Of a stretch of 64,000 nt of DNA, positions 1 through 64,000 are shown piece by piece (position 1 is the first letter of the stretch; every line of letters begins with the position of its first letter). A program made the translations under genes and the position numbers. The stretch is from Akkermansiaceae bacterium (GTDB taxonomy: Bacteria; Verrucomicrobiota; Verrucomicrobiia; Verrucomicrobiales; Akkermansiaceae): contig JAPKCM010000001.1 in NCBI GenBank assembly GCA_028822935.1, forward strand, positions 62,001 to 126,000. Reading direction: 5' to 3'. The notes beneath the pieces are model-generated. The model was not told the DNA's origin, made no database searches, and saw only the letters and a program-made list of their open reading frames with translations.

Positions 1-2
1 GG

Positions 3-527
3 GCCCACCTTTTCTATGTCGGAAAAGACGGAAATGCCGCGTTTCGGAATTTCGAGCTGAAGCTCAAGGCCAAGACCACTTTTGGATCGAACTCAGGAGT
101 CTACTTTGCCACCCAGTATCAAAAAGAAGGCTGGCCGGAGATGGGCTACGAAGCCCAGGTCAATTCCACCCAAGTTGATCCCAAGAGGACGGGTAGCCTC
201 TATGGCGTGGTCAATCTCTGGGTCGATCCCACTCAGAAGCAGGCCCCGTTTGTGGAAGTAAGCAAGGGTACTGTTAATCTTCGGATCACGGAGGCAGTGA
301 GCAAGGACGAGGTGTGGTTCGACTACCACATCATCGTAAAAGGAAGCCACATCACCCTTAAGGTGAACGGAGAGACAACGGTGGAATTCACAGAGCCGAA
401 AGGTTGGGAAGGGCCAAGTGCCAACACAAAAGGGCGCAAGCTGGGGCGGGGAACGATCGCTTTCCAAGCCCATGACCCCAAGAGTACGGTCTTTTATAAG
501 GAGATTCAGCTGAAAATCACCGACTAA
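3..527 (+). CDS. DUF1080 (3-keto-disaccharide hydrolase-like) protein, 3' part
   Basis: The frame is open from the window edge, so the 5' end and any signal peptide lie outside; about 174 codons are visible. The segment has the DUF1080 pattern: a strand reading FRNFELKLKAKT, then SGVYFATQYQ, a GYEAQV motif, the LYG stretch after a PKRTGS loop, a KGSHITLKVNG strand and a terminal GTIAFQAHDPKSTVFYKEI strand. This family has a concanavalin-like jelly-roll fold and includes extracellular sugar-acting proteins that are abundant in Verrucomicrobia and Planctomycetes. A terminal FYKEIQLK is the usual end, so the 3' end is intact. Substrate cannot be inferred. The gene ends about 100 bp before the EF-G start. 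Confidence 0.8.
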   Translation, partial: AHLFYVGKDGNAAFRNFELKLKAKTTFGSNSGVYFATQYQKEGWPEMGYEAQVNSTQVDPKRTGSLYGVVNLWVDPTQKQAPFVEVSKGTVNLRITEAVSKDEVWFDYHIIVKGSHITLKVNGETTVEFTEPKGWEGPSANTKGRKLGRGTIAFQAHDPKSTVFYKEIQLKITD

Positions 528-630
528 TCATTTTTTTAGAAAGGAAAGAAAAGGTGAAAAAGTCGCGCTCTAAGCTCGACAAAAGACCATCTGTCGGCAT
601 AAACCGCGACCTTTCCCTAGACACTACATC

Positions 631-2727
631 ATGATTGATCTCAGCAAATACCGGAACATCGGCATCTTCGCACACGTTGATGCTGGAAAGACCACCACCA
701 CCGAGCGAATTCTTAAGCTCACTGGTAAGATTCACAAGACCGGTGAGGTTCACGATGGTGAGTCCACCACGGACTTCATGGAGCAGGAAGCAGAGCGGGG
801 GATTACGATTCAGTCCGCAGCCACTACTTGTTTCTGGGATGACCACCGGATGAACATCATTGATACACCGGGACACGTTGACTTCACGATTGAAGTTTAT
901 CGTTCTTTGAAAGTGCTCGACGGCGGTGTCGGTGTTTTCTGTGGATCTGGCGGCGTTGAGCCTCAGTCCGAGACGAACTGGCGCTACGCAAACGACTCGG
1001 AGGTTGCTCGGATCATCTTCGTCAACAAGCTCGACCGCATCGGCGCTGACTTTTTCAGGGTCATTCAGCAGACCAGGGACATTCTTGGTGCCAAGCCGCT
1101 CGTCATGACGATCCCGATTGGTATTGAGGATTCTTTTGTGGGAGTTGTCGATGTCCTCGAAATGAAGGCTTATATTTGGGATGACACTGGTTTGCCTGAG
1201 AACTTTGAGATCACCGAGATTCCAGAAGATCTCAAGGAAATCGCGCAGAAGTATCACGATGAACTCGTCGACACTGCCGTGGAGCAGGATGATGAAGTGA
1301 TGGAATCTTACCTTGACGGGAACATTCCTGACATCGCGACCATTAAGAAGTGCATCCGTAAGGGTACCATCGCTCTGGATTTTTTCCCCGCATTCTGTGG
1401 TTCCGCCTTCAAGAACAAGGGAGTTCAAAACGTCCTTAATGGAGTGGTAGACTACCTTCCATCTCCTCTCGAAGTCCCTCCTGAGCCCGAGTTTGATGAT
1501 GAGGGAAACAAGACCGGCGAAGTCGCCCTTGCAGACCCAAGTGGCCCTCTTCGTGCGCTTGCTTTCAAGATCATGGACGACCAGTTCGGCGCCCTGACTT
1601 TCACCCGTATCTACTCGGGTAGCCTTAAGAAGGGTGACACCATTCTCAATACCTTCACTGGTAAGACTGAGCGTGTTGGCCGTCTCGTGGAGATGCATGC
1701 TGACACCCGGACGGAACTCGATAGCGCCCAAGCGGGTGATATTATTGCTCTCGTCGGTCTGAAGAATGTTCAAACTGGACACACTCTGTGCTCCAAAGAT
1801 AAGCCAGCGACTCTTGAGCCAATGGTATTCCCGGATCCTGTGATCTCGCTCGCCGTTTCAGCAATCGACAAGGCGAACGCTGAGAAACTGAGCATCGCGC
1901 TTGGTAAGATGATTCAGGAAGATCCTTCCTTCCGCGTCGAGACCGATCTCGACTCGGGTGAGACCATTCTTAAGGGAATGGGTGAGCTTCACCTCGATAT
2001 TAAAGTCGATATCCTGAAGCGGACTCACGGGGTTGAAGTGATCGTAGGTGCCCCTCAGGTGGCATACCGCGAGACTATTACCAAGGAGCTTACAGACAGT
2101 TACACGCACAAGAAACAGTCTGGTGGTTCCGGTCAGTTCGCTAAGATCGACTACACTCTGACTCCTCTTGAGCCAGGCGAAGGATTCCAGTTCGAGTCCA
2201 AGGTTGTTGGTGGTAACGTTCCCAAGGAATTCTGGTCTGCTGTTGAAAAAGGATTTAAGACCTCACTCGTAAAGGGTGTTCTTGCTGGTTATCCCTGTTT
2301 GGACTTTAAGGTCACTCTGAATGATGGAGCTTTCCACGCAGTTGACTCCTCGGCGGTAGCGTTCGAGATCGCAGCTAGAGCGGCTTATCGTCAGTCCGTG
2401 CCTAAGGCCGGTGCTCAGATTCTTGAGCCGATCATGAAGTTGGACGTCTTCACCCCTGAAAATCACGTCGGTGATGTCATTGGTGACCTCAATCGTCGTC
2501 GTGGCATGATTCAATCTCAGGACACTGCTTCCGGTGGTATCCGCATCAAGGCTCAGGCACCTCTTTCCGAGATGTTTGGCTACATCGGTGACCTTCGCAC
2601 CATGACTTCTGGTCGTGGTCAGTTCTCGATGGAATTTGAGCACTACGCAGCTTGTCCGAAAAACGTCTCCGAGAAGGTCATCGCAGATGCCAAGGAGCGC
2701 GAGGAAGAGAAGAGGAAGAAGAAGTAA
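631..2727 (+). CDS. fusA: Elongation factor G, EF-G2 type
   Basis: Translational GTPase of 698 residues that moves tRNA-mRNA on the ribosome. G1 AHVDAGKT is at 14-21, followed by the switch [10 protein letters not shown]3 DTPGH at 78-82, G4 NKLD at 132-135 and G5 GSAFKNKG near 258; domains II-V follow, with full family length and a lysine-rich tail (EEKRKKK). The wording of the protein ([39 protein letters not shown]) is that of the second EF-G found beside the canonical one in Shewanella and Vibrio, from memory of the family. It stands alone rather than beside rpsL, rpsG and tuf, which fits a paralogue. No Shine-Dalgarno precedes the ATG. A terminator follows. Confidence 0.95.
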
Positions 2728-2748
2728 TTTTTCCTGATTTCACTTTTC

Positions 2749-2778
2749 AAAAGGCAGTCCGTGAGGGCTGCTTTTTTG
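2749..2778 (+). terminator. Rho-independent terminator of the EF-G gene
   Basis: A stem GCAGTCC/GGGCTGC (one G-T pair) closes a GTGA loop and is followed by six T residues; it lies 22 bp after the EF-G stop. Confidence 0.75.
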
Positions 2779-3185
2779 TTCCGGGGAAAAGGCTGATCGC
2801 GAACAGAAGATTGGATTGTCCCCCCCCAAGAGGTTTTTGGTTCAATTGAAAGCGGGGTGGTGAAATGAAATGGCTGATCGGTTCTTGGTATTCTTTATAT
2901 ACCCTTATCACCAAATTAATTTACCTCTCACTATGCCACCTTGCTGCAGGGTGGCCTCTGCTCGTTTTTCTCATTGTGAAGCAGTCTCTTTTCTTAAATT
3001 TCATAGTATAATACGACTTGAGTCTTCTTTGGATCACGCCCATGACGCAAGGCGCTGATCTCGACGGCTAACGCGCTGTATGGTTTTTGCAAGAGCTGTC
3101 AGCTGTGTGGAGATTAACTCAGCCGCCGGGACAGCTTAAACGTTATCCATCCGACACCAAATCATTTGATTTCCAAGCAACAGAA
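2779..3185. other. Intergenic region without a supported gene
   Basis: About 400 bp between the EF-G terminator and the DUF2061 start. I see a C-run at 2821-2827, a small hairpin GCCACC/GGTGGC around 2936-2956 and a -10-like TATAAT at 3007. No open frame here has protein-like composition. Confidence 0.5.
3007..3012 (+). promoter_or_regulatory. Possible -10 element upstream of the DUF2061 gene
   Basis: A perfect TATAAT sits 174 bp before the DUF2061 start. No good -35 hexamer lies 16-18 bp upstream (the sequence there is GTCTCT), so this rests on the -10 match alone. Confidence 0.25.
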
Positions 3186-3416
3186 ATGACCGAAAACGAG
3201 CAGGCTCAGACAGAATCCCACACTAGGACACTGTTGAAAACGTTCAGTTGGCGAATAATTGCCACAGCGACGACGATCACCATCGCATATTTCGTATTCG
3301 GAAGTATTAGTAGTGCGCTCAAAGTTGGAGGAATTGAATTCTTTGCAAAAATGTTGATTTACTATTGTCATGAACGTGTATGGCAAAGAATTCCGCGTGA
3401 CACTGTGATAAATTAG
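3186..3416 (+). CDS. DUF2061 small membrane protein
   Basis: A 76-residue protein. After a short polar N-terminus comes the DUF2061 signature: SWRIIATATTITIAYFVFG at about 21-39 (first hydrophobic segment), then ALKVGGIEFFAKMLIYYCHE at 44-63 (second segment) and a basic ERVWQRIP end. Proteins of this family are short integral membrane proteins of unknown function, often found beside sulfate-assimilation genes; no such neighbour is present. The ATG at 3186 was chosen because the frame upstream of it is not family-like. It is monocistronic here, between two terminators. Confidence 0.8.
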   Translation: MTENEQAQTESHTRTLLKTFSWRIIATATTITIAYFVFGSISSALKVGGIEFFAKMLIYYCHERVWQRIPRDTVIN

Positions 3417-3621
3417 TTTCGAAAGCAGGCGATTTTGACCTCCGCGTAAATACCCATTCAAAGTTCGGGATACTGGAATTTTGGGGCCTCTGTCCACCTC
3501 AGGTATTGGATGGCGAATCGGGGAGGCGAGAGATTTTAACCTCCGGCCCACACTACACCGCCGACCATGCGGGTCTGGCGTGCCCCGTATTTCGAGATTT
3601 GGATCAATGATTAGTGACCAC

Positions 3622-3651
3622 AAAAAAAGGCAGGTCGTGAGACCTGCCTTT
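3622..3651 (-). terminator. Rho-independent terminator of the EF-hand gene
   Basis: On the minus strand a perfect nine-pair stem AGGCAGGTC/GACCTGCCT with a four-base loop is followed by seven T residues. It lies 30 bp past the stop of the EF-hand gene. Confidence 0.85.
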
Positions 3652-3680
3652 GAGTTGATTAACAAATAGAGGAGAGGGGA

Positions 3681-4181
3681 TTACTTCCCTTTAGGACCGC
3701 CTTTAGGACCGCCTTTAGGACCGCCTTTAGGTCCTCTTCCCTTACCAGGTTTACCGGCCTTGCCATCTCTTCCTGGCTTTCCTTGACGACCTTCAGGTCC
3801 TCCACGGCGTCCGGGACGCTGAGGCATGGCCTTACGCTCCTCTGCGCTGAGTTTGCCGTCGCCGTCGTTGTCATACTTCTTGAGCATCTCTGCCTTCATT
3901 CCTTCCCGCGCGGCTTTTTTCTCCTCGTCGTTGAGTTTGCCGTCGCCGTCCTTGTCATACTTCTTGATTACTTCAGCTCTACGAGCTTCCATTTGAGCTT
4001 TGCGCTCTTCTCCGGAAGCCTTGCGCTCTTCTGCGTTGAGTTTTCCGTCACCGTCTTTGTCGAACTTGGCGATAATCTCAGGTGGAGGTCCTGGACGCTT
4101 GCCTTTGCCTTTTTCAGGTTCAGCTTGGGCAAACAGGGAAGTCGCGAGGACTACAGCGATGGTGGATACAGTGGTTTTCAT
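3681..4181 (-). CDS. Secreted EF-hand protein with collagen-like tail
   Basis: 166 residues. The start at 4181 gives a clean Sec signal peptide (MKTTVSTIAVVLATSLFAQA, cut near 20). Three calcium-binding EF-hand loops of the DxDGDGKL type lie at about 41-52, 76-87 and 104-115, separated by very basic and acidic helices rich in EERK. The last 45 residues are a Gly-Pro-Lys-Arg tail ending in four GPKG units encoded by a 12-bp tandem repeat. Family members in this phylum are exported calcium-binding proteins of unknown role. An upstream in-frame extension to 4328 has no signal and was rejected. It is divergent from cdsA and has its own terminator. Confidence 0.85.
   Translation of the reverse strand: MKTTVSTIAVVLATSLFAQAEPEKGKGKRPGPPPEIIAKFDKDGDGKLNAEERKASGEERKAQMEARRAEVIKKYDKDGDGKLNDEEKKAAREGMKAEMLKKYDNDGDGKLSAEERKAMPQRPGRRGGPEGRQGKPGRDGKAGKPGKGRGPKGGPKGGPKGGPKGK
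3688..3735. repeat. 12-bp tandem repeat, about four copies
   Basis: Unit CCTTTAGGACCG repeated at 3688, 3700, 3712 and 3724, the last copy diverging. It encodes the GPKG tail of the EF-hand protein and is a likely site of copy-number variation. Confidence 0.85.
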
Positions 4182-4335
4182 TTTCTTTTGTAGTTTTGGT
4201 TTTGAGTTTCTCTGGGTCAACCGACTTGGCTTTCCCGTTGACGCAAGATGGAACTCAGGTCGTTTCGAAGAGTTGCATTTTTTTTTCAAGGGTTTGTCAT
4301 TGCGGTTCTTCGGTAGAGTCGATTGCATACTGGGA

Positions 4336-5232
4336 ATGGCAGCATCGACTCATTCTCAATCCAAAGCTGCGGTCTTCCGTGCCCGCTTAACTAGCACCCT
4401 GGTGATCTGGGCCATTGTGACGGGTGTTTTTGTCTCCGGTCAGCCTTGGGCCTTTTTTGGGTTGGTGGCTTTTCTTACGATTACCGGGGCGGGAGAATTT
4501 CGATCGCTCTTCGGGGAGCAGACGGGAAAAGGTTGCCGAAATATCGGGCTGATCGCCGGTGTGATTGTCGCTCTTGCGTTGGGAATTGGATTTGTTCTGG
4601 GGGAGTGGAAACAACGAGGGTTTGACTGGGAAATGATGGGGCTGGTCGCGACAATTCTAGGAGCCTTTTGCTGGCGCTTTCGCACTGGGATCAATGAGCG
4701 CGATAGCGTCGATGCGGTGGGGGATAGTCTGATTGCTTACCTCTACGTCCCGATTTTATTCGGCGTCTTTATGATGCGCCTTTTGTTTCTTCCTGAAGTT
4801 TCTGGAGCCGTTCCAGGCGCGTGGCTGATCTTGATGATGTGCGCATCGGCAAAGTTTACCGATATGGGCGCTTACATAACCGGGTCTCTCATCGGGAAAC
4901 ATAAGATGGCCCCTCATTTGAGTCCGGCGAAAACCTGGGAAGGATTTTTTGGAGCCCACGCTTTTGCTCAACTGGGAGCTTGGGGGGTGTGGGCCTTGGG
5001 CGGAGATTCACTTTCTTGGATTCCTCCGCTGCACGTTGGCATCATTGGAGTGCTGATGGCTCTCTCGGCCGTTGCGGGTGATCTTGCGGAATCGGTTTTA
5101 AAACGGAGCCTCTCGGTGAAGGATTCGGGGAGCTGGATGCCAGGGATTGGTGGGATTTTAGATCTGATCGATAGCCTCTGCTTCGCTGCGCCTGTCCTCT
5201 ACTTTTACCTCATCCTCACGGGATTGATTTAA
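4336..5232 (+). CDS. cdsA: Phosphatidate cytidylyltransferase
   Basis: Makes CDP-diacylglycerol from CTP and phosphatidic acid in the inner membrane, the branch point of phospholipid synthesis. 298 residues with about eight hydrophobic segments; the C-terminal third has SPAKTWEGFFGA, the LKRSLSVKDSG element and a GGILDLIDSLCFA end. The classical signature ends HGG(x)xDRxD; here it reads IGGILDLID, so histidine and arginine are replaced although the aspartates survive. The ATG at 4336 was chosen because the frame upstream overlaps the divergent EF-hand gene and is not hydrophobic. The stop TAA shares one base with the dxr start, so the two are very likely co-translated, the usual cdsA-dxr order. 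Confidence 0.9.
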   Translation: MAASTHSQSKAAVFRARLTSTLVIWAIVTGVFVSGQPWAFFGLVAFLTITGAGEFRSLFGEQTGKGCRNIGLIAGVIVALALGIGFVLGEWKQRGFDWEMMGLVATILGAFCWRFRTGINERDSVDAVGDSLIAYLYVPILFGVFMMRLLFLPEVSGAVPGAWLILMMCASAKFTDMGAYITGSLIGKHKMAPHLSPAKTWEGFFGAHAFAQLGAWGVWALGGDSLSWIPPLHVGIIGVLMALSAVAGDLAESVLKRSLSVKDSGSWMPGIGGILDLIDSLCFAAPVLYFYLILTGLI

Positions 5233-6383
5233 TGCGCAAACGAGTTGTTATTTTAGGATCTACCGGATCGATTGGGACGAGCGCGCTTATGGTGGCTCGT
5301 CAAATTCCTGACCGCATGGAAATTGTGGGCCTCGCTGCGGGCACGCGTGTGGCTGAGCTGGAAGAGCAAGCGCAGGAGTTCGGAGTGGATCACCTCTGCA
5401 TTGCTGATGCATCCAAGAAGGCTCCGCTTTCGGGGCCTGGGCGTCGTGTTTATTCCGGAGAAGATGGGTTGACGGATTTGATCGAAGCGACGCGACCTGA
5501 TTTGGTTCTCGTCGCGATCGTGGGAGTGGCTGGCTTGCGGCCGACGCTTGCGGCGATTGAACTGGGGTGTGATATTGCAGTGGCGAGTAAGGAGATTCTT
5601 GTGATGGCTGGAGAAGTCGTCATGAATGCGGCCCGTAAAAAGGGGGTCGCTATTCTTCCGGTGGATAGCGAGCACAATGCAATTTTCCAGTGTCTTGAGG
5701 GACACAAGGGAAGCCCTGAAGATGTCAGTCGCTTGATCATTACTGCTTCTGGCGGTCCATTTCGAACGCTTCCCAAAGAGCAATTGATCAATGTGCAGGT
5801 GGAAGACGCACTGAAGCACCCGACTTGGGAAATGGGGCAGAAGATCACGATTGATTCGGCGACCCTTTTCAACAAGGGGCTCGAAATGATCGAAGCTCGT
5901 TGGCTTTTCGAAATCCCGATGGCGCGGATCGATGTGGTGGTGCATCCGCAGAGCATCGTTCATTCGATGGTGGAATTTATCGATGGTAGTATTTTGGCGC
6001 AGCTTAGTACGACGGATATGTGCTTTCCGATTCAGTATGCCGTGGTTTGGCCAGAGCGTCTGGCGAACAAGTTGAAGCCATTGGATTTTCCGAGCCTAGG
6101 CAAGCTCGAGTTTGAGGCTCCTCGCGTTGATGATTTTCCGGCAATCAATCTCGCCCGACAGGCGGGAGAGCGGGGAGGCACGCTTCCTGCGGTCTTGAAC
6201 GCAGCCAATGAAGTGGCTAACGAGGCGTTTCGTAATCGCTCCCTGAGCTTCCCCGGGATTTGGGAGGTGGTGGAGGAAACGATGGCTCGGGTGGAGCACG
6301 TCGATTCTCAGGAGTTGGAAGTGGTGGTGGCGGCCGATCTTGATGCGCGTCGTGTCGCAGAGCAGATCTTCGCTTCAAAGTAA
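5232..6383 (+). CDS. dxr: 1-deoxy-D-xylulose 5-phosphate reductoisomerase
   Basis: Converts DXP to 2-C-methyl-D-erythritol 4-phosphate with NADPH, the committed step of the MEP isoprenoid pathway in the cytoplasm. 383 residues, the usual length. The Rossmann motif GSTGSIG is at 9-15; the metal-binding D-S-E is at 145-147 (VDSEHNAIFQCLEG); ASGGPFR and GQKITIDSATLFNKGLE are the substrate and helix motifs. It starts inside the cdsA stop codon. The genes often found next (rseP, bamA) are absent: the next gene is on the opposite strand and its stop codon directly abuts this one. Confidence 0.97.
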   Translation: MRKRVVILGSTGSIGTSALMVARQIPDRMEIVGLAAGTRVAELEEQAQEFGVDHLCIADASKKAPLSGPGRRVYSGEDGLTDLIEATRPDLVLVAIVGVAGLRPTLAAIELGCDIAVASKEILVMAGEVVMNAARKKGVAILPVDSEHNAIFQCLEGHKGSPEDVSRLIITASGGPFRTLPKEQLINVQVEDALKHPTWEMGQKITIDSATLFNKGLEMIEARWLFEIPMARIDVVVHPQSIVHSMVEFIDGSILAQLSTTDMCFPIQYAVVWPERLANKLKPLDFPSLGKLEFEAPRVDDFPAINLARQAGERGGTLPAVLNAANEVANEAFRNRSLSFPGIWEVVEETMARVEHVDSQELEVVVAADLDARRVAEQIFASK

Positions 6384-7382
6384 TTAGGCTTCAACGGCCA
6401 AGCGTTCGGAAGCGAGACAGCCGGGGCATTGTTGCACGAAATGTCCTGGCTCGAGTTCGGCCAACTCGGGTGCGCGATCGGTAAGACACAGCTCGGCGGC
6501 ACCCAGGGTGTTCCTTGGTCGGAACGAGCAGCTATTTGGAGGGGTGGAAAGATCCGGTGGGATACCGGGAATAGTGTAGAGGACCTCGCCTTTGGGTTGC
6601 AAGGCCGGGATGCTTTTTAGCAAGGCACGGGTGTATGCGTGCTTGGGCGAGCTGAAGAGGGTAGAGGCGGTGGCAGACTCTACGATGCGGCCGGCATACA
6701 TGACGTTGACGGTATCGCAGGCTTGCGAGACGACGCCGAGGTCATGGGTGATGAGGATGACGGAAGTTCCGAGTTCCTTCTGCCGGTCCTTGATGAGGTC
6801 AAGGACCTGCTTCTGGACGGTGACATCAAGGGCTGTCGTCGGTTCATCGGCGATGAGTACTTCGGGACGAGTGATGAGAGCCATGGCGATCATGACGCGT
6901 TGTCTCATTCCTCCGGAGAACTCGTGAGGATAGGAGTTGATGCGTTTGTGGGCATCGGGAATGCCGACTTCTTCTAGCGCAGTGATGGCGCGCTTGAGGG
7001 CTTCTTTTCCTTTGATCCCCTCGTGGAGTTCGAGGGGTTCGGTGAGTTGGTCGGCAATCTTGAGGTAGGGATTCAATGAGGTCATTGGATCCTGGAAAAT
7101 CATGGAGATGCGCTTTCCGCGAATGGAGCGCATCTTCTTTTCCGAGCAAGCGAGGAGGTCGGTGCCATCGAAGAAAGCCGTGCCGCTGTGAATCTTTCCC
7201 GGAGGTTTGGGGATTAGATTAAGGAGAGAATAGCAGGTAACGGATTTGCCCGAGCCGGATTCTCCGACGATGCCCATGGTCTGCCCTTTTTCGAGCGAGA
7301 AGGAGACCTTCTCTACGGCGTGCACGATGCCATTGCGCGTGTGGAACCGGGTGGTGAGGTCTTTAACTTCGAGTTGTGCCAT
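6384..7382 (-). CDS. Peptide/nickel-type ABC transporter ATP-binding protein (OppD/DppD family)
   Basis: 332 residues. Walker A GESGSGKS is at 40-47, the Q-loop at FQDP near 97, signature FSGGMRQR at 155-162, Walker B VLIADEP at 175-181 and the switch histidine in ILITHDLG. The C-terminal extension is the oligopeptide/dipeptide type with a [16 protein letters not shown] segment. It holds four cysteines (one in CSFRP, one in LCLTD, two in QCPGC), resembling the DppD region known to carry an iron-sulfur cluster in one family member. No permease, substrate-binding protein or second ATPase lies nearby, so the rest of the transporter must be elsewhere. It lies 7 bp downstream of der on the same strand. 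Confidence 0.9.
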
Positions 7383-7389
7383 TTGCTCC

Positions 7390-8772
7390 CTAAGTTCTGT
7401 CTGATTGTGATCGGGAACGGAAGGATAAAGGTATGGGAAGTCCGGCCGTGGGATGAGCTGCCTTCACGGTATTCACGAGGTAGTTTTGGAAGGATTCGAC
7501 CACGAACTTTTTGTCGTTCACAAAAAGGATGTATTCGGGGACAGGAATCGCACGGTAGCGGTCGTTGACGGCAGTTGTGGCGTAAAAAAGCTTGAGGCGC
7601 TTGCGGTGGCGCTTGTGCTCGGGCGGGGGATTCTTGATGAAGGCGTCCTGGAAGAGGCGGTTGAGTTGGCCGGTCCCGATGGTGTTTTGTGCCTCCTGGC
7701 GGATTTTCTCGATGGTCTTGAAGACGTGCTGAATCTGTTGACTCAGTTTCGCCGAGACACAGATGAAGGGGGCGTAGGAGAGGAAGAAAAGTTCGTTTCT
7801 CAGGTGGGTTTCCGCTTCTTCAAGGCGCGCTGATTTATTGGCTCCAGGATGATAGAGGTCGAATTTATTGGCAATGATGAGGCAGGGCTTTTGCTCATCT
7901 TGAATCATGCGCGCGATCTTCCGGTCCTGAGCGGAGACTCCGGCATTGAGATCGACGACGAGGAGGCAAATATCAGACCGTCGAATCGAGCGCTCACTGC
8001 GCATGGCTGAAAACACTTCGATCGAATCATCCATGCGAGAGCGCTGACGGAGGCCGGCAGTGTCGATGATGTTGTGTTTTTCTCCCTTCCAAATGTAGGG
8101 GATGTCAACAGCGTCGCGCGTGGTTCCGGCGATTTCGGAAACGATGGTGCGCTCGTCATCGAGGATGGCATTGATGAGGGATGACTTGCCGGCATTGGGT
8201 TTTCCGACGACCGCGATTTTGAGGCCGATTCCGAGGTCTTCCGAGTTTTCCTCCTCGATGGCTTTCAGTTGGGAGAGATTTTCTTCGATCGCATCGACGA
8301 GATTCTCCATGCCACGACCATGTTCGGCAGAGGTAGGAAGACCCTCGCCGAATCCGAGGTGGGCAAAGTCGCCGCTGATCATTTCCTGTTCCACGTGATC
8401 CGCCTTGTTCATGACAAGGAGCACCTTGCACTTGGCGCGACGGAGGAGATTGGCGACTAGTTCGTCGATGGGGTTGATTCCTTCACGAGCATCCACAATG
8501 AAAAGAATGAGGTCGCAGGAGTCCATCGCGATACGGGCCTCGATGGTGACCTGTTTCGAGAATTCGTCATCAAGGGCCGCTCCGATTCCTCCAGTGTCGA
8601 TCAGTTCACAGGGAGTTTCAGTGAGGTCACATGGAGCGGCGATCCGGTCGCGCGTGACACCCGGACGGTCGTGCACGATGGCGATGCGTCTGCCGGCAAG
8701 CCGATTAAAAAGGGCGGATTTACCGACGTTGGGACGGCCAACGATTGCGACTTGGAAGGGTTTTTGAGCCAT
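7390..8772 (-). CDS. der: Ribosome biogenesis GTPase Der (EngA)
   Basis: Tandem-GTPase that helps mature the large ribosomal subunit. 460 residues. The first G domain has GRPNVGKS at 12-19, DTGG at 59-62 and NKAD at 122-125; the second has GKPNAGKS at 190-197, DTAG at 237-240 and NKFD at 302-305; a KH-like domain follows, with the FKNPPPEHKR-like element reading IKNPPPEHKRHRKRLKLFYA. The ATG is 15 bp after the murA stop, so der is probably the fourth gene of a prfA-prmC-murA-der run. Confidence 0.97.
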   Translation of the reverse strand: MAQKPFQVAIVGRPNVGKSALFNRLAGRRIAIVHDRPGVTRDRIAAPCDLTETPCELIDTGGIGAALDDEFSKQVTIEARIAMDSCDLILFIVDAREGINPIDELVANLLRRAKCKVLLVMNKADHVEQEMISGDFAHLGFGEGLPTSAEHGRGMENLVDAIEENLSQLKAIEEENSEDLGIGLKIAVVGKPNAGKSSLINAILDDERTIVSEIAGTTRDAVDIPYIWKGEKHNIIDTAGLRQRSRMDDSIEVFSAMRSERSIRRSDICLLVVDLNAGVSAQDRKIARMIQDEQKPCLIIANKFDLYHPGANKSARLEEAETHLRNELFFLSYAPFICVSAKLSQQIQHVFKTIEKIRQEAQNTIGTGQLNRLFQDAFIKNPPPEHKRHRKRLKLFYATTAVNDRYRAIPVPEYILFVNDKKFVVESFQNYLVNTVKAAHPTAGLPIPLSFRSRSQSDRT

Positions 8773-8787
8773 AAGGTGGGTGGGTGT

Positions 8788-10062
8788 TTACTCGCTAACG
8801 CGCTCCACTTTGGCACCGAGTTGCAGGAGTTTTTCGTCGATGTGCTCGTAGCCACGATCAATGTGGTAAAGGCGGCTGATATGAGTGCTTCCATCGGCGG
8901 TGAGTCCAGCAAGGACGAGGGCGGCAGAAGCTCTGAGATCGGAAGCCATGACTGGAGCAGCGCTGAGCTTCCCGACACCCTTGATGACGGCGCGACCATT
9001 GTCGACATCGATGTCGGCTCCCATGCGCTTCATTTCCGAGCAATGCATGAAGCGCTGAGGGTAAATGGTGTCCACGACGAGGCTAATTCCGGGCGTGGTG
9101 GCAAACATCGCAGTGAACTGCGCCTGCATGTCGGTTGGGAACTGAGGGAAGGGGTTGGTGGTGATCTCGCAGCCTTGAGGAGTTTCTCCGGGGATGACGG
9201 TGACGCTGGTGTCGTCATGGGAGAAGTTACAAATGTGACCTGCTTCTTCGATTTTTTCGGTGATCACGGCCATATGCTCGCGATTGACGCGATTGAGGGT
9301 GATTCCTTCAGAGCCAGCGGCCATGGCGCCGGCGATCATGAAGGTGCCCGCTTCGATTCGGTCGGGAATAACGTTCCAGGTGGTTCCGTGAAGTTTTTCG
9401 ACACCTTCGATGATGATGCGGCGCGTTCCTGCTCCGCTGATCTTGGCTCCCATGGAAATGAGGAAGTTGGCAAGATCGACGACTTCCGGCTCACAAGCGG
9501 CGGAGTTAATGATGGTAGTCCCTTTTGCGAGGGTGGCCGCCATCATGACGTTGTCGGTGCCCAAGACGGTGGGGCCGTGCTTTCCCTGGAGATCGATTTC
9601 GGTTCCCGTGAGGCCATTTGGAGTGGAGAGGACCATGTCTCCTCCATCCATCTCGATGTTGGCTCCCAGCGCTTGTAATCCTTTTAAGTGGAGATCGATG
9701 GGGCGATCGCCGATGACGCAGCCACCGGGCATTGAGACGCGGGTTTCACCAAGGCGAGCGAGGAGGGGGCCCATCACGCAGATCGAGGCCCGCATTTTGC
9801 GCACGAGTTCATAGGGAGCGCTGGTCCGCACGGATTTCGCTTCGATATTGAAACGACCACTGAAGCGTTCGACCTCGGCACTCAAGGCGGAAAGGATCTG
9901 CAGCATGTAGTTCGTATCGGAGACGTCAGGGACGTTGGCAATGGTCACCTTTTCCTTAGTGAGCAAAGAAGCGGCCAGAATAGGCAGGGACGCATTTTTG
10001 GAACCTGAGATATTAATGTGGCCTGAAAGCTGATTTCCGCCGTGAACGATGAGCTTGTCCAT
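8788..10062 (-). CDS. murA: UDP-N-acetylglucosamine 1-carboxyvinyltransferase
   Basis: First committed step of peptidoglycan synthesis: adds enolpyruvate from PEP to UDP-GlcNAc in the cytoplasm. 424 residues. The substrate-binding SKNASLP lies at 21-27. The loop cysteine is retained as Cys115 in MPGGCVIGDRPIDLHL, so the enzyme should be sensitive to fosfomycin, as known for Cys-type MurA. The C-terminal DRGYEHIDEKL is the usual ending. The start is 36 bp after the prmC stop, with no obvious Shine-Dalgarno. Confidence 0.97.
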   Translation of the reverse strand: MDKLIVHGGNQLSGHINISGSKNASLPILAASLLTKEKVTIANVPDVSDTNYMLQILSALSAEVERFSGRFNIEAKSVRTSAPYELVRKMRASICVMGPLLARLGETRVSMPGGCVIGDRPIDLHLKGLQALGANIEMDGGDMVLSTPNGLTGTEIDLQGKHGPTVLGTDNVMMAATLAKGTTIINSAACEPEVVDLANFLISMGAKISGAGTRRIIIEGVEKLHGTTWNVIPDRIEAGTFMIAGAMAAGSEGITLNRVNREHMAVITEKIEEAGHICNFSHDDTSVTVIPGETPQGCEITTNPFPQFPTDMQAQFTAMFATTPGISLVVDTIYPQRFMHCSEMKRMGADIDVDNGRAVIKGVGKLSAAPVMASDLRASAALVLAGLTADGSTHISRLYHIDRGYEHIDEKLLQLGAKVERVSE

Positions 10063-10097
10063 AAATGTTGGGGTTGGCAGAAGATTCCGTGGCTGTT

Positions 10098-10937
10098 TTA
10101 TCCCTTTCGTGCAAGCGGAAAGCGGGGGATATCAGTCAGGTCGCGACGAAGGGATATTTCCGTCAAACCTCCTCCGCGCAAAAGGTCGCAGACGGTTTCG
10201 CCTTGAGAGTGGCCCACTTCGAGGGCGACCAAGCCGCCGGGATTTAAGAAAGGGCTGCATTGGCTTGCGAAAAGGCGCAAGAGATCGAGGCCATCGGAGC
10301 CGCTGAAAAGGGCTATTTCGGGGTCGTGCCGGACTTCCTTGGAAAGATCCTCGCGCTCGGATTCTCCGATGTAAGGGAGGTTGGCAATGATGAGGTCGAA
10401 GCGGCCTTCGAGCCCGAGAAAGAGGTTGCACTGGACAATCTCGGCAGGGACTTGCAGGGCCTCTGCGTTCTCTTTTGCGAGTGACAGGGCCTCTGTGGAT
10501 AAGTCAGCCAGAACGAGTTGCTCAAAGTCTGTTCCTAATGCCTTGGCGAGAGAGAGTCCAAGGACGCCAGAGCCGCATCCGAGATCCAAGATGCGGGCAG
10601 GCTTAGGGAAGGTTTCTTTTAAAACCAGAGAAACGAGCTCTTCAGATTCTGGCCGGGGGATGAGGGCCCGATGATCTGAAATGAAGTCATGTGAATAGAA
10701 ATGAACAACCTTAGTAAGATGTTGAAGGGGAATCCTTTGAGATCTTTTTTTAAGGTGTTCTCGTAAAGCTGGTAACTTCTCTTCTGGCACAAGCTGGTCA
10801 AAGCGCAGGTAGAGATCCATACGCCGGCAGCCCAATTCATGAGCGACCAGAAGCTCCATATTGAGCCGGGCGTCTTCGATCCCTTTACTATTCAGAAATT
10901 GAGCTCCCTTCTCTAGTATATCTAGAATTGTTGTCAT
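10098..10937 (-). CDS. prmC: Peptide chain release factor N5-glutamine methyltransferase
   Basis: Methylates the GGQ glutamine of release factors using SAM. 279 residues. An N-terminal helical domain covers 1-75, the RPESEEL motif is at 95-101, SAM motif LDLGCGSG at 117-124 and the substrate motif at 186-190. That motif is NLPYI rather than the usual NPPY. Its target, prfA, lies 40 bp upstream on the same strand, a common functional pairing. The ATG at 10937 has no Shine-Dalgarno. Confidence 0.94.
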   Translation of the reverse strand: MTTILDILEKGAQFLNSKGIEDARLNMELLVAHELGCRRMDLYLRFDQLVPEEKLPALREHLKKRSQRIPLQHLTKVVHFYSHDFISDHRALIPRPESEELVSLVLKETFPKPARILDLGCGSGVLGLSLAKALGTDFEQLVLADLSTEALSLAKENAEALQVPAEIVQCNLFLGLEGRFDLIIANLPYIGESEREDLSKEVRHDPEIALFSGSDGLDLLRLFASQCSPFLNPGGLVALEVGHSQGETVCDLLRGGGLTEISLRRDLTDIPRFPLARKG

Positions 10938-10977
10938 TCAGTCGTCTGTGAATAAGTTGTGAATAACTGACTGAGAT

Positions 10978-12054
10978 CTAGGCCAACTCTTCTTCGGCAA
11001 GGCGCTGCTCCATCTCCGCTTTCTGGAGATGCTCGGTGAATTCGTTGATATCGCCGTTTAGGATTCCCTCAATGTTATGTGAGGTATGGTTGATGCGATG
11101 ATCGGTCACACGAGACTGTGGAAAGTTGAAGGTGCGGATCTTCTCGGAGCGATCTCCAGATCCGATGAGGGACTTGCGCTGGGCGGAGTAGCTATCGTGA
11201 GCTTCACGCTGGGCGACTTCGAAGAGCTTTGCGCGAAGAATTTCGAGGCCCAGCACCTTGTTCTGGGTCTGGGAGCGTCCGTCCTGACACTTGACCTGAA
11301 GGCCGGAGGGCAAGTGAGTGATTTGCACTGCGGAGTCTGTCGTGTTGACGTGCTGTCCGCCGGATCCGCCGGAACGGGTGGCCTGGATGTGAAGATCTTC
11401 GGGCCGGAGCTGGACATCGACTTCCTCGGCTTCAGGCAGCACCGCCACCGTCACGGTGGAGGTGTGGATGCGGCCTTGGGTTTCGGTAGCGGGGACCCGC
11501 TGGACACGGTGAACGCCACTTTCGTATTTGAGGTAGCGGAACACTTCTTCTCCAGAAATCTTCATGATAACTTCCTTGAAGCCGCCGACATCGGATGGGC
11601 TGCTTTCGAGGTGCTCGCATTTCCAGCCGCGGTTATCAGCGTAGCGTTGATAAAGTTTCATCAATTCGCCTGCGAAAAGGGAGGCTTCATCGCCACCGGC
11701 GCCGGCTCGGATTTCGAGGAGGGCGTCGCGGTCTTCGGTCTCATTACGAGGGAGGAGGGAATATTGGACGAGGTCTTCGAGTTTTTCCTGCTGAGCCCGG
11801 AGCGGGGGAAGTTCAGCCTCGGCCATCGCTGCGAAATCTGCGTCGTCTCCCTTAGCAAGCTCCTCGTTGCCTTCAATGTCGCTTTTGACGAGCTGGAGTG
11901 TCTCCCAGCCCTCGAGGAGGCGCTTGAGGCTGCGGTGTTCCCGCATGATGGCGGTTGAGGTGCTCTGATCATTGAAGAAATCGGGAACGCTCATCATTTC
12001 CTCGATTTCAGCGAGGCGGGCGGTGCGTTTTTCAATGAGAGTGGCGTAGTCCAT
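10978..12054 (-). CDS. prfA: Peptide chain release factor 1
   Basis: Recognises UAA and UAG and triggers peptide release. 358 residues from the ATG at 12054; an alternative TTG at 12093 would add 13 residues that are not family-like. The codon-recognition PAT lies in RVPATETQGR and the catalytic GGQ is at 232-234 in SGGSGGQHVNTTDSAV. The C-terminal SGDRSEKIRTFNFPQSRVTDHR is class-I RF. It is probably the first gene of the prfA-prmC-murA-der run; about 190 bp separate it from tRNA-Gln on the other strand, where the promoter should lie. Confidence 0.96.
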   Translation of the reverse strand: MDYATLIEKRTARLAEIEEMMSVPDFFNDQSTSTAIMREHRSLKRLLEGWETLQLVKSDIEGNEELAKGDDADFAAMAEAELPPLRAQQEKLEDLVQYSLLPRNETEDRDALLEIRAGAGGDEASLFAGELMKLYQRYADNRGWKCEHLESSPSDVGGFKEVIMKISGEEVFRYLKYESGVHRVQRVPATETQGRIHTSTVTVAVLPEAEEVDVQLRPEDLHIQATRSGGSGGQHVNTTDSAVQITHLPSGLQVKCQDGRSQTQNKVLGLEILRAKLFEVAQREAHDSYSAQRKSLIGSGDRSEKIRTFNFPQSRVTDHRINHTSHNIEGILNGDINEFTEHLQKAEMEQRLAEEELA

Positions 12055-12241
12055 GGGAGGCGGGAAGGTCTGGGTTTCCCTTAAGAAGGTCAAGGGGGAA
12101 CCGGAAGGGAAAAAGGGCGGCGATGGCGGTGATCGCCACGGCAGAATAAAAAAAAATTAAATTGAGGATATTTCGGTATTGCAAAGCGTGTGACCTGCTA
12201 TTAATCGTTCCCCGTCGTCGCGCAAGCGTGGCTGCCGAGTG

Positions 12242-12316
12242 AGTCCCATGGTGTAATCGGTAACACAGCTGATTTTGATTCAGTCATTCAAGGTTCAAGT
12301 CCTTGTGGGACTGCCA
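12242..12316 (+). tRNA. tRNA-Gln (anticodon TTG)
   Basis: 75-nt cloverleaf. Acceptor AGTCCCA pairs with TGGGACT, followed by discriminator G and an encoded CCA. The anticodon loop TTTTGAT carries TTG; the T arm reads AGGTTCAAGTCCTT. Confidence 0.95.
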
Positions 12317-12351
12317 CTCTTTTAATGGAAAGAGTTTGGCGGAAAAAAGCA

Positions 12352-12741
12352 CTACTTCACGAAACGAATGGTGATTGGGTAGAGATAGGTCTCACCTTTT
12401 GTCGCAGCAATCGTGGCGATGATTTCAAAAACCAGACCGACGATGAGCAGGGGGATATAAAGTAGAATTCCGAGGCCGCATGTGATCAACCCTAAGATGA
12501 GGATTACCGCCGAGTAGATCAGCATCGAGAGCTGGAAGTTGAGCGAGTCCGTCGCGTGATGATTTACGAAAGTTGAAGTTTGGTTTCCGGAATTCATGAT
12601 GACGAGTGGGCCGATAAAGCCAAATATGCCAAACCCTACCAGTCCGGAGATGAGGGGAATGAGGTGGCACCACATTGCAAGGTCGCGCTCGTTTTTGGGC
12701 ACGCCATTTGGGGCGGGCTGGGGGACGGGAAGTTGGTTCAT
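12352..12741 (-). CDS. DUF4870 domain membrane protein
   Basis: 129 residues. A short proline-rich N-terminus is followed by KNERDLAMWCHL, then several hydrophobic segments: about 27-48, 77-95 and 97-113. FVNHHATDSLNFQLSM is the DUF4870 core, and the end TYLYPITIRFVK is typical. The family is a small multipass membrane protein related to the Tic20 fold, with no firm function. The start overlaps the stop of the upstream S10 peptidase gene by 4 nt, so the pair is probably co-transcribed. Confidence 0.88.
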   Translation of the reverse strand: MNQLPVPQPAPNGVPKNERDLAMWCHLIPLISGLVGFGIFGFIGPLVIMNSGNQTSTFVNHHATDSLNFQLSMLIYSAVILILGLITCGLGILLYIPLLIVGLVFEIIATIAATKGETYLYPITIRFVK

Positions 12742-14219
12742 TGGGAATCAGGGGTGATGAATCTGACGAGGTCGGTGCGCATCTTTTCCAGATCAGGTTG
12801 GTTGAGATAAAACATATGACCGGCTTCATAGAAGGTGAATTCGATGGCCTTTCGGCGATCGTCGGGAATGCCAAAGAGATGGCTGATACTGTGCTGCATG
12901 TTGGCGGCCGGCGTGGCGAGATCGGTGTAGCCGCTCATCACGAGGAAGCGGAGATCGGGGTTGCTACGCAGAGCATTCTCCACGTGACGGGACATGTTGG
13001 TGATGGTGTTTCTAGGTCCCCAGTTCCAGGGTTGAACGGAGCGGGACAGGATATTGTAGGGATGGTGGCCTTCCCATTTGAGGGTGCGGCTGAGGTAGTC
13101 ATTCATCCCGGTCGCGAAAGCGCCATAGACCACCGAATAGGAGGGGTCGTAAGCAGCAGAGTCTTCGCTTTTGTCGACGAGAGGCCAGGCGGTGCGGGCG
13201 TCGAAGCGGCCGATCACTTTTCCTTCTTCTCTGAGGAGTTCTTTGCGGAAACGAGAGCTGCTGAGGCGGAGGTTCGTATCCTCGAAAAGGGAGGACGGGA
13301 GGCCGGTGAAGGCGGAGAGTTTCTTGGCGACGGCGCTTTTTTCCTCAGCGGAAATGGCAGCTCCCTTGATGAGAGCAGTGGCATAAGGACCAAAGGCGTA
13401 GTCATAGGCTTCCTTGACGAGGGTATCTCGAACTCCCGTGATTTTCTTGTGGTAGTGGGAGGTCGCGGTCATCCCCGGAAGGAAGATAGAATAGGAAAGG
13501 TCATCGCCTTGTGAACTCCGCAGGGTGCGGTAATCAATGAGCGGGGAGAGAAGGACGACGCCATTGAGGGACATGCCATACTTTTCTTGGAGGTGATTCG
13601 AGAGGCCCGCTGCCCGGATGCCCCCGTAACTTTCGCCAAGGAGAAATTTGGGTGAAGCCCATCGGTCGTTCTCAGTGGTCCAACGGCGGATGAAGTCGCC
13701 GACAGATTCAATGTCTTCGTCGACGCCATGAAACTGATTTGCTTTCGCGTCGCCCGCAGGACGGGAGTAGCCGGTGGAAACAGGGTCGATAAACACGAGA
13801 TCGGCAACATCGAGAATCGAGTTTACATTCGGGATCACCGCCTGGGGTGGGGGGAGGGTTTTAGTGCCGTCCTCGGAAGTAGGGACGATTTTTGGCCCAA
13901 GAGCGCCGAGGTGAAGCCAGACGGCCGATGAACCGGGGCCGCCATTGAAGGCAAAGACGACCGGGCGCTTGACACGATCTTTGATCCCAAGTCGCTCGTA
14001 GGCGACGTGGAAGATGGAGGCGCGGTCCTTGCTGTCGTCCGTTTTTAGCTGAAGCGTGGAAGCGGTGGTGCGGTAATCGATCTTTTTGCCATCGATGTTG
14101 ACGCTGTCTTCCTGGATGACTTTTTTAGCTTCCTCTTTCTTTTCAGCTTCTTTCTTGGGGGCTTCATCGGCGTGAAGAATCGAGAGAGACAGGAATAGGG
14201 TGGTAACTAAGAATCGCAT
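12738..14219 (-). CDS. Secreted S10 family serine carboxypeptidase
   Basis: Exported peptidase that trims C-terminal residues. The start at 14219 gives a signal peptide (MRFLVTTLFLSLSILHA, cut near 17) and 493 residues; the longer frame to 14330 buries the signal and was rejected. A lysine/glutamate-rich linker covers about 20-36. The oxyanion motif FNGGPGSSAVW is at 91-101; the triad is Ser197 in GESYGG, Asp433 in SGYTDLATP and His468 in YEAGHMFY. It overlaps the DUF4870 gene by 4 nt. Natural substrates are unknown; family members in environmental bacteria act in periplasmic or extracellular peptide degradation. Confidence 0.92.
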   Translation of the reverse strand: MRFLVTTLFLSLSILHADEAPKKEAEKKEEAKKVIQEDSVNIDGKKIDYRTTASTLQLKTDDSKDRASIFHVAYERLGIKDRVKRPVVFAFNGGPGSSAVWLHLGALGPKIVPTSEDGTKTLPPPQAVIPNVNSILDVADLVFIDPVSTGYSRPAGDAKANQFHGVDEDIESVGDFIRRWTTENDRWASPKFLLGESYGGIRAAGLSNHLQEKYGMSLNGVVLLSPLIDYRTLRSSQGDDLSYSIFLPGMTATSHYHKKITGVRDTLVKEAYDYAFGPYATALIKGAAISAEEKSAVAKKLSAFTGLPSSLFEDTNLRLSSSRFRKELLREEGKVIGRFDARTAWPLVDKSEDSAAYDPSYSVVYGAFATGMNDYLSRTLKWEGHHPYNILSRSVQPWNWGPRNTITNMSRHVENALRSNPDLRFLVMSGYTDLATPAANMQHSISHLFGIPDDRRKAIEFTFYEAGHMFYLNQPDLEKMRTDLVRFITPDSQ

Positions 14220-14756
14220 GGGGTTGAGAATGAAGAGAAATAGGGGAGAGGGAAATGACGAAAATTGTGGGAGAAGAAATTGCTTCCGGATTGAATGTTT
14301 CCACCAGCACCGTGAAACGATATTTGCCATACTGCTGCCCTGACTTTCATTCGAAATCTACATTTCGGTCTGAATAGCCTACATTGAATCTTTAAGAATC
14401 ACATGAATAGCAATCTTTAATAAGACAGTGGTGGGCACCGGAACAGAGTTTTTCCAATGTGCGCGACGATGAGCAGAACAGGAGCAAGCGCGCAGTGGAT
14501 GGCGCATTGGAATGGATGAAACCTCCAGCCCTACTGTTTCATAAAGGAATCGGCAATCAGGGTCCGAGGTTAGAGTGACGAGTGCCTTGGTGCGAATGAC
14601 AGACTTTGGAAGCTCAAGCTCGGCGTCAACTGTTAGACAGGAAGCATGGGGGAGATAATAATGGCTCGCGGTTTCTAGTAAGATAGGGACCCTGGTGAAT
14701 GAGATTTTCACAGCAAGTGATCTTTTCTTGCGAAGGGAAAAATTTTGGCTGGGGCA
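14220..14756. other. Intergenic region without a supported gene
   Basis: About 540 bp between the S10 peptidase start and the tRNA-Asp terminator. It must hold the S10 promoter. Frames crossing it (for example minus strand to 14379) run into the tRNA and carry its familiar false translation. Confidence 0.5.
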
Positions 14757-14784
14757 CAAAAAAACCCTTGTGAAACAAGGGTTA
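14757..14784 (-). terminator. Rho-independent terminator after tRNA-Asp
   Basis: Minus strand: perfect nine-pair stem AACCCTTGT/ACAAGGGTT with a three-base loop, then seven T residues; 4 bp after the tRNA CCA. Confidence 0.88.
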
Positions 14785-14787
14785 GAA

Positions 14788-14864
<77 letters not shown>

Positions 14865-14958
14865 GCATCTGGTTAGGACGGGCGGAAGCTATGGCGATCA
14901 CCGGATTTGGGCAATACTTATTTTGCCTCTGTTGACACTTTTTTTGAGAGCCCTGGAT

Positions 14959-15891
14959 TTAGAAGTTCTGAAGTTCCTCAACGGCGGCTTCCAGACTGGA
15001 GGCATCATCGATCGAGATTACTTTCGCCTCTTTGTCGATACGTGCCATCAAGCCCGCAAGAACTTTACCTGGGCCGAGTTCGATGAAGAGATCATAACCT
15101 TGGCTTCGAAGCAGTTGCATCGATTCGATCCAGCGCACCGATCCCGTCACTTGATGGGTGAGGGAGGCTCTGATGGCATCAGGCCCTTGTGCAGCCTCCG
15201 CGAGAAAGTTTGAAATGACGGGGATCGATGGGGTGCCGATTTCGGCTTCTACGAGCGCGTTAGCGAGCTTTTCTTGCGCTCCAGACATGAGGCGGGAGTG
15301 GTAGGCACCGGCGACGCTGAGCTTCTTGCCCATACGCAGTCCGTATTCTTTAGCGAGCGAGACTGCTTTTTCGATGCCGTCGACTTTTCCAGAAAGGACA
15401 AGTTGGCCCGGGCAGTTGAGGTTGGCGACATCGACATCGCAATCCGAAGCAAGTCGGCGAACGTCTTCTTCGGAGCCTCCAATCATGGCCGCCATCGTGC
15501 CGGAGGTGGCAGAGCATGCTTCATCCATTAGTTCTCCGCGTCGTGCGACCAAGCGAAGTCCGTCCTCGAACGCGAATGTTCCAGCGGCGGCATGAGCAGT
15601 CATTTCACCCAGTGAGAGCCCGGCAGCGGCGACGGGTTCCAAGGAGGGGATCTTTTCCTGAAGAACCGCTAAAAGGCTTAAGCCGTGGAGAAAGAGAGCG
15701 GGTTGACAATTGCCTGTCCGGGTCAGATCTTCACTGGGTCCCTCAAACATAATTTGGGTGAGAGGACGTGCGAGAACCTCGTCAGCCTTTTTAAAGAGAG
15801 ATTGGGCGGTTGGGTAGGCCTCGACGAGGTCGCGGCCCATGCCCACTTTTTGGGCACCTTGTCCGGAAAATAAGAGAACTGCTTTGCTCAT
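14959..15891 (-). CDS. fabD: Malonyl CoA-acyl carrier protein transacylase
   Basis: Loads malonyl onto ACP for fatty-acid synthesis in the cytoplasm. 310 residues from the ATG at 15891; a longer frame to 15930 adds a non-family leader. FSGQGAQ is at 8-14. The nucleophile is Ser93 in GLSLGE, where the usual GHSLGE has lost its histidine next to the serine, a change also allowed in some homologues. The catalytic histidine is in AGAYHSRLM near 205 and the NCPGQLVLSG element is present. No other fab genes are adjacent. Confidence 0.95.
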   Translation of the reverse strand: MSKAVLLFSGQGAQKVGMGRDLVEAYPTAQSLFKKADEVLARPLTQIMFEGPSEDLTRTGNCQPALFLHGLSLLAVLQEKIPSLEPVAAAGLSLGEMTAHAAAGTFAFEDGLRLVARRGELMDEACSATSGTMAAMIGGSEEDVRRLASDCDVDVANLNCPGQLVLSGKVDGIEKAVSLAKEYGLRMGKKLSVAGAYHSRLMSGAQEKLANALVEAEIGTPSIPVISNFLAEAAQGPDAIRASLTHQVTGSVRWIESMQLLRSQGYDLFIELGPGKVLAGLMARIDKEAKVISIDDASSLEAAVEELQNF

Positions 15892-16006
15892 AGTGGAATC
15901 GAGATAAGCGGGAGAGGGGGGGCTGGGCAAGTCTCACCTTTTCTGGGAAAAGGAGCGCATCTTTTCTTGCCAAACTGTGAGAGTTAAGAAATGTTCCTTC
16001 CAACGC

Positions 16007-16094
16007 GGAGGGGTGGCAGAGTGGTCGAATGCACCGGTCTTGAAAACCGACGTAGTGAAAGCTACCGTGGGTTCGAATCCCACCCCCTCTGCCA
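16007..16094 (+). tRNA. tRNA-Ser (anticodon TGA)
   Basis: 88-nt class II tRNA with a long variable arm. Acceptor GGAGGGG pairs with CCCCTCT (one G-T pair), then G and an encoded CCA. The anticodon loop CTTGAAA carries TGA. The 3' end borders a patch of decayed foreign DNA. Confidence 0.96.
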
Positions 16095-16121
16095 TAATTT
16101 CCCTTATTCTATAAGGATTAT

Positions 16122-16154
16122 AGCGCTCTCCTAACCGAGAGCGCTCTTTTTTTA
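16122..16154 (+). terminator. Rho-independent terminator after tRNA-Ser
   Basis: Perfect nine-pair stem AGCGCTCTC/GAGAGCGCT with a six-base loop, followed by C and eight T residues, 27 bp after the tRNA. Confidence 0.88.
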
Positions 16155-16233
16155 ATTTGGCACGAAAAGGCATGAAAACACCCTGAAATGCACCTCTTTC
16201 GGGCAACAGATGAGCAACAGATTTTTTTGCAGT

Positions 16234-16338
16234 TCAGAATGATGGCAGGAAGAAGGTGTCATCGCTCTCAAGATCGGGAGCAACTTCGATGCCCTTGAAC
16301 AGATTTCCGTCCGGATCGTAGACATTGATGGATGCCAT
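16234..16338 (-). pseudogene. Possible 3' gene fragment of unknown identity
   Basis: A 34-codon frame from ATG 16338 to TGA 16234 contains INVYDPDGNLFKGIEVAPDL and ends DDTFFLPSF. The composition is protein-like rather than random, yet it is too short and lacks any promoter or ribosome-binding site. It lies between tRNA-Ser and a truncated transposase. I read it as the tail of a lost gene; I do not recognise the family. Confidence 0.3.
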
Positions 16339-16389
16339 CCTTGGGCAGTTCTGTCCGCTTTCCGGAGTGCCCCGGTAGGATGGGTAGGA

Positions 16390-17232
16390 TTGTGCTACCC
16401 CATCTCGATGGTCTTTGAGCCTGCCCCACCACCTGGCATCCCTCAATCTAGCTCTCTTGGTTTGGTTTTCACGATTCTCACCAGCGATTCAGGATTTGAA
16501 AATGGATCGGGGTGGGCCTTTGTGGTGACTCAACTTTGTGCCGAGCAGTGGAGTCCTGAGCAGATTAGGGACGAGCTTCCAAAACACCACTTACCTTCGA
16601 TCAGTCACGAGACGATCTATGCCCGTATTTACGCAGACAAGCGTCACGGAGGAGAACTTCACCAGCACCTCCGCGACAAAGTGAAATCCTACAAAAACAG
16701 AAGCCTTCAAAATGATCGGCGTGGTCAAATCAAAGGAGCGATCTCCATCGAAGAACGTCCCGAGGTTGTTGATTTACGGACCCGCATCGGAGATTGGGAA
16801 CTCGATACCGTCATTGGCAAAGCCTCCGGATCAGTTCTCGTTACCATGGTCGAGCGATACAGCCGTTTTACGATTATCGCAAAAGCGCCAAGTCGATCTG
16901 CCGTAGACGTTTCCATGGCGATTATGACCAGGCTAGTCCAATATCGTGACAAGCTCTACACCCTCACTTTCGATAATGGAAAAGAGTTTTCCGCTCACGC
17001 CACTATTGATGAGATCTTGGACTGCCAATCCTACTTCGCGCATCCTTACAGCTCATGGGAACGGGGTCTCAACGAAAATACCAACGGCCTCATTCGTCAA
17101 TATTTTCCGAAGAAGACCGACTTCGATCAAATCGGCCATGATCAAATTGCGGAAGTGGAATCAAAACTCAACCGGCGCCCCCGGAAATGCCTCGACACCA
17201 AAACTCCTAATGAGATCTTCCTCAGCAACTGA
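16390..17232 (+). pseudogene. IS30 family transposase, N-terminally truncated
   Basis: The frame from about 16500 encodes the C-terminal two thirds of an IS30 transposase: AFVVTQLCAEQWSPEQI, SHETIYARIYADK, then the DDE catalytic core. The three acidic residues are D in GDWELDTVIG, D in LTFDNGKEFS and E in ERGLNENTNGLIRQYFPKK; the NRRPRKCLDTKTPNEIF end is intact. The N-terminal helix-turn-helix that binds the inverted repeats is missing, replaced by about 35 unrelated residues before the homology begins, so it is probably inactive. No terminal inverted repeats could be picked out. The frame is otherwise free of stops, suggesting recent truncation. Confidence 0.85.
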
Positions 17233-17547
17233 CTCGCGTACTTCCGGGTTGAAACCGCCGCTGCGACCTCAAGGGAAATTCGCCTGAGTTCAAAAGGAAT
17301 TTCTTAATAAAGTCCCGTCAATCCGTCATCTTTATTTGGCTCAAGTTATCTCAATGACTTCATCGGATCTTGATCAGATCGATCACGAAACCCGATCTTC
17401 ACTTGTCCCTCATTGAGGCGTCTTTTTACCAAGGGTGATGAATGGATTTCAGCGAGGGAAAAATCTTGACCAATGGCGGTTTACTACGAAATTTTCCGCT
17501 CAACAAATACGTAATGATAAGATACGATCTGCCAGATCTGCATCCTG
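17233..17547. other. Intergenic region between IS30 remnant and cytochrome-c gene
   Basis: About 315 bp. The right end of the insertion should lie here but no inverted repeat is evident. A partly palindromic GATCTTGATCAGATCGATC occurs near 17367-17385. The promoter of the following gene must be in this stretch; I could not place it. Confidence 0.45.
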
Positions 17548-20541
17548 ATGATTCTCCGCTCTTTTTTCGTCCTTTTCCTTTTTCTTCCCGCTGCCCGCGC
17601 CAAGGTCAGCTTTAATGACGATATTCGTCCTCTGTTGTCGAACAGTTGTTACCGTTGTCATGGTCCCGATGAGGAGGATCGTAAGGGGAAGCTTAGGCTC
17701 GATACCCGGGAGGGTGCTCTTCATGAACGGAAGGGATTTGCCGCGATCGTTCCGAATAATCTTGAGGACAGTGAGTTGATTTTCCGGATCGTTACGGATG
17801 ACGAAGATGAAGCCATGCCTCCGCCGGGAAAAGGAGATCGATTTACCAAGGAGCAGATTGAGCTTTTCAAGCAATGGATCAAAGAAGGGGCGAACTACGA
17901 GGTTCATTGGTCCTATGAGAAGCCGGTTCGGCCGGAGGTTCCGGTGGTGGCCAGCCCGCAATGGAAAGTGAGTAATGCCATTGATGCCTTCATTTATGAC
18001 CGCTTGAAGAAGGAAGGGCTCACTCCGAGTGAGGGAACGGATCGATACACCTTGATTCGCCGCGTCTCTTTGGATCTGACGGGACTTCCTCCCACGGTGG
18101 AAGAAGTGGAAGCGTTTGTGGCGGATAAAAGACTCGACGCCTACGCGAGACTGGTTGATCGCTTGTTGGCGAAACCGGCCTTTGGCGAGCACTGGACACG
18201 GGGCTGGCTGGACTTGGCCCGTTATGCCGATTCAGCGGGCTATGCCGACGATCCCGAACGGACGATCTGGGCTTACCGCGACTGGGTCATCCGTGCGTTT
18301 AATGCCAATATGCCGTTTGATCAGTTCACGATTGAGCAAATTGCCGGGGACCTTCTTGAGACCCCGACCGAAGATCAGTTGATCGCCACGGCCTTCCATC
18401 GGAATACCAAGACCAATAACGAGGGTGGAACGAGCGACGAGGAATTCCGCAACGCGGCGGTTGTGGACCGTGTCAATACCACGATGGCGACCTGGATGGG
18501 AACGACAGCGGCCTGCGCCCAATGTCACACACATAAGTATGATCCCATCACTCATGAGGAATACTTTCAAATGTTCGCCATCTTCAATCAATCCGAGGAT
18601 GCCGATCGTCGAAATGAAGCTCCGATCATTCAAGTGGTGGGCCAGGAAAATGCCAAGCATCGAGCGGAGCTTGAAGCCATGATCGCGGCACTCGAAAAAG
18701 AGACGCTTGTTTTAAAAAATCACGATCCCGATGTTCTGGAGAAATGGGAGTCGGACTTGAAGGCGAGTGCCGGAACTTGGCAGGTGCTCGAGCCCACAAA
18801 GATGACGGCGAGCTCCGGTGCGACCTTCAAGATGGGTTCGGATAGTTCAATCTTGATGAGCGGAAAAACGGCAGCGACCGACGACTATACCATCATCGCT
18901 GCCAGTAAGCTGAAGAATATCACCGCGCTTAAAATCGAGGCCTTGGCTTATGATGAATTCGGGAGTGGGGGTCCCGGGCGCACGGGAAATTTTGTCATCA
19001 ACGAGATCGAGTTGAGTGCGGGCAAGACCAAAGCATCCTTTTCGAACGCTACCTCGACTTACGATCAAAGTAGCTTCGAAGCTTTCGCTGCCATCGATGG
19101 CAATGCGGGTCAAGACTCTGGTTGGGCGGTCGGCGGGGCGCTGGGTCAGGACCATCATATTGTGCTCGAGCTTGATGAGCCATTGGCTGGGAGCGAGTTG
19201 AGTCTGAAATTACTCCAACGTTATCCCAATCATGCTCTGGGTCGGTTCCGCATATCGGTCGCCGATTCGGCAGGGGCTTCCGTGGCATTGTCAGCAGCCA
19301 TAATCGACATCCTCAAGAAGGATTCCTCGAAGCGCAGCGCTGCTGAGAAGGCGTCCTTGACGAGCCTCTATGCCAACTCGAATTCCGAGGCGACCGCTCA
19401 CATTAAAAAGATCAACGATCTTAAGAAGCAACTGGTGGCACTCAAGCCGTTGACGTCTGTTCCCGTGATGCGAGATCTGCCGGAGGCAAAGCATCGTAAG
19501 ACTCATATTCAATTGCGTGGAAGCTACCTGAGTCTGGGTGAAGAAGTTTCGGCCGGAATTCCTAAAATCTTTGGAGATCTTACCGAGGGCATCGATCGAG
19601 ATCGTCTCGCGATGGCGAAGTGGTTGGTGAGAAAAGACAATCCCTTGACTGCTCGCGTGGTTGCGAATCGTTTTTGGGAGAGTTTGTTTGGGGTCGGAAT
19701 TGTTTTGACGAGCGAGGAATTCGGATCGCAGGGTGAACGGCCATCCCATCCGGAATTGTTGGACTGGTTGGCGATCGAATTCATGGAAGGGGAATGGGAT
19801 GTAAAGCGCTTTCTTAAGATTTTGGTGATGTCATCAGCCTATCAGCAGAGTTCTCATGTCTCGGATGAGATGGCAGCCCGCGATCCTGACAATCGCTTGG
19901 TGGCACGCGGTCCCAGAATCAGGCTCACGGCCGAGATGATTCGGGATCAGGCTCTTGCGGTCTCAGGTTTATTAAGTTCGAAGATGCATGGTGCTCCGGT
20001 GCGTCCTCCGCAGCCCAACCTTGGTCTTAAAGCCGCGTTCGGCGGAGGAACTGATTGGAAGACCAGTGCTGGTGAAGACAAATTTCGGCGTGGGATATAT
20101 ACCAGCTGGCGTCGCTCCAGCCCATACCCTTCTATGGCCACCTTTGGAGCGCCCAATCGCGAGGTTTGCACCGTCCGGCGAGGGACTACCAACACTCCGC
20201 TTCAGGCTCTCGTGACCCTAAATGATCCGGTCTATATCGAAGCAGCCCAAGCGCTTGCCCGACGGATGATGGGTGAAGGTGGCGCGACGACCGGGGAGCG
20301 ATTAGAATACGGCTTTCGACTTTGTCTTTCCCGCAAACCAAACAGGCCGGAGGCAGCTCGCTTGCTGGCACTGTTCGGAGAAGCCCACTCCACTTATGCG
20401 GCTGACTCTGAACTCGCAAAACAGATGGCAACAATCCCAATTGGTCCGGTGCCTTCGGGGGCCGATGTTGTTGATCTCGCCACTTTGACGGTCATCGGCA
20501 ATATCATGTTGAATCTCGATGAGGTGCTCATGAAGCGCTAG
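17548..20541 (+). CDS. Secreted cytochrome-c/DUF1549/DUF1553 (PSD1) protein
   Basis: 997 residues with a signal peptide (FFVLFLFLPAARA, cut near 18). Domain order: PSCyt1 haem domain with CYRCH at 34-38; DUF1549 at about 145-350 with LTGLPPTVEEVEAFV and a second CAQCH in TACAQCHTHKYDP; a discoidin-like beta insert at about 410-575; a coiled region; DUF1553 from about 690 with NPLTARVVANRFW and EEFGSQGERPSHPELLDWLA, then TNTPLQALVTLNDP. This architecture is expanded in Planctomycetes and Verrucomicrobia and usually paired with DUF1501; roles in polysaccharide turnover are suspected but not shown. It is followed after 37 bp by a DUF1501 gene. Confidence 0.92.
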   Translation: MILRSFFVLFLFLPAARAKVSFNDDIRPLLSNSCYRCHGPDEEDRKGKLRLDTREGALHERKGFAAIVPNNLEDSELIFRIVTDDEDEAMPPPGKGDRFTKEQIELFKQWIKEGANYEVHWSYEKPVRPEVPVVASPQWKVSNAIDAFIYDRLKKEGLTPSEGTDRYTLIRRVSLDLTGLPPTVEEVEAFVADKRLDAYARLVDRLLAKPAFGEHWTRGWLDLARYADSAGYADDPERTIWAYRDWVIRAFNANMPFDQFTIEQIAGDLLETPTEDQLIATAFHRNTKTNNEGGTSDEEFRNAAVVDRVNTTMATWMGTTAACAQCHTHKYDPITHEEYFQMFAIFNQSEDADRRNEAPIIQVVGQENAKHRAELEAMIAALEKETLVLKNHDPDVLEKWESDLKASAGTWQVLEPTKMTASSGATFKMGSDSSILMSGKTAATDDYTIIAASKLKNITALKIEALAYDEFGSGGPGRTGNFVINEIELSAGKTKASFSNATSTYDQSSFEAFAAIDGNAGQDSGWAVGGALGQDHHIVLELDEPLAGSELSLKLLQRYPNHALGRFRISVADSAGASVALSAAIIDILKKDSSKRSAAEKASLTSLYANSNSEATAHIKKINDLKKQLVALKPLTSVPVMRDLPEAKHRKTHIQLRGSYLSLGEEVSAGIPKIFGDLTEGIDRDRLAMAKWLVRKDNPLTARVVANRFWESLFGVGIVLTSEEFGSQGERPSHPELLDWLAIEFMEGEWDVKRFLKILVMSSAYQQSSHVSDEMAARDPDNRLVARGPRIRLTAEMIRDQALAVSGLLSSKMHGAPVRPPQPNLGLKAAFGGGTDWKTSAGEDKFRRGIYTSWRRSSPYPSMATFGAPNREVCTVRRGTTNTPLQALVTLNDPVYIEAAQALARRMMGEGGATTGERLEYGFRLCLSRKPNRPEAARLLALFGEAHSTYAADSELAKQMATIPIGPVPSGADVVDLATLTVIGNIMLNLDEVLMKR

Positions 20542-20578
20542 GAACCAAGAGCTATCAATTTTCACTCTTCACGATCAG

Positions 20579-22027
20579 ATGAATCCACAACTCGAAAGTC
20601 TCCAATATAAAACCCGACGGCACTTTTTTAAACAATGTTCGATGGGTCTCGGCGGCGTGGCCCTTGCCGACATGTTGGCCACGGATGTGCATGCCCTGGA
20701 GGCTCCCGGTAACCCGCTCCTTCCGAAACTTCCTCCGTTTGCGGCCAAAGCGAAGCGGGTGATTTATTTGCACCTCACCGGGTCTCCACCGCACCTCGAC
20801 ATGTGGGATCACAAGCCCGAGTTGGTGAAGCGTGACGGGCAGGAATGTCCGGATGAATATATCAAGGGGAAGAAGTTCGCTTTCACTTCCGGGACCCCGA
20901 AGTTGATGGGGAGTCCCCGCAAGTTTGCGCAGTACGGAAAGAACGGCATCTGGATGTCGGATGCCATTCCTCATTTGCACGAGGTGGCGGATGATTTGTG
21001 CGTCATCAACTCGATGACGACCGATCATTTTAACCACGCTCCTGCGGAGCTCTTTGTCCACACTGGCTTTCAACAACCGGGCCGGCCGACCTTCGGAGCT
21101 TGGACCACGTATGGACTGGGTTCCGAGAATCAAAATTTGCCGGGCTACGTGGTGCTGATTTCAAGTGGGGTGCAGCCCAATGGAGGAAAGAGTTCCTTTG
21201 GCTCGGGCTTTATCCCATCTGTTTATCAAGGCGTGCAGTGTCGCTCGAAAGGGGACCCTGTGCTCTATGTGACCGACCCTCCGGGAATGAATCGCAGTCT
21301 ACGTCGATCGAGCCTTGATGCTTTACGTGATCTCAATGAGGCGGCCTCTAAGGAGTTTGCTCATCCGGAAACGCTGACCCGTATGGCTCAGTATGAGCTG
21401 GCTTTCCGCATGCAAATGTCGGTGCCTGAAGTGATGGATATTTCCAAGGAATCTCCAAAAACTTTGGAGGCCTACGGGGCCCAGCCCGGGGCTTCGAGTT
21501 TCGCCAATAATTGCTTGTTGGCGCGACGTCTTGCGGAGGATGGGGTGCGGTTCGTACAGCTCTTTGATTGGGGTTGGGACTTCCACGGCACCAACCCTAA
21601 AGAAGATATTCGTGATGGTTTAACCACTAAATGTGCGACCATGGACAAGCCGGTAGCGGCTTTAATCAAAGATCTGAAAGAACGAGGGCTCCTGGATGAC
21701 ACTCTCATTATATTGGGCGGCGAGTTTGGTCGCACTCCTTTCCGCGAAGGCCGAACTTCCAAAGGCAAGGTGTTGGGACGGGATCACTTCCCCGATTGCT
21801 ACACGATGCTGATGGCCGGTGGTGGCGTGAAGGGTGGTTACACCCACGGGGCCTCCGATGATCTCGGATTCTCAGTGGCCCGTGATAAAGTGCATGTCCA
21901 CGATCTGCAAGCGACCTGGATGCATCTTCTCGGGTTCGATCATGAAAAACTGACCTACCGTTTCCAGGGGCGTGACTATCGTCTCACTGATGTTCATGGC
22001 AAGGTGGTGAAAGATTTGTTGATGTAG
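20579..22027 (+). CDS. DUF1501 protein with Tat-like signal
   Basis: 482 residues. A twin-arginine-like leader (TRRHFFKQCSMGLGGVAL, 12-29) suggests export of a folded protein. The core has VIYLHLTGSPPHLDMWDHKP, NHAPAELFVHTGFQQPGRP, RLAEDGVRFVQLFDWGWDFH and LGGEFGRTPF, then GRDHFPDCYTMLMAGGGVKGG. DUF1501 is related to the alkaline-phosphatase/sulfatase superfamily by several of these motifs; activity is not established. It is the usual partner of the cytochrome-c protein upstream, 37 bp away, and both are probably in one transcript. Confidence 0.93.
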   Translation: MNPQLESLQYKTRRHFFKQCSMGLGGVALADMLATDVHALEAPGNPLLPKLPPFAAKAKRVIYLHLTGSPPHLDMWDHKPELVKRDGQECPDEYIKGKKFAFTSGTPKLMGSPRKFAQYGKNGIWMSDAIPHLHEVADDLCVINSMTTDHFNHAPAELFVHTGFQQPGRPTFGAWTTYGLGSENQNLPGYVVLISSGVQPNGGKSSFGSGFIPSVYQGVQCRSKGDPVLYVTDPPGMNRSLRRSSLDALRDLNEAASKEFAHPETLTRMAQYELAFRMQMSVPEVMDISKESPKTLEAYGAQPGASSFANNCLLARRLAEDGVRFVQLFDWGWDFHGTNPKEDIRDGLTTKCATMDKPVAALIKDLKERGLLDDTLIILGGEFGRTPFREGRTSKGKVLGRDHFPDCYTMLMAGGGVKGGYTHGASDDLGFSVARDKVHVHDLQATWMHLLGFDHEKLTYRFQGRDYRLTDVHGKVVKDLLM

Positions 22028-22191
22028 TTAAATTGGCTTCAATTTATCTCCTAGTTTCCCGAGAGCAAGGTGAGCCTGAGCAATCTCTTTCCGCAGGGAT
22101 CTTGAATCGGCCATGGGCAGCGGAAGATATGGGTGGCCAATCCATCGGCGAGGAAGCGGACGACCTTACGGCGACGGCTAAGAAATTGCAT
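22028..22191 (-). pseudogene. Possible frameshifted 3' gene fragment, family not recognised
   Basis: Two protein-like minus-strand pieces join in different frames. The upstream piece from 22191 reads MQFLSRRRKVVRFLADGLAT; the downstream piece from 22114 to the TAA at 22028 reads MADSRSLRKEIAQAHLALGK. A small indel between them near 22115-22130 would restore one frame. I infer a decayed gene end, with no family assigned; it could also be chance. Confidence 0.25.
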
Positions 22192-22479
22192 TTGAGATGG
22201 GGCGCTTGAGGATCCTCTTGAGAAGATCGGAGAGGGGAACAGAGGGGCGTGACAAAACAGATCTTACCAGTAATACCATGCAGAGTTTCAAGAGCGGAAT
22301 GCCGAGGTGATTTCTTGAGATGGCAAGGCACGACGGAGGCGTGGCGCGGGTAGCACAACTAAGGGGCCGCCAATCCGAAGGTGGAACTTGCTGACCTTTC
22401 CGTAAGACATTGCCCGTCTAATCTTTCTTTCGATCCAGTCATCACGTGCCAGCAAAATAGGCGATTCAGTTTTCCTTCA

Positions 22480-22785
22480 AGGGTATGGCGTTCTGTGGAG
22501 GGCAGAATCAAAGCGGCGTGGGATCCAAAGCCAACGAAAAACCGAGCATCGAGGAAATGCTAACCGAGGCAGTCTCTCATTCGGGTTCGACTCGCCGGAA
22601 CGGGATTCCTCAAACACATGGTTCGGGGCATCGTAGGAACTCTGAAACAGATTGGAGAGGGCCGCCGGTCTTCTGATGAGATGCGCATTATTCTGGAATC
22701 CGGCGATTGCGAGGCAGTGGGACCGAGATTCCCCAGGGTAGGCTTCGCCAACCCCGGGCTTTGTGACGTAAGCCCGTTGGGCTAC
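22480..22785 (+). pseudogene. truA: Remnant of tRNA pseudouridine synthase A
   Basis: The frame beginning after the TAA at 22561 reads GTGFLKHMVRGIVGTL, followed by GEGRRS, IILESGD and AVGPRFP. This is the TruA C-terminal core (GxGFLxxMVRxIVGTLxxIGxGR, then the ILExxDRxxAGPTAP element). Upstream a different frame (MAFCGGQNQSG, KANEKPSIEEMLTEA) may be the preceding part, which implies a frameshift near 22570. The N-terminal two thirds and the catalytic aspartate are not recognisable. I infer a decayed truA, so a working copy should be elsewhere. It runs up to the stop of the convergent TPR gene. Confidence 0.55.
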
Positions 22786-24284
22786 TCTTCTTCGGTTCCA
22801 CCGAGGGTGACGTTGATGTCGTATTTGTTTTGGAGATGGGAGTGGGCTTTGCTGGCCTGGCCAGATTTTGGGTAGCGTTTGCAGGTGAGTTGGAAGGTGC
22901 GGATGGCCTTTTCTTTGTCCTTGGATTCCTCGTAGGTGAAGCCGATTTGGAGGGTCGCTTCGGGAGCTGCTTTTCCGTTAACTTTGCATTGGTTGTAGAG
23001 GATGATCGCCTCCTTCTGCTCGCCGAGGCGGCGGTGGCATTTGGCGATGGCGAAGTAGTTAGCAGGGAAGCGATCGACTTGGCGGTAGCTGGCGATCGCT
23101 TTCTTCCAGTCGGAGAGTTTTTCGTAGCACCCGGCAATGGACCAGAAGTAGTCGCCGGAGTGGTCGCCGTCGATTTCGAGGAGGTGGCGGTAGACTTCGA
23201 TCGCTTCGTTGATCTTGCCTTCTTCGAGATACATTTCGGCGATCGCTTTTTGGCCGGTGACCTTGTCGTCGAATTCGCCGTAGATGCGCCGGGCTTGGTC
23301 GCGTTTTTCTCGGGCGAGGAACCAGGTGGCTTGTCGACTGCGGAGTCCGTCCTCGACGCCAAAGCGTTTGCCGATTTCCTCATAGACCGTCCAGGTGTTG
23401 CTTGGGCGTCCGAGGGTGCCGTGAAGTTCGGCGACGCGGTAGAGGAGGTCCTTGGCGAGCTCGGGACGGACGAGGGTTTCGGCGCGGAGGGTGGCGAGGA
23501 GTTGGCCGCCGAGCTTGAGGGCGGCGGGCCTGGTCTTGGGCTCCTTGAGGAGGTGTTGGACGGTTTTGGCGGAGAGGTTGCAGACTTGGTCAAAGAGGGC
23601 TGGACCGGCGTAGGTGGTGGCGAGGGCCTTTTTACCATCCGCGAGTTTCTGGGCAAAACAATGGAGTTCGGCGAGTTCGTGGGCCGCTTTGATACAGGTC
23701 TCTTTGGCGGCGTCGGTGCGCTTCACTCCGAAGGTGAGTTGGTTGAGAAGCGAGAGGCGTTCCTCCATTTCCTGATGGAGTCGGGCGTAGTGGAGGAGGT
23801 CGGTGCGGGAGCGGACCGCGATCTCGTGATCGGGGTATTTCATGATGAGAAAGCGGAAGGCCTTTTGGGCGCTTTTGACCTCGCCCATGGTGCGGTAGGA
23901 ATCGCCCATGCAGTAGGCTGCGATGGTTGCTTCATGGGACTCTGGCCAGTAGTCGATGACTGATTGGAAGCCATCCCGCAGCGCAGTCTTGGGCTTTTTC
24001 AGGTTCATCATGGTGTGGCTCCACATCAACTGGGCATAGGGCGCGCCGGGACTTTTTTCGTAGAGAGTGAGGAACTTCTCGTACTCGGCGAGGGCGATTT
24101 TAAATTTGCCGGCGAGGAAATGCTTTTCGGCAATCTTGATCTGGTAGCGTTCCACGTCGCGCATCTTTTCGAAGGTCGCGACTTCGATTTGCTGCAGGGT
24201 GGAGAGGGCCGCGTGGCTCAAGGAAGAGAAGGCCGTAAAGAGGATGACAATGAGGAATAAAAGGCGTGGGCGAGGTGTCTTCAT
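22782..24284 (-). CDS. Secreted tetratricopeptide repeat protein
   Basis: 500 residues with a signal peptide (LLFLIVILFTAFSSLSHA, cut near 25). The rest is helical TPR: AEKHFLAGKFKIALAEYEKF, VIDYWPESHEATIAAYCMGD, AFRFLIMKYPDHEIAVRSRT and, near the C-terminus, NEAIEVYRHLLEIDGDHSGD and FQLTCKRYPKSGQASKAHSH. The pattern of pairs ending in YP or WP resembles periplasmic TPR proteins such as YbgF/CpoB and BamD. It is the last gene of the minus-strand ExbB/ExbD/DUF4159 cluster, 145 bp after DUF4159. A role as a periplasmic adaptor is inference. Confidence 0.85.
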   Translation of the reverse strand: MKTPRPRLLFLIVILFTAFSSLSHAALSTLQQIEVATFEKMRDVERYQIKIAEKHFLAGKFKIALAEYEKFLTLYEKSPGAPYAQLMWSHTMMNLKKPKTALRDGFQSVIDYWPESHEATIAAYCMGDSYRTMGEVKSAQKAFRFLIMKYPDHEIAVRSRTDLLHYARLHQEMEERLSLLNQLTFGVKRTDAAKETCIKAAHELAELHCFAQKLADGKKALATTYAGPALFDQVCNLSAKTVQHLLKEPKTRPAALKLGGQLLATLRAETLVRPELAKDLLYRVAELHGTLGRPSNTWTVYEEIGKRFGVEDGLRSRQATWFLAREKRDQARRIYGEFDDKVTGQKAIAEMYLEEGKINEAIEVYRHLLEIDGDHSGDYFWSIAGCYEKLSDWKKAIASYRQVDRFPANYFAIAKCHRRLGEQKEAIILYNQCKVNGKAAPEATLQIGFTYEESKDKEKAIRTFQLTCKRYPKSGQASKAHSHLQNKYDINVTLGGTEEE

Positions 24285-24429
24285 TTTAGGACGATTGGCA
24301 CTTGAATAGGGGGAGGTAGGAGCATTTACCCGAGGGGTTCAGGTGTCACGCTGATTTCTGATAATCGGGCAGCATTCCAATGAGTCAAATACGGCACCCC
24401 GTTGGGGTATGGGAGTTGGGTTTGGTGGG

Positions 24430-25827
24430 TTACTTCTTGGTCGCTTCGAGCCATTTGTTGTACTCGGCGTGGGCGTAGTAGATGATGTTGACTCCGAGTT
24501 GGTAGCTGGATTCCCAGACTTCGCGCGGGACGCCGGAATGGCCGTCGGCCCAGGCGTCTCCAATATCGCCGGGATGATAATAGGCCACGAGTCGGCCGTT
24601 CACGACCCAACCGAGGGCGCTGGAGCGACCGTGGGGAGCGACGATGGGGAGGCGGGGCAGCGGGTAGGGAATGCGGTGGATGGTGTGGTCGAGGTAGACG
24701 GAGATTGGCTCGATTCTGGGGAGGACCTTTTGCATCATGGAAACGAACTGTCCTTCCCAACCGGAGCTCCCGCCGTTGTCGCCGAAAAGCATGCCGTGGT
24801 GCTCGAGGAGGTAGCTGCGCATGATTTTGAGTTCCTTGGCGCTCAGGTTGATGTTTTGCTGGCCGGTCATGTAGACCATGGGCGGGCTTTTGCGGGCCGG
24901 GAAGCTTTTGAGGCGACCGATTTCCATGGGCTCGGGTCGGTCGCTGACGGGGTGGCCGGTGCGGACTCCGTATTCGGTGAGGAGGTTCAAGTCGGAGCCA
25001 CGGTCCATGTCTTGTTCCCAGTCGCCGCCGTCGTATTTCAAACGGATGAAGCGGACTTTTCCTCGGGTGGTGCCAGCGGAGAAGCCGGCGCCATCGCCTT
25101 TTCCTTGGCCGATTTTGTAGAGGTGCTCGGTGACTTCGAGGACTTCCAGTTTGACGTCATCGATCGGTGGTGGATTGAAAAGGACGCTGCTGTAGGGGTT
25201 GATGACATATTTCTTATCGATGACCTTTTGGATTTTGACGATCTGCTTGAGCTGGGTCTCTTCGCCTCCGCCGAGTGGCGATTCGTAGAGGCTGCAGCCA
25301 GAGAGCCGGGTCAGGATGAGGGCCATGATGCCGAAGATGACAGTGTAGGTGAGGAGGGTGAAGAGGGATTGGCGAAGCTTGTTGTTCTTGTTGCCAAAAT
25401 ACCAAGCCACGAGTTGGCGAGGGTCCCAAGTGCGCTTTTTGGTATTTTTTTTGCTTGGTTCCGGCGCGCGTTTTGTTGCGCGGTCGATCCACCAGACGGC
25501 CCAGGCCAGCCCGAGGAAGAAGGCTCCGGCGGTGCCGAATTGGATCAGGGAGGCGGCGAGGGAGTAGGAGAAGTTGAGGAGGGGGAGATGGGCGAGGAGT
25601 TGCCAGAGGGGGAGGTAGCAAACGCTGAGGACGGCGCGGCGGACGACAGCGGTGGCATGACGCTGACGGCGGATCCAGTAGGAGCAGAGCGGGAGGGCGG
25701 AGAGGAATCCGATTGTGAGGGTCCACATCCCCAGTCGGAACCAGGCATGGGCATCGATCCAAAGCAGACACCAGAGGACCGCGTAGACTCCGGTCAGTAG
25801 GATGGGGCGTTTCGATTGAGTGAGCAT
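24430..25827 (-). CDS. DUF4159 membrane protein
   Basis: 465 residues. The N-terminal half is membrane: hydrophobic segments at about 8-25, 33-49, 67-82 and 90-110, then a basic cytoplasmic stretch (RATKRAPEPSKKNTKKR) and a further segment near 160-178. The C-terminal half is DUF4159: GKVRFIRLKYDGGDWEQDMD, the SPPMVYMTGQQNINLSAKEL strand-loop, LLEHHGMLFGDNGG and VVNGRLVAYYHPGDIGDAW. The domain has a class I glutamine-amidotransferase-like layout by its LRSYLxxGGxLFxDD element, with no obvious catalytic cysteine. Elsewhere the domain is seen near MoxR/DUF58/BatA genes; here it sits with ExbB/ExbD instead. Confidence 0.85.
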   Translation of the reverse strand: MLTQSKRPILLTGVYAVLWCLLWIDAHAWFRLGMWTLTIGFLSALPLCSYWIRRQRHATAVVRRAVLSVCYLPLWQLLAHLPLLNFSYSLAASLIQFGTAGAFFLGLAWAVWWIDRATKRAPEPSKKNTKKRTWDPRQLVAWYFGNKNNKLRQSLFTLLTYTVIFGIMALILTRLSGCSLYESPLGGGEETQLKQIVKIQKVIDKKYVINPYSSVLFNPPPIDDVKLEVLEVTEHLYKIGQGKGDGAGFSAGTTRGKVRFIRLKYDGGDWEQDMDRGSDLNLLTEYGVRTGHPVSDRPEPMEIGRLKSFPARKSPPMVYMTGQQNINLSAKELKIMRSYLLEHHGMLFGDNGGSSGWEGQFVSMMQKVLPRIEPISVYLDHTIHRIPYPLPRLPIVAPHGRSSALGWVVNGRLVAYYHPGDIGDAWADGHSGVPREVWESSYQLGVNIIYYAHAEYNKWLEATKK

Positions 25828-25852
25828 CCGGGTGGCAGATCGCGAATTCCGG

Positions 25853-26317
25853 CTATTCCAGATCCTTCAAGAAATTATCTCCTTTGTCCTCGAGGGGATT
25901 CGTGTTCGGGGGAGCGGGGAGCTGGTCGTTGACGCCGAGGGGGGCCAGGTTGACTGGTTTTGCGGGGTCGGTGGGTTTTGGGTCAGTGACGGGAGGGGCT
26001 GGCGTCGGTGGGGCGGAGATTGCCTCGGCAACGGGCTCGGGGGCAGGTGTGGGTTCTTCTCCCAGGAAGTAGGGGAAAGCAGTGAGGGCGAAGATGGTTC
26101 CGGTGACGAGAATGATAGAAAGGATGGTGGCGCGGAAGAGCTGGCTGGAGGCGACGACTCCGAGCATTTCTTGAGGGCTTTTTCCTCGGAGCTGACGCAA
26201 GAACTCCTGCAGTTCCTGGACGGTGGCATTGGAGTTGGTTTTGAGCTCGCGAAGGTCGGCCTTGGTGCTGGCCATGGACTCACGTGATGCGTCGGTTTTT
26301 TTTGATTGGCCTTTCAT
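25853..26317 (-). CDS. Single-pass membrane protein with proline-rich periplasmic tail
   Basis: 154 residues, no family recognised. A polar, probably helical N-terminus (1-60, with DLRELKTNSNATVQELQEFL) precedes one transmembrane segment at about 62-84 (ATILSIILVTGTIFALTAF). After this comes a proline-rich stretch (EEPTPAPEPVAEAISAPPTP, then TDPKPTDPAKPV) and a short acidic end. The positive-inside rule puts the N-terminus in the cytoplasm. The topology is that of TonB without its folded C-terminal domain. The gene overlaps the second ExbD by 4 nt and precedes DUF4159 by 25 bp. A role as force transducer for the ExbB/ExbD motor is inference. Confidence 0.7.
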   Translation of the reverse strand: MKGQSKKTDASRESMASTKADLRELKTNSNATVQELQEFLRQLRGKSPQEMLGVVASSQLFRATILSIILVTGTIFALTAFPYFLGEEPTPAPEPVAEAISAPPTPAPPVTDPKPTDPAKPVNLAPLGVNDQLPAPPNTNPLEDKGDNFLKDLE

Positions 26318-26730
26318 CGTTTGGGAGAAGTTTCTTCGGGTTCGAGGATGTGAACGAGATCGCCACCGGCTTCACTGATGGCGGCGATGACGGGTTCGAA
26401 GTGGGAGGCTTGGGCCTCTTTGTGGACTTTGAGGAAGACGTTACGTTGGCCGGAGGGGGCGTCGCCGAGGAGCTTGGTGAGGGCGACGGAGAGTTCGTCC
26501 GGAGAGATCTCCTTACCGTCGAGGTAGGTCTTGTAGCCGGAGTCGATAGCGACAGAGGCGAGGGGTGCGGCAGCCATTTTGATGTCGGCGAGCTTGGCGG
26601 GTTGCCACTGAATGTGGCTGTCGTCCTGGGCGCGAGCGAGGATGACGAAGAAGATGAGGAGCAGGAAGCCGATGTCGCCCATTGCGAATGCTGGCACTGA
26701 GGCCGTCAGTTTTTTGCGGGGAAGTTTCAT
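26314..26730 (-). CDS. ExbD/TolR biopolymer transport protein (second copy)
   Basis: 138 residues. MKLPRKKLTASVPAFAMGD leads to a single transmembrane segment with the proton-path aspartate at about 19 (GDIGFLLLIFFVILAR). The periplasmic domain has the ExbD pattern YLDGKEISPDELSVALTKLL and ends HFEPVIAAISEAGGDLVHIL. The ATG overlaps the stop of the preceding ExbD by 4 nt. An in-frame extension back to 27390 overlaps ExbD-1 and ExbB in a wrong frame and was rejected. Two ExbD subunits with distinct periplasmic domains suggest a heteromeric stator. Confidence 0.9.
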   Translation of the reverse strand: MKLPRKKLTASVPAFAMGDIGFLLLIFFVILARAQDDSHIQWQPAKLADIKMAAAPLASVAIDSGYKTYLDGKEISPDELSVALTKLLGDAPSGQRNVFLKVHKEAQASHFEPVIAAISEAGGDLVHILEPEETSPKR

Positions 26731-27149
26731 TCGACGGTGATGGTGCGTTTGGATTCCAGTTCGAGAGTGAGGATGCCTCCGGCTTGTTCGATGACTTGGG
26801 AGACGCGGATCCAGATCGGGTAGGGCGTATTGGGCGCGCTTTTCACGACGACGACCCGGTCGGTTTCGCGGGTCTTTTTTTGGAGGGCGGCGTTGAGGCG
26901 TTGGGTGAACTCGGGGAGTTGGAGCGGGCTGCCGTCCAAGACGATGCTGGTGGGTGTGATGGAGACCTCGATGTTTTTGCTCTGTTCTTGCTGTTCCTTT
27001 TTCTCTTCGGTTTTCGGAAGGACTTGAGCGAGGCCGGTCTCCGGCTGCACGGCGGCGCAGACGAGGAAGAAGATGATGAGGATGAAGGCGATATCCGAGC
27101 TGGCGCTGGCCGGCGGATCGATGAGCATCTTGCCGCGTTTCAGTTTCAT
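26727..27149 (-). CDS. ExbD/TolR biopolymer transport protein (first copy)
   Basis: 140 residues. A short basic N-terminus (MKLKRGKM) is followed by the transmembrane helix with the conserved aspartate, SDIAFILIIFFLVCAAV at about 18-34. A charged EEKKEQQEQSK linker leads to a periplasmic ExbD domain (VSITPTSIVLDGSPLQLPEF, then VVVKSAPNTPYPIWIRVSQV). It starts 4 nt inside the ExbB stop, so ExbB and ExbD should be made in a coupled way. This is the canonical partner; the longer linker distinguishes it from the second copy. Confidence 0.92.
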   Translation of the reverse strand: MKLKRGKMLIDPPASASSDIAFILIIFFLVCAAVQPETGLAQVLPKTEEKKEQQEQSKNIEVSITPTSIVLDGSPLQLPEFTQRLNAALQKKTRETDRVVVVKSAPNTPYPIWIRVSQVIEQAGGILTLELESKRTITVE

Positions 27150-27847
27150 GAAGAGCCTTTGTCGAGAGTGAGGCGGAGGGTGACGACTTCGATGAGCTCG
27201 GCGGCGGAAGATTCCACTTGGAGGACGAAGTCGTTGATGACGCCGGTGAAGTAGTTGAAGGCCATGTAGGCGGGGATGCCAACGATGAGCCCGAAGGCAG
27301 TGGTGAGGAGGGCGACGCGGATCCCGGAGGCGGCAGCCTGCACGATGTTCTGAGTGCCGATGTTGGCCTCGATGTCCCCGAAGGCGACAATCATTCCCTG
27401 TACCGTGCCAAGGAAGCCGAGCATGGGGGCGACTGAGGCGATCGTGGCGAGGATGGGGAGGTGCTTCTCAAGGGCGGCGACGATGTTCACGCCGTAGTTT
27501 TCCATGCTCTTGATGACCTGTTGTTCCATCTGGGCCTGATCGTAGTTGAGGCGGCGGAGGACGAGGTATTTGCGAAGTCCGCTGGAGAGGACGGCGGGAA
27601 CGGGGCCACGGGCGGCATCGCAGAGTTGGAGCGATTCCTCGACTCTGTCCTCGGAGAGGAGGGTGACGACTTTTTCGCGGAGTTCGCTGGCGTCGGTTTC
27701 GAGGAGCTTGAGGCTGCGATAGCGTTCGATGATGACCGCGATGGCGAGGACGAGGAGCACGAGGAGGGGCCACATGAAGAGGCCGCCTTCGAGGAGGAGC
27801 TTGAGTGCGCCAGTGTCGAGGAAGCTGGTGTTGGCGAGAGGATTCAT
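27146..27847 (-). CDS. ExbB/TolQ/MotA proton channel family protein
   Basis: 233 residues, inner membrane. First transmembrane helix at about 22-42 (GLFMWPLLVLLVLAIAVIIE), a cytoplasmic segment with the TPR-like LLSEDRVEESLQLCDAARGP, then two more helices: HLPILATIASVAPMLGFLGT near 127-146 and ALLTTAFGLIVGIPAYMAFN near 178-200. The VAPMLGFLGTVQGMI and GLIVGIPAY motifs are diagnostic for the ExbB/TolQ pentamer that conducts protons. No TonB, TolA or TolB gene is in the window. The lipoprotein gene upstream ends 31 bp before its start. Confidence 0.95.
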   Translation of the reverse strand: MNPLANTSFLDTGALKLLLEGGLFMWPLLVLLVLAIAVIIERYRSLKLLETDASELREKVVTLLSEDRVEESLQLCDAARGPVPAVLSSGLRKYLVLRRLNYDQAQMEQQVIKSMENYGVNIVAALEKHLPILATIASVAPMLGFLGTVQGMIVAFGDIEANIGTQNIVQAAASGIRVALLTTAFGLIVGIPAYMAFNYFTGVINDFVLQVESSAAELIEVVTLRLTLDKGSS

Positions 27848-27878
27848 TTTGATAAAGGGAATGAGGGGACTTGCGTCT

Positions 27879-28244
27879 TTAGAATGGTGGCAGGGTTAAG
27901 AATCCAACGGAATCAAGCCAAATTAATTGAAGGTCAGCTGATTGGCTAACAGGATCAACGGAAAGAATTTGAAGTGATTCATTGTTACCGAGATTGAAAG
28001 GTTCTCCTTTTCCAAACCTGCCGGCAGTTGAGAGTGCCCTATCATAGCTTGAGTCTTTTCCGACTCCCCGGATAGTAATTGATTCCCTTGAAACTTTCTC
28101 AAGGGTGTAATGCCGATTGAGGCCTGTTTGAAAAATTCCTCCACGGTGAACTTTCTCTTTTTTGCTGTCATAATCATATCCGCACGACGGAATAAATGTG
28201 ACGCACAATGCGGAGAAGAGAGAGTATTTTAAATATTGATACAT
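27879..28244 (-). CDS. Small predicted lipoprotein
   Basis: 121 residues from the ATG at 28244. The N-terminus (MYQYLKYSLFSALCVTFIPSC) is a lipoprotein signal with the acceptor Cys at 21; proline at -2 is unusual but tolerated. The mature part is polar, with KEKVHRGGIFQTGLNRHYTL, GVGKDSSYDRAL and a C-terminal LQLIWLDSVGFLTLPPF. No family recognised. A longer frame to 28304 would put polar residues ahead of the signal. It lies between the giant TPR gene and ExbB on the same strand, with 31 bp on either side. AT content is higher than in its neighbours. Confidence 0.6.
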   Translation of the reverse strand: MYQYLKYSLFSALCVTFIPSCGYDYDSKKEKVHRGGIFQTGLNRHYTLEKVSRESITIRGVGKDSSYDRALSTAGRFGKGEPFNLGNNESLQILSVDPVSQSADLQLIWLDSVGFLTLPPF

Positions 28245-28275
28245 TGCGTGTTTGTCACAGGCCGCTGGAAGTGTC

Positions 28276-31200
28276 TCATTCGTCGAGATTTGCTTCTTTT
28301 TCAAACTGAGCTAAGAGCTCGGGAAGAGCAAGACGGCCACGGGAGTATTTGGCGGCATCGCTTTCGGGGAAGTCCCAGCGGCAGCGGTTGTAGCGGCGGA
28401 AGGCGTTGGGGATGTCCTTGCCCATGCGGTAGTTTTCGCCGGCCCAGAAGAGGGCTTGGGCGGTGAGTTTCTGCTCCGGGAAGCGCTTGGCAAAGGCGTC
28501 GAATGATTTCCCGCCTTTCACGAAGTCCTCGAGCTTGTAGTGGCACTGGCCGATGCGGAAGGCCATCTTGGGGGTCCATTCGTGGTTCGGGAAACGCTCG
28601 AGGAATTTTGAGCCGACCGAGGCGGCCACTGCGTAATCTTCCTTCACGTAGAAGTGCTCATTGATACGGAGCATGACGTTGGCGATGAGGGGGCTTTTGG
28701 GGTAGGTGCCGGCGAGGGTGACGTAGGCTTCGAGGGCTTCGTCGAGTTCCCCTGCTTCCTCGTGGCATTGGCCGAGTTTGTATTGGGAATCGGGGGCGAG
28801 GTTGTGGCCGGGGTGGTTTCGGACGATGGATCCGTAGGCCGCGATTGCTTCGTCCCAAGCTTCCATTTCTTGGGCGAACTGACCGAGGAGGTAGGAAACG
28901 CGCGGGGCGTATTTGGGATTTGGGTAATCGTCTTTGAGTTCGCGGAGGATCCGACGGCCGGAGGCTAGGTCGGCGGCGGCTTCCTCGTCGTGCTTGAGCC
29001 TGCGGTGGCTCTTGAAGAGCTCGAAGTAGCTTTCGGCAATGTGGAACTGGGTCTGGATGGCGAGTTCCTCGTCTTTGTAAACTTTGCTGAAGGCAGCCAT
29101 GACGCCATTGGTGCCGACCGCGACCGGGATCATCCGTTCGATGATGGGTCGGCCGTCCGGGTTTTGTGGGACGTTGTCGAGATAGCCGACGGTAATTTCA
29201 TCCCCGAAGAAGGCTTCGATGCGTCCCTCGAAGTTTCCGGCGGTGGGTTTTGCCTGGGCAAGGAGCGGAAAGGAGGCGCTGAAGACTCCGCTGTGGGTGA
29301 GGGTTTCTTCAAGCTCGATGGTTTCGTCCTCGCCGCTGGCGGTGACGATGCGGATGAGGGCTTTGTCCCGCTCGCTGGAAATGTCGCGGTCGGGGTCTTC
29401 GAGGCGGAGGAAGATTTTTTTACCGACGTGGGCGATCTCGGCGGGTTCCAAATACTCCTGATCGGTGATCTCGAGGGTGGCGGCTGAGAAGAGGGCGGCA
29501 GATGCTTTGAGTGAGGTCTGCGAGCCATCCGGTCGGGAGTCATCAGCGTAGCGAGCGGTGAAGGTGTCGCTACCGATGACGCTGAGGACAGCGAGAGGGG
29601 CGGTTGATTTGTCGGAGCCATCGTCGAGGACTGCTTCCGGATCGTCATCGACTGGAAGGATGATTCTTCCGAGGCCTCCTCTGGGTAAGGATCCGTCGGC
29701 GGGGACAATCGGCGCGCTTTCCAGACCACCGAGGAGGAGAGGGATTTGGCCGACGAAGCGGCCTTCGAAGAGGGCAGGGTTACGGGCTTCCGCGAGCGAT
29801 TCGTCGGAGGCTGCAAAGGAGCGGGAGAGGACGCATTGTACTTGGATTGTGGGTCCTTGGCTGGTGACGACATCGACCAGAACCGTGCTGCGCGAATCCT
29901 TGGCCTGATCAGGGTCGATGACCTCCACGGTGAGCGGGAGCCGGTATTCGACTTTGCTGACGTAGTCGTCGGGGCGGGGCCCATCGATCGGGATGAGTCG
30001 GGGCGCTCCTTCCACTGGCGTTTCGCTGTCCACGATTTGGATGCGGGCTTCGGTTGGTTCGTTGAGGAGGACGATCGTTTCACGATAGAAGGCATGGCCG
30101 GGGAAGGTGTTCTGGGTGTCCTTGTAGCGTAGGTAGACCTTGTCGCCTTTTTTGACGACGACCTTTCCTACGGTTTCTTCAGCTGCCGTATCGATTTCCG
30201 CTAGGAAGACGCCGGTTGAGGACTCGGTCTCGATGGCTGTGAGTTTGAAGGGTGGGTTGGCGTTGATCTGCACTTCGATTTCGACTTTGTCGCGATCGAG
30301 CCCGATATCAAAATCGAAATCGACGACCTCGGCGACGATCCGTTCACCGGGCTCGATGCGGAGGAGTTCCTTGCGGGATCCTTTTACCGATCCGTCGCCA
30401 TTGCGGGCAAAGTCATAACTGATCGGGGTGATTTTTCCGTTGTAGTAGGTGGCGGTGAGCGATTGTGTGAGGAGCCGGTTGCGTTGTTCGGCTCCTGCGG
30501 TGAGTTCATCAAGGTAGGAAACAGTGACGGTGTCGCCCGGGGCCAGTTCCAGGATCGTGTTGCTGGCGAGTTCCATGACGTCGGCTGCTGGCGGCATATG
30601 TTTACTGCCGCCTCCGTTGATCTCGACATTGTTGATCGCGATGGCCTCGCCGCGGTATTCGAGGAATTCGAAATCGAGGTAGCGGAGCTCGCGGGACGGC
30701 ATCGAGAGCGTCCAGCGGTTTTCCTCTTGTTTGATTTCGGCAGGTGGGGCGGGGGTGAATCTTTGAATATCGGCGGCGGTGCCGGGGTCGAAGTCGGCGG
30801 CGCCGAAGGGACGGATTGTGATGGCGGATGACTGTCGGTTTTCGCGGGCCCGGCGAGCTTCAACGGACTTTACCTCGGGGCTGGCGATGGTGAGGATGGT
30901 GAGGTCATGCACGCCACGGGGAGCGAAGATGTCGATGCTTTGTTCCCCGACGCCGACGGGAAGTTCGAGGTGTCCGTTGAACATGACGGCGGTGTTGCGG
31001 CCGGAGACTTCGATTCGGATGGCACCCTCGCGTTCTTGCACGAAGGGGCCGGACCACAAGAGAAAGTAAGCATCTGTCCCTTCTTCGGGCGCTTGCCATG
31101 AAAGGGTGTCGACCTTCTTGACTTTGCTGGGTTCGACCTTTTGCACCAGATCGACAATCTCTTTCCAAGAATACCTCTCTCGCAGGTTCTTGGCGGGCGT

Positions 31201-34200
31201 TTTGTAAACGCGGAGGTGCATGCCGGTCTCCGGGAATTTCAGGGGAGGGGCGGCGGCGGCGGGAGGGAATGCGGCGAGGTTGTACCAAAATCGTCCGTCG
31301 TGGCTGCCGCGAACCTGCATACGGACCGGAGCTTCTTGTTCGGCCTGCGGGGAGCTCAGGATAATCGATTCGGTCGGGCGGAGTTCCTTCATGTCGACCG
31401 AGAGCGACTTCGGGGCCGCGCCATCCGGTTCGCTGCGCCAAGCGGTATCGAGGGAATGGTCGATTGCCATGAGCGGGCTGTGGTCGAGCGCGGAGTCGGA
31501 GGCCTTGGCCCCTGCGGGAAGTTCACCGGTGCGGGCCATGCCGAGAAAGACTCCTCCGTGAAGGCTCTCTTCCTCAACCATGAGTTGGACCTCGTCACCA
31601 CTGGAGGAGGCGAGCTTGATGCTGACCTTGTCCTGGGCGGTGGTGAGGTCGCGGTCGCCGTCCTTGACCTGGAGGTAGATCAAGTTGCCGGGCTTGACCT
31701 GATTCTTTGGTCGGGATGCGGAGCGTGATTGCTCTTCTTGATTGCCGGCAATTTCCTTTTTCAGGGTGTCGGTGAAGGACGCGTCGTCTTCGTTGATGAT
31801 CTCGCTGCTGGCGATTTCAAGCGATCCGTCCGAGGCGATGCGCAGGCGGGTGTTGCTGAGGAATTCGAATTGGAACTGCTTCTTGAACTCCTCGGGGTAG
31901 TCCACCGTGATGACGTCGCCACCGGTCACCTGGAGGACGCCATCTCCGGCATTTGCTTCGCCGAGGATGGTCGGGAATTCGGTGAGGAAAATCCCTTTGC
32001 CTGCGCCTCCGCTGGTGAGGAAGGATTCCTCGCGATCATTTCCAGGCTCGGTGCGGACGACGACCGGGATGCGGGTGTCACCGCGACTGATGCCGAGGTC
32101 GGGGTCTTGCACCACGACCGAGAGGGCCTTGCCGGGGGTGTGCCAGAGCTTTGATTCCTGACCGAGGCGTCCGACGGTGCGGAGCGTTTCGAGTTGGGTT
32201 AGGAAGCGTTGTTCGATCCCATAGACTTCGGCGAGGTTGTAGAGTGTTTCGTTGGCAAGCTCGGCATCGGGGGCTTGCTCGAGGATGGTGAGGAAGATCC
32301 TGCGGGCTTCTTGGTTGTCGTCCTGACGGATCGCGAGGATTCCCTGGAGGAAGTTGGCGCGGATCGCGATTGCCGGATTGAGGTTCTCCGAGAGGTCGGT
32401 GAATATTTCCCCGGCCTGGTCATAGACTCGTTGCGCCATATAGGTTTCACCGATGCCAAAGCGGGCTTCGATGGCTTCGGGTTGATCTTTGTAGATGTTC
32501 AGGACGGTCGTGAATTCGGCACGGGCGATATCGAACTGTCTTGCCCTTTGGTAGTTGCGGGCGAGGAGGAGTTGGACGCGGGACTTGTCGCGAATGTCGA
32601 CCTTTTCGGACTCACCGAATTTGATCATCCACCCGCGGAGGATGTCCTCGGCTCGTAAGTGGTCTTCTGGAGTTCCTTGGGCGATGTGAATCTTCGCTCC
32701 GAAGAGGAGGAGTTCGACCGGGAGTTCATGACGGTGTTTGTCGAAGAGTTCCTTGTTCGCGTAGTAGGCCTGCTCGGCAAGTTCGGCTTCCCCAAGGCGG
32801 CGGTGGAGGATGATTTGCAAGAGGGGGGCGATGGGGCTGTCGGCAGGAATGTCCGCACTCAGGCTTCCCATTTTTCCGTAGGCCTTGCGGAGGAGGTTGC
32901 GGGCTGCTGTCGTTTCGGCATTGCCGACCGAGCGGATTGTGTTGAGGAGGCCGTTGAGAATGGTGGCACCGAGCTCCAGGTCCTCCCGGGCGAGGGCCGC
33001 CTGGGCATAGGGATAGATGCGTTTCCAGGATTCGTGGTGCTGGTCGGCTTGTTGAATGAGGTTTTGGGCGTGGAGGAGGCGGTCGATTGACTTGGGTTCG
33101 TTGGCGAGGAGTTCCATTCCGGCTTCGGTGCTGACCCGGCCGAGGCGGAGATCGCGGACCATACCAAAAACGCGGTTTTTCTTGTCCGTCGGCCAGTCTT
33201 CGGGCTTGGCATTGCGGGCGGTTTCCAACCAAGTGCGGGCCGGCCATTCGCCCATTCCCCAAGGGCGGAAGGGATCCCGGTCGGCGCGGGTGCGGGATTT
33301 CTTGAGGAGCGATGCCATCGCGTCGAGATTGTCGGCGAGGAAGAGTAAGTTACCGAGGTCAGCAGCATAGGTTCCGTGGTGGTCGGTGTCGGCGGCGGCG
33401 CGGGACTTGAGAAATGTTTGGGCAGCCGCTGGCTCGAGGATTGAGGCGAGGCGACGTGCGCAAGACACGTATTCCGGATCGTTGGGGTCCAGATCCATGT
33501 GCGACTTCCACCATGCGGCCGCTTCGGTTTTCATGCCGAGTTCGTTCATGACGTCGCCAATGCGGGTGCAGTGGGCGGAGTTGTTTTTGCTTTGCTTTGC
33601 CGATTGCGTGATCCAAGGGATCGCCTTCCTGATGATTTTCTCGTCCTTCGTCTCTACGAGTCGATACCAGGTGTCGTAGTGGGACGGGGCAGCGGGAATG
33701 GAGAGGAGGTGTTTTGCCGCGGTGAGCTTAGTGGTCGCGACTTCTTCTTTCTGAGTGTAAGCGGCGGCTTCGAGCCATTGCTCGGCAGCGTTGAGGTCCT
33801 TGGGGAATTCTTTGCAGAGATTCTCGTAGTGCCTCGCGGAGCTGGCCTTCGATTTACCGCCGAGGTGGTGGCGGTAGACATACGCCAGGCGTGCCAAGAC
33901 GAGGTGCCGTTGCTCCTTGTTGAGTTTTTGCTGGAGGAGCTGTTGGCATGCTTGTCCGGATTTCCCCCCGTTTTCGCGGGTGCTCTTCCAGAGCTTTGTC
34001 GCGGAATCGTTCTGGTGGGCCTTCTTTGCGGCCTGCCAAGTGCGATTACGTTGTTTGTCCTTTGGCGCACGTTTCCAGACACGGTCCTGGAAACCCTCGA
34101 GGTGTGGGAAGGCTTTCGCGCTGGCACTCACGGCGGCGAGATCTTTGCGGAAGGTTTCCTCACCGGTCGCGGATTCATAGAGGAAGCTCGTGATTTCCTC

Positions 34201-35415
34201 CGACCAGCCATCGGCGCTGGGAGATTTTGCGAGATATTCGAGCGCCATGCGTCTGGCTTTGGCGGTGTCCTTCAGGCCGTCGCGATAGACATCGAGGGCG
34301 AGGACGGCACGCATCGGACCTGCTCCGTTGGGGTTCTGGCCGATCAGCTTAAGGAGACCCTGCTCTGCGCGTTTGAGGTTCTCACCACACCAGCGAACGT
34401 AGGTCCGGGCCAGGTCGCTGATGACGACATTTTGGAGGAGAATATCTTCCGCGATGGCGAGTGCGCGAGTGGTGTCCTTTGCGGCGGCGGCGGCCTCGGC
34501 AGCGCGGGCAAGGGGGGCGTAGCGATCCTCGTGGTGCGGATAAGCGGCGAGGTAGCGGCGGGCTTCGGCCTCGATTTCCGAGGGGGCTTTGGTCGCACTG
34601 ATCATGGCCTCGACAAGACTCCGGTGGATGTCATCGTGACCGGGAGTGAGCGCTTTTCGGAATGATTGGATGGCATTCTCAAACTGTCCAAGGCTGGACT
34701 GAAAGCGTCCTGTTTTGAACCAAAGTTCACGTTTCGTGATCGCGTTGAGCGGAGCGTTACGACGCACAAGAGCTTTGGCGATTTGCAGGCCCTCGGCCCA
34801 CTGCTCGGACCGCTCGGCGGCATACATCCCTTGAAAGCCCACGCCGGTGAGGAGCGGTTCGGCGGGGAGCTTGGCGACCATCGCGACCGCGAGGGAAGAG
34901 GCTTTTTTATAAGTGGTTCCGTTGTTGCCTTGGATGAACAAGCGCATGGCGTTGACACCCTGATCGGTTCTGCTGCTGTTTTGCCAGATTACAAGACGTT
35001 CGGCAGCGGCGAGGTTGCCACGACCGGTGTGTTCATAGGCGGTGGCGATTCGGTCGCGGACTTTGTTGGTCAGGGAATGTTTCGGAAAAATTTCGAGGAA
35101 TTGCCGTCCGGTCACGATGACGTCTTCGTGGCGGGCGGTGACGGCGTAGCCGGCGATGAGCCTCAGCATCATGGCGGCTCGTTCCGGATTTTCGGTCTGG
35201 GCGCGCGCGAACTTTCCGGTGGTCCGGATGAGTCCGAAGACTTGCTCGTTTTCCCAATAGAGATCGGTGAGCTCGCTCATGAGTTTCGCCCCGGTGGGCG
35301 AGGACTCGGCGGTCTCCTTGAGTTTGGCCTCCAGGTCAGCGGCCTGGTCGGCTTGGACCGGGACAATGAGTGCGAAAACTAGAACGAGGGCGAGATGGGG
35401 AATGAGTGTTTTCAA
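28276..35415 (-). CDS. Giant secreted TPR and repeated beta-domain protein
   Basis: 2,379 residues. Signal peptide LIPHLALVLVFALIVPVQA (cut near 22). About 25-1090 is tandem TPR/alpha-solenoid, for example AVTARHEDVIVTGRQFLEIF and FDIARAEFTTVLNIYKDQPE. From about 1092 to 2085 come at least five copies of a beta domain whose core is DxD....D...V, then a GxF turn and a GDxITVxYxD edge: near 1092-1175, 1245-1295, 1695-1787, 1825-1897 and 1995-2085. A discoidin-like segment lies near 1305-1380 (SLDTAWRSEPDG, RMQVRGSHDGRFWYN) and another beta domain near 1424-1510. TPR resumes from about 2120 (AIAAYGSIVRNHPGHNLAPD). The start overlaps the upstream TPR gene by 4 nt. A scaffold role is inference. 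Confidence 0.85.
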   Translation of the reverse strand: MKTLIPHLALVLVFALIVPVQADQAADLEAKLKETAESSPTGAKLMSELTDLYWENEQVFGLIRTTGKFARAQTENPERAAMMLRLIAGYAVTARHEDVIVTGRQFLEIFPKHSLTNKVRDRIATAYEHTGRGNLAAAERLVIWQNSSRTDQGVNAMRLFIQGNNGTTYKKASSLAVAMVAKLPAEPLLTGVGFQGMYAAERSEQWAEGLQIAKALVRRNAPLNAITKRELWFKTGRFQSSLGQFENAIQSFRKALTPGHDDIHRSLVEAMISATKAPSEIEAEARRYLAAYPHHEDRYAPLARAAEAAAAAKDTTRALAIAEDILLQNVVISDLARTYVRWCGENLKRAEQGLLKLIGQNPNGAGPMRAVLALDVYRDGLKDTAKARRMALEYLAKSPSADGWSEEITSFLYESATGEETFRKDLAAVSASAKAFPHLEGFQDRVWKRAPKDKQRNRTWQAAKKAHQNDSATKLWKSTRENGGKSGQACQQLLQQKLNKEQRHLVLARLAYVYRHHLGGKSKASSARHYENLCKEFPKDLNAAEQWLEAAAYTQKEEVATTKLTAAKHLLSIPAAPSHYDTWYRLVETKDEKIIRKAIPWITQSAKQSKNNSAHCTRIGDVMNELGMKTEAAAWWKSHMDLDPNDPEYVSCARRLASILEPAAAQTFLKSRAAADTDHHGTYAADLGNLLFLADNLDAMASLLKKSRTRADRDPFRPWGMGEWPARTWLETARNAKPEDWPTDKKNRVFGMVRDLRLGRVSTEAGMELLANEPKSIDRLLHAQNLIQQADQHHESWKRIYPYAQAALAREDLELGATILNGLLNTIRSVGNAETTAARNLLRKAYGKMGSLSADIPADSPIAPLLQIILHRRLGEAELAEQAYYANKELFDKHRHELPVELLLFGAKIHIAQGTPEDHLRAEDILRGWMIKFGESEKVDIRDKSRVQLLLARNYQRARQFDIARAEFTTVLNIYKDQPEAIEARFGIGETYMAQRVYDQAGEIFTDLSENLNPAIAIRANFLQGILAIRQDDNQEARRIFLTILEQAPDAELANETLYNLAEVYGIEQRFLTQLETLRTVGRLGQESKLWHTPGKALSVVVQDPDLGISRGDTRIPVVVRTEPGNDREESFLTSGGAGKGIFLTEFPTILGEANAGDGVLQVTGGDVITVDYPEEFKKQFQFEFLSNTRLRIASDGSLEIASSEIINEDDASFTDTLKKEIAGNQEEQSRSASRPKNQVKPGNLIYLQVKDGDRDLTTAQDKVSIKLASSSGDEVQLMVEEESLHGGVFLGMARTGELPAGAKASDSALDHSPLMAIDHSLDTAWRSEPDGAAPKSLSVDMKELRPTESIILSSPQAEQEAPVRMQVRGSHDGRFWYNLAAFPPAAAAPPLKFPETGMHLRVYKTPAKNLRERYSWKEIVDLVQKVEPSKVKKVDTLSWQAPEEGTDAYFLLWSGPFVQEREGAIRIEVSGRNTAVMFNGHLELPVGVGEQSIDIFAPRGVHDLTILTIASPEVKSVEARRARENRQSSAITIRPFGAADFDPGTAADIQRFTPAPPAEIKQEENRWTLSMPSRELRYLDFEFLEYRGEAIAINNVEINGGGSKHMPPAADVMELASNTILELAPGDTVTVSYLDELTAGAEQRNRLLTQSLTATYYNGKITPISYDFARNGDGSVKGSRKELLRIEPGERIVAEVVDFDFDIGLDRDKVEIEVQINANPPFKLTAIETESSTGVFLAEIDTAAEETVGKVVVKKGDKVYLRYKDTQNTFPGHAFYRETIVLLNEPTEARIQIVDSETPVEGAPRLIPIDGPRPDDYVSKVEYRLPLTVEVIDPDQAKDSRSTVLVDVVTSQGPTIQVQCVLSRSFAASDESLAEARNPALFEGRFVGQIPLLLGGLESAPIVPADGSLPRGGLGRIILPVDDDPEAVLDDGSDKSTAPLAVLSVIGSDTFTARYADDSRPDGSQTSLKASAALFSAATLEITDQEYLEPAEIAHVGKKIFLRLEDPDRDISSERDKALIRIVTASGEDETIELEETLTHSGVFSASFPLLAQAKPTAGNFEGRIEAFFGDEITVGYLDNVPQNPDGRPIIERMIPVAVGTNGVMAAFSKVYKDEELAIQTQFHIAESYFELFKSHRRLKHDEEAAADLASGRRILRELKDDYPNPKYAPRVSYLLGQFAQEMEAWDEAIAAYGSIVRNHPGHNLAPDSQYKLGQCHEEAGELDEALEAYVTLAGTYPKSPLIANVMLRINEHFYVKEDYAVAASVGSKFLERFPNHEWTPKMAFRIGQCHYKLEDFVKGGKSFDAFAKRFPEQKLTAQALFWAGENYRMGKDIPNAFRRYNRCRWDFPESDAAKYSRGRLALPELLAQFEKEANLDE

Positions 35416-37592
35416 AATCCTGCTTTTTTGAGCGCTTCGACGATTTTATTGGCCTCCGAGGCGATCTCGCTTTCGGGGTAGTCGTTGATGAGTTGTTCAA
35501 ACTTGCGGCGGGCCTCCGGCTTGCGTTTGAGTTTGTAGAGACAGCGACCGTAGTTGAAGAGGATGACGTCGAGGAAGTTCGCGTCGGGGTGGTCTGAAAG
35601 GACGTTCTCGAAGACATCGACGGCCCGGGCGTAGTCTTCTTTCTTGTAATAAAAGGCAGCCATTTTGGCGACTGAGTCTCCGACCCGGCCGGAGTCGGGG
35701 AATTGTTCGTAAACTTTCTGGTAGGCGAGGAAGGCCTTCTCGAAGAGCTGCGCGGATTGGCCGGCGGTTGCCTTCAGCGCCATTTCTTCGTAACATTCGC
35801 CGGTGAAAAATTGGCCTTCGCCCCGCAATGGGCTGGTAGGGAGCTTGGCAATACTGGAGTAGAGGCTGATGGCACGCGGGAAGTTCTCACGCTTTCGTTC
35901 GACGTGGGCTTGTTGCAACATCGCTTCGTCCACGAAGGAGCTGGCGGGGAATTCGTTGAGGAGGCGACGGCTCATGCCGAGGGCCAGGTCGAGTTTATCC
36001 ATCGCAAAGTAGATTCGCCAAAGTTGCACGTAGGTTTCCTCGAGGAGCTTGCCGCCGACCTCGCGAGCCTGTGCGTGAATCTCTTCACAGACATCGAGGG
36101 CCTCGGTGTATTTCAAGTCGGCTTTGTCGTTGAGCCCGAATTCCTTATAGTAGTTGCCGACCTCGGTGAGGGCCGAGGCGGTTCGGAGTTGGGTTTTGAG
36201 GCGGAGTTCCTCGTCGGAAATATCGGTGCGGGTGACGCGGACTTCGCCGAGGTTTCCCTCAATAATCCTGGTTTCCGCAGTGCGAACGATTGCGCCCTCG
36301 CTGAGGTTTTGGTCGTCGCGATAGATCAGGCGGATCGTCTGGCCGGGTTCGCCGGTGAGGGTGTCTTTGGCGGTGCCGAGGCGGAGGGGGATGGCGAGAC
36401 GGAAGGTGCCTTTTTGCTCTTGTTCCCGCAGAGTCACGGGGACTGCGCGGACCATGAGGAGCGGATCGATTTGCGATTTGATATCTTCGCCTTCCGGTCC
36501 TTCGGTGAGCTCTCCGCTGGCGACGCGCTTGGCGAGTTCATCGTCGATTTCGTCAGCCGTTTTGCGTCGAAAAATTTGGATCGTGGCCTCGATTCTGTCC
36601 GCTCCTTCGGTGGTATCGTGATCGGCGTCGGTGACCTGGAGGTGGAGTGATTTTCCGAGGACGGCGGCGGGGAGGTCGCGGAGATAGGACCCGTCGGTGA
36701 TGCGGGCGACTCCGTTGCCTACGACGACAACTTCTTTGAGGCGTTTTTCGTCGAAGCTTTTCTCGGCGGTGTGGGCGTCGATGTAAGTGACGGTGATTTT
36801 GTCACCTCCGCGGACTTCGAGAGTTCCGTTGTTCGGCACTGCTTTGTCGAGGCGAGTGGGGATGCGGCCTAAGGCGATGCGCGCATTTCGTCCGACTGGA
36901 TCACAGAAGAGGGTTTCTTCGTCACCGCCTTTGGTGCGACAACGGACTTCGATCTTGGTGCCTGGTTCAAGAATGGCGAAGTCCTGATCATCGATCTTGA
37001 CATAGAGGCGTTTGCCCGCTTCGACTTTTTCGACAAGCGAGTCTTTGGATGAGAGAGCGGTGCCCACTTTTTCGAGGGCTTCGATGGCCCGGCTGTAGTG
37101 GTCGAGTTTGAAATGACCGAGGCCGATATAGTAATAGGCTTCATTGACCTCGGGGGAGGTGGGGAACTTTTCAATGACGTCACGCATGATGCTGAAGCAC
37201 TTCCCGTAGTTACCGGCTTCGTAGAAACAGGTGCCGGTATTCAGGAAGGCGTAGGCGCGTTTTTCATCGTTTTCGTTGCTCTCGATTGCGGCGGCTTCGT
37301 AGTGGAGCCGGGCTTTGTCGAAGTCCTTGATTTCCTTGAGGAGATGATCACCGAGGCGCAGATGGGCTTCGAAGCGAAGCTGGCTGCGCGGGTAGCGCTC
37401 GACCACCGATTCCCAAACCTCGAGGGCTTTTTCGTTTTCCCCGAGTTCAAGGCGGGCATCGCCAGCTTGCAAGAGCTTGCGGGCCGCGCGGTCCTCGATG
37501 ATGGAGCCGCGCTCAAGGGGTTTCTGCGATTGGGCGAGGAGTGGCAGGGCGAGGAAAAGAGGGAGGAAGAGGGGAGCGATGAAGTGACTCAT
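35412..37592 (-). CDS. Secreted TPR protein with two repeated beta domains
   Basis: 726 residues. Signal peptide MSHFIAPLFLPLFLALPLLA. TPR fills about 35-190 (ALEVWESVVERYPRSQLRFE, FLNTGTCFYEAGNYGKCFSI) and 470-726 (AVDVFENVLSDHPDANFLDV, KFEQLINDYPESEIASEANK). Between them are two copies of the beta domain found in the giant downstream protein, near 200-280 (VKIDDQDFAILEPGTKIEV, GGDKITVTYIDAH) and 315-445 (LQVTDADHDTTEGADRIEA, GQTIRLIYRDDQN). It is thus a short version of the giant: TPR, beta domains, TPR. It overlaps the giant gene by 4 nt and starts 5 bp after the DUF1501 stop, which ties it to the cytochrome-c/DUF1501 pair. Confidence 0.87.
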   Translation of the reverse strand: MSHFIAPLFLPLFLALPLLAQSQKPLERGSIIEDRAARKLLQAGDARLELGENEKALEVWESVVERYPRSQLRFEAHLRLGDHLLKEIKDFDKARLHYEAAAIESNENDEKRAYAFLNTGTCFYEAGNYGKCFSIMRDVIEKFPTSPEVNEAYYYIGLGHFKLDHYSRAIEALEKVGTALSSKDSLVEKVEAGKRLYVKIDDQDFAILEPGTKIEVRCRTKGGDEETLFCDPVGRNARIALGRIPTRLDKAVPNNGTLEVRGGDKITVTYIDAHTAEKSFDEKRLKEVVVVGNGVARITDGSYLRDLPAAVLGKSLHLQVTDADHDTTEGADRIEATIQIFRRKTADEIDDELAKRVASGELTEGPEGEDIKSQIDPLLMVRAVPVTLREQEQKGTFRLAIPLRLGTAKDTLTGEPGQTIRLIYRDDQNLSEGAIVRTAETRIIEGNLGEVRVTRTDISDEELRLKTQLRTASALTEVGNYYKEFGLNDKADLKYTEALDVCEEIHAQAREVGGKLLEETYVQLWRIYFAMDKLDLALGMSRRLLNEFPASSFVDEAMLQQAHVERKRENFPRAISLYSSIAKLPTSPLRGEGQFFTGECYEEMALKATAGQSAQLFEKAFLAYQKVYEQFPDSGRVGDSVAKMAAFYYKKEDYARAVDVFENVLSDHPDANFLDVILFNYGRCLYKLKRKPEARRKFEQLINDYPESEIASEANKIVEALKKAGF

Positions 37593-37597
37593 ATTTT

Positions 37598-38851
37598 TCA
37601 GGCGAACAATTCGTGGATGGGAGTCGCGCCCTTCGGGACGACGCGCATCGGGCGGCCTTGGGGAGTGAAGAGTTCTTTATCTTGGTTGATTCCAAGGGCA
37701 TGGCACATGGTGGCGTGGAGGTCAGAAACTTTGACTGGGCGTTCGGCGGGAGCCATGCCGTCTTCGTCCGAGGCACCGACGATGGAACCTCCCTTGATGC
37801 CGCCGCCGGCCATCATGGCGCTAAAGCAGCGAGCCCAGTGATCGCGTCCGCCGCCGTCGTTGATACGGGGGGTGCGTCCGAATTCGCTGAGGACTACCAC
37901 GAGCGTTTTGCTGAGCATGCCGTTCGCCTTGAGGTCGGAAAGGAGAGATGCGATGGCGGGGTCCATCGCGGCGCCGTGGTTGCGCATGGCGTCGAAGATG
38001 TTGCCGTGATTGTCGAAACCGCCGCGGTTGACTTGCACGAAGCGGACTCCTTTTTCGACGAGGCGTCGGGCCAATAAGGCTCCGCGTCCGAACTCGGTGT
38101 CGCCGTATTTCGCGACTGTTTTGGGATCTTCATCTTCGAGTTCGAAGGCCTTCAGGGCGGGGCTCTCCATGAGATTAACGGCGTCCTTTAAGGCGGTCTG
38201 GGAGGCTTTTAGTTCCTTTGATCCTTTCTCGCCGGAGGTGCGGGCGTTCATTTTTTCGAGGATCTGGAGACGTTGCATTCCACGGGCGTGGCTGATGCCT
38301 TCGGGAAAGGCGAGGTAGGGGTCTTTTTGGCCGGGACGGCCGACAAAGTAGGCTTCACACTGCTGCCCGAGATAGCCGGCACGGGCCGGTTGCCCGCTGA
38401 TGCTGACGAGGGCTGGGAGGTCGCCGAGTGGTTCGCGTTCGTGCACCACCAATGAGCCGAGGCCGGGGTGCATGATGTTGGGCGATTGGTTGAATCCGGT
38501 TTGGAGTTCATACTGCGCCCGGCCGTGGTCGCCATTGGTTCCGGCAATGGAACGAATGAGCGCGCCGTGATGCATTTGCTTGGCAAGTTGCGGAAAAATT
38601 TCCGAGATCTCCATGCCATCCACAGAGGTCTTGATGGGATTGAACTCGCCCTGAACCTTGCGGCCGGGCTTAGGATCCCAAGTGTCGAGGTGACTCATGC
38701 CACCGCTGTTCCAAAAGAGAATAACATGCTCGGCCTGAGCTCTACTGGGAGCGGTTTGGGCCAAAAGTTGGCTGATGGGCATGCCGAGGAGGCTCGCACT
38801 GAAGGTTTTCAGCATGCGGCGTCGGTTGATTTGGTAATCGTTACAGGACAT
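37598..38851 (-). CDS. DUF1501 protein with Tat-like signal
   Basis: 417 residues from the ATG at 38851. A twin-arginine-like leader NRRRMLKTFSASLLGMPISQ starts near 9. The core has HVILFWNSGGMSHLDTWDPK, SIAGTNGDHGRAQYELQTGF, RLVEKGVRFVQVNRGGFDNH, VVLSEFGRTPRINDGGGRDH and a MMAGGGIKGG turn, the DUF1501 pattern. It lies 19 bp after the cytochrome-c gene and 5 bp before the 726-residue TPR gene, all in one direction. The paralogue at 20579-22027 has the same motifs but a longer middle. Confidence 0.92.
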   Translation of the reverse strand: MSCNDYQINRRRMLKTFSASLLGMPISQLLAQTAPSRAQAEHVILFWNSGGMSHLDTWDPKPGRKVQGEFNPIKTSVDGMEISEIFPQLAKQMHHGALIRSIAGTNGDHGRAQYELQTGFNQSPNIMHPGLGSLVVHEREPLGDLPALVSISGQPARAGYLGQQCEAYFVGRPGQKDPYLAFPEGISHARGMQRLQILEKMNARTSGEKGSKELKASQTALKDAVNLMESPALKAFELEDEDPKTVAKYGDTEFGRGALLARRLVEKGVRFVQVNRGGFDNHGNIFDAMRNHGAAMDPAIASLLSDLKANGMLSKTLVVVLSEFGRTPRINDGGGRDHWARCFSAMMAGGGIKGGSIVGASDEDGMAPAERPVKVSDLHATMCHALGINQDKELFTPQGRPMRVVPKGATPIHELFA

Positions 38852-38870
38852 TTTTTGAAGGGAGATGAAA

Positions 38871-41354
38871 TTAAGGGAGGAAGCGGAATTCGTTGGAGTT
38901 GATAAGGGCCCAGCGGAGGTCGGCCATGCCTTGGGAATCGTCATTGACGATGGCGCGGGCGTCGGATTTTTCTTCGGGAGTTGGGAGGCGGGTCAGGATT
39001 TCTTGGTATGCCCAATCGATGGCGAGGTTTTGGTCTTTTTTCAGGAGATGATGAAGGGGTTCCAAGGTGCCGACGCGGGAGGCTTCGTGAGTCATGCGAC
39101 CGTTGAGCATCATGAGTTGTTGGCGGAGTGAGGATGCTTCATCGCGGAATTCACCGAGTCCAGTGCGGGCCGGTTGGCCGAAGACGCGGAGGAAATGCGC
39201 GGGCGGAGCGGGGGTGGCCATGCGCATGGCGCTGTCGAAACGGGGGTTGTCATCCACTGTTTCGGTGACCGTCTCAGTTTTGTATTTCATCACCTTGCGC
39301 TGCTCGTCTTTTTGCATAGCGGCCATTTCCTCGGCTTTGATTTGCTCGTCAGACTTTTCTCGCATCGATACGAGTTCGGTTTGTTCCTTACTGCTGAGGA
39401 TAGAACTGAAGTCGATCTTCAGTGATGATTCGAGGTCGTATCCGTCACCGCGCATGGCGGGTTGCCCGGCCATCGTCGTTACTTTCTCTGCGTCTCCTGC
39501 TTCGACCATCGTGAATTCTCCGGTTGCGATCTGGATCTCACGGGAGACCTGTTTGTTGTTCGCGCCTTTTGGCCATTTGAAATCCCCGAGGTGTCCGGCG
39601 ACGACGATGCTGTCGTAGAGGACTTCCCCGAGCATCCGGCGGGACGGGGCGGCCGCGAAATTCAATTCGCTTTTTTCGCGTAATTCGAAGGGAGTGTCGG
39701 CGGGTAGGGCGGAGCGGCGGTAGACGTCGGAGAGGGTGATGATCCGTATCAGAGTCCGGAAATCATAGCCGCTGGCGATGAACTCCTGCGCGAGGAAGTC
39801 GAGCGTGGTGGGATGATGTAGTCCGTTGTAGTCGGAAAAGTTGTCGAGCGGTTCAACGAAACCGTGACCGATCAATTCGGCCCAGACACGGTTGACGAAG
39901 GCCCTAGCAAAGTAGTCGTTGCGGGGATCGGTGATGAGTTGCGCCAGTTGATCACGTAGTTCGCTGGAGCGGTAGAGGTCGCCATGGACGTTCAGCTTTT
40001 GGCTTTCCTTTTTAGCCTCCTCCAGCACCGGATCGATGGGCCGTCCGACATTTGGTTCGACGGCATCGAGGAGGGCGTCGAGGGAGGCGGTATCATCATC
40101 GGTGGAGTTCTTCTGCTCTTGCGAGAGACGAACCGCTTCAAAGCGTTGGATGTGGTGGGGAGTTTTTTCGAAGTGGCCTAACTGGAAGGGAAATCGTGGC
40201 TTGACTGGTTTGCGGTCACGAGCTTCGGCCTTATCCTCGGGCGGCCAGAGGACCGTCATTTCGTTTCCTTCCGTGGTGTAGACTGACCCGCCACGGCGTC
40301 GGCTCTCCATCTTTTTGGTTTTGCCAAAGAAGGCGGCGAGGTCGTAGAAATCTTTCTGGGCCCAGTCATCGAAGGGATGGTCGTGGCACATCGCGCAGCC
40401 GATCTGAACCCCAAGGAAAATCTGTGAGGTGGCAGCTGCGAGTTCCATGGGTTGGGCATCATCGCCCAAAATATATCCGACTGCCGGATTCGAATTGGCC
40501 CGTCCTGAGGCGCTGATGAGCTCCCGAACCAAGACATCGTAGGGTTTTTTCTGTTCGATGGATCCGTGGAGGTAGGCGAGTAATTGATTGCCTCCGGTAA
40601 CGTTGGAGCGGACTCGTAACATGTCGGCCATGAAGACCGTCCAGCGGTCCGCGAAGCGCGGCTGGGAGGTGAGTTTTGCAATGAGCTTCGTCTGTCGATT
40701 TTCGCCCCAGCCTTCATACTCCCGAACTTCGTTCATCGTCGGAATCCGGCCGATGAGGTCGATGGTGGATCGTCGGAGAAAGGCCGCGTTATTGAGAGTT
40801 TGCGTGGTGACGACTCCGGTGCCGGCATTTTCCCGCCGCAGGATATCGTCGAGCATCGCCGCAGCCTCGATGTTCGAGCCAGGGGCCTTCTGTGGCAGGG
40901 CGACCCGTTTGGGCGCTTCCGGCTTCCGCTCGGTGAGAGTTACACCTTTCGGCCATTTTGCACCGGCTTCGACCCAAGCATCCAGAAGGGCGACTTCCTC
41001 GGGTTTTAAAGCCCGTCCTTCATCCGGCATCACTCCTTCGTCGATCGGGCGGAGATGGATTCGGACCAAAAGCTCGCTCTTTGCGGAATCGCCCGGCACG
41101 ACAGCGTCGGCAGTATCTCCGCCTTCCAAGAATTTCTCATGCGTATCCATTCGCAGCCCTCCCTTGATCTTTGATGCTGTATGACAGCGCACGCAATTAC
41201 TTTCTAGGATAGGCTGGATCTGCTTTCGAAAGTCCGGGGCAGCGGCTAAAACGGGCGAAACCGCTGCCAGAACGCTCAGAAAGAGAATGATGAAATGTAG
41301 TTGGCTCAAGGTGTGAGGAATTACGAATGAACTTCCAAAGATTCTAACAACCAC
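38871..41354 (-). CDS. Secreted cytochrome-c/DUF1549/DUF1553 protein
   Basis: 827 residues from the GTG at 41354; a TTG at 41309 just before the hydrophobic stretch is an alternative, and no in-frame ATG exists before the signal peptide (HFIILFLSVLAAVSPVLA). The haem motif CVRCH is at 54-58. DUF1549 follows with IDLIGRIPTMNEVREYEGWG and CAMCHDHPFDDWAQKDFYDL, giving a second CxxCH; DUF1553 has RNDYFARAFVNRVWAELIGH and LDFLAQEFIASGYDFRTLIR. It has a methionine- and lysine-rich insert near 630-690 (DEQIKAEEMAAMQKDEQRKV) absent from the 997-residue paralogue. First gene of the long minus-strand cluster. Confidence 0.9.
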   Translation of the reverse strand: MVVRIFGSSFVIPHTLSQLHFIILFLSVLAAVSPVLAAAPDFRKQIQPILESNCVRCHTASKIKGGLRMDTHEKFLEGGDTADAVVPGDSAKSELLVRIHLRPIDEGVMPDEGRALKPEEVALLDAWVEAGAKWPKGVTLTERKPEAPKRVALPQKAPGSNIEAAAMLDDILRRENAGTGVVTTQTLNNAAFLRRSTIDLIGRIPTMNEVREYEGWGENRQTKLIAKLTSQPRFADRWTVFMADMLRVRSNVTGGNQLLAYLHGSIEQKKPYDVLVRELISASGRANSNPAVGYILGDDAQPMELAAATSQIFLGVQIGCAMCHDHPFDDWAQKDFYDLAAFFGKTKKMESRRRGGSVYTTEGNEMTVLWPPEDKAEARDRKPVKPRFPFQLGHFEKTPHHIQRFEAVRLSQEQKNSTDDDTASLDALLDAVEPNVGRPIDPVLEEAKKESQKLNVHGDLYRSSELRDQLAQLITDPRNDYFARAFVNRVWAELIGHGFVEPLDNFSDYNGLHHPTTLDFLAQEFIASGYDFRTLIRIITLSDVYRRSALPADTPFELREKSELNFAAAPSRRMLGEVLYDSIVVAGHLGDFKWPKGANNKQVSREIQIATGEFTMVEAGDAEKVTTMAGQPAMRGDGYDLESSLKIDFSSILSSKEQTELVSMREKSDEQIKAEEMAAMQKDEQRKVMKYKTETVTETVDDNPRFDSAMRMATPAPPAHFLRVFGQPARTGLGEFRDEASSLRQQLMMLNGRMTHEASRVGTLEPLHHLLKKDQNLAIDWAYQEILTRLPTPEEKSDARAIVNDDSQGMADLRWALINSNEFRFLP

Positions 41355-41687
41355 GACAGGAAAAGAAACCTTTCGTTTCCCCTGGGCTTAATCGGAAGGT
41401 TACAATCTCCACGAAGATCGTCTCAAAGCAGCGCTGCTCTTCTCCTTGTAAAATGTCACCGATCATTCCCCCTGCAGCATCCGTGGCGATGCACGAATCC
41501 GAAGTTCGGGGGATGGCACAGATTACAAAGTCATTTGAAGGGTCGGGCCAGGTTTGCTGTCGCTGGATGCCAGAGCGGTTTTTGATCGAAATGACCTCTT
41601 CCTCTCCGTCAAGTGTCGGATTACTGGGAGGGAGCTTAGGCAACGAAACCGAGACTATGTAATCGGGGCTTGGTAAGAGGAGAAGGC
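41355..41687. other. Intergenic region with a possible gene-end fragment
   Basis: 333 bp between the PQQ-type gene stop and the cytochrome-c start. A minus-strand frame ending at 41344 reads DYIVSVSLPKLPPSNPTLDG and later FVICAIPRTSDSCIATDAAG, then EEQRCFETIFVEIVTFRLS. It looks protein-like but has no start codon with a ribosome-binding site and no recognised family. It may be a small orphan gene or the tail of a lost one. Its stop lies just inside the start of the cytochrome-c gene. Confidence 0.3.
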
Positions 41688-43001
41688 TTACTTCCTGATG
41701 CAATAGATCCGAGCAGAGGTGCGGAGGAGGAGGCTTTTTCCGGCGATGGCAGGAGTGGCCATGCCCATGTCGTCTTCGGCGAGTTGGTTGGTGTGAAGGA
41801 GTTCGAAATCCTTTCCCGCTTTGCATACATTGGTGCCCCCGTCTTCGTTGAAGCAGAAGATTTTTCCTTGGTAAGCCCAAGGTGATGCGGTGAATCCGGT
41901 GGATCCGGGGAGGCGTTGTTTGCGGTAGATCTCTGCTCCGGTTTTGGGATCGAGGGCGGAGAGGTAGCCTCGGTCGAGGAGAATGTAGATTTGATCCTCG
42001 TAGAGGAGAGTTGAGGGATTGTAGGGCGCGGCCTTCCAACTGCTCCAGGCGATGTATTTGTTAGAAGTGTTTTTTGAACTTACCGAGATGTCACCTTGGG
42101 CACCGGGGCGGATCGCGTAGAGCGGTCGGGACTTGTCGCCGACATAACCCGAGGAAAGGTAGAGCAAGCCGTCGTGAGAATACGGCGTAGCGATGGTGAT
42201 ACTGGACATGCCTTTTAAGGACCAGATTTCCTTACCGAGGAGGTCGTAAGAACAGGTGCGACCCGATCCGGGGACGACGATTTCAGTGCGTTGTTTATTT
42301 TGCCAAATGTAGGGATTGGACCAGTTGGACTTTTCTTGGCGGGGTGTTTTCCAGATTTCCCTGCCGGTCTCCTTTTGGAGGGCGATCAGAGAAGACTCTT
42401 CTTCGTTGTCGTTGACGAGATAAAGGTGGTCTTTGTGCAGAACGGGCGAAGAGGCGGTTCCCCATCCATAGCGAGTTTTGTAGGCGGGTACTTCACGGGA
42501 CCAGTTTAGTTCTCCTTCAAAGTCCAGGGCATAGAGTCCCTGACCACCGAAATAGCAGTAAACAAGCTTGCCATCGGTGACCGGAGTCTCAGAAGCGTAG
42601 GAGTTTTTAAGATGGATGGAAGACTTGGGTTTTCCACGATGGACTTCCTTGTCCCAGAGAACTTTTCCGGAATCCAGATCGAGGCAGAGAACTTTCCAAA
42701 GATGAATGGATTCGGGAATGTCGGGGCGGTTTCCACCGAAATAGAGCCCTTTCTTAGGGTTTTCGGTATCGCCCAAGTTGACGACGGTGGTGAGGAAGAC
42801 CCGCTTGCCCCAAACGACAGGGCTGGACCACCCCCGGCCGGGGATGTCGGTTTTCCAGGCGACGTTTTCGGTGCTGGACCAGGTGTCGGGAAGGCTGGGG
42901 TTTTCGGAGATACCGCGGGAGTCGGCCCCGCGGAAGGCTGGCCAATTTTCCTGGCCGGGAAGTGGGAGCAGAAGGGTGAGGAAGAGGAGGAATGGGCGCA
43001 T
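41688..43001 (-). CDS. Secreted PQQ-like beta-propeller protein
   Basis: 437 residues from the ATG at 43001, with signal peptide MRPFLLFLTLLLPLPGQ. The mature N-terminus ENWPAFRGADSRGISENPSL is the standard opening of this group in Planctomycetes and Verrucomicrobia. Propeller blades contain repeated tryptophan-docking strands: VLCLDLDSGKVLWDKEV, GLYALDFEGELNWSREVPAY, LIALQKETGREIWKTPRQ and YLSALDPKTGAEIYRKQ. No quinone-binding residues can be assigned, so enzyme activity is uncertain; BamB-like scaffolding is equally possible. It is divergent from the alpha-2-macroglobulin gene across 147 bp. Confidence 0.88.
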   Translation of the reverse strand: MRPFLLFLTLLLPLPGQENWPAFRGADSRGISENPSLPDTWSSTENVAWKTDIPGRGWSSPVVWGKRVFLTTVVNLGDTENPKKGLYFGGNRPDIPESIHLWKVLCLDLDSGKVLWDKEVHRGKPKSSIHLKNSYASETPVTDGKLVYCYFGGQGLYALDFEGELNWSREVPAYKTRYGWGTASSPVLHKDHLYLVNDNEEESSLIALQKETGREIWKTPRQEKSNWSNPYIWQNKQRTEIVVPGSGRTCSYDLLGKEIWSLKGMSSITIATPYSHDGLLYLSSGYVGDKSRPLYAIRPGAQGDISVSSKNTSNKYIAWSSWKAAPYNPSTLLYEDQIYILLDRGYLSALDPKTGAEIYRKQRLPGSTGFTASPWAYQGKIFCFNEDGGTNVCKAGKDFELLHTNQLAEDDMGMATPAIAGKSLLLRTSARIYCIRK

Positions 43002-43148
43002 AAAATAAACGATTCTCAAGAGAGAATCGTTCTTTTGGCCGAAAGGCGAACAAAGAATGCTGAGAGATTTCTGAGAAAGATTGATTTTAGATGTCACAAA
43101 TACGGACTCCGGGGCCAATATGGTGTTGTAGTCATTCCGTTTTATCTT

Positions 43149-46100
43149 ATGAATTTTTCTATTTTATCAATTTGGGTGTGTCTTGTGATGGTGACCTTGG
43201 GGGCCGGTCCACGGGATGCTGAGTGGAAGAAGGTCGAAGAAGCACAGAAGAAAGATCAGCCGAAAACGCAGATCGAACTGCTGATCGGCATTGAAAAATC
43301 GGCTTTGGCTGAGGGGAAATGGGCGGAGGCTTCGCGAGCGATGGCTCAGTGGATTGCGACGGAGGGTAAGATCGAGGGGTCAGCATTGGTGATCAAGAAG
43401 TTGGATGCGGAGTTGAAAACGGCTCCCGAGCAAGTGAAGCCGGTCTTGCGGGTTTTGGCGGCGGGCTGGATGCATCGCTATTACCAGCAGAACCAGTGGC
43501 GCTTTGCGCGGCGGAGTTCGACAGGTGAGCCGGCGGGTGATGATTTGGAAACTTGGGATCTGGCGCGCATCCTTTTGGAGATTGATGAGCGGATGCAGTT
43601 GGCTCTGGCCGATGAGGCGGCCTTGAAGGTGATTCCGGTTGGCGATATCGCCGAGCTCTTGTCGGTGGGGAGTTTAGGCGACGAGTGGCGTCCGACGATG
43701 TTCGACTTTGTGGCGCACCAGGCGCTCGATTTTTATGCGATGGAAGTGGTGGCGGTTTCGCGACCGCTGGAGGCTTTTGTGATCGCGGCGGATTCGCCGG
43801 TCTTTGGATCGGTTGAAGAGTTTTTGGCATGGAAGCCAAAGACGGAGGACAAGGAGTCACCGAAATTCCGTGCTCTTGGGATTTTTCAGAACTTGTTGGA
43901 TTTTCATCGAGGTGATGAGCAGCAGGATGCTTTTTTGCTAGCTGATCTGGAGCGATTACGATGGGCGTCGAGAGCGGCGGCGGGAGAGGGAAAAGATGCC
44001 CGGGTTGAGAAGGCTCTTAGGAAATTTATCGAGCAACATGTGGGGCATGCCATCAGTGCGTGGGCTCGGGAGGATTTGGGTGGGATGCTTCTTTCTCGAA
44101 ACGAAACCAAGGAGGCTCATGCCGTCTTTCTGGCGGGCGCTGAGGCTTTTCCAGATCATCCTTTTGGCAACTTATGTCGAAACGGAGTGCAGAGTCTGGA
44201 GCAGAGACTGTTGGCCCTTTCGACGGAAACTCACTGGACTCCGGCGGGAGAGGAGATTCATGTCACGCATCGAAATTTGAAGCGAGTGTGGTTCCGGCTT
44301 TACTCGGTGGCCTTCAAACCAGGTAGCGAGACGATCAGAAGAGACACTTTGCCTGATCGGGAAAAATGGTTGCCTGCAATGCTCAAGGGGAAAGCGGCGC
44401 GAGCATGGGAAAGTGCTTTGGTGGATGAAGGGGATTACGCATCGCAAAGCATTTCTCTGGAAGCTCCAAAGGATCTGCCGGATGGCTATCATGTCTTGGT
44501 CGCGAGCGCGGATGAGGGGTTTTCGCTGAAGGATAATGCGATCTCGGTGGTCGGAGTGCATGTCACGCCGCTGGCACTGACGGTTGCCGCCGTACAGTTG
44601 GATGGTGGCTTGGAGGGTCATGTCGTGGATGCGGTGACCGGGGCTCCGCTGGCGGGGATAGATGTCGGGGCATGGAACATCGATAAGAAGCAAGTTCTGA
44701 GTGGGAAGACGAAGACGGATGAGACGGGATACTTTCGCTTTCAGAGAAACAAGAGTGACTGGTATTTGGTTGTCGCAAACCGAGGCTTACAACGTGCGGT
44801 GACACGACTTTATACGCGGAATCGTCGACTTCAAAAGGAACACGATCGGAGCATGGCGGTGTTTTTTACAGATCGGGCTATTTACCGTCCAGGACAGACG
44901 GTTCACTTCAAGGGGATTTGGTACGCAAAGAAGCAATCCAAGGCTAAATTTGAGCTTCTGAAGAAGACGGAAGGGACCGTGCTGTTTCGTGATCCGAACG
45001 GGGAAGAGATTTCAAAATTGAAAATCGTCTCCAATGAACGGGGGTCATTTTCAGGGAGTTTCACGGCGCCGATGGGTAGTGTCCTGGGTCGATTTCAGAT
45101 ATCGCTTGCACAGGAAAATGGTGCCGCGTCCATTCGGGTGGAGGAATACAAGCGGCCGAAGTTTTTCACGAAAATCGATGCCCCCACGGATGCCGCTGCT
45201 TTGGGTGAGAAAGTCACCGTGAAGGTTCGGGCCGAGGCCTACACCGGTGCTCCAGTTGACGGAGCGAAAGTGAGTTGGCGCGTGACGCGGACGCCACGGC
45301 TACCGGCCTGGACCCGCTGGTGTTGGTGGGTGAGTCCGGCGCGATCGAATACCGAGGAGATTGCCCATGGGGTTTCCGAAACGGCGGCGGATGGCTCGGT
45401 GATGATTGCCTTTGTGGCGAAGCCCGACGAGTCGGTGAATGAGGCGTTGGAGCCGATCTTTGATTTTTTGGTGACGGCAGATGTGACCGGAGGAGCGGGA
45501 GAGACACGCTCGGCGAACAGGCGGGTGTTGGTGGGATATACGAGTTTGAAGGCTTCTCTTTCCGCCGCCGAATGGTTGGAGTCGGGCAAGGAACTCGAGT
45601 TCAAGGTGCGGACGGAGTCGCTTGATGGCGAAGTCCGGATGGCCAAAGGGGTGGTGAAGATTCATCGACTGAAGGAGCCGGAGGTTTGCCCGCGACCCAT
45701 GAGGGCTGGGCGGCAATATGGATCACTTGGAGATGATCAGGGTGGCAGTGCTTCCATCGATCCGAATCGTTGGGAGCCGGGTGAGCTTGTGAAGGAGTTC
45801 GAGGTGCAGACTGATGCCGAAGGTGAGGCCATCGTGAAGTCGGGGTTGGAGGCCGGGGCCTATCGCTTAATTTTTGAAACGAAGGATGCGAATGGGCGCA
45901 AAATTCAGGCGCTGTTAGGCATCGAAGTGGTGGCGCCGGATGGTGAGGATTTCCCGACGCCGGTGCCTTTCTATACCGGGGCGCCCGCTTGGTCGGTGGA
46001 GCCGGGAGAAACTGCTTCGGTCTTTTGGGGGAGTGGACACACGGAAGTGCGAGCCTGCGTCGAGTGGTACCAGAATAGTAGGTTACTGAAGCGCGAATGG

Positions 46101-49100
46101 TCCAAAGATGGGCAGACGCAGCAGATTTTTACTTATCCGATTGAGGAAGAGAATCGCGGTGGCATCACGGTGGTGCTGCGACAGGTCACGATGAATCGAA
46201 TGCATCAGTTCGAAAAGGTCATCCGAGTTCCGTGGACCAATAAGGAGCTGAAGCTCCGTTGGGAGCACCTCGTTTCGAAGCTGGAGCCGGGGGCGAAGGA
46301 GACCTGGACGGCAGTCGTTGAAGGTGCGGGTGGTGAGGCGGCAGTCGCGGAGATGGTGGCGACGATGTACGATGCTTCACTGGATGCTTATGCCCCGCAT
46401 AGATTTCAGACCTTGATGGGGGCCTTGAGAAGTGAATGGGGGGCTAGTCGCCGCGTTCAGTTTAGCAGCGTGATGGGCCGATTAGAGACGCGAATTTGGT
46501 TTGATCCTCAGGGTGGTTATGGAATGAGTCCGATGTTTCGGAGGTATCGGAACGAGCTTCAGTTGTATGCTGGAGGAGCGAGGTTGTACTATGGCTATGG
46601 GAATGAGTCTGATGATGGATTGAGGAGTCGTAGTAGTACTAGGATGAAATACAATGAGGCTAATAAGGGAGGTCGGGGCGGCGGCGGGGCCTTGCCCGGG
46701 ATGGCCAAGCCCTCTAGTCCAGCAATGGCCCCCATGGTCTTTGGTGCGAGCGTTTCTGATGCAGGGGGATTTGAAGTTGAAGGTGTAAGTTCGGATGGTT
46801 TTGCGAGTGACCCGAATGGTGAGGTTGAGGCAAAAGGCCCCGATGTTTCCCAAGTCACGGCTCGCAAGAATCTGCAAGAGACCGCTTTCTTTTTTCCCGC
46901 TCTCACCAGTGATGCGGATGGCAAGGTGCGCATCAGCTTCACGATGCCGGAGGCTTTGACGAAGTGGCGTTTTCTCGGGATGGCTCATGATGCCAATTTC
47001 CGCTCGGGCATGCTGGAGGGAGAGACGGTCGCGGCGAAGGATCTGATGGTGCAGCCAAACCCACCGCGCTTTATGCGGGAGGGAGACGTCTTGGAATTCA
47101 CGGTCAAGGTGACGAACCAAAGCGAGAGTGAGCAGAGCGGAATGGCGAGATTCACCTTGGCGGATGCCGCGACCGATGAGGATCGCACCGCGGAAATGGG
47201 GATTGCGTCACCCGATCAAAAATTCACGGTGCCGGCCAAGGAAAGCCGGACTTTAAAGTGGAAGATCGCGGTGCCGGATGGTGCGGGCTTTCTGAAGTAT
47301 AAGGCGGTGGCGGCGACTGACAATCTCACGGATGGCGAGGAAGGCTGGCTGCCGGTGATTTCACGACGCATTTTGGTGACGGAATCGATGTCACTGCCGA
47401 TCCGAAATGCCGGGAGCAAGAAATTTGAGTTTACCAAGTTGCTCGGGAGTGGCGCATCGGAGACTTTGGAAAACCGCTTTCTCCACGTGCAAGTGGTGTC
47501 GCAACCGGCTTGGTATGCTGTGATGGCGCTGCCGTATTTGATGGAATATCCCCACGAGTGCTCCGAGCAAACCTTCAATCGGTATTACGCGAACGCGCTG
47601 GCGCGACACATCGCAGGATCCGACCCGAAGATGCGTCGGATCTTTGATCAGTGGAAGGCAGGGGGTGATGCTCTCGACAGTCCGCTGATGAAGAATGCCG
47701 ATCTCAAAGGCATCTTGTTAGATGAAACTCCCTGGTTACGGGAGGCCACGAATGAGGCGGCCGCGAGGCGTCGGGTGGGGTTGTTGTTTGATGAAAATCA
47801 CATGGACCACGAGCTGGAAAAGGCTCTGCGGAAGCTGAGCCAAATGCAGCGTGGGGATGGCTTGTGGCCCTGGTTCCCGGGAGGACGCGGGAGTGAGTAT
47901 ATTTCGCTTTATGTCACGACGGGATTTGCGCGCTTGCGGTCCTTGGGGGTGGAGACCGATATCACGCCTGCCTTGAAGGCCTTGGTGCCGTTGGATGCGG
48001 CCTTGACCAAGCGGTATGAGCGCTTGCGAAAGGACAAGCATCTTGATGCGATGAATTTGACCCCGTGGGTCGCGCACCATCTCTATACTCGGACTTTTTT
48101 CCTAAAGGACAAGAAGTTGAGCCAGCGGGACAAGGTGGCATTTGACTACTTTGCGGGTCAGGCGAAGAAGCATTGGGTGGAGTTGCAAAGCCGGATGTCG
48201 CGGGCCCATCTCGCGCTGGCCTTACATCGGCTGGGTGACAAAGAGATTCCGAACTTGGTCACGCGCTCGTTGAAGGAGAACGCGAAAGTGACCGGGGAAC
48301 AGGGGATGTTTTGGAAGGACCGCGAGGGCGAAGGATGGTGGTGGTGGCAGGCGCCTATCGAAACGCAGGCGATGATGATCGAGGCCTTCCGGGAGATCGA
48401 TCAGGATGCCAAGGCGGTCGATGATTGCGAGGTGTGGTTGATCAAGCAAAAGCAGGTGGGTGATTGGAGAACAACCAAAGCCACGGCGGATGCGGTCTAC
48501 TCATTGTTGATGGGCGGGCGGAATTTACTGGGATCGGATGCCTTGTTGAAGATCTCTCTTGGTGGCGAAGAGGTGAAGCCGGAGAAGGTCGAGGCGGGGA
48601 CGGGCTTTTATGAAAGCCGATTCGTCGAAGGTGCGGTGAAGCCGGCGCTCGGGAAGATTGAGCTGAGGAAAAGTGATGATGGGGTGAGCTGGGCGAGCGT
48701 GCACTGGCAGTATCTCGAAGACATGGCCAAGGTCACGAAGGATGATGGCACGCAGCTGCAGTTGGAGAAGAAGCTCTTTGTGAGAAAAAACACCAAGAAA
48801 GGTCCGGTTCTGATGCCCCTGGTTGGCGCGGTTCAAGTAGGTGATGAACTGGTGACGCGCGTGATTCTTCGGAATGACCGGGCGATGGAGTTTGTTCATC
48901 TGAAGGATCTCCGGGGAAGTGGCACCGAGCCGGTGAACGTCTTGAGTGGCTACCGTTGGCAGGATGGCTTTGGCTACTACGAAGTGACGCGAGACACCGC
49001 GAGCCACTTCTTCATCGATCGTCTTCCGCCGGGCGTGCATGTCTTCGAAACGAGCGTGCGGGTCCAGCATGCTGGTGAATATCAGACCGGGATCGCGGAA

Positions 49101-49166
49101 GTGCGCTGCATGTATGCCCCTGAGTTTGCCTCCCACAGTGCAAGCGTGGGGATTCGGGCGGAGTAA
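43149..49166 (+). CDS. Bacterial alpha-2-macroglobulin with thioester motif
   Basis: 2,005 residues from the ATG at 43149, which gives a signal peptide (FSILSIWVCLVMVTLGAG); the open frame extends back to 42612 but overlaps the divergent gene. MG2 has TDRAIYRPGQTVHFKGIWY near 573-591. After further MG domains there is a glycine-rich linker (NKGGRGGGGALPGMAKP) near 1170. The A2M domain follows (ETAFFFPALTSDADGKVRIS near 1244), then the thioester domain with CSEQ at 1471-1474 in EYPHECSEQTFNRYYAN. C-terminal macroglobulin domains end the protein. The family traps peptidases in the periplasm by covalent attachment; this copy keeps the Cys and Gln. There is no pbpC neighbour. No lipobox is seen, so it is probably soluble. 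Confidence 0.92.
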   Translation: MNFSILSIWVCLVMVTLGAGPRDAEWKKVEEAQKKDQPKTQIELLIGIEKSALAEGKWAEASRAMAQWIATEGKIEGSALVIKKLDAELKTAPEQVKPVLRVLAAGWMHRYYQQNQWRFARRSSTGEPAGDDLETWDLARILLEIDERMQLALADEAALKVIPVGDIAELLSVGSLGDEWRPTMFDFVAHQALDFYAMEVVAVSRPLEAFVIAADSPVFGSVEEFLAWKPKTEDKESPKFRALGIFQNLLDFHRGDEQQDAFLLADLERLRWASRAAAGEGKDARVEKALRKFIEQHVGHAISAWAREDLGGMLLSRNETKEAHAVFLAGAEAFPDHPFGNLCRNGVQSLEQRLLALSTETHWTPAGEEIHVTHRNLKRVWFRLYSVAFKPGSETIRRDTLPDREKWLPAMLKGKAARAWESALVDEGDYASQSISLEAPKDLPDGYHVLVASADEGFSLKDNAISVVGVHVTPLALTVAAVQLDGGLEGHVVDAVTGAPLAGIDVGAWNIDKKQVLSGKTKTDETGYFRFQRNKSDWYLVVANRGLQRAVTRLYTRNRRLQKEHDRSMAVFFTDRAIYRPGQTVHFKGIWYAKKQSKAKFELLKKTEGTVLFRDPNGEEISKLKIVSNERGSFSGSFTAPMGSVLGRFQISLAQENGAASIRVEEYKRPKFFTKIDAPTDAAALGEKVTVKVRAEAYTGAPVDGAKVSWRVTRTPRLPAWTRWCWWVSPARSNTEEIAHGVSETAADGSVMIAFVAKPDESVNEALEPIFDFLVTADVTGGAGETRSANRRVLVGYTSLKASLSAAEWLESGKELEFKVRTESLDGEVRMAKGVVKIHRLKEPEVCPRPMRAGRQYGSLGDDQGGSASIDPNRWEPGELVKEFEVQTDAEGEAIVKSGLEAGAYRLIFETKDANGRKIQALLGIEVVAPDGEDFPTPVPFYTGAPAWSVEPGETASVFWGSGHTEVRACVEWYQNSRLLKREWSKDGQTQQIFTYPIEEENRGGITVVLRQVTMNRMHQFEKVIRVPWTNKELKLRWEHLVSKLEPGAKETWTAVVEGAGGEAAVAEMVATMYDASLDAYAPHRFQTLMGALRSEWGASRRVQFSSVMGRLETRIWFDPQGGYGMSPMFRRYRNELQLYAGGARLYYGYGNESDDGLRSRSSTRMKYNEANKGGRGGGGALPGMAKPSSPAMAPMVFGASVSDAGGFEVEGVSSDGFASDPNGEVEAKGPDVSQVTARKNLQETAFFFPALTSDADGKVRISFTMPEALTKWRFLGMAHDANFRSGMLEGETVAAKDLMVQPNPPRFMREGDVLEFTVKVTNQSESEQSGMARFTLADAATDEDRTAEMGIASPDQKFTVPAKESRTLKWKIAVPDGAGFLKYKAVAATDNLTDGEEGWLPVISRRILVTESMSLPIRNAGSKKFEFTKLLGSGASETLENRFLHVQVVSQPAWYAVMALPYLMEYPHECSEQTFNRYYANALARHIAGSDPKMRRIFDQWKAGGDALDSPLMKNADLKGILLDETPWLREATNEAAARRRVGLLFDENHMDHELEKALRKLSQMQRGDGLWPWFPGGRGSEYISLYVTTGFARLRSLGVETDITPALKALVPLDAALTKRYERLRKDKHLDAMNLTPWVAHHLYTRTFFLKDKKLSQRDKVAFDYFAGQAKKHWVELQSRMSRAHLALALHRLGDKEIPNLVTRSLKENAKVTGEQGMFWKDREGEGWWWWQAPIETQAMMIEAFREIDQDAKAVDDCEVWLIKQKQVGDWRTTKATADAVYSLLMGGRNLLGSDALLKISLGGEEVKPEKVEAGTGFYESRFVEGAVKPALGKIELRKSDDGVSWASVHWQYLEDMAKVTKDDGTQLQLEKKLFVRKNTKKGPVLMPLVGAVQVGDELVTRVILRNDRAMEFVHLKDLRGSGTEPVNVLSGYRWQDGFGYYEVTRDTASHFFIDRLPPGVHVFETSVRVQHAGEYQTGIAEVRCMYAPEFASHSASVGIRAE

Positions 49167-49232
49167 ATGTCTTCAAGTCCCTGCGGCCCTACCAAGCTTG
49201 CAGTTCGGGTGCGAATCCCGCAGAAGGAGCGC

Positions 49233-50201
49233 GTGAGTTTTCAAGTCGTCATGGAGGCCGTGTTGCCGGTCTATCTGATCGCAATGATCGGCATGTTTCT
49301 AAAATGGGTGAAAGTGGTCACCTCTGACATGGAGAAGGGGCTTTTTAAGGTCATCATTCATTGCCTCTATCCCTGCCTCATTCTTGATAAAACCTTGGGG
49401 AACGATTTGGTTCGGCAAGGGGATGTCTTGGGGTGGGGAATTGGGCTGGGTTTTGGACTTGTTGTCACCGGAATGGCGGTGGCTTGGATTGTGGCAACTT
49501 GTCTGGGTCTCAAGGCGGGAAGCGGAAAACGGACGTTTACTTTTGCGGGCGGAGTCCAAAATTATGGCTACACTGCGATCCCGATTCTCATGGCTCTTTT
49601 TGTGATCGATGGAAATGACGAAGTGCTGGGGGTTCTTTTTTTGCACAGCTTGGGGGTGGAGATCGCGATTTGGGTGGTGGGGCTCATGGTGTTGACGGGG
49701 ACGGTAATTCGCAGTCCGAAGCAGTTGATCAATGGGCCTATTGTTGCCGTGATCCTGGGAATTGGGCTTTCTTGGAGCGGGGGATGGAAATTTTTCGATT
49801 CTGAAAGTTCGGGATTTCTGGGTGCGATTCTTCGGCAAACAATGAGTTGGTTGGGAGGATGTGCCTTTCCTGTCGCTTTGCTTCTCATTGGAGCGACTAT
49901 TTTTGATCTGATTGGGAAGGAGCGATTGGATCCGAAAATTACGATGGGAGCCTGCGTGGTGAGGCTTTTGATCATGCCAATGGTTATTCTTTCTGCGGCA
50001 AAGTTTCTGCCGATCGCGGTGGCCCTGAAGCAAGTTCTCCTGGTGCAAGCGGCGATGCCGGCGGCTGTGACTCCGATCATTCTCGCTCGTCACTACGGGG
50101 GCAGTCCCGGTGTGGCGGTCCAGATGGTTTTGGCGACATCTGCGCTTGCGTTGATCACGATACCCATTTGGATTTCTTGGGGTGTGAAATTCGTATTTTA
50201 G
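49233..50201 (+). CDS. AEC (auxin efflux carrier) family transporter
   Basis: About 322 residues, ten hydrophobic segments, the usual AEC layout: VLPVYLIAMIGMFLKWVKVV at the start, LFKVIIHCLYPCLILDKTL, then TFAGGVQNYGYTAIPILMAL (the conserved Asn-Tyr-Gly cross-over), INGPIVAVILGIGLSW and a matching C-terminal half with LLIGATIFDL and VQAAMPAAVTPIILARHYGG. Substrates in bacteria are often dicarboxylates; none can be named here. The GTG at 49233 has AAGGAG three bases upstream; the ATG at 49251 is the alternative and would give 316 residues. The open frame reaches back to 49167, directly after the macroglobulin stop. Confidence 0.87.
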   Translation: MSFQVVMEAVLPVYLIAMIGMFLKWVKVVTSDMEKGLFKVIIHCLYPCLILDKTLGNDLVRQGDVLGWGIGLGFGLVVTGMAVAWIVATCLGLKAGSGKRTFTFAGGVQNYGYTAIPILMALFVIDGNDEVLGVLFLHSLGVEIAIWVVGLMVLTGTVIRSPKQLINGPIVAVILGIGLSWSGGWKFFDSESSGFLGAILRQTMSWLGGCAFPVALLLIGATIFDLIGKERLDPKITMGACVVRLLIMPMVILSAAKFLPIAVALKQVLLVQAAMPAAVTPIILARHYGGSPGVAVQMVLATSALALITIPIWISWGVKFVF

Positions 50202-50225
50202 TGTAGTTTAAAGCTTGTGAATTGC

Positions 50226-51113
50226 ATGAAGGTTTTTTTATCGATCGTTCTCTATGCTTGTCTCCCTGTTTCGGCGCAGCTTTCGGAAGAGATAGCAAAG
50301 GCGGCAGAGTCGATTCTCGGAGAAAATGGTGGAGATCGTTTTTTCTACTATCCGACATCGAAGGGACCCCATGATCCTGCTGATTACGGGTATGAGCACG
50401 AGGAAGTGACCTTTCCGAGCGAGGATCAGACAAAGTTGCATGGTTGGTTTCTGCCAGCGAAAGGAGTGGAGAAAGCAAAAGGTACGGTGGTTTTTTCGCA
50501 TGGGAACGCCGGGGCGGTGGCGCATCATCTTGGATTCATCACCTGGGCGATCACGGGTAGCTACAATGTGCTTCTTTACGATTATCGGGCCTTTGGGAAA
50601 TCAGAAGGAAGCTTGGACCGAAAAGGGATCGTGGAAGATGTCCGCGGGGCATTTGCCTACGTGAAGACGCGAAAAGATGTCGACCCGAATCGACTGATCT
50701 CTTTTGGTCATAGCCTTGGAGGGGCGAAATCCATTGCCGCCCTGGGAGAGAAGCCCGTGAAGGGGGTGCGTGGGCTCATTAGTTTTGCGGGATTCAGTTC
50801 CTACAAAGAAATGGCATTGCGAGTGGGCGGGAAGTTTGGAGCCCGCCTTGTCGGTGACGATTACGCTCCCCGAGACTACGTCGAAAAATTGAGTCCAATC
50901 CCCGTCCTCTTTATTCACGGAGTAAAGGATGGCGTGGTCCCGATTTCCCAAGCGCGGGAACTTTTTAAGAAGGCGAAGGAGCCCAAGACCTTAATCGAGG
51001 TTAAGGAAGGCAATCACAATGATGCTCTCTGGGTCGACGACAAAGCCGGAGTGAAAAAGCTCTTAGGATGGATGGAGAAGGTGTTGAATTTACCGCAAAA
51101 TGAGGGAGAGTAG
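50226..51113 (+). CDS. Secreted alpha/beta hydrolase
   Basis: 295 residues. Signal peptide MKVFLSIVLYACLPVSA. The fold is the BEM46/prolyl-oligopeptidase-like type: LHGWFLPAKG, VVFSHGNAGAVAHHLGFITW with the oxyanion HGN, LLYDYRAFGKSEG, nucleophile Ser163 in FGHSLGGAKS, acid in FIHGVKDGVVP near 237 and histidine in KEGNHNDALW near 265. The substrate is unknown. The ATG at 50226 was preferred to a GTG three codons upstream. It lies 24 bp after the AEC gene, and its end nearly touches the DUF6607 start, so the genes are likely co-transcribed. Confidence 0.88.
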   Translation: MKVFLSIVLYACLPVSAQLSEEIAKAAESILGENGGDRFFYYPTSKGPHDPADYGYEHEEVTFPSEDQTKLHGWFLPAKGVEKAKGTVVFSHGNAGAVAHHLGFITWAITGSYNVLLYDYRAFGKSEGSLDRKGIVEDVRGAFAYVKTRKDVDPNRLISFGHSLGGAKSIAALGEKPVKGVRGLISFAGFSSYKEMALRVGGKFGARLVGDDYAPRDYVEKLSPIPVLFIHGVKDGVVPISQARELFKKAKEPKTLIEVKEGNHNDALWVDDKAGVKKLLGWMEKVLNLPQNEGE

Positions 51114-51117
51114 GCGC

Positions 51118-52224
51118 ATGAAATTTGCTGTTCTTGCTTTGGTTCTCATTGGAAGTCTCTTCGCCGAGGAGAGGCCTGTCGTGGTTCGTGGTCATGTTTT
51201 TGCCTGGCCTTTTTTGGAAGCGAAAGAAATGAAGCCGCGTGGTGGCTCGACTCAAGGGGCTGAGGTCACTTTGGATCAAGCGCGATCGGATCATTGGAAA
51301 AAACTGCAAGAAGAAGTATCTAAGAAGGAGAAGGATCGACGTGCGATTGTCGCGATGGCCGGGGACTACCGGGTTAGTTTTGATTTTCTCGAAACGCTGG
51401 GCTTTAGCGAAAATTACACGCCGCCAAAGCCCTATTTTTCTTGGGGGACCGAGAGTGTCGAAGTTTTGCATGATTCTCCCGACTTTGTCTCCCTTCAGCA
51501 CACCTTGGTCATGTATTTTAAAGATAAGGATGGCAAGGAGATGGGTCCGATGGTGATGAAGCACTGGCGTCAGGACTGGCGATTTGAAGACGGAGATCTC
51601 CATGTTTACGTGGGGGATCAAACTTGGGAACGTCGGTTGGTTAAGGCCACTCCCGGTTTTTGGACCCAGGCTGTTTATCAAGTAGACGACTCTCCGAGAT
51701 ATGAAGCGATGGGGCGATGGAAGCACGAAGGGGGGATGTCCGTGTGGCAAAGTGACGATTGCTGGCGTCCGCTACCGAGACGGGAGTTCTCGGTGCGCGA
51801 CGATTACAATATTCTCGCTGGGCGGCATGAAATTACGATCACCGGAACGGGCTGGGTGCACGTGCAGAATAATCAGAAACTCCGGCTCGATGAGGGCGGA
51901 AATAAGAAGTATGTGGGCCAAGAGCTTGGGGTGAATCGATACGAACGGATCAGTGCTCCTTCATTGTCCAAAGCAAGTGAGACCTTGAAAAAGACGGGTG
52001 ATTATTGGGCTGAGGTACGCGAGATGTGGGCTGAGGTTTATCAGAAGAACGAGCGTTTTTCCCTAAAATCAAAAGTCGACGACAAGAAGCTCTATCAGCA
52101 CCACTTTGCTTATGCCGCAGAAATTGAGCAGGAGGGATATGATCCGGAAGCGGGTCGAAAGCATGCCCGGGAAACCATTCTTAAGTTCCTAGGTGGTGGA
52201 GCAGGATCTCCAGGGAAATATTAA
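51118..52224 (+). CDS. DUF6607 family secreted protein
   Basis: 368 residues. The ATG at 51118 is preceded by GAGGGAGAG nine to ten bases upstream, one of the few clear Shine-Dalgarno sites here, and gives a signal peptide (MKFAVLALVLIGSLFA). The family core reads AIVAMAGDYRVSFDFLETLG, SVEVLHDSPDFVSLQHTLVM and VMKHWRQDWRFEDGDLHVYV, then a second beta-rich half with EFSVRDDYNILAGRHEITIT. The name is given from memory of this conserved KHWRQDW pattern. Function unknown; proteins of this type occur in many Gram-negative marine bacteria. Its stop overlaps the kinase start by one base. Confidence 0.75.
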   Translation: MKFAVLALVLIGSLFAEERPVVVRGHVFAWPFLEAKEMKPRGGSTQGAEVTLDQARSDHWKKLQEEVSKKEKDRRAIVAMAGDYRVSFDFLETLGFSENYTPPKPYFSWGTESVEVLHDSPDFVSLQHTLVMYFKDKDGKEMGPMVMKHWRQDWRFEDGDLHVYVGDQTWERRLVKATPGFWTQAVYQVDDSPRYEAMGRWKHEGGMSVWQSDDCWRPLPRREFSVRDDYNILAGRHEITITGTGWVHVQNNQKLRLDEGGNKKYVGQELGVNRYERISAPSLSKASETLKKTGDYWAEVREMWAEVYQKNERFSLKSKVDDKKLYQHHFAYAAEIEQEGYDPEAGRKHARETILKFLGGGAGSPGKY

Positions 52225-52718
52225 TGGCTCGACTCCATGTCATTTGCGGAGCTGCCGGGGTGGGGAAAAGTACTTACGGCAAAAAACTGGCGAAAGTGTT
52301 GGGGGCCTGTTTTCTCGATAGTGACACGGTCACCGAGCCGGTCGTTCGAGCAGGAATGGTAGCTGCGGGAATGGATCCTGACGATCGGGATTCTCCGGAG
52401 TATCGGGCTGAGTTTCGAAATGCCGTCTACGAGTGTTTGTATGCGGTCGCTGAGGAGAATCTTCCCGGAATTTCCGTCGTGCTCGTGGGGCCATTTACCC
52501 GCGAGATTCATAAGGAGGGCTGGAAACGTGACTTGGAATTTCGATTCGAGGTGGAAGTGGTGGTGTCCTATGTCATTTGTGATGAGATTGTTCGAAGAGA
52601 GCGAATCGAGAAACGGGCAAACCCAAGGGACGCTTGGAAGCTTCAGCACTGGGATCTGTATGTGCAGAAATCCGTTCTTTCTCCGCCAGTCTTTGATTAT
52701 GAGTTGGTCAGGACTTGA
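52224..52718 (+). CDS. Small P-loop kinase-like ATPase (AAA_33 type)
   Basis: 164 residues. Walker A GAAGVGKST is at 9-17 in an N-terminal strand (ARLHVICGAAGVGK); LGACFLDSDTVTEPVV supplies the DxD that often contacts substrate in gluconate/shikimate-like kinases. A VLVGPFTREI strand corresponds to Walker B. The lid holds the arginine-rich RRERIEKRANPRDAWKL. It resembles small-molecule kinases of the AAA_33 group; the substrate cannot be told. It starts within the stop of the DUF6607 gene and ends 30 bp before prmA. Confidence 0.8.
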   Translation: MARLHVICGAAGVGKSTYGKKLAKVLGACFLDSDTVTEPVVRAGMVAAGMDPDDRDSPEYRAEFRNAVYECLYAVAEENLPGISVVLVGPFTREIHKEGWKRDLEFRFEVEVVVSYVICDEIVRRERIEKRANPRDAWKLQHWDLYVQKSVLSPPVFDYELVRT

Positions 52719-52748
52719 TTCGTCTTATCATCCTGATAAATCTCTTCT

Positions 52749-53579
52749 ATGTGGATTTGGTCCAAGCTCTCGGCAGTCAAATGGATGGATGCTTGGGAAG
52801 AGAGATTTTATGGAAACCCGAACTCGGTTATTTCCGAAATCAAGGGAGGAAAAACAATCAGAGTCGAGGTCTATTGTGAGACCGAGATGGAAGGGCTGGA
52901 GATTCAAACTCAATTCGGCGGAAGTGTCCGTGAGCTAAAATCGAAGAACTGGGCCGCTATGGGACCAGCCAACACCACGCCGATCATCATTCGCGATCGA
53001 TTGGTGATTTCACCCTTGGTGGAGCGGGAAGCAGTTTTAAAAGACTATCCGGACCGGCATGTTATCGTTATTCCTGCCGAAATGGCCTTTGGGACGGGGG
53101 ATCATCCAACGACGGCGACCTGTCTCAGACTCTTGGTTGATCGTTCGCGGGAGCTTGAACAGGGCTGGAGTTTTCTCGATTTGGGGACCGGAAGCGGGGT
53201 TCTGGCGATTGCGGGAAAAATGTTGGGTGCGGGCATGGTGAAAGCCTTTGATTATGACGCAAAGGCTGTCGAAGTGGCATCACTTAACGTCGAAAGGAAT
53301 GACGTCGATGATCTCGAAGTCTTCGAGGCCGATGTCTTCAAGTGGAAGAACCGGAAGAAATTCGATGTGATTGTGGCAAACCTATTTTCGACGGTTCTTA
53401 TCGAGGCCCTGCCCTTGATCAAAAAGTGGATTCATCCACAGGGAAGGCTCATTTTGTCGGGTATCCTCTATGAACAGTGGGATGAGGTCTCCGCCACTGC
53501 AAAAGGCTGCGGTTTTGATTTACTAGGTCACAAAAAGATAGGGAAGTGGGTTACCGCGCAATTTGACGCATCTTCGTAG
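52749..53579 (+). CDS. prmA: Ribosomal protein L11 methyltransferase
   Basis: 276 residues, SAM-dependent, cytoplasmic, trimethylates L11. The family hallmark AFGTGDHPTT is at 113-122, SAM motif I DLGTGSGVLAIA at 144-155 and motif IV DVIVANLFSTVL near 209. The N-terminal recognition domain is shorter and poorly conserved, as in other non-enteric PrmA. The start has no Shine-Dalgarno. It may also be read as a PrmA-like 50S L11 methyltransferase paralogue, but no better family fits. Confidence 0.88.
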   Translation: MWIWSKLSAVKWMDAWEERFYGNPNSVISEIKGGKTIRVEVYCETEMEGLEIQTQFGGSVRELKSKNWAAMGPANTTPIIIRDRLVISPLVEREAVLKDYPDRHVIVIPAEMAFGTGDHPTTATCLRLLVDRSRELEQGWSFLDLGTGSGVLAIAGKMLGAGMVKAFDYDAKAVEVASLNVERNDVDDLEVFEADVFKWKNRKKFDVIVANLFSTVLIEALPLIKKWIHPQGRLILSGILYEQWDEVSATAKGCGFDLLGHKKIGKWVTAQFDASS

Positions 53580-53725
53580 ACGAAAAATAAGTCAACGCTG
53601 CCGCATTTCTCTTGCATGAGAGACTTTTGCCGTGCAGAAAAATGGTGCTCCCCGGGGAGAAGTTTGCCGTTTGGCTCCATCATCGTCTTCGCCCCGGTTC
53701 TGGGGTGAAACCTATACACGATTCC

Positions 53726-54898
53726 ATGGAAAGTATTTCTAACCGCATTCAGTCCGTCAGTCCGTCCCTGACTCTCGCCGTGACCAATCAAGCCAAGGCG
53801 CTTCGCGCTGCCGGCGAAGAAGTTTATGGTCTCGCCGGGGGTGAACCCGACTGCGATACTCCAGATTTCATCAAGCAGGCTGCCTACACGGCCCTCACCG
53901 AAGGAAAGACGAAGTACACTCCTGCTGCCGGAATTCCTGAGTTGCGCGAGGCGATCTCCGAAAAGCTCAAGACCCAGAATAAGGTAGAGTATGAGCCTAA
54001 GCAGATCTGTGTCACCAGTGGTGCGAAGCAGGCTTGCTTCAATGCGATTCTTTCCGTGGTGGAAGAGGGAGATGAGGTGATCATTCCTGCTCCTTATTGG
54101 GTCAGTTATCCTGAGATGGTCAAGATGGCGGGCGGCGTTCCTGTTATTGTGGAGACGAAAGAAAGTAACAAGTGGAAGATCACAGCTGACGAGTTCGAGG
54201 AAGCGATGTCTCCCCGGACCAAAATGATCATTCTTAATACTCCGGGAAATCCAACCGGATCAGTCTACAGTAAAAGTGAGATCGAGGCAGTGGTCGAAGT
54301 TGCTTCTTACGAAGACATCGTAATCCTCGCCGACGAAATTTATGAGCACTTGGTTTATGGTGAAGAAAAGCATGTGAGTGTGGCCTCGGTAAACGAGGAT
54401 GCTTACAACTTGACGATTACCGTGAATGGATTCTCCAAATCGCACTCAATGACGGGCTGGCGGATTGGCTACACAGCCGCTCCCATCGCTTTAGCTGAGG
54501 CTTTGGTTAAGATTCAGAGTCATACCACTTCGAATGCCACGACGTTCGCCCAGTATGGCGCTCTTGCAGCACTGAAGGATCCTAAATCGGAAGAGTTCAT
54601 TGACAACCTCAGGGGTGAATACGATGTGCGTCGCCAGTTCATGCTTGCGCGCCTCAAGACGATTCCCAATGTCAGTGTGGTAGAGCCAAAAGGCGCCTTC
54701 TACTTCTTTGTCAATTGCACGGAACTAGGTCTCAAGTCTGGTAATCTCTGCGACAAGCTTCTTACTCGTTACAAGGTAGCGGCAGTTCCAGGGGTTGCCT
54801 TTGGCCACGATATGGGAGTTCGCTTGAGCTACTGCACGACTTTGGACGTTCTTAATGAGGGCGTCACTCGTTTCGAAGAATTCTGCCGAGCTCACTGA
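53726..54898 (+). CDS. PLP-dependent aminotransferase, aspartate type
   Basis: 390 residues, fold type I class I aminotransferase. The N-terminus SNRIQSVSPSLTLAVTNQAK is that of the AspC/AspB I-gamma group. YTPAAGIPELREAI is at 64-77, PAPYWVSYPEMVK at 121-133, NTPGNPTGSVYS at 171-182, ADEIYEHLVY at 202-211 and the PLP lysine is Lys238 in NGFSKSHSMTGWRIGY. FGHDMGVRLSYC ends the C-terminal domain. It most likely moves the amino group between aspartate and 2-oxoglutarate, though prephenate or other acids are accepted by relatives. The ATG at 53726 begins the family N-terminus. A strong terminator follows. Confidence 0.93.
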   Translation: MESISNRIQSVSPSLTLAVTNQAKALRAAGEEVYGLAGGEPDCDTPDFIKQAAYTALTEGKTKYTPAAGIPELREAISEKLKTQNKVEYEPKQICVTSGAKQACFNAILSVVEEGDEVIIPAPYWVSYPEMVKMAGGVPVIVETKESNKWKITADEFEEAMSPRTKMIILNTPGNPTGSVYSKSEIEAVVEVASYEDIVILADEIYEHLVYGEEKHVSVASVNEDAYNLTITVNGFSKSHSMTGWRIGYTAAPIALAEALVKIQSHTTSNATTFAQYGALAALKDPKSEEFIDNLRGEYDVRRQFMLARLKTIPNVSVVEPKGAFYFFVNCTELGLKSGNLCDKLLTRYKVAAVPGVAFGHDMGVRLSYCTTLDVLNEGVTRFEEFCRAH

Positions 54899-54924
54899 AG
54901 GCGGCAGTCAGCGATTTTGATAAA

Positions 54925-54957
54925 AGGTCCGGGGAATCAATCCCCGGATCTTTTTTG
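54925..54957 (+). terminator. Rho-independent terminator of the aminotransferase gene
   Basis: Stem GTCCGGGGA/TCCCCGGAT (one G-T pair) with a five-base loop followed by C and six T residues; it begins 27 bp after the stop. Confidence 0.85.
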
Positions 54958-55169
54958 TTCCCGGATCAAAACACACCGAAAGAGAAAAGGAGCGGCGCTC
55001 AGGAGCTCTTTGCTCTCGTGTTTCACCCGAAGGATTTCCTTTTTGAGATTTCGCTTGGCGGTGAAACCGGCTTTCCTAGTAAAAAAGTGACCAGGAGACT
55101 TACGAGAATCCCTTGAACAAAATAATTGTTGGAGAGGGTCTAAAATGAATTCCCCTAGGGCAAGTTAGG

Positions 55170-55850
55170 TTAATTTTTAGGCTCTGCAACCTCAGTCGGG
55201 GCAGGCTCTTCTGGTGAAGCCTTTTTATTGAGTTTTTTGATCACTTCTTTGGTGATGTCCGTTCTGTCGCGCAGATAGAGAACGACGGGGAGCTGAGAGC
55301 TAGTTGACCCGATCATATCGATGACGAAATCAAACCCCATTTCATCACCGATTTTGGCAGCAGCAGCAGTAATATCATTGCGGTTTGATCGTTCACGAGT
55401 CGCGAGCTCTTTATTGATCTTCTTTTGTTCGATTCGGCGCCATTCCTTCCATTCCCTGAAAATGGCTTGGGAGTCACCCTGAATCACCAAGAGATCCAAG
55501 CGGAAATCTTCGATCACTTCAGGGGTTTCTTCTTTTTCGATGAGTTTCCTATATTTCTCCATCGCAGCGTCGTGCTTCTCTTTCGTTTCCTTAAAGCGCT
55601 CCGTGATGCGCGTTTCCTCCAAGGCCTCCTGCATGGCAGCCACTTCTTTGCGCGCTTTTTTGACAATATAATACTCTCTCAGAATCTTGATGGTATCAAT
55701 GGTCGCAATTTTAGGTCCATTGGTTTGAGCCTGACTGGGGGACACAACGAAGCTCACTAAGAGAATCGTGATGAGAGAAAGGTTTCTGAGATTGAACAGA
55801 ATAATTTCTTCACAATTTGATGGGGGAATGCCGAGGTCTGTAGGGACCAA
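55170..55850 (-). CDS. OmpH/Skp family periplasmic chaperone-like protein
   Basis: Up to 226 residues. A hydrophobic signal (LSLITILLVSFVVSPSQAQ) leads to GPKIATIDTIKILREYYIVK, the usual Skp/OmpH opening, and then a long charged coiled-coil of about 65-160 (KARKEVAAMQEALEETRITE, EWRRIEQKKINKELATRERS). The end returns to the body domain (GFDFVIDMIGSTSSQLPVVL), and an acidic tail follows. Skp holds unfolded outer-membrane proteins. No ATG or GTG occurs in frame before the signal; the annotated start is the TTG at 55850, and CTG at 55799 is an alternative. It lies 23 bp after nadA. Confidence 0.83.
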   Translation of the reverse strand: MVPTDLGIPPSNCEEIILFNLRNLSLITILLVSFVVSPSQAQTNGPKIATIDTIKILREYYIVKKARKEVAAMQEALEETRITERFKETKEKHDAAMEKYRKLIEKEETPEVIEDFRLDLLVIQGDSQAIFREWKEWRRIEQKKINKELATRERSNRNDITAAAAKIGDEMGFDFVIDMIGSTSSQLPVVLYLRDRTDITKEVIKKLNKKASPEEPAPTEVAEPKN

Positions 55851-55873
55851 TTTAGAAGCCTTAAAGTGGAGGT

Positions 55874-56815
55874 TTATTTTGACTGTTCAAGCATCCGCAG
55901 GAGAGAAATCTCTGCCTTTGCGCGCACCTCTTCGGGGAGTTCGACCTGTGGGCTGAGATTTTCAAGACAGGCGCGCAGCTTTTCAAGGGTGTTCATCTTC
56001 ATGTAGCGACAATCAGCGCAGGCGCAATGGTCAGTGGGGCCAGGGATGAGGTTCTTCTCTGGAACCTCTTTCTGAATGCGGTGAAGCATTCCTGATTCAG
56101 TGACGACGATGATGTTTTCCGAGGTCGATTCCCGGCAAAAATGCACCATTTTTTCGGTGGAGCATACTTCATCAGCAAGAAGTCGGACCGCTTTGGTGCA
56201 TTCCGGATGAGCGATCACTTTGGCGTCAGGATATTCATCTTTGATTTTCTGGATCGACTCCCTGGTGAATTCGACGTGAACGTAGCACGAGCCTTGCCAG
56301 AGATCCATCTTGCGACCTGTCTGCTCGATAACCCATTGGCCAAGGTTGGCATCGGGAACAAACAAGATTGGGCGATCTTTCGGAGCTTGATTGACGATTT
56401 TAGGAGCGTTTCCCGAGGTGCAAATCACATCGCAGAGAGCTTTAACTCCTGCTGAGCAATTGATGTAAGCGATGACGTAGTAATTTCTGTCCTTGTGCTC
56501 TGCCAGATAGGCTTCGAGCTTATCGGCTGGGCAGGCTTGCTCGAGAGAGCATCCGGCATCTTTATCGGGGAGGACGACAGTTTTATTGGGATTTAAAATC
56601 TTAGCGGTCTCGGCCATGAAGTGCACACCGCAGAAGGCGATGACATCGGCATCGGTTTCCTGGGCCCGGTAGGCGAGGCCCAGGGAATCGCCGACGTAGT
56701 CGGCGATGTCCTGAATGGCACCGATTTGGTAATTGTGGGCGAGAATGACAGCGTTGCGCTCTTTTTTGAGGCGAAGGATGTCTTCTTTGAGATCGAGAAC
56801 GGGGGAAATTGCCAT
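55874..56815 (-). CDS. nadA: Quinolinate synthase A
   Basis: Condenses iminoaspartate with dihydroxyacetone phosphate to quinolinate in de novo NAD synthesis; a [4Fe-4S] enzyme. 313 residues from the ATG at 56815. A GTG at 56860 would add 15 residues. Cluster ligands by alignment to the family are Cys89 in DAGCSLEQACP, the cysteine of AHPECTKAV and one in CACADCRYMKMNTL. ILAHNYQIGAIQDIADYVGD at 25-44 and VIAFCGVHFMAETAKIL are the substrate-binding stretches. nadB and nadC are not in the window. It probably leads the nadA-OmpH pair. Confidence 0.94.
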   Translation of the reverse strand: MAISPVLDLKEDILRLKKERNAVILAHNYQIGAIQDIADYVGDSLGLAYRAQETDADVIAFCGVHFMAETAKILNPNKTVVLPDKDAGCSLEQACPADKLEAYLAEHKDRNYYVIAYINCSAGVKALCDVICTSGNAPKIVNQAPKDRPILFVPDANLGQWVIEQTGRKMDLWQGSCYVHVEFTRESIQKIKDEYPDAKVIAHPECTKAVRLLADEVCSTEKMVHFCRESTSENIIVVTESGMLHRIQKEVPEKNLIPGPTDHCACADCRYMKMNTLEKLRACLENLSPQVELPEEVRAKAEISLLRMLEQSK

Positions 56816-56896
56816 GCCGAAAGGTCTTGAAAAAAGGGGGCGAATTCCAGCCTTTTTCACGGGAGATTAACCAAGTATTTGAATTTGGCCGCGGTG

Positions 56897-57435
56897 TTAG
56901 GCTCCTTCCGCGATGGCAAGGCGACCTGCTCTGGTATTTTCAATGAGGATGACCTTCTTCCGGAGAGATGGGCTCCTTGCAGGAAATATTTCGGTAATGT
57001 GACCCTCGATGACCCTCGATGACGCTCTCTTCGGTTTCGACTGAGCTAAGGAGCTCCGCGGTGGGCCGTTTTTCGACCTAAGTTCCGACGGTGATTTGAA
57101 GAAGGAGCGGAGGCAGGTTTTTTCTTAACGCAAGGCTCTTTCGCCTGAGGATTGGAGAAGGGAAGAGCGGGTTTTATTGACTCTTTCTTGGAAGATACTT
57201 TGGATGATTTCTTCTGAGAGGCTGCGTTACTCGTGATCCTTTTTCGATTAGTAAAGGGATCGAAGACCTCTTTTTTAGCCGATCCGGCCTTGCCCTTTTT
57301 AATTTTAAAATGGGCGCGGCACTCCGAGTAGGACCTAGAAACCGCTAGCGGTGGTTCCGCCTAGCGGTGATCACATTCGGGGCAGATAACCTCGTGTGGT
57401 CCTTTTGGCTCTGCTTTGAAGAACTTGAAAGTCAG
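56897..57435 (-). pseudogene. Decayed zinc-ribbon protein gene downstream of bactofilin
   Basis: A minus-strand frame from a CTG at 57435 reads TFKFFKAEPKGPHEVICPEC then DHR, an amber TAG at 57361-57363, then AEPPLAVSRSYSECRAHFKI. This is the zinc-ribbon seen in or beside verrucomicrobial bactofilins, from memory: CPxC ... EPxxAxS ... CxxCxxHFxV. CAG to TAG and one TGC to TAC change would restore it. A Lys/Ser-rich stretch follows. In the next frame the text continues as VIEGHITEIFPARSPSLRKK and ends TRAGRLAIAEGA at 56897, implying a frameshift near 57100. I infer a recently inactivated gene. The same region would otherwise be a 580-bp gap. Confidence 0.45.
57001..57020. repeat. Short tandem repeat, 10-bp unit twice
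   Basis: GACCCTCGAT occurs at 57001-57010 and 57011-57020, with a third degenerate start at 57021. It lies within the decayed zinc-ribbon gene and, being ten bases, a gain or loss shifts the frame. Confidence 0.7.
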
Positions 57436-57463
57436 AGTTCTTTAGCAGTTGATTTTTACAGGA

Positions 57464-58021
57464 CTAGGCTACTCCGGCGCGCTGTTGAGAAGAGTTTTGA
57501 GGTTGCTTCTTGGCATTCCCATTACTTGCAGGGGATGATGACTGGCCTTGTTTCGGTTGAGCTGAAGGAGTTCCCACTTCAGACTTACCGACGAAGATCG
57601 CACCTGACTCGATCGAGAGGGTGGCTGCTTTGACGTCGCCGACCATTTCGGAACCGCTTTTGATTTCAATTCGGTCGGTAGCAATGATGTTGCCGTGCAC
57701 TTTGCCGTAGATCACGACCGACTTGGTTTTGATTTCAGCTTTGATGACCGCGTTTTCAGCGACAGTGAGTGAGCCTTCAGAGGCAATTTCTCCATCGATT
57801 TTTCCATCGACGAGAAGGTCGTTGGTGAAGCGGACGGAGCCGGTAATGCTCACGTCATTGCTAAGAATATTACGCTGTCCGCCGGGTGCTTTGGATGAAG
57901 GGGTAGGCGGGTTGCTCGCAGCAAGATTGTTTGCAGGCGATACTGCTGGTTGCACGGCAGGAGAAGGAGCGTTGTGTTTTCTAGCTTCTTCGGGATTTTT
58001 ACTAATGATTTTTTCGAACAC
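57464..58021 (-). CDS. Bactofilin (polymer-forming cytoskeletal protein)
   Basis: 185 residues from the GTG at 58021; no ATG is in frame, and a TTG at 58138 would overlap the upstream gene. A proline/alanine-rich N-terminus (SPAVQPAVSPANNLAASNPP) precedes the DUF583 beta-helix at about 70-155: ILSNDVSITGSVRFTNDLLV, DGKIDGEIASEGSLTVAENA, VVIYGKVHGNIIATDRIEI and VGDVKAATLSIESGAIFVG. The C-terminus is Ser/Gln/Asn-rich. Bactofilins polymerise without nucleotide and act in shape, stalk or wall-enzyme placement. The TPR gene upstream ends 73 bp before the start. Confidence 0.88.
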   Translation of the reverse strand: MFEKIISKNPEEARKHNAPSPAVQPAVSPANNLAASNPPTPSSKAPGGQRNILSNDVSITGSVRFTNDLLVDGKIDGEIASEGSLTVAENAVIKAEIKTKSVVIYGKVHGNIIATDRIEIKSGSEMVGDVKAATLSIESGAIFVGKSEVGTPSAQPKQGQSSSPASNGNAKKQPQNSSQQRAGVA

Positions 58022-58094
58022 GGGTTTGGTGGCAGTAGTTAAGCTTAGTTTCTCTAAAAATAGCGTCGTGAAAAGCAGTAAACCACGAAAAATT

Positions 58095-58907
58095 TTAATT
58101 ATTTCCAGTTGGTGTCGGGACGGGGACGATTGGTTCAATCGGCAAAGTTAGCTTCGGGGTGGGATTCACGCCCGGGAGAGGTGGGACTGGAGGCAGGTCG
58201 AGGGATGTTCCTGGCGGCTTGGGCGCTTCCACTTTAGGTGCTGGTGCGACTTCGGTAGGGGCGATTGTCCCTACGAGTTTTTGGTGATTTTCAGCAATCT
58301 GTTTGAAATTGGAGTGTCGCTCTCCGAACTGCACGGCGACGTTCTCGAAGGACTCATTAGCAGCATCGGTGTCGTTTCCACGGAGAGCAAGGTCACCAAG
58401 GGCAACAAGTGCGGCGGAGCTCACGGCAGAATCAGAGGCCACGGCTAATTCGAAGGAGCTCTTGGCTGCGTCAAATTGTTCGAGCTGGCGATGATAGGTG
58501 CCAAGAGCCATGTGGATACTACCAAGGAGAGGATGGTCGGGATAATCGGAAACGATGGATTCCAAGGTTTCAATGGCTTCCTGTTGACGTTGGTCCTGCC
58601 ATTGAATGAGGGCGATTTTTTCTAGAGCAACCGCTCCGGCGGGGGTGTCCTTGTGTTCTTCGTGAAGAGCACGGAGGGCAGGGAGGTCGTGGGCTGCGCT
58701 GATTTCGGCAGCGGCCTTTTCGCGGGCTGACTGCTGAAGCCCTGTAATGACCACATAAGCGACCACTCCAATGACGAGAAGAGTGGCGATGACCATCAAT
58801 TTCTTTTGATTGGCATCGAGAAAAGCATCGAGTCCGGATGGACCGTGTTCAATTTCGCCAATCGGGCTGGCACTTTGATTTTCTTGGGGAGATTCCTTGT
58901 CAGACAT
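58095..58907 (-). CDS. Membrane-anchored TPR protein (YfgM/TPR_21-like)
   Basis: 270 residues. A polar 34-residue N-terminus, then one transmembrane segment at about 37-56 (LMVIATLLVIGVVAYVVITG). The periplasmic part is TPR: IALIQWQDQRQQEAIETLES, AKSSFELAVASDSAVSSAAL, GDLALRGNDTDAANESFENV. The end is proline-rich (PPVPPLPGVNPTPKLTLPI). The layout matches YfgM, a partner of the Sec translocon and periplasmic chaperones, although the proline-rich tail is extra. It is divergent from lpxB across about 130 bp and lies upstream of bactofilin on the same strand. Confidence 0.8.
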   Translation of the reverse strand: MSDKESPQENQSASPIGEIEHGPSGLDAFLDANQKKLMVIATLLVIGVVAYVVITGLQQSAREKAAAEISAAHDLPALRALHEEHKDTPAGAVALEKIALIQWQDQRQQEAIETLESIVSDYPDHPLLGSIHMALGTYHRQLEQFDAAKSSFELAVASDSAVSSAALVALGDLALRGNDTDAANESFENVAVQFGERHSNFKQIAENHQKLVGTIAPTEVAPAPKVEAPKPPGTSLDLPPVPPLPGVNPTPKLTLPIEPIVPVPTPTGNN

Positions 58908-59039
58908 GAAAATTAGTAATTCAAGAGTGGAATAAGGCTTTGACTCGAGGGAAGCAAGCCCTTGTCAGCGGATTTATACCTCATTTGCATTTTTTTGGGA
59001 TTTGGAAAAATCACGAGAGCGCGTAGGATGTCCACGCGG

Positions 59040-60170
59040 ATGAGTCATAAGATCTACGTAGTCGCGGGAGAGGTGAGTGGAGATACCCATGGCGCGGAAC
59101 TGATGGGTGCTCTTTCGCATCGGCTTTCCGAGGTGGAATTTCGAGGTTTGGGCGGTCCTAAGATGGGAGGGGTGAAGGGTGCGGCGATTCCGGACTGGAT
59201 CGATGACGCAGCTGTGATGGGCTACGTTGAGGTGTTAAAACGCTATTCTTGGTTCAAGGAGAAACTGGAGAAGTCAGTTGCGGAGGTCATTGCGTGGCAG
59301 CCGGACGTTCTTCTTTTAGTTGATTATCCTGGTTTTAATCTGCGCCTCGCAAAGAAAGTGCGATCGGGCTGCCCGAACACGAAGATCGTGCATTATGTCG
59401 CTCCGCAGGTTTGGGCATGGAATCAGCGCCGCATTCCGCGGATTGTGGCATCGCATGATCTTATGCTGTGTCTCTTTCCGTTTGAAGTTCCTTGTTTCGA
59501 AAACGCAGGCCTTAAGGCCGTTTGTCCAGGCCATCCTTTGATTGATGAGTTGGAGGAAAAGCGAATTTCAGGTGAGCGGGATGAATTACTGGTGGGGCTT
59601 TTTCCAGGGAGTCGATTGCGAGAAGTGACACGACTCTTTCCCTTGATGTTAGAGGTCGCTCAAGACCTCCATTCCAAAGGGCATCGGGTTCGCTTTGTTT
59701 CTGCCGCTGCGGGAGAAAAGGTGGAGAAGGTGATGCGGGAAGAGTTGGAGAAAAGCGCGTTGCCTGAAGGTTTGGTGAGGATTCAATTGGGCGGAAGTCA
59801 GGAGCTGATGCAGAAGGTGGGTAGTGGAATCGTGGCGAGCGGAACGGCCACGCTGGAGGCTGCTTACTATGGCATGCCTTATTGTCTTGTTTATGGAGTG
59901 GGGTGGGCGACTTATTTGCTGGCCCGACAGGTGATCAAAGTTCCTCACATCGGATTGATCAATATTCTCGCGGGCAAAGAACTTGCTCCCGAGTTTATTC
60001 AGAACGATGCCAATGTTTACGAAGTGAGTCATTGGTTAGGAGGGATGCTTTTAGATCCCGATGCGCGTCGGGCGCATGGCAGGAATCTCGCATCTGCGGC
60101 GTCGAAATTGGGTGAGCCGGGAGTTCACTTGCGAGCAGCGAAAGCAATTAGCGATCTTCTAAACTCATGA
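59040..60170 (+). CDS. lpxB: Lipid-A-disaccharide synthase
   Basis: Joins UDP-2,3-diacylglucosamine and lipid X in lipid A synthesis at the inner-membrane face; supports an LPS-bearing envelope. 376 residues from the ATG at 59040 (another ATG at 59028 is in frame). IYVVAGEVSGDTHGAELMGA starts the protein; FRGLGGPKMGG, AVMGYVEVLKRY, DVLLLVDYPGFNLRLAKK, YVAPQVWAWNQRRI and the C-terminal ASGTATLEAAYYGMPYCLVY are GT19 hallmarks. Its stop overlaps the next gene by 4 nt. lpxA, C, D and K are not in the window. Confidence 0.95.
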   Translation: MSHKIYVVAGEVSGDTHGAELMGALSHRLSEVEFRGLGGPKMGGVKGAAIPDWIDDAAVMGYVEVLKRYSWFKEKLEKSVAEVIAWQPDVLLLVDYPGFNLRLAKKVRSGCPNTKIVHYVAPQVWAWNQRRIPRIVASHDLMLCLFPFEVPCFENAGLKAVCPGHPLIDELEEKRISGERDELLVGLFPGSRLREVTRLFPLMLEVAQDLHSKGHRVRFVSAAAGEKVEKVMREELEKSALPEGLVRIQLGGSQELMQKVGSGIVASGTATLEAAYYGMPYCLVYGVGWATYLLARQVIKVPHIGLINILAGKELAPEFIQNDANVYEVSHWLGGMLLDPDARRAHGRNLASAASKLGEPGVHLRAAKAISDLLNS

Positions 60171-60946
60171 ACGAAGAAAAGATTAACATTGGTGCGATTT
60201 TGTTCGGAGTCTTTTGTCTCCTCATTGTCTCTATCTGCATAGCGCTTTATCTCGGAGCGACCGAGGAGCGTCAGGAATCGAAGCCCATCGAAGGACAGGC
60301 AACGGTTCAAGAAATGGCTGATTATCTTAAAAAACTGAACGGGCAGATCGGCAAAGCGGATCTCAAGACCCTAGGAGGTCAACTGGCATTGCGGCAGACC
60401 GCGGCGATGATTGAAGGGACACTTGGTCCACTCAATCTGGGATACGATGTTTCTCGGAGTTCGGATGATCGGGCTGAAGGCTTTCTGTGGACGACCTTAT
60501 GGATCGATACAGGAGATCTTGAAAACAAAGAGGTAATCCTTCTCGCCATCCCTTATGGAGATGGCGGAACTCCGGTGGCCTTTGGCTTGGGACTAGCGGA
60601 GTATCTCGTATTGGCGAAGCCAAAGAAGCGAGTGAGGATCGTTTTTTATCCGCCAGTTTTTATGGAGAGTCTTTGGGAACGAGCGGGTGATGCTTCGGAG
60701 GATTTAGCGGGTCAGATCGATATCTTGGGGGGCGCGGGACACAACACTTGGGGAAATTTGTATCTCCCTAAATCCCTGGAAGGGGTGGTTCAAAACCCGA
60801 CTTGGGAGAAAAATTTAAACTTCCTAGGATTTCAAGAGCGTATCCTTGTAGAACTGAGTGAAAAGGGTCCGATGAAGACTCAGCAACAGGCGGATCGCTT
60901 GCTCCGGATGATGCCGGTGATTAAGGCTCTCGTAGACGGAGGATAG
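60167..60946 (+). CDS. Membrane-anchored protein of unknown function
   Basis: 259 residues. One N-terminal transmembrane segment (IGAILFGVFCLLIVSICIAL, about 8-27), then a periplasmic domain with VQEMADYLKKLNGQIGKADL, GTLGPLNLGYDVSRS, WIDTGDLENKEVILLAIPYG and AFGLGLAEYLVLAKPKKRVR. The strand-loop layout vaguely recalls the opening of M28 aminopeptidases (a G...VVLLxAHYD strand and a LAxLLELA helix), but the metal-binding histidine and aspartates are absent. I cannot name a family. The ATG overlaps the lpxB stop, so it should be co-translated with lpxB; it ends 7 bp before a convergent gene. Confidence 0.65.
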   Translation: MNEEKINIGAILFGVFCLLIVSICIALYLGATEERQESKPIEGQATVQEMADYLKKLNGQIGKADLKTLGGQLALRQTAAMIEGTLGPLNLGYDVSRSSDDRAEGFLWTTLWIDTGDLENKEVILLAIPYGDGGTPVAFGLGLAEYLVLAKPKKRVRIVFYPPVFMESLWERAGDASEDLAGQIDILGGAGHNTWGNLYLPKSLEGVVQNPTWEKNLNFLGFQERILVELSEKGPMKTQQQADRLLRMMPVIKALVDGG

Positions 60947-60952
60947 CATGAA

Positions 60953-61690
60953 CTATTTGGTCTGGAGCGTCGAGAGACCGCCATCGACACAGAGGTTCTG
61001 TCCGGTGATCCATGAATTATCGGGCGAGAGCAGAAAGGCGAGAGCTGAAGCAACTTCTTCTGCGGTTCCGAGTCTACCAAGTGGATGCATTGCTTCGGAG
61101 AACTTACGGGCTGATTCGTTCCCTGTGATGGGGGCCGCCAAGGGAGTGTCGGTCAGTCCGGGCGAGACGGCGTTGATGCGAATATTACTTTTGGCGTAAG
61201 TGGCGGCTGCAGATCGGGTGAGGCCTAGAAGGCCTGACTTGGCTGCGGCGATGGCCTCGTGATTGGAGAGTCCTTTTTCGGAGGCGACCGAGGTGACAAA
61301 GGCGATAGATCCTCCAGTTTTCATCATAGGGCGGATGAGGTTTCGGAGAAGGTAGAAGGAAGAATTAAGATTCGTATCCATGACGTTTTTCCAGTCGTCG
61401 AGGGAGGTTAAATGGGCTGGCTTTAGGAGGATGGAGCCGATGCAATGGGCCACCGCGGAAAACTCGCCTAAATGAGCCTGAGCCTCGGTAACGCAGGATT
61501 CGACATCATTGGGATTGGTGAAATCACAAGTAATCGCTTTCGCCTCGAGTTCATGAGCGAGTGCATCAAGGGCCGGGGTGTTTCTTCCAGCGAGAACGAG
61601 GCATGTCCCCTTTTTAGCGAGCTGACGGGCGAGAGCGGAGCCAATGCCGCCATTGGCTCCGGTGATGAGAGCTGTTTTAGGATGAGTCAT
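60953..61690 (-). CDS. SDR-fold protein lacking the catalytic tyrosine
   Basis: 245 residues from the ATG at 61690; a longer frame to 61786 is non-family. The NAD(P) motif TGANGGIG is at 10-17 and the structural Asn107 lies in MDTNLNSSF. The serine is present (Ser134 in FVTSVAS). Where the family has YxxxK the protein reads IAAAK at 147-151, so Lys151 stays and the tyrosine is isoleucine; the usual NNAG is AHCIG at 81-85. NHEAIAAAKSGLLGLTRSAA and RINAVSPGLTDTPL otherwise match FabG-like SDRs. I recall other SDRs with an NHEAIAAAK segment, so this is probably a subgroup rather than a lesion; its chemistry is uncertain. Divergent from the esterase gene. Confidence 0.87.
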   Translation of the reverse strand: MTHPKTALITGANGGIGSALARQLAKKGTCLVLAGRNTPALDALAHELEAKAITCDFTNPNDVESCVTEAQAHLGEFSAVAHCIGSILLKPAHLTSLDDWKNVMDTNLNSSFYLLRNLIRPMMKTGGSIAFVTSVASEKGLSNHEAIAAAKSGLLGLTRSAAATYAKSNIRINAVSPGLTDTPLAAPITGNESARKFSEAMHPLGRLGTAEEVASALAFLLSPDNSWITGQNLCVDGGLSTLQTK

Positions 61691-61760
61691 GATGCAATAG
61701 AATGAGATTGGCACAGCCCAAGATGATTGCAAACGGGCTGTGAGGTGAGAGACTCGGGTC

Positions 61761-62666
61761 ATGCGAATCTTCGTCATCATGCTCATTTGCTTATCTTCCT
61801 TTGCGCTGGCTGAAGGGATGAAAGAGTTTAGGAATCTCGATTATTCGGGAGAGGGCAACTCGCGGCAGATGATTGATCTTTATGTGCCCGAGGGGGATCG
61901 AGCGGAGCCTTGGCCGTTGGTGTGCTGGATTCACGGCGGAGCTTGGGCGAAGGGCTCCAAGAAGAATACTGGTCAGGCTCTTATCCTAGCAAGGTTGGGG
62001 AAGTACGCGGTGGCTTCGATTGGCTATCGTCTTACCGATGAGGTGCAATGGCCGGCGCAGATTCACGATTGTAAGTCCGCAATTCGCTTCCTGCGCGCCA
62101 ATGCCAAAACGTATCAGCTCGATCCAGATAAGGTCATGGTTTGGGGTGGCTCCGCCGGAGCTCATTTGGCGACAATGCTGGGAGTGACTGATGAAAAGGA
62201 TGGTCTCGAAGGGAAGATTGGACCTCATGAGAAAGTTTCCTCGAAGGTCATTGCCGTGGTGAATTTTTTCGGTCCTTCAGATTTGGTGAGCATGGATAAG
62301 CAGGGGAGTTCGATGAATCACAATGGGCCCAATTCCCCGGAAGGGAAGCTGATTGGAGGTGCTATTTCGGAGAATTTCGAGAAGGCGAAGTCTGCTTCAC
62401 CGCTTTATTTCGTTTCGAAAGGAGATGCTCCCATTCTTACGGTTCACGGGACGAAGGATCGCTTGGTTCCTTATCAGCAATCTGTCGCTCTCGATGCCGC
62501 TTTTGAGAAGGTGGGCGTTTCTTCGGTGATGCTCACCGTCGAAGGAGCAGGGCATGGAAGAGGGTTTGGATCCTCGGTTATCAAGACGGTTGGTGATTTT
62601 CTTGATCAGCAGCTTCTGGGAGAAAAGAAAGTTCTTAAGGATTTTACTGTTTCAGCAAATCAATAA
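61761..62666 (+). CDS. Secreted alpha/beta hydrolase, esterase/lipase type
   Basis: 301 residues with signal peptide MRIFVIMLICLSSFALA. The hormone-sensitive-lipase-like core has the oxyanion motif WIHGGAWAKG at 57-66, nucleophile Ser131 in VWGGSAGAHLATML, acid in TVHGTKDRLVPY near 234 and histidine in EGAGHGRGF near 265. Such BD-FAE-like enzymes often remove acyl groups from plant or algal sugars; the true substrate is unknown. It ends one base before the next start, so the two genes are probably co-transcribed. Confidence 0.9.
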   Translation: MRIFVIMLICLSSFALAEGMKEFRNLDYSGEGNSRQMIDLYVPEGDRAEPWPLVCWIHGGAWAKGSKKNTGQALILARLGKYAVASIGYRLTDEVQWPAQIHDCKSAIRFLRANAKTYQLDPDKVMVWGGSAGAHLATMLGVTDEKDGLEGKIGPHEKVSSKVIAVVNFFGPSDLVSMDKQGSSMNHNGPNSPEGKLIGGAISENFEKAKSASPLYFVSKGDAPILTVHGTKDRLVPYQQSVALDAAFEKVGVSSVMLTVEGAGHGRGFGSSVIKTVGDFLDQQLLGEKKVLKDFTVSANQ

Positions 62667-62667
62667 A

Positions 62668-63075
62668 ATGGCGGAAAACTTTCATGAATACCGGATCATG
62701 GCTGACGCCGAGGTCATCGATGGAAATGGCCACGTCAACAATGTCGTCTACGTGGACTGGATGCAGCGCGCAGCTTTGTCTCACGCAGCAACCTGGAGAG
62801 TCGAAGAACTGATGGCACGTGACGAGGCTACTTGGTTTGCCCGACGTCACGGTATCGAATACCTGAGACCGGTATTTGAAGACGAGGAGATCAAGGTTTG
62901 CACTTGGATCGAGTCGGCGGAGCGAGTGAAGAGCCTGCGCCGCTACGAATTTTTCCGAGGGGAGGAAATGGTCGCGCGAGGGGAGACCGAATGGGTCTAC
63001 GTCAATACAATCACGGGGAGGCCCAGGCGGATTCCTCTCGAAATGCGCGAGTTCATTCGGCAAGTAGATCAGTAG
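62668..63075 (+). CDS. Acyl-CoA thioesterase (hotdog, 4HBT family)
   Basis: 135 residues. The 4HBT motif VIDGNGHVNNVVYVDWM is at about 15-31, with Asp17 the likely catalytic residue. The middle strand has FARRHGIEYLRPVFEDEEIK and the end VARGETEWVYVNTITGRPRR. Cytoplasmic; hydrolyses short acyl-CoA or acyl-ACP in relatives such as YbgC and FatM. The ATG at 62668 directly follows the esterase stop; an upstream frame start at 62554 lies inside that gene. Its last seven bases overlap the convergent GH3 gene. Confidence 0.88.
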   Translation: MAENFHEYRIMADAEVIDGNGHVNNVVYVDWMQRAALSHAATWRVEELMARDEATWFARRHGIEYLRPVFEDEEIKVCTWIESAERVKSLRRYEFFRGEEMVARGETEWVYVNTITGRPRRIPLEMREFIRQVDQ

Positions 63076-64000
63076 TCTTCAACCGGGCTCTGGCTGGGGC
63101 GAGCTGGTTCAAAGCGGTCCTGTCCGATGATTTCATGAGTCAGTTCGGTAGTCATGCGATTAATCTTCTCCCAGCTTTCTGTCGAAAATCGGGGAGGGAT
63201 GGAAATTCGCAGCTTCGCTGTTTCGATTCGACGTAGCGAGTCATTGACTCTTCCATAAGGAAGGGAGGAGAGGCTTTTGCAGGCTTCCTTGATCGTGCTC
63301 ATTTCGTGGCAAACGATAGGAATGTCCGCTCCCGCTTCCATGGCGAGGCGGAGATCATTTCCTCGTCCGTAGTGATTGACGATGGCTCCCATATCAAGGT
63401 CGTCCGTTACGATAAGGCCTTCGTATCCGAATTGGTCTCGAAGAAGTCTTGTCAGGATGGGGTAGGAAAGTGAGGCCGGAAACTCCGCGTCCAGCTGAGG
63501 AAAATTGAGGTGGCAGGCCATGATGGCGTCGAGCTCTGGCATCAAAGCGGTGAATGGGAGGAGATCTTCCTTAAGAAGATCCTTTAGTGAGATGTCGGCC
63601 ACCGGAAGCTCATGGTGAGGGTCGGAGAGGGCGAGGCCATTGGTGGGGAAGTGCTTTCCGCATGAGAGGACTCCCTGCTTACGCATCCAGCGATTGAAGG
63701 TGCCTGCATAATCGATGACCTTTTGGGAATCGTTCCCCCAGCAGCGTCCCCGGAGTCCGTTGTTTTGATTGGGGAAGTGATCGAGATCAAGAACGGGAGC
63801 GAAGTTGAAGTTGATTCCTAGCAATTCAAGAAGCTGTCCGGTTAGGGCGCCAAACCGGGCGACTTGATTCATGCTCGCTTTCGCAGAAAAGGTGGCGGCG
63901 TCGGGTGGCGCGGCGCTGAATTCTTTGGTTCTCCAGACTCGTCCTCCTTCTTGGTCGATGGAGATGAATGGTGGCGCAAGGCTGAGGTCACGGAGAGAAT
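63069..64000 (-). CDS. Glycoside hydrolase family 3 protein, NagZ-like, 5' end beyond the window
   Basis: At least 310 residues. The frame runs open to the window edge and includes PFISIDQEGGRVWRTKEFSA, the typical GH3 start, then GINFNFAPVLDLDHFPNQ and the nucleophile loop IVTDDLDMGAIV. The NagZ catalytic loop KHFPGHGDTxxDSH appears as KHFPTNGLALSDPHH: the Asp-His pair that acts as acid/base is kept, while Gly-His-Gly-Asp is Thr-Asn-Gly-Leu. NagZ removes GlcNAc from anhydromuropeptides in wall recycling; the substitution leaves the exact sugar open. The window shows no signal, since the N-terminus is outside. Confidence 0.87.
   Translation of the reverse strand, partial: SLRDLSLAPPFISIDQEGGRVWRTKEFSAAPPDAATFSAKASMNQVARFGALTGQLLELLGINFNFAPVLDLDHFPNQNNGLRGRCWGNDSQKVIDYAGTFNRWMRKQGVLSCGKHFPTNGLALSDPHHELPVADISLKDLLKEDLLPFTALMPELDAIMACHLNFPQLDAEFPASLSYPILTRLLRDQFGYEGLIVTDDLDMGAIVNHYGRGNDLRLAMEAGADIPIVCHEMSTIKEACKSLSSLPYGRVNDSLRRIETAKLRISIPPRFSTESWEKINRMTTELTHEIIGQDRFEPARPSQSPVEDY

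Follow-up and report, generated by a model that had tools for sequence, protein, structure and literature searches.

In the 64,000-nucleotide stretch of an Akkermansiaceae genome analysed here (the window), we found that a repeated beta domain, assigned by profile and structure comparison to the Ig-like superfamily of S-layer proteins, is built into two adjacent TPR proteins that stand within a conserved motor operon. The new part is the place of this domain in that operon. The two proteins, called here the giant and the short protein, had been described in an earlier note on this DNA, whose coordinates for both genes proved exact and whose quoted motifs were all present; what it overlooked were the conserved motor operon and an insert of carbohydrate-binding type within copy B of the domain. 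The features are listed in the table, in the order of transcription.

Table. Genes, domain copies and the nested insert of the operon, with window coordinates.
Feature	Position in protein	Window coordinates	Strand	Remarks
PSCyt1/PSCyt2/PSD1 gene, operon head		38871..41354	-	Pfam
DUF1501 gene		37598..38944	-	listed ATG overlaps PSCyt; true start probably downstream
Short protein gene		35412..37592	-	726 aa; Pfam TPR_6 E 1.3e-33
Copy F	short 190-290	36723..37025	-	leave-one-out 53.2 bits; iterated profile E 4.8e-34
Copy G, internal insertion	short 311-435	36288..36662	-	leave-one-out 24.0 bits
Giant protein gene		28276..35415	-	2379 aa; TTG start
Copy A	giant 1094-1192	31840..32136	-	leave-one-out HMM 40.3 bits
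Copy B, first half	giant 1240-1301	31513..31698	-	strands 1-4
Insert in copy B: CBM32/F5_F8-type-C-like, interrupted by PA14-like domain		30583..31512	-	model, Foldseek, VIA
Copy B, second half	giant 1612-1652	30460..30582	-	strands 5-7
Copy C	giant 1687-1783	30067..30357	-	leave-one-out HMM 38.3 bits
Copy D, degenerate, with insertion	giant ~1828-1967	29515..29934	-	leave-one-out 11.3 bits
Copy E	giant 1996-2098	29122..29430	-	leave-one-out 53.7 bits; structure predicted
141-aa protein, no family		27879..28304	-	close relatives only
ExbB/TolQ-type motor subunit		27146..27847	-	E 2e-27; LGTVQGM motif retained
ExbD/TolR-type subunit 1		26727..27149	-	E 1.9e-17; SDIAF... transmembrane Asp
Second ExbD-like subunit		26314..26730	-	translation and conserved place; GDIGF... 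transmembrane Asp
154-aa protein		25853..26317	-	one TM helix, then proline-rich tail; no Pfam family
Membrane protein, C-terminal DUF4159 domain		24430..25827	-	E 2.3e-29
500-aa TPR protein		22782..24284	-	in operon, after DUF4159 gene

Both proteins begin with a Sec-type signal peptide. In the short protein it is followed by a TPR region, copies F and G and a second TPR region (sequence and Pfam), and the giant consists of a TPR array (about residues 1-1090), copies A to E (1093-2100) and a second TPR array (about 2110-2379). The two proteins showed neither a lipobox (sequence read by eye) nor a surface anchor such as SLH, and the best reading of their sequences is that both are periplasmic, probably as long scaffolds. 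The two genes share four bases (TTGA, 35412-35415) in a stop/start overlap. A 4-base overlap was the commonest spacing between short and giant genes (22 of 61 loci), suggesting that their translation is coupled.

The claim that the two proteins share a beta domain was borne out: we delimited, by eye, seven copies of one unit of about 100 residues, five in the giant and two in the short protein. Each copy was scored with an HMM built from the remaining six, with 1000 shuffles of its own letters as control. The results showed that the copies align and that all seven outscored their shuffles, the best of which reached 5.9-12.2 bits. Copy D was the weakest; the iterated profile alone returned only fragments of it (E 0.06-0.17), and it was aligned with copy F by profile-profile comparison. 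Copies B and G appeared as two profile segments because they are interrupted, copy B by about 310 residues, and both halves of copy B together scored 48.6 bits in the leave-one-out comparison. The iterated profile recovered 112 copies or part-copies across 29 homologous proteins. After loci from 80 further contigs were added, 51 of 52 long giants showed five profile segments and 78 of 81 short homologues showed three, and all six matches in the window's own genome fell within the short and giant genes.

Pfam searches with both full proteins and with 89 individual copies found no family that recurs across the copies; the best recurrent match was DUF4785_2nd (9 of 89, E 1.4e-4). Comparison with cadherin-like, Big and S-layer domains had been suggested. 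Cadherin and Big domains were rejected as the identity, Pfam giving no match over cut-off in the copies, and S-layer domains were matched by both profile and structure searches. The NCBIfam model of the Kustd1514 S-layer glycoprotein (NF052345.1) matched the giant with an E-value of 8.7e-10 and 34 of the 89 single copies (best 4.8e-8). In the reciprocal direction, profile A2 picked Planctomycetota ORFs with Kustd1514-model scores of 2263 and 2084 bits. Against the PDB, the profile of 89 copies had one credible match, 8c8k_A, the S-layer protein of Nitrosopumilus maritimus (NmSLP; E 0.002), with further partial, weaker matches along the same chain.

Structure prediction pointed to the same relatives. 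The region around giant residues 1995-2085, which the earlier note had singled out for prediction, was modelled with AlphaFold2 as copy E and gave a seven-strand Ig-like sandwich (pLDDT 81.5, pTM 0.74). Foldseek with this model returned 8c8k_A as the best match (E 1.9e-4), and VIA-align gave Z scores of 10.1 and 10.0 against NmSLP domains 1372-1498 and 1506-1616, the first unrelated rows standing at Z 8.3. Since the profiles match in both directions and the structures match as well, the domain belongs, on sequence and model evidence, to the S-layer-type Ig-like superfamily (NmSLP/Kustd1514), at about 20% identity. The earlier note did not recognise the domain as a named family, and Pfam has none for it, but it does have relatives, namely the homologous Ig-like domains found in S-layer proteins. 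Copies of the beta domain were also seen in a 3030-aa protein with C25-type peptidase, SdrD_B and DUF11 domains (locus L152, 2805-11897).

The opening acids of the domain, D2007 and D2009, were invariant in the 89 copies, and an acidic residue was present at D2080 in 99%, at D2072 in 98%, at E2029 in 80% and at D2017 in 76%. Four acidic positions are thus nearly invariant, which makes calcium binding by the conserved acids plausible. The NmSLP segment aligned by the 89-copy profile retains the acids of the DxD and GD...YxD motifs. If the domain follows standard Ig topology, with its AB and EF loops at the same pole, D2007, D2009, D2017 and D2072 could make up a single putative site. Among the relatives, the NmSLP layer is dissolved by EGTA (PMC11153153), and the Ig-like anammox homologue Brosi_A1236 assembles into sheets with calcium (PMC7482068).

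The earlier proposal that the two proteins are one duplicated TPR-beta-TPR design at different sizes was upheld by hhalign, in which giant residues 1817-2320 are colinear with residues 185-713 of the short protein (D-E-TPR against F-G-TPR: probability 99.7, E 3.5e-26). In BLAST, divergent homologues of the short protein also aligned, over their TPR-F-G part, with giant residues 962-1269 (TPR-A-B). Between Planctomycetota and the window, mean identity was 43-60% for copies at the same position and 21-37% for copies at other positions. Because same-position identity is the higher, the copy positions would have been fixed before the Planctomycetota/Verrucomicrobiota split, or else a single, very early transfer would have carried the whole locus across. 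In a tree of 83 short proteins, made by a quick method and containing some long branches, all Planctomycetota fell together on the same side of a branch supported by an SH-aLRT of 99.

Downstream of the giant, the LGTVxGM motif of ExbB and the transmembrane Asp of both ExbDs were intact on reading the sequences. The operon yielded no transducer of the TonB/TolA type carrying a known C-terminal domain, and the only TonB_C match of the genome sits on another contig. With its single TM helix and proline-rich periplasmic tail, and lacking a C-terminal domain of the TonB type, the 154-aa protein might act as a pared-down force transducer. The genome holds seven ExbB-type genes in all. Two further observations concern the surroundings: a 2184-aa bacterial alpha-2-macroglobulin (MG2, A2M, bMG10) is encoded divergently from the PSCyt operon at 42612-49166 (+), and 17548-22027 (+) holds, by eye, a similar-looking pair of a 997-aa cytochrome-type/PSD-like protein followed by a 482-aa DUF1501-like protein.

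Among 80 loci, 47 had ExbB placed after the giant, spanning Verrucomicrobiota, Planctomycetota and one Kiritimatiellota record. Many of the other loci stop at a contig edge and a few do not; at L080 and L081, for example, ExbB is not directly downstream. At four loci the giant had seemed to be missing, which was rejected, as it lies elsewhere in those four genomes. A second, paralogous operon type (TPR-short-giant(s)-ExbB-ExbD-ExbD-DUF4159, lacking PSCyt and DUF1501) was seen at five loci, in several cases with two giants; a protein search of the window's own genome did not turn it up. The domain occurred in 15 of 193 sampled Verrucomicrobiota genomes of at least 90% completeness, nearly always in the form of this gene pair; the listed genomes of genus g11, which belongs to the same family, had none. 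The system is found in a minority of genomes in both phyla. These sequence comparisons indicate that the gene pair and motor operon are syntenic, old and common to Verrucomicrobiota and Planctomycetota. In planctomycete genomes with several pairs, the neighbours of the short and giant genes were mostly housekeeping genes, 2 of 10 being carbohydrate-related, and a polysaccharide-locus (PUL-like) context is not claimed for that reason. One planctomycete genome of 9.0 Mb carries the beta domain at about 10 separate loci, and its giants are 2630-2991 aa long.

The interruption of copy B falls between strands 4 and 5. In a model of giant residues 1235-1672 (pLDDT 85.8, pTM 0.75), the flanks of the insert reproduce the strand series of copy E, so that all seven strands are kept. 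The insert itself showed a discoidin jelly-roll fold of the CBM32 kind (4a44, Z 17.7, 126 aligned residues, rmsd 2.0) and contains in turn a PA14-like domain (Foldseek 6x8a, E 3e-6). The Pfam F5_F8_type_C/CBM32 score of the insert was 25.2 bits, below the curated cut-off of 28.2, and on reading the sequence, the DD sugar/calcium motif was not visibly kept in the PA14-like part. From the modelled folds, we infer that this nested head binds a glycan. Most planctomycete giants are about 130 residues longer than the window's in the copy-B region.

Taken together, we consider it somewhat probable that the operon encodes a PMF-driven trans-envelope complex in which the two proteins are periplasmic scaffolds with a glycan-binding head. 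In such a complex, an Ig-like sandwich of the S-layer kind would have been recruited very early in Planctomycetota/Verrucomicrobiota as a stiff spacer between TPR arrays. The scaffolds, two periplasmic proteins whose genes overlap, would be physically coupled to an inner-membrane motor of ExbB and two ExbDs powered by the proton gradient. CpoB/YbgF-type TPRs dock partners around Tol, and the TPR arrays here may dock partner proteins. The tandem Ig domains would bridge the periplasm, probably stabilised by Ca2+ at the conserved Asp loops, and the nested CBM32/PA14-like head of giant copy B would grip a glycan, which may be substrate, peptidoglycan or surface polysaccharide. Several of the findings above speak against this complex: the operon yielded no recognised TonB/TolA-type transducer, at some loci ExbB is not directly downstream or the giant stands apart, the PA14-like part does not visibly retain its DD motif, few neighbours are carbohydrate-related, and the system occurs in a minority of genomes.

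The process served could be uptake: a machine for polysaccharides or other macromolecules whose CBM32/PA14 head binds a surface glycan while the motor pulls it through the outer membrane is possible, though doubtful. The sugar-binding-type folds of the giant and the motor genes agree with it, as do the many loci of the single planctomycete genome, which recall Sus-type families. It would also account for the PMF-dependent uptake of macromolecules by planctomycetes, in which dextran uptake is active, is blocked by CCCP and is stated to be of uncharacterised mechanism (PMC5394234). However, the adjacent genes are mostly not CAZymes, no outer-membrane channel was recognised in the operon, and most genomes of both phyla do without the system. 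An envelope-integrity role, in which TPR scaffolds replace TolA, TolB and Pal in a Tol-Pal-like tether, appears unlikely. The ExbB/TolQ and ExbD/TolR pairs are present and the TPR domains score 118 and 103 bits, above the NCBIfam tol_pal_ybgF cutoff of 90.1, but Pfam and NCBIfam scans found no TolA, TolB or Pal among the operon proteins, most genomes of the phylum lack the system, and with seven ExbB-type genes in the genome, another set may fill this role. That both proteins are S-layer or surface-coat subunits of a Ca2+-dependent extracellular lattice, with the ExbBD neighbours serving export or being incidental, is very unlikely: although S-layer proteins are the nearest relatives of the domain and related S-layers assemble calcium-dependently (PMC11153153, PMC7482068), CpoB/BamD-type TPR arrays, unusual in lattice proteins, flank both proteins, no SLH or other anchor was found, and the two fixed-design proteins adjoin the motor in three phyla.

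We propose tentatively that the operon specifies an undescribed proton-driven trans-envelope machine of Planctomycetota and Verrucomicrobiota, which would combine S-layer-type Ig arrays set between TPR scaffolds with a nested glycan-binding head to move or grip macromolecules, possibly as part of PMF-dependent macromolecule uptake. A literature search returned no account of this operon apart from one partial match (PMC12204202), and no mention of DUF4159 was found in the literature searched.

Compared with known systems, NmSLP (PDB 8c8k, 8c8o; PMC11153153) shares with the domain its fold, strand order, DxD opening, G-[VI]-F strand and GDxxT..Y.D edge strand, at the low identity given above, but it builds an extracellular lattice and consists of tandem Ig-like domains with no TPRs. 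The Kustd1514 family of anammox planctomycetes (NF052345.1) is homologous at the domain level in both search directions, whereas its members are extracellular, about 1600 aa long, covered end to end by the S-layer model and free of TPR matches. Surface-layer-type Ig domains, the material of archaeal and anammox extracellular coats, are now tied to large TPR scaffolds encoded next to an ExbB/ExbD motor; a domain family missing from Pfam is thereby pointed out, and the operon offers specific, testable genes for trans-envelope force systems in these bacteria. A 2025 survey (PMC12204202) reported clusters of the form TPR-tolQ-tolR-tolR-vWA in PVC bacteria and described them as of unknown function. 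According to the passages of that survey consulted, the clusters resemble the window operon in having a TPR gene, TolQ and two unlike TolRs in order, with a TM-tethered vWA force transducer downstream; the later window genes encode the 154-aa TM protein and a DUF4159 protein in which Pfam finds DUF4159 and not VWA. The same passages describe no beta domain, giant/short pair or CBM32/PA14 head, and the clusters may or may not be identical with the window operon. With Tol-Pal (TolQ, TolR, CpoB/YbgF), the window operon has in common a motor pair (MotA_ExbB, ExbD) and periplasmic TPR proteins. Unlike Tol-Pal, it has no match to TolA, TolB or Pal, and its TPR proteins are far larger and bear Ig-like arrays.
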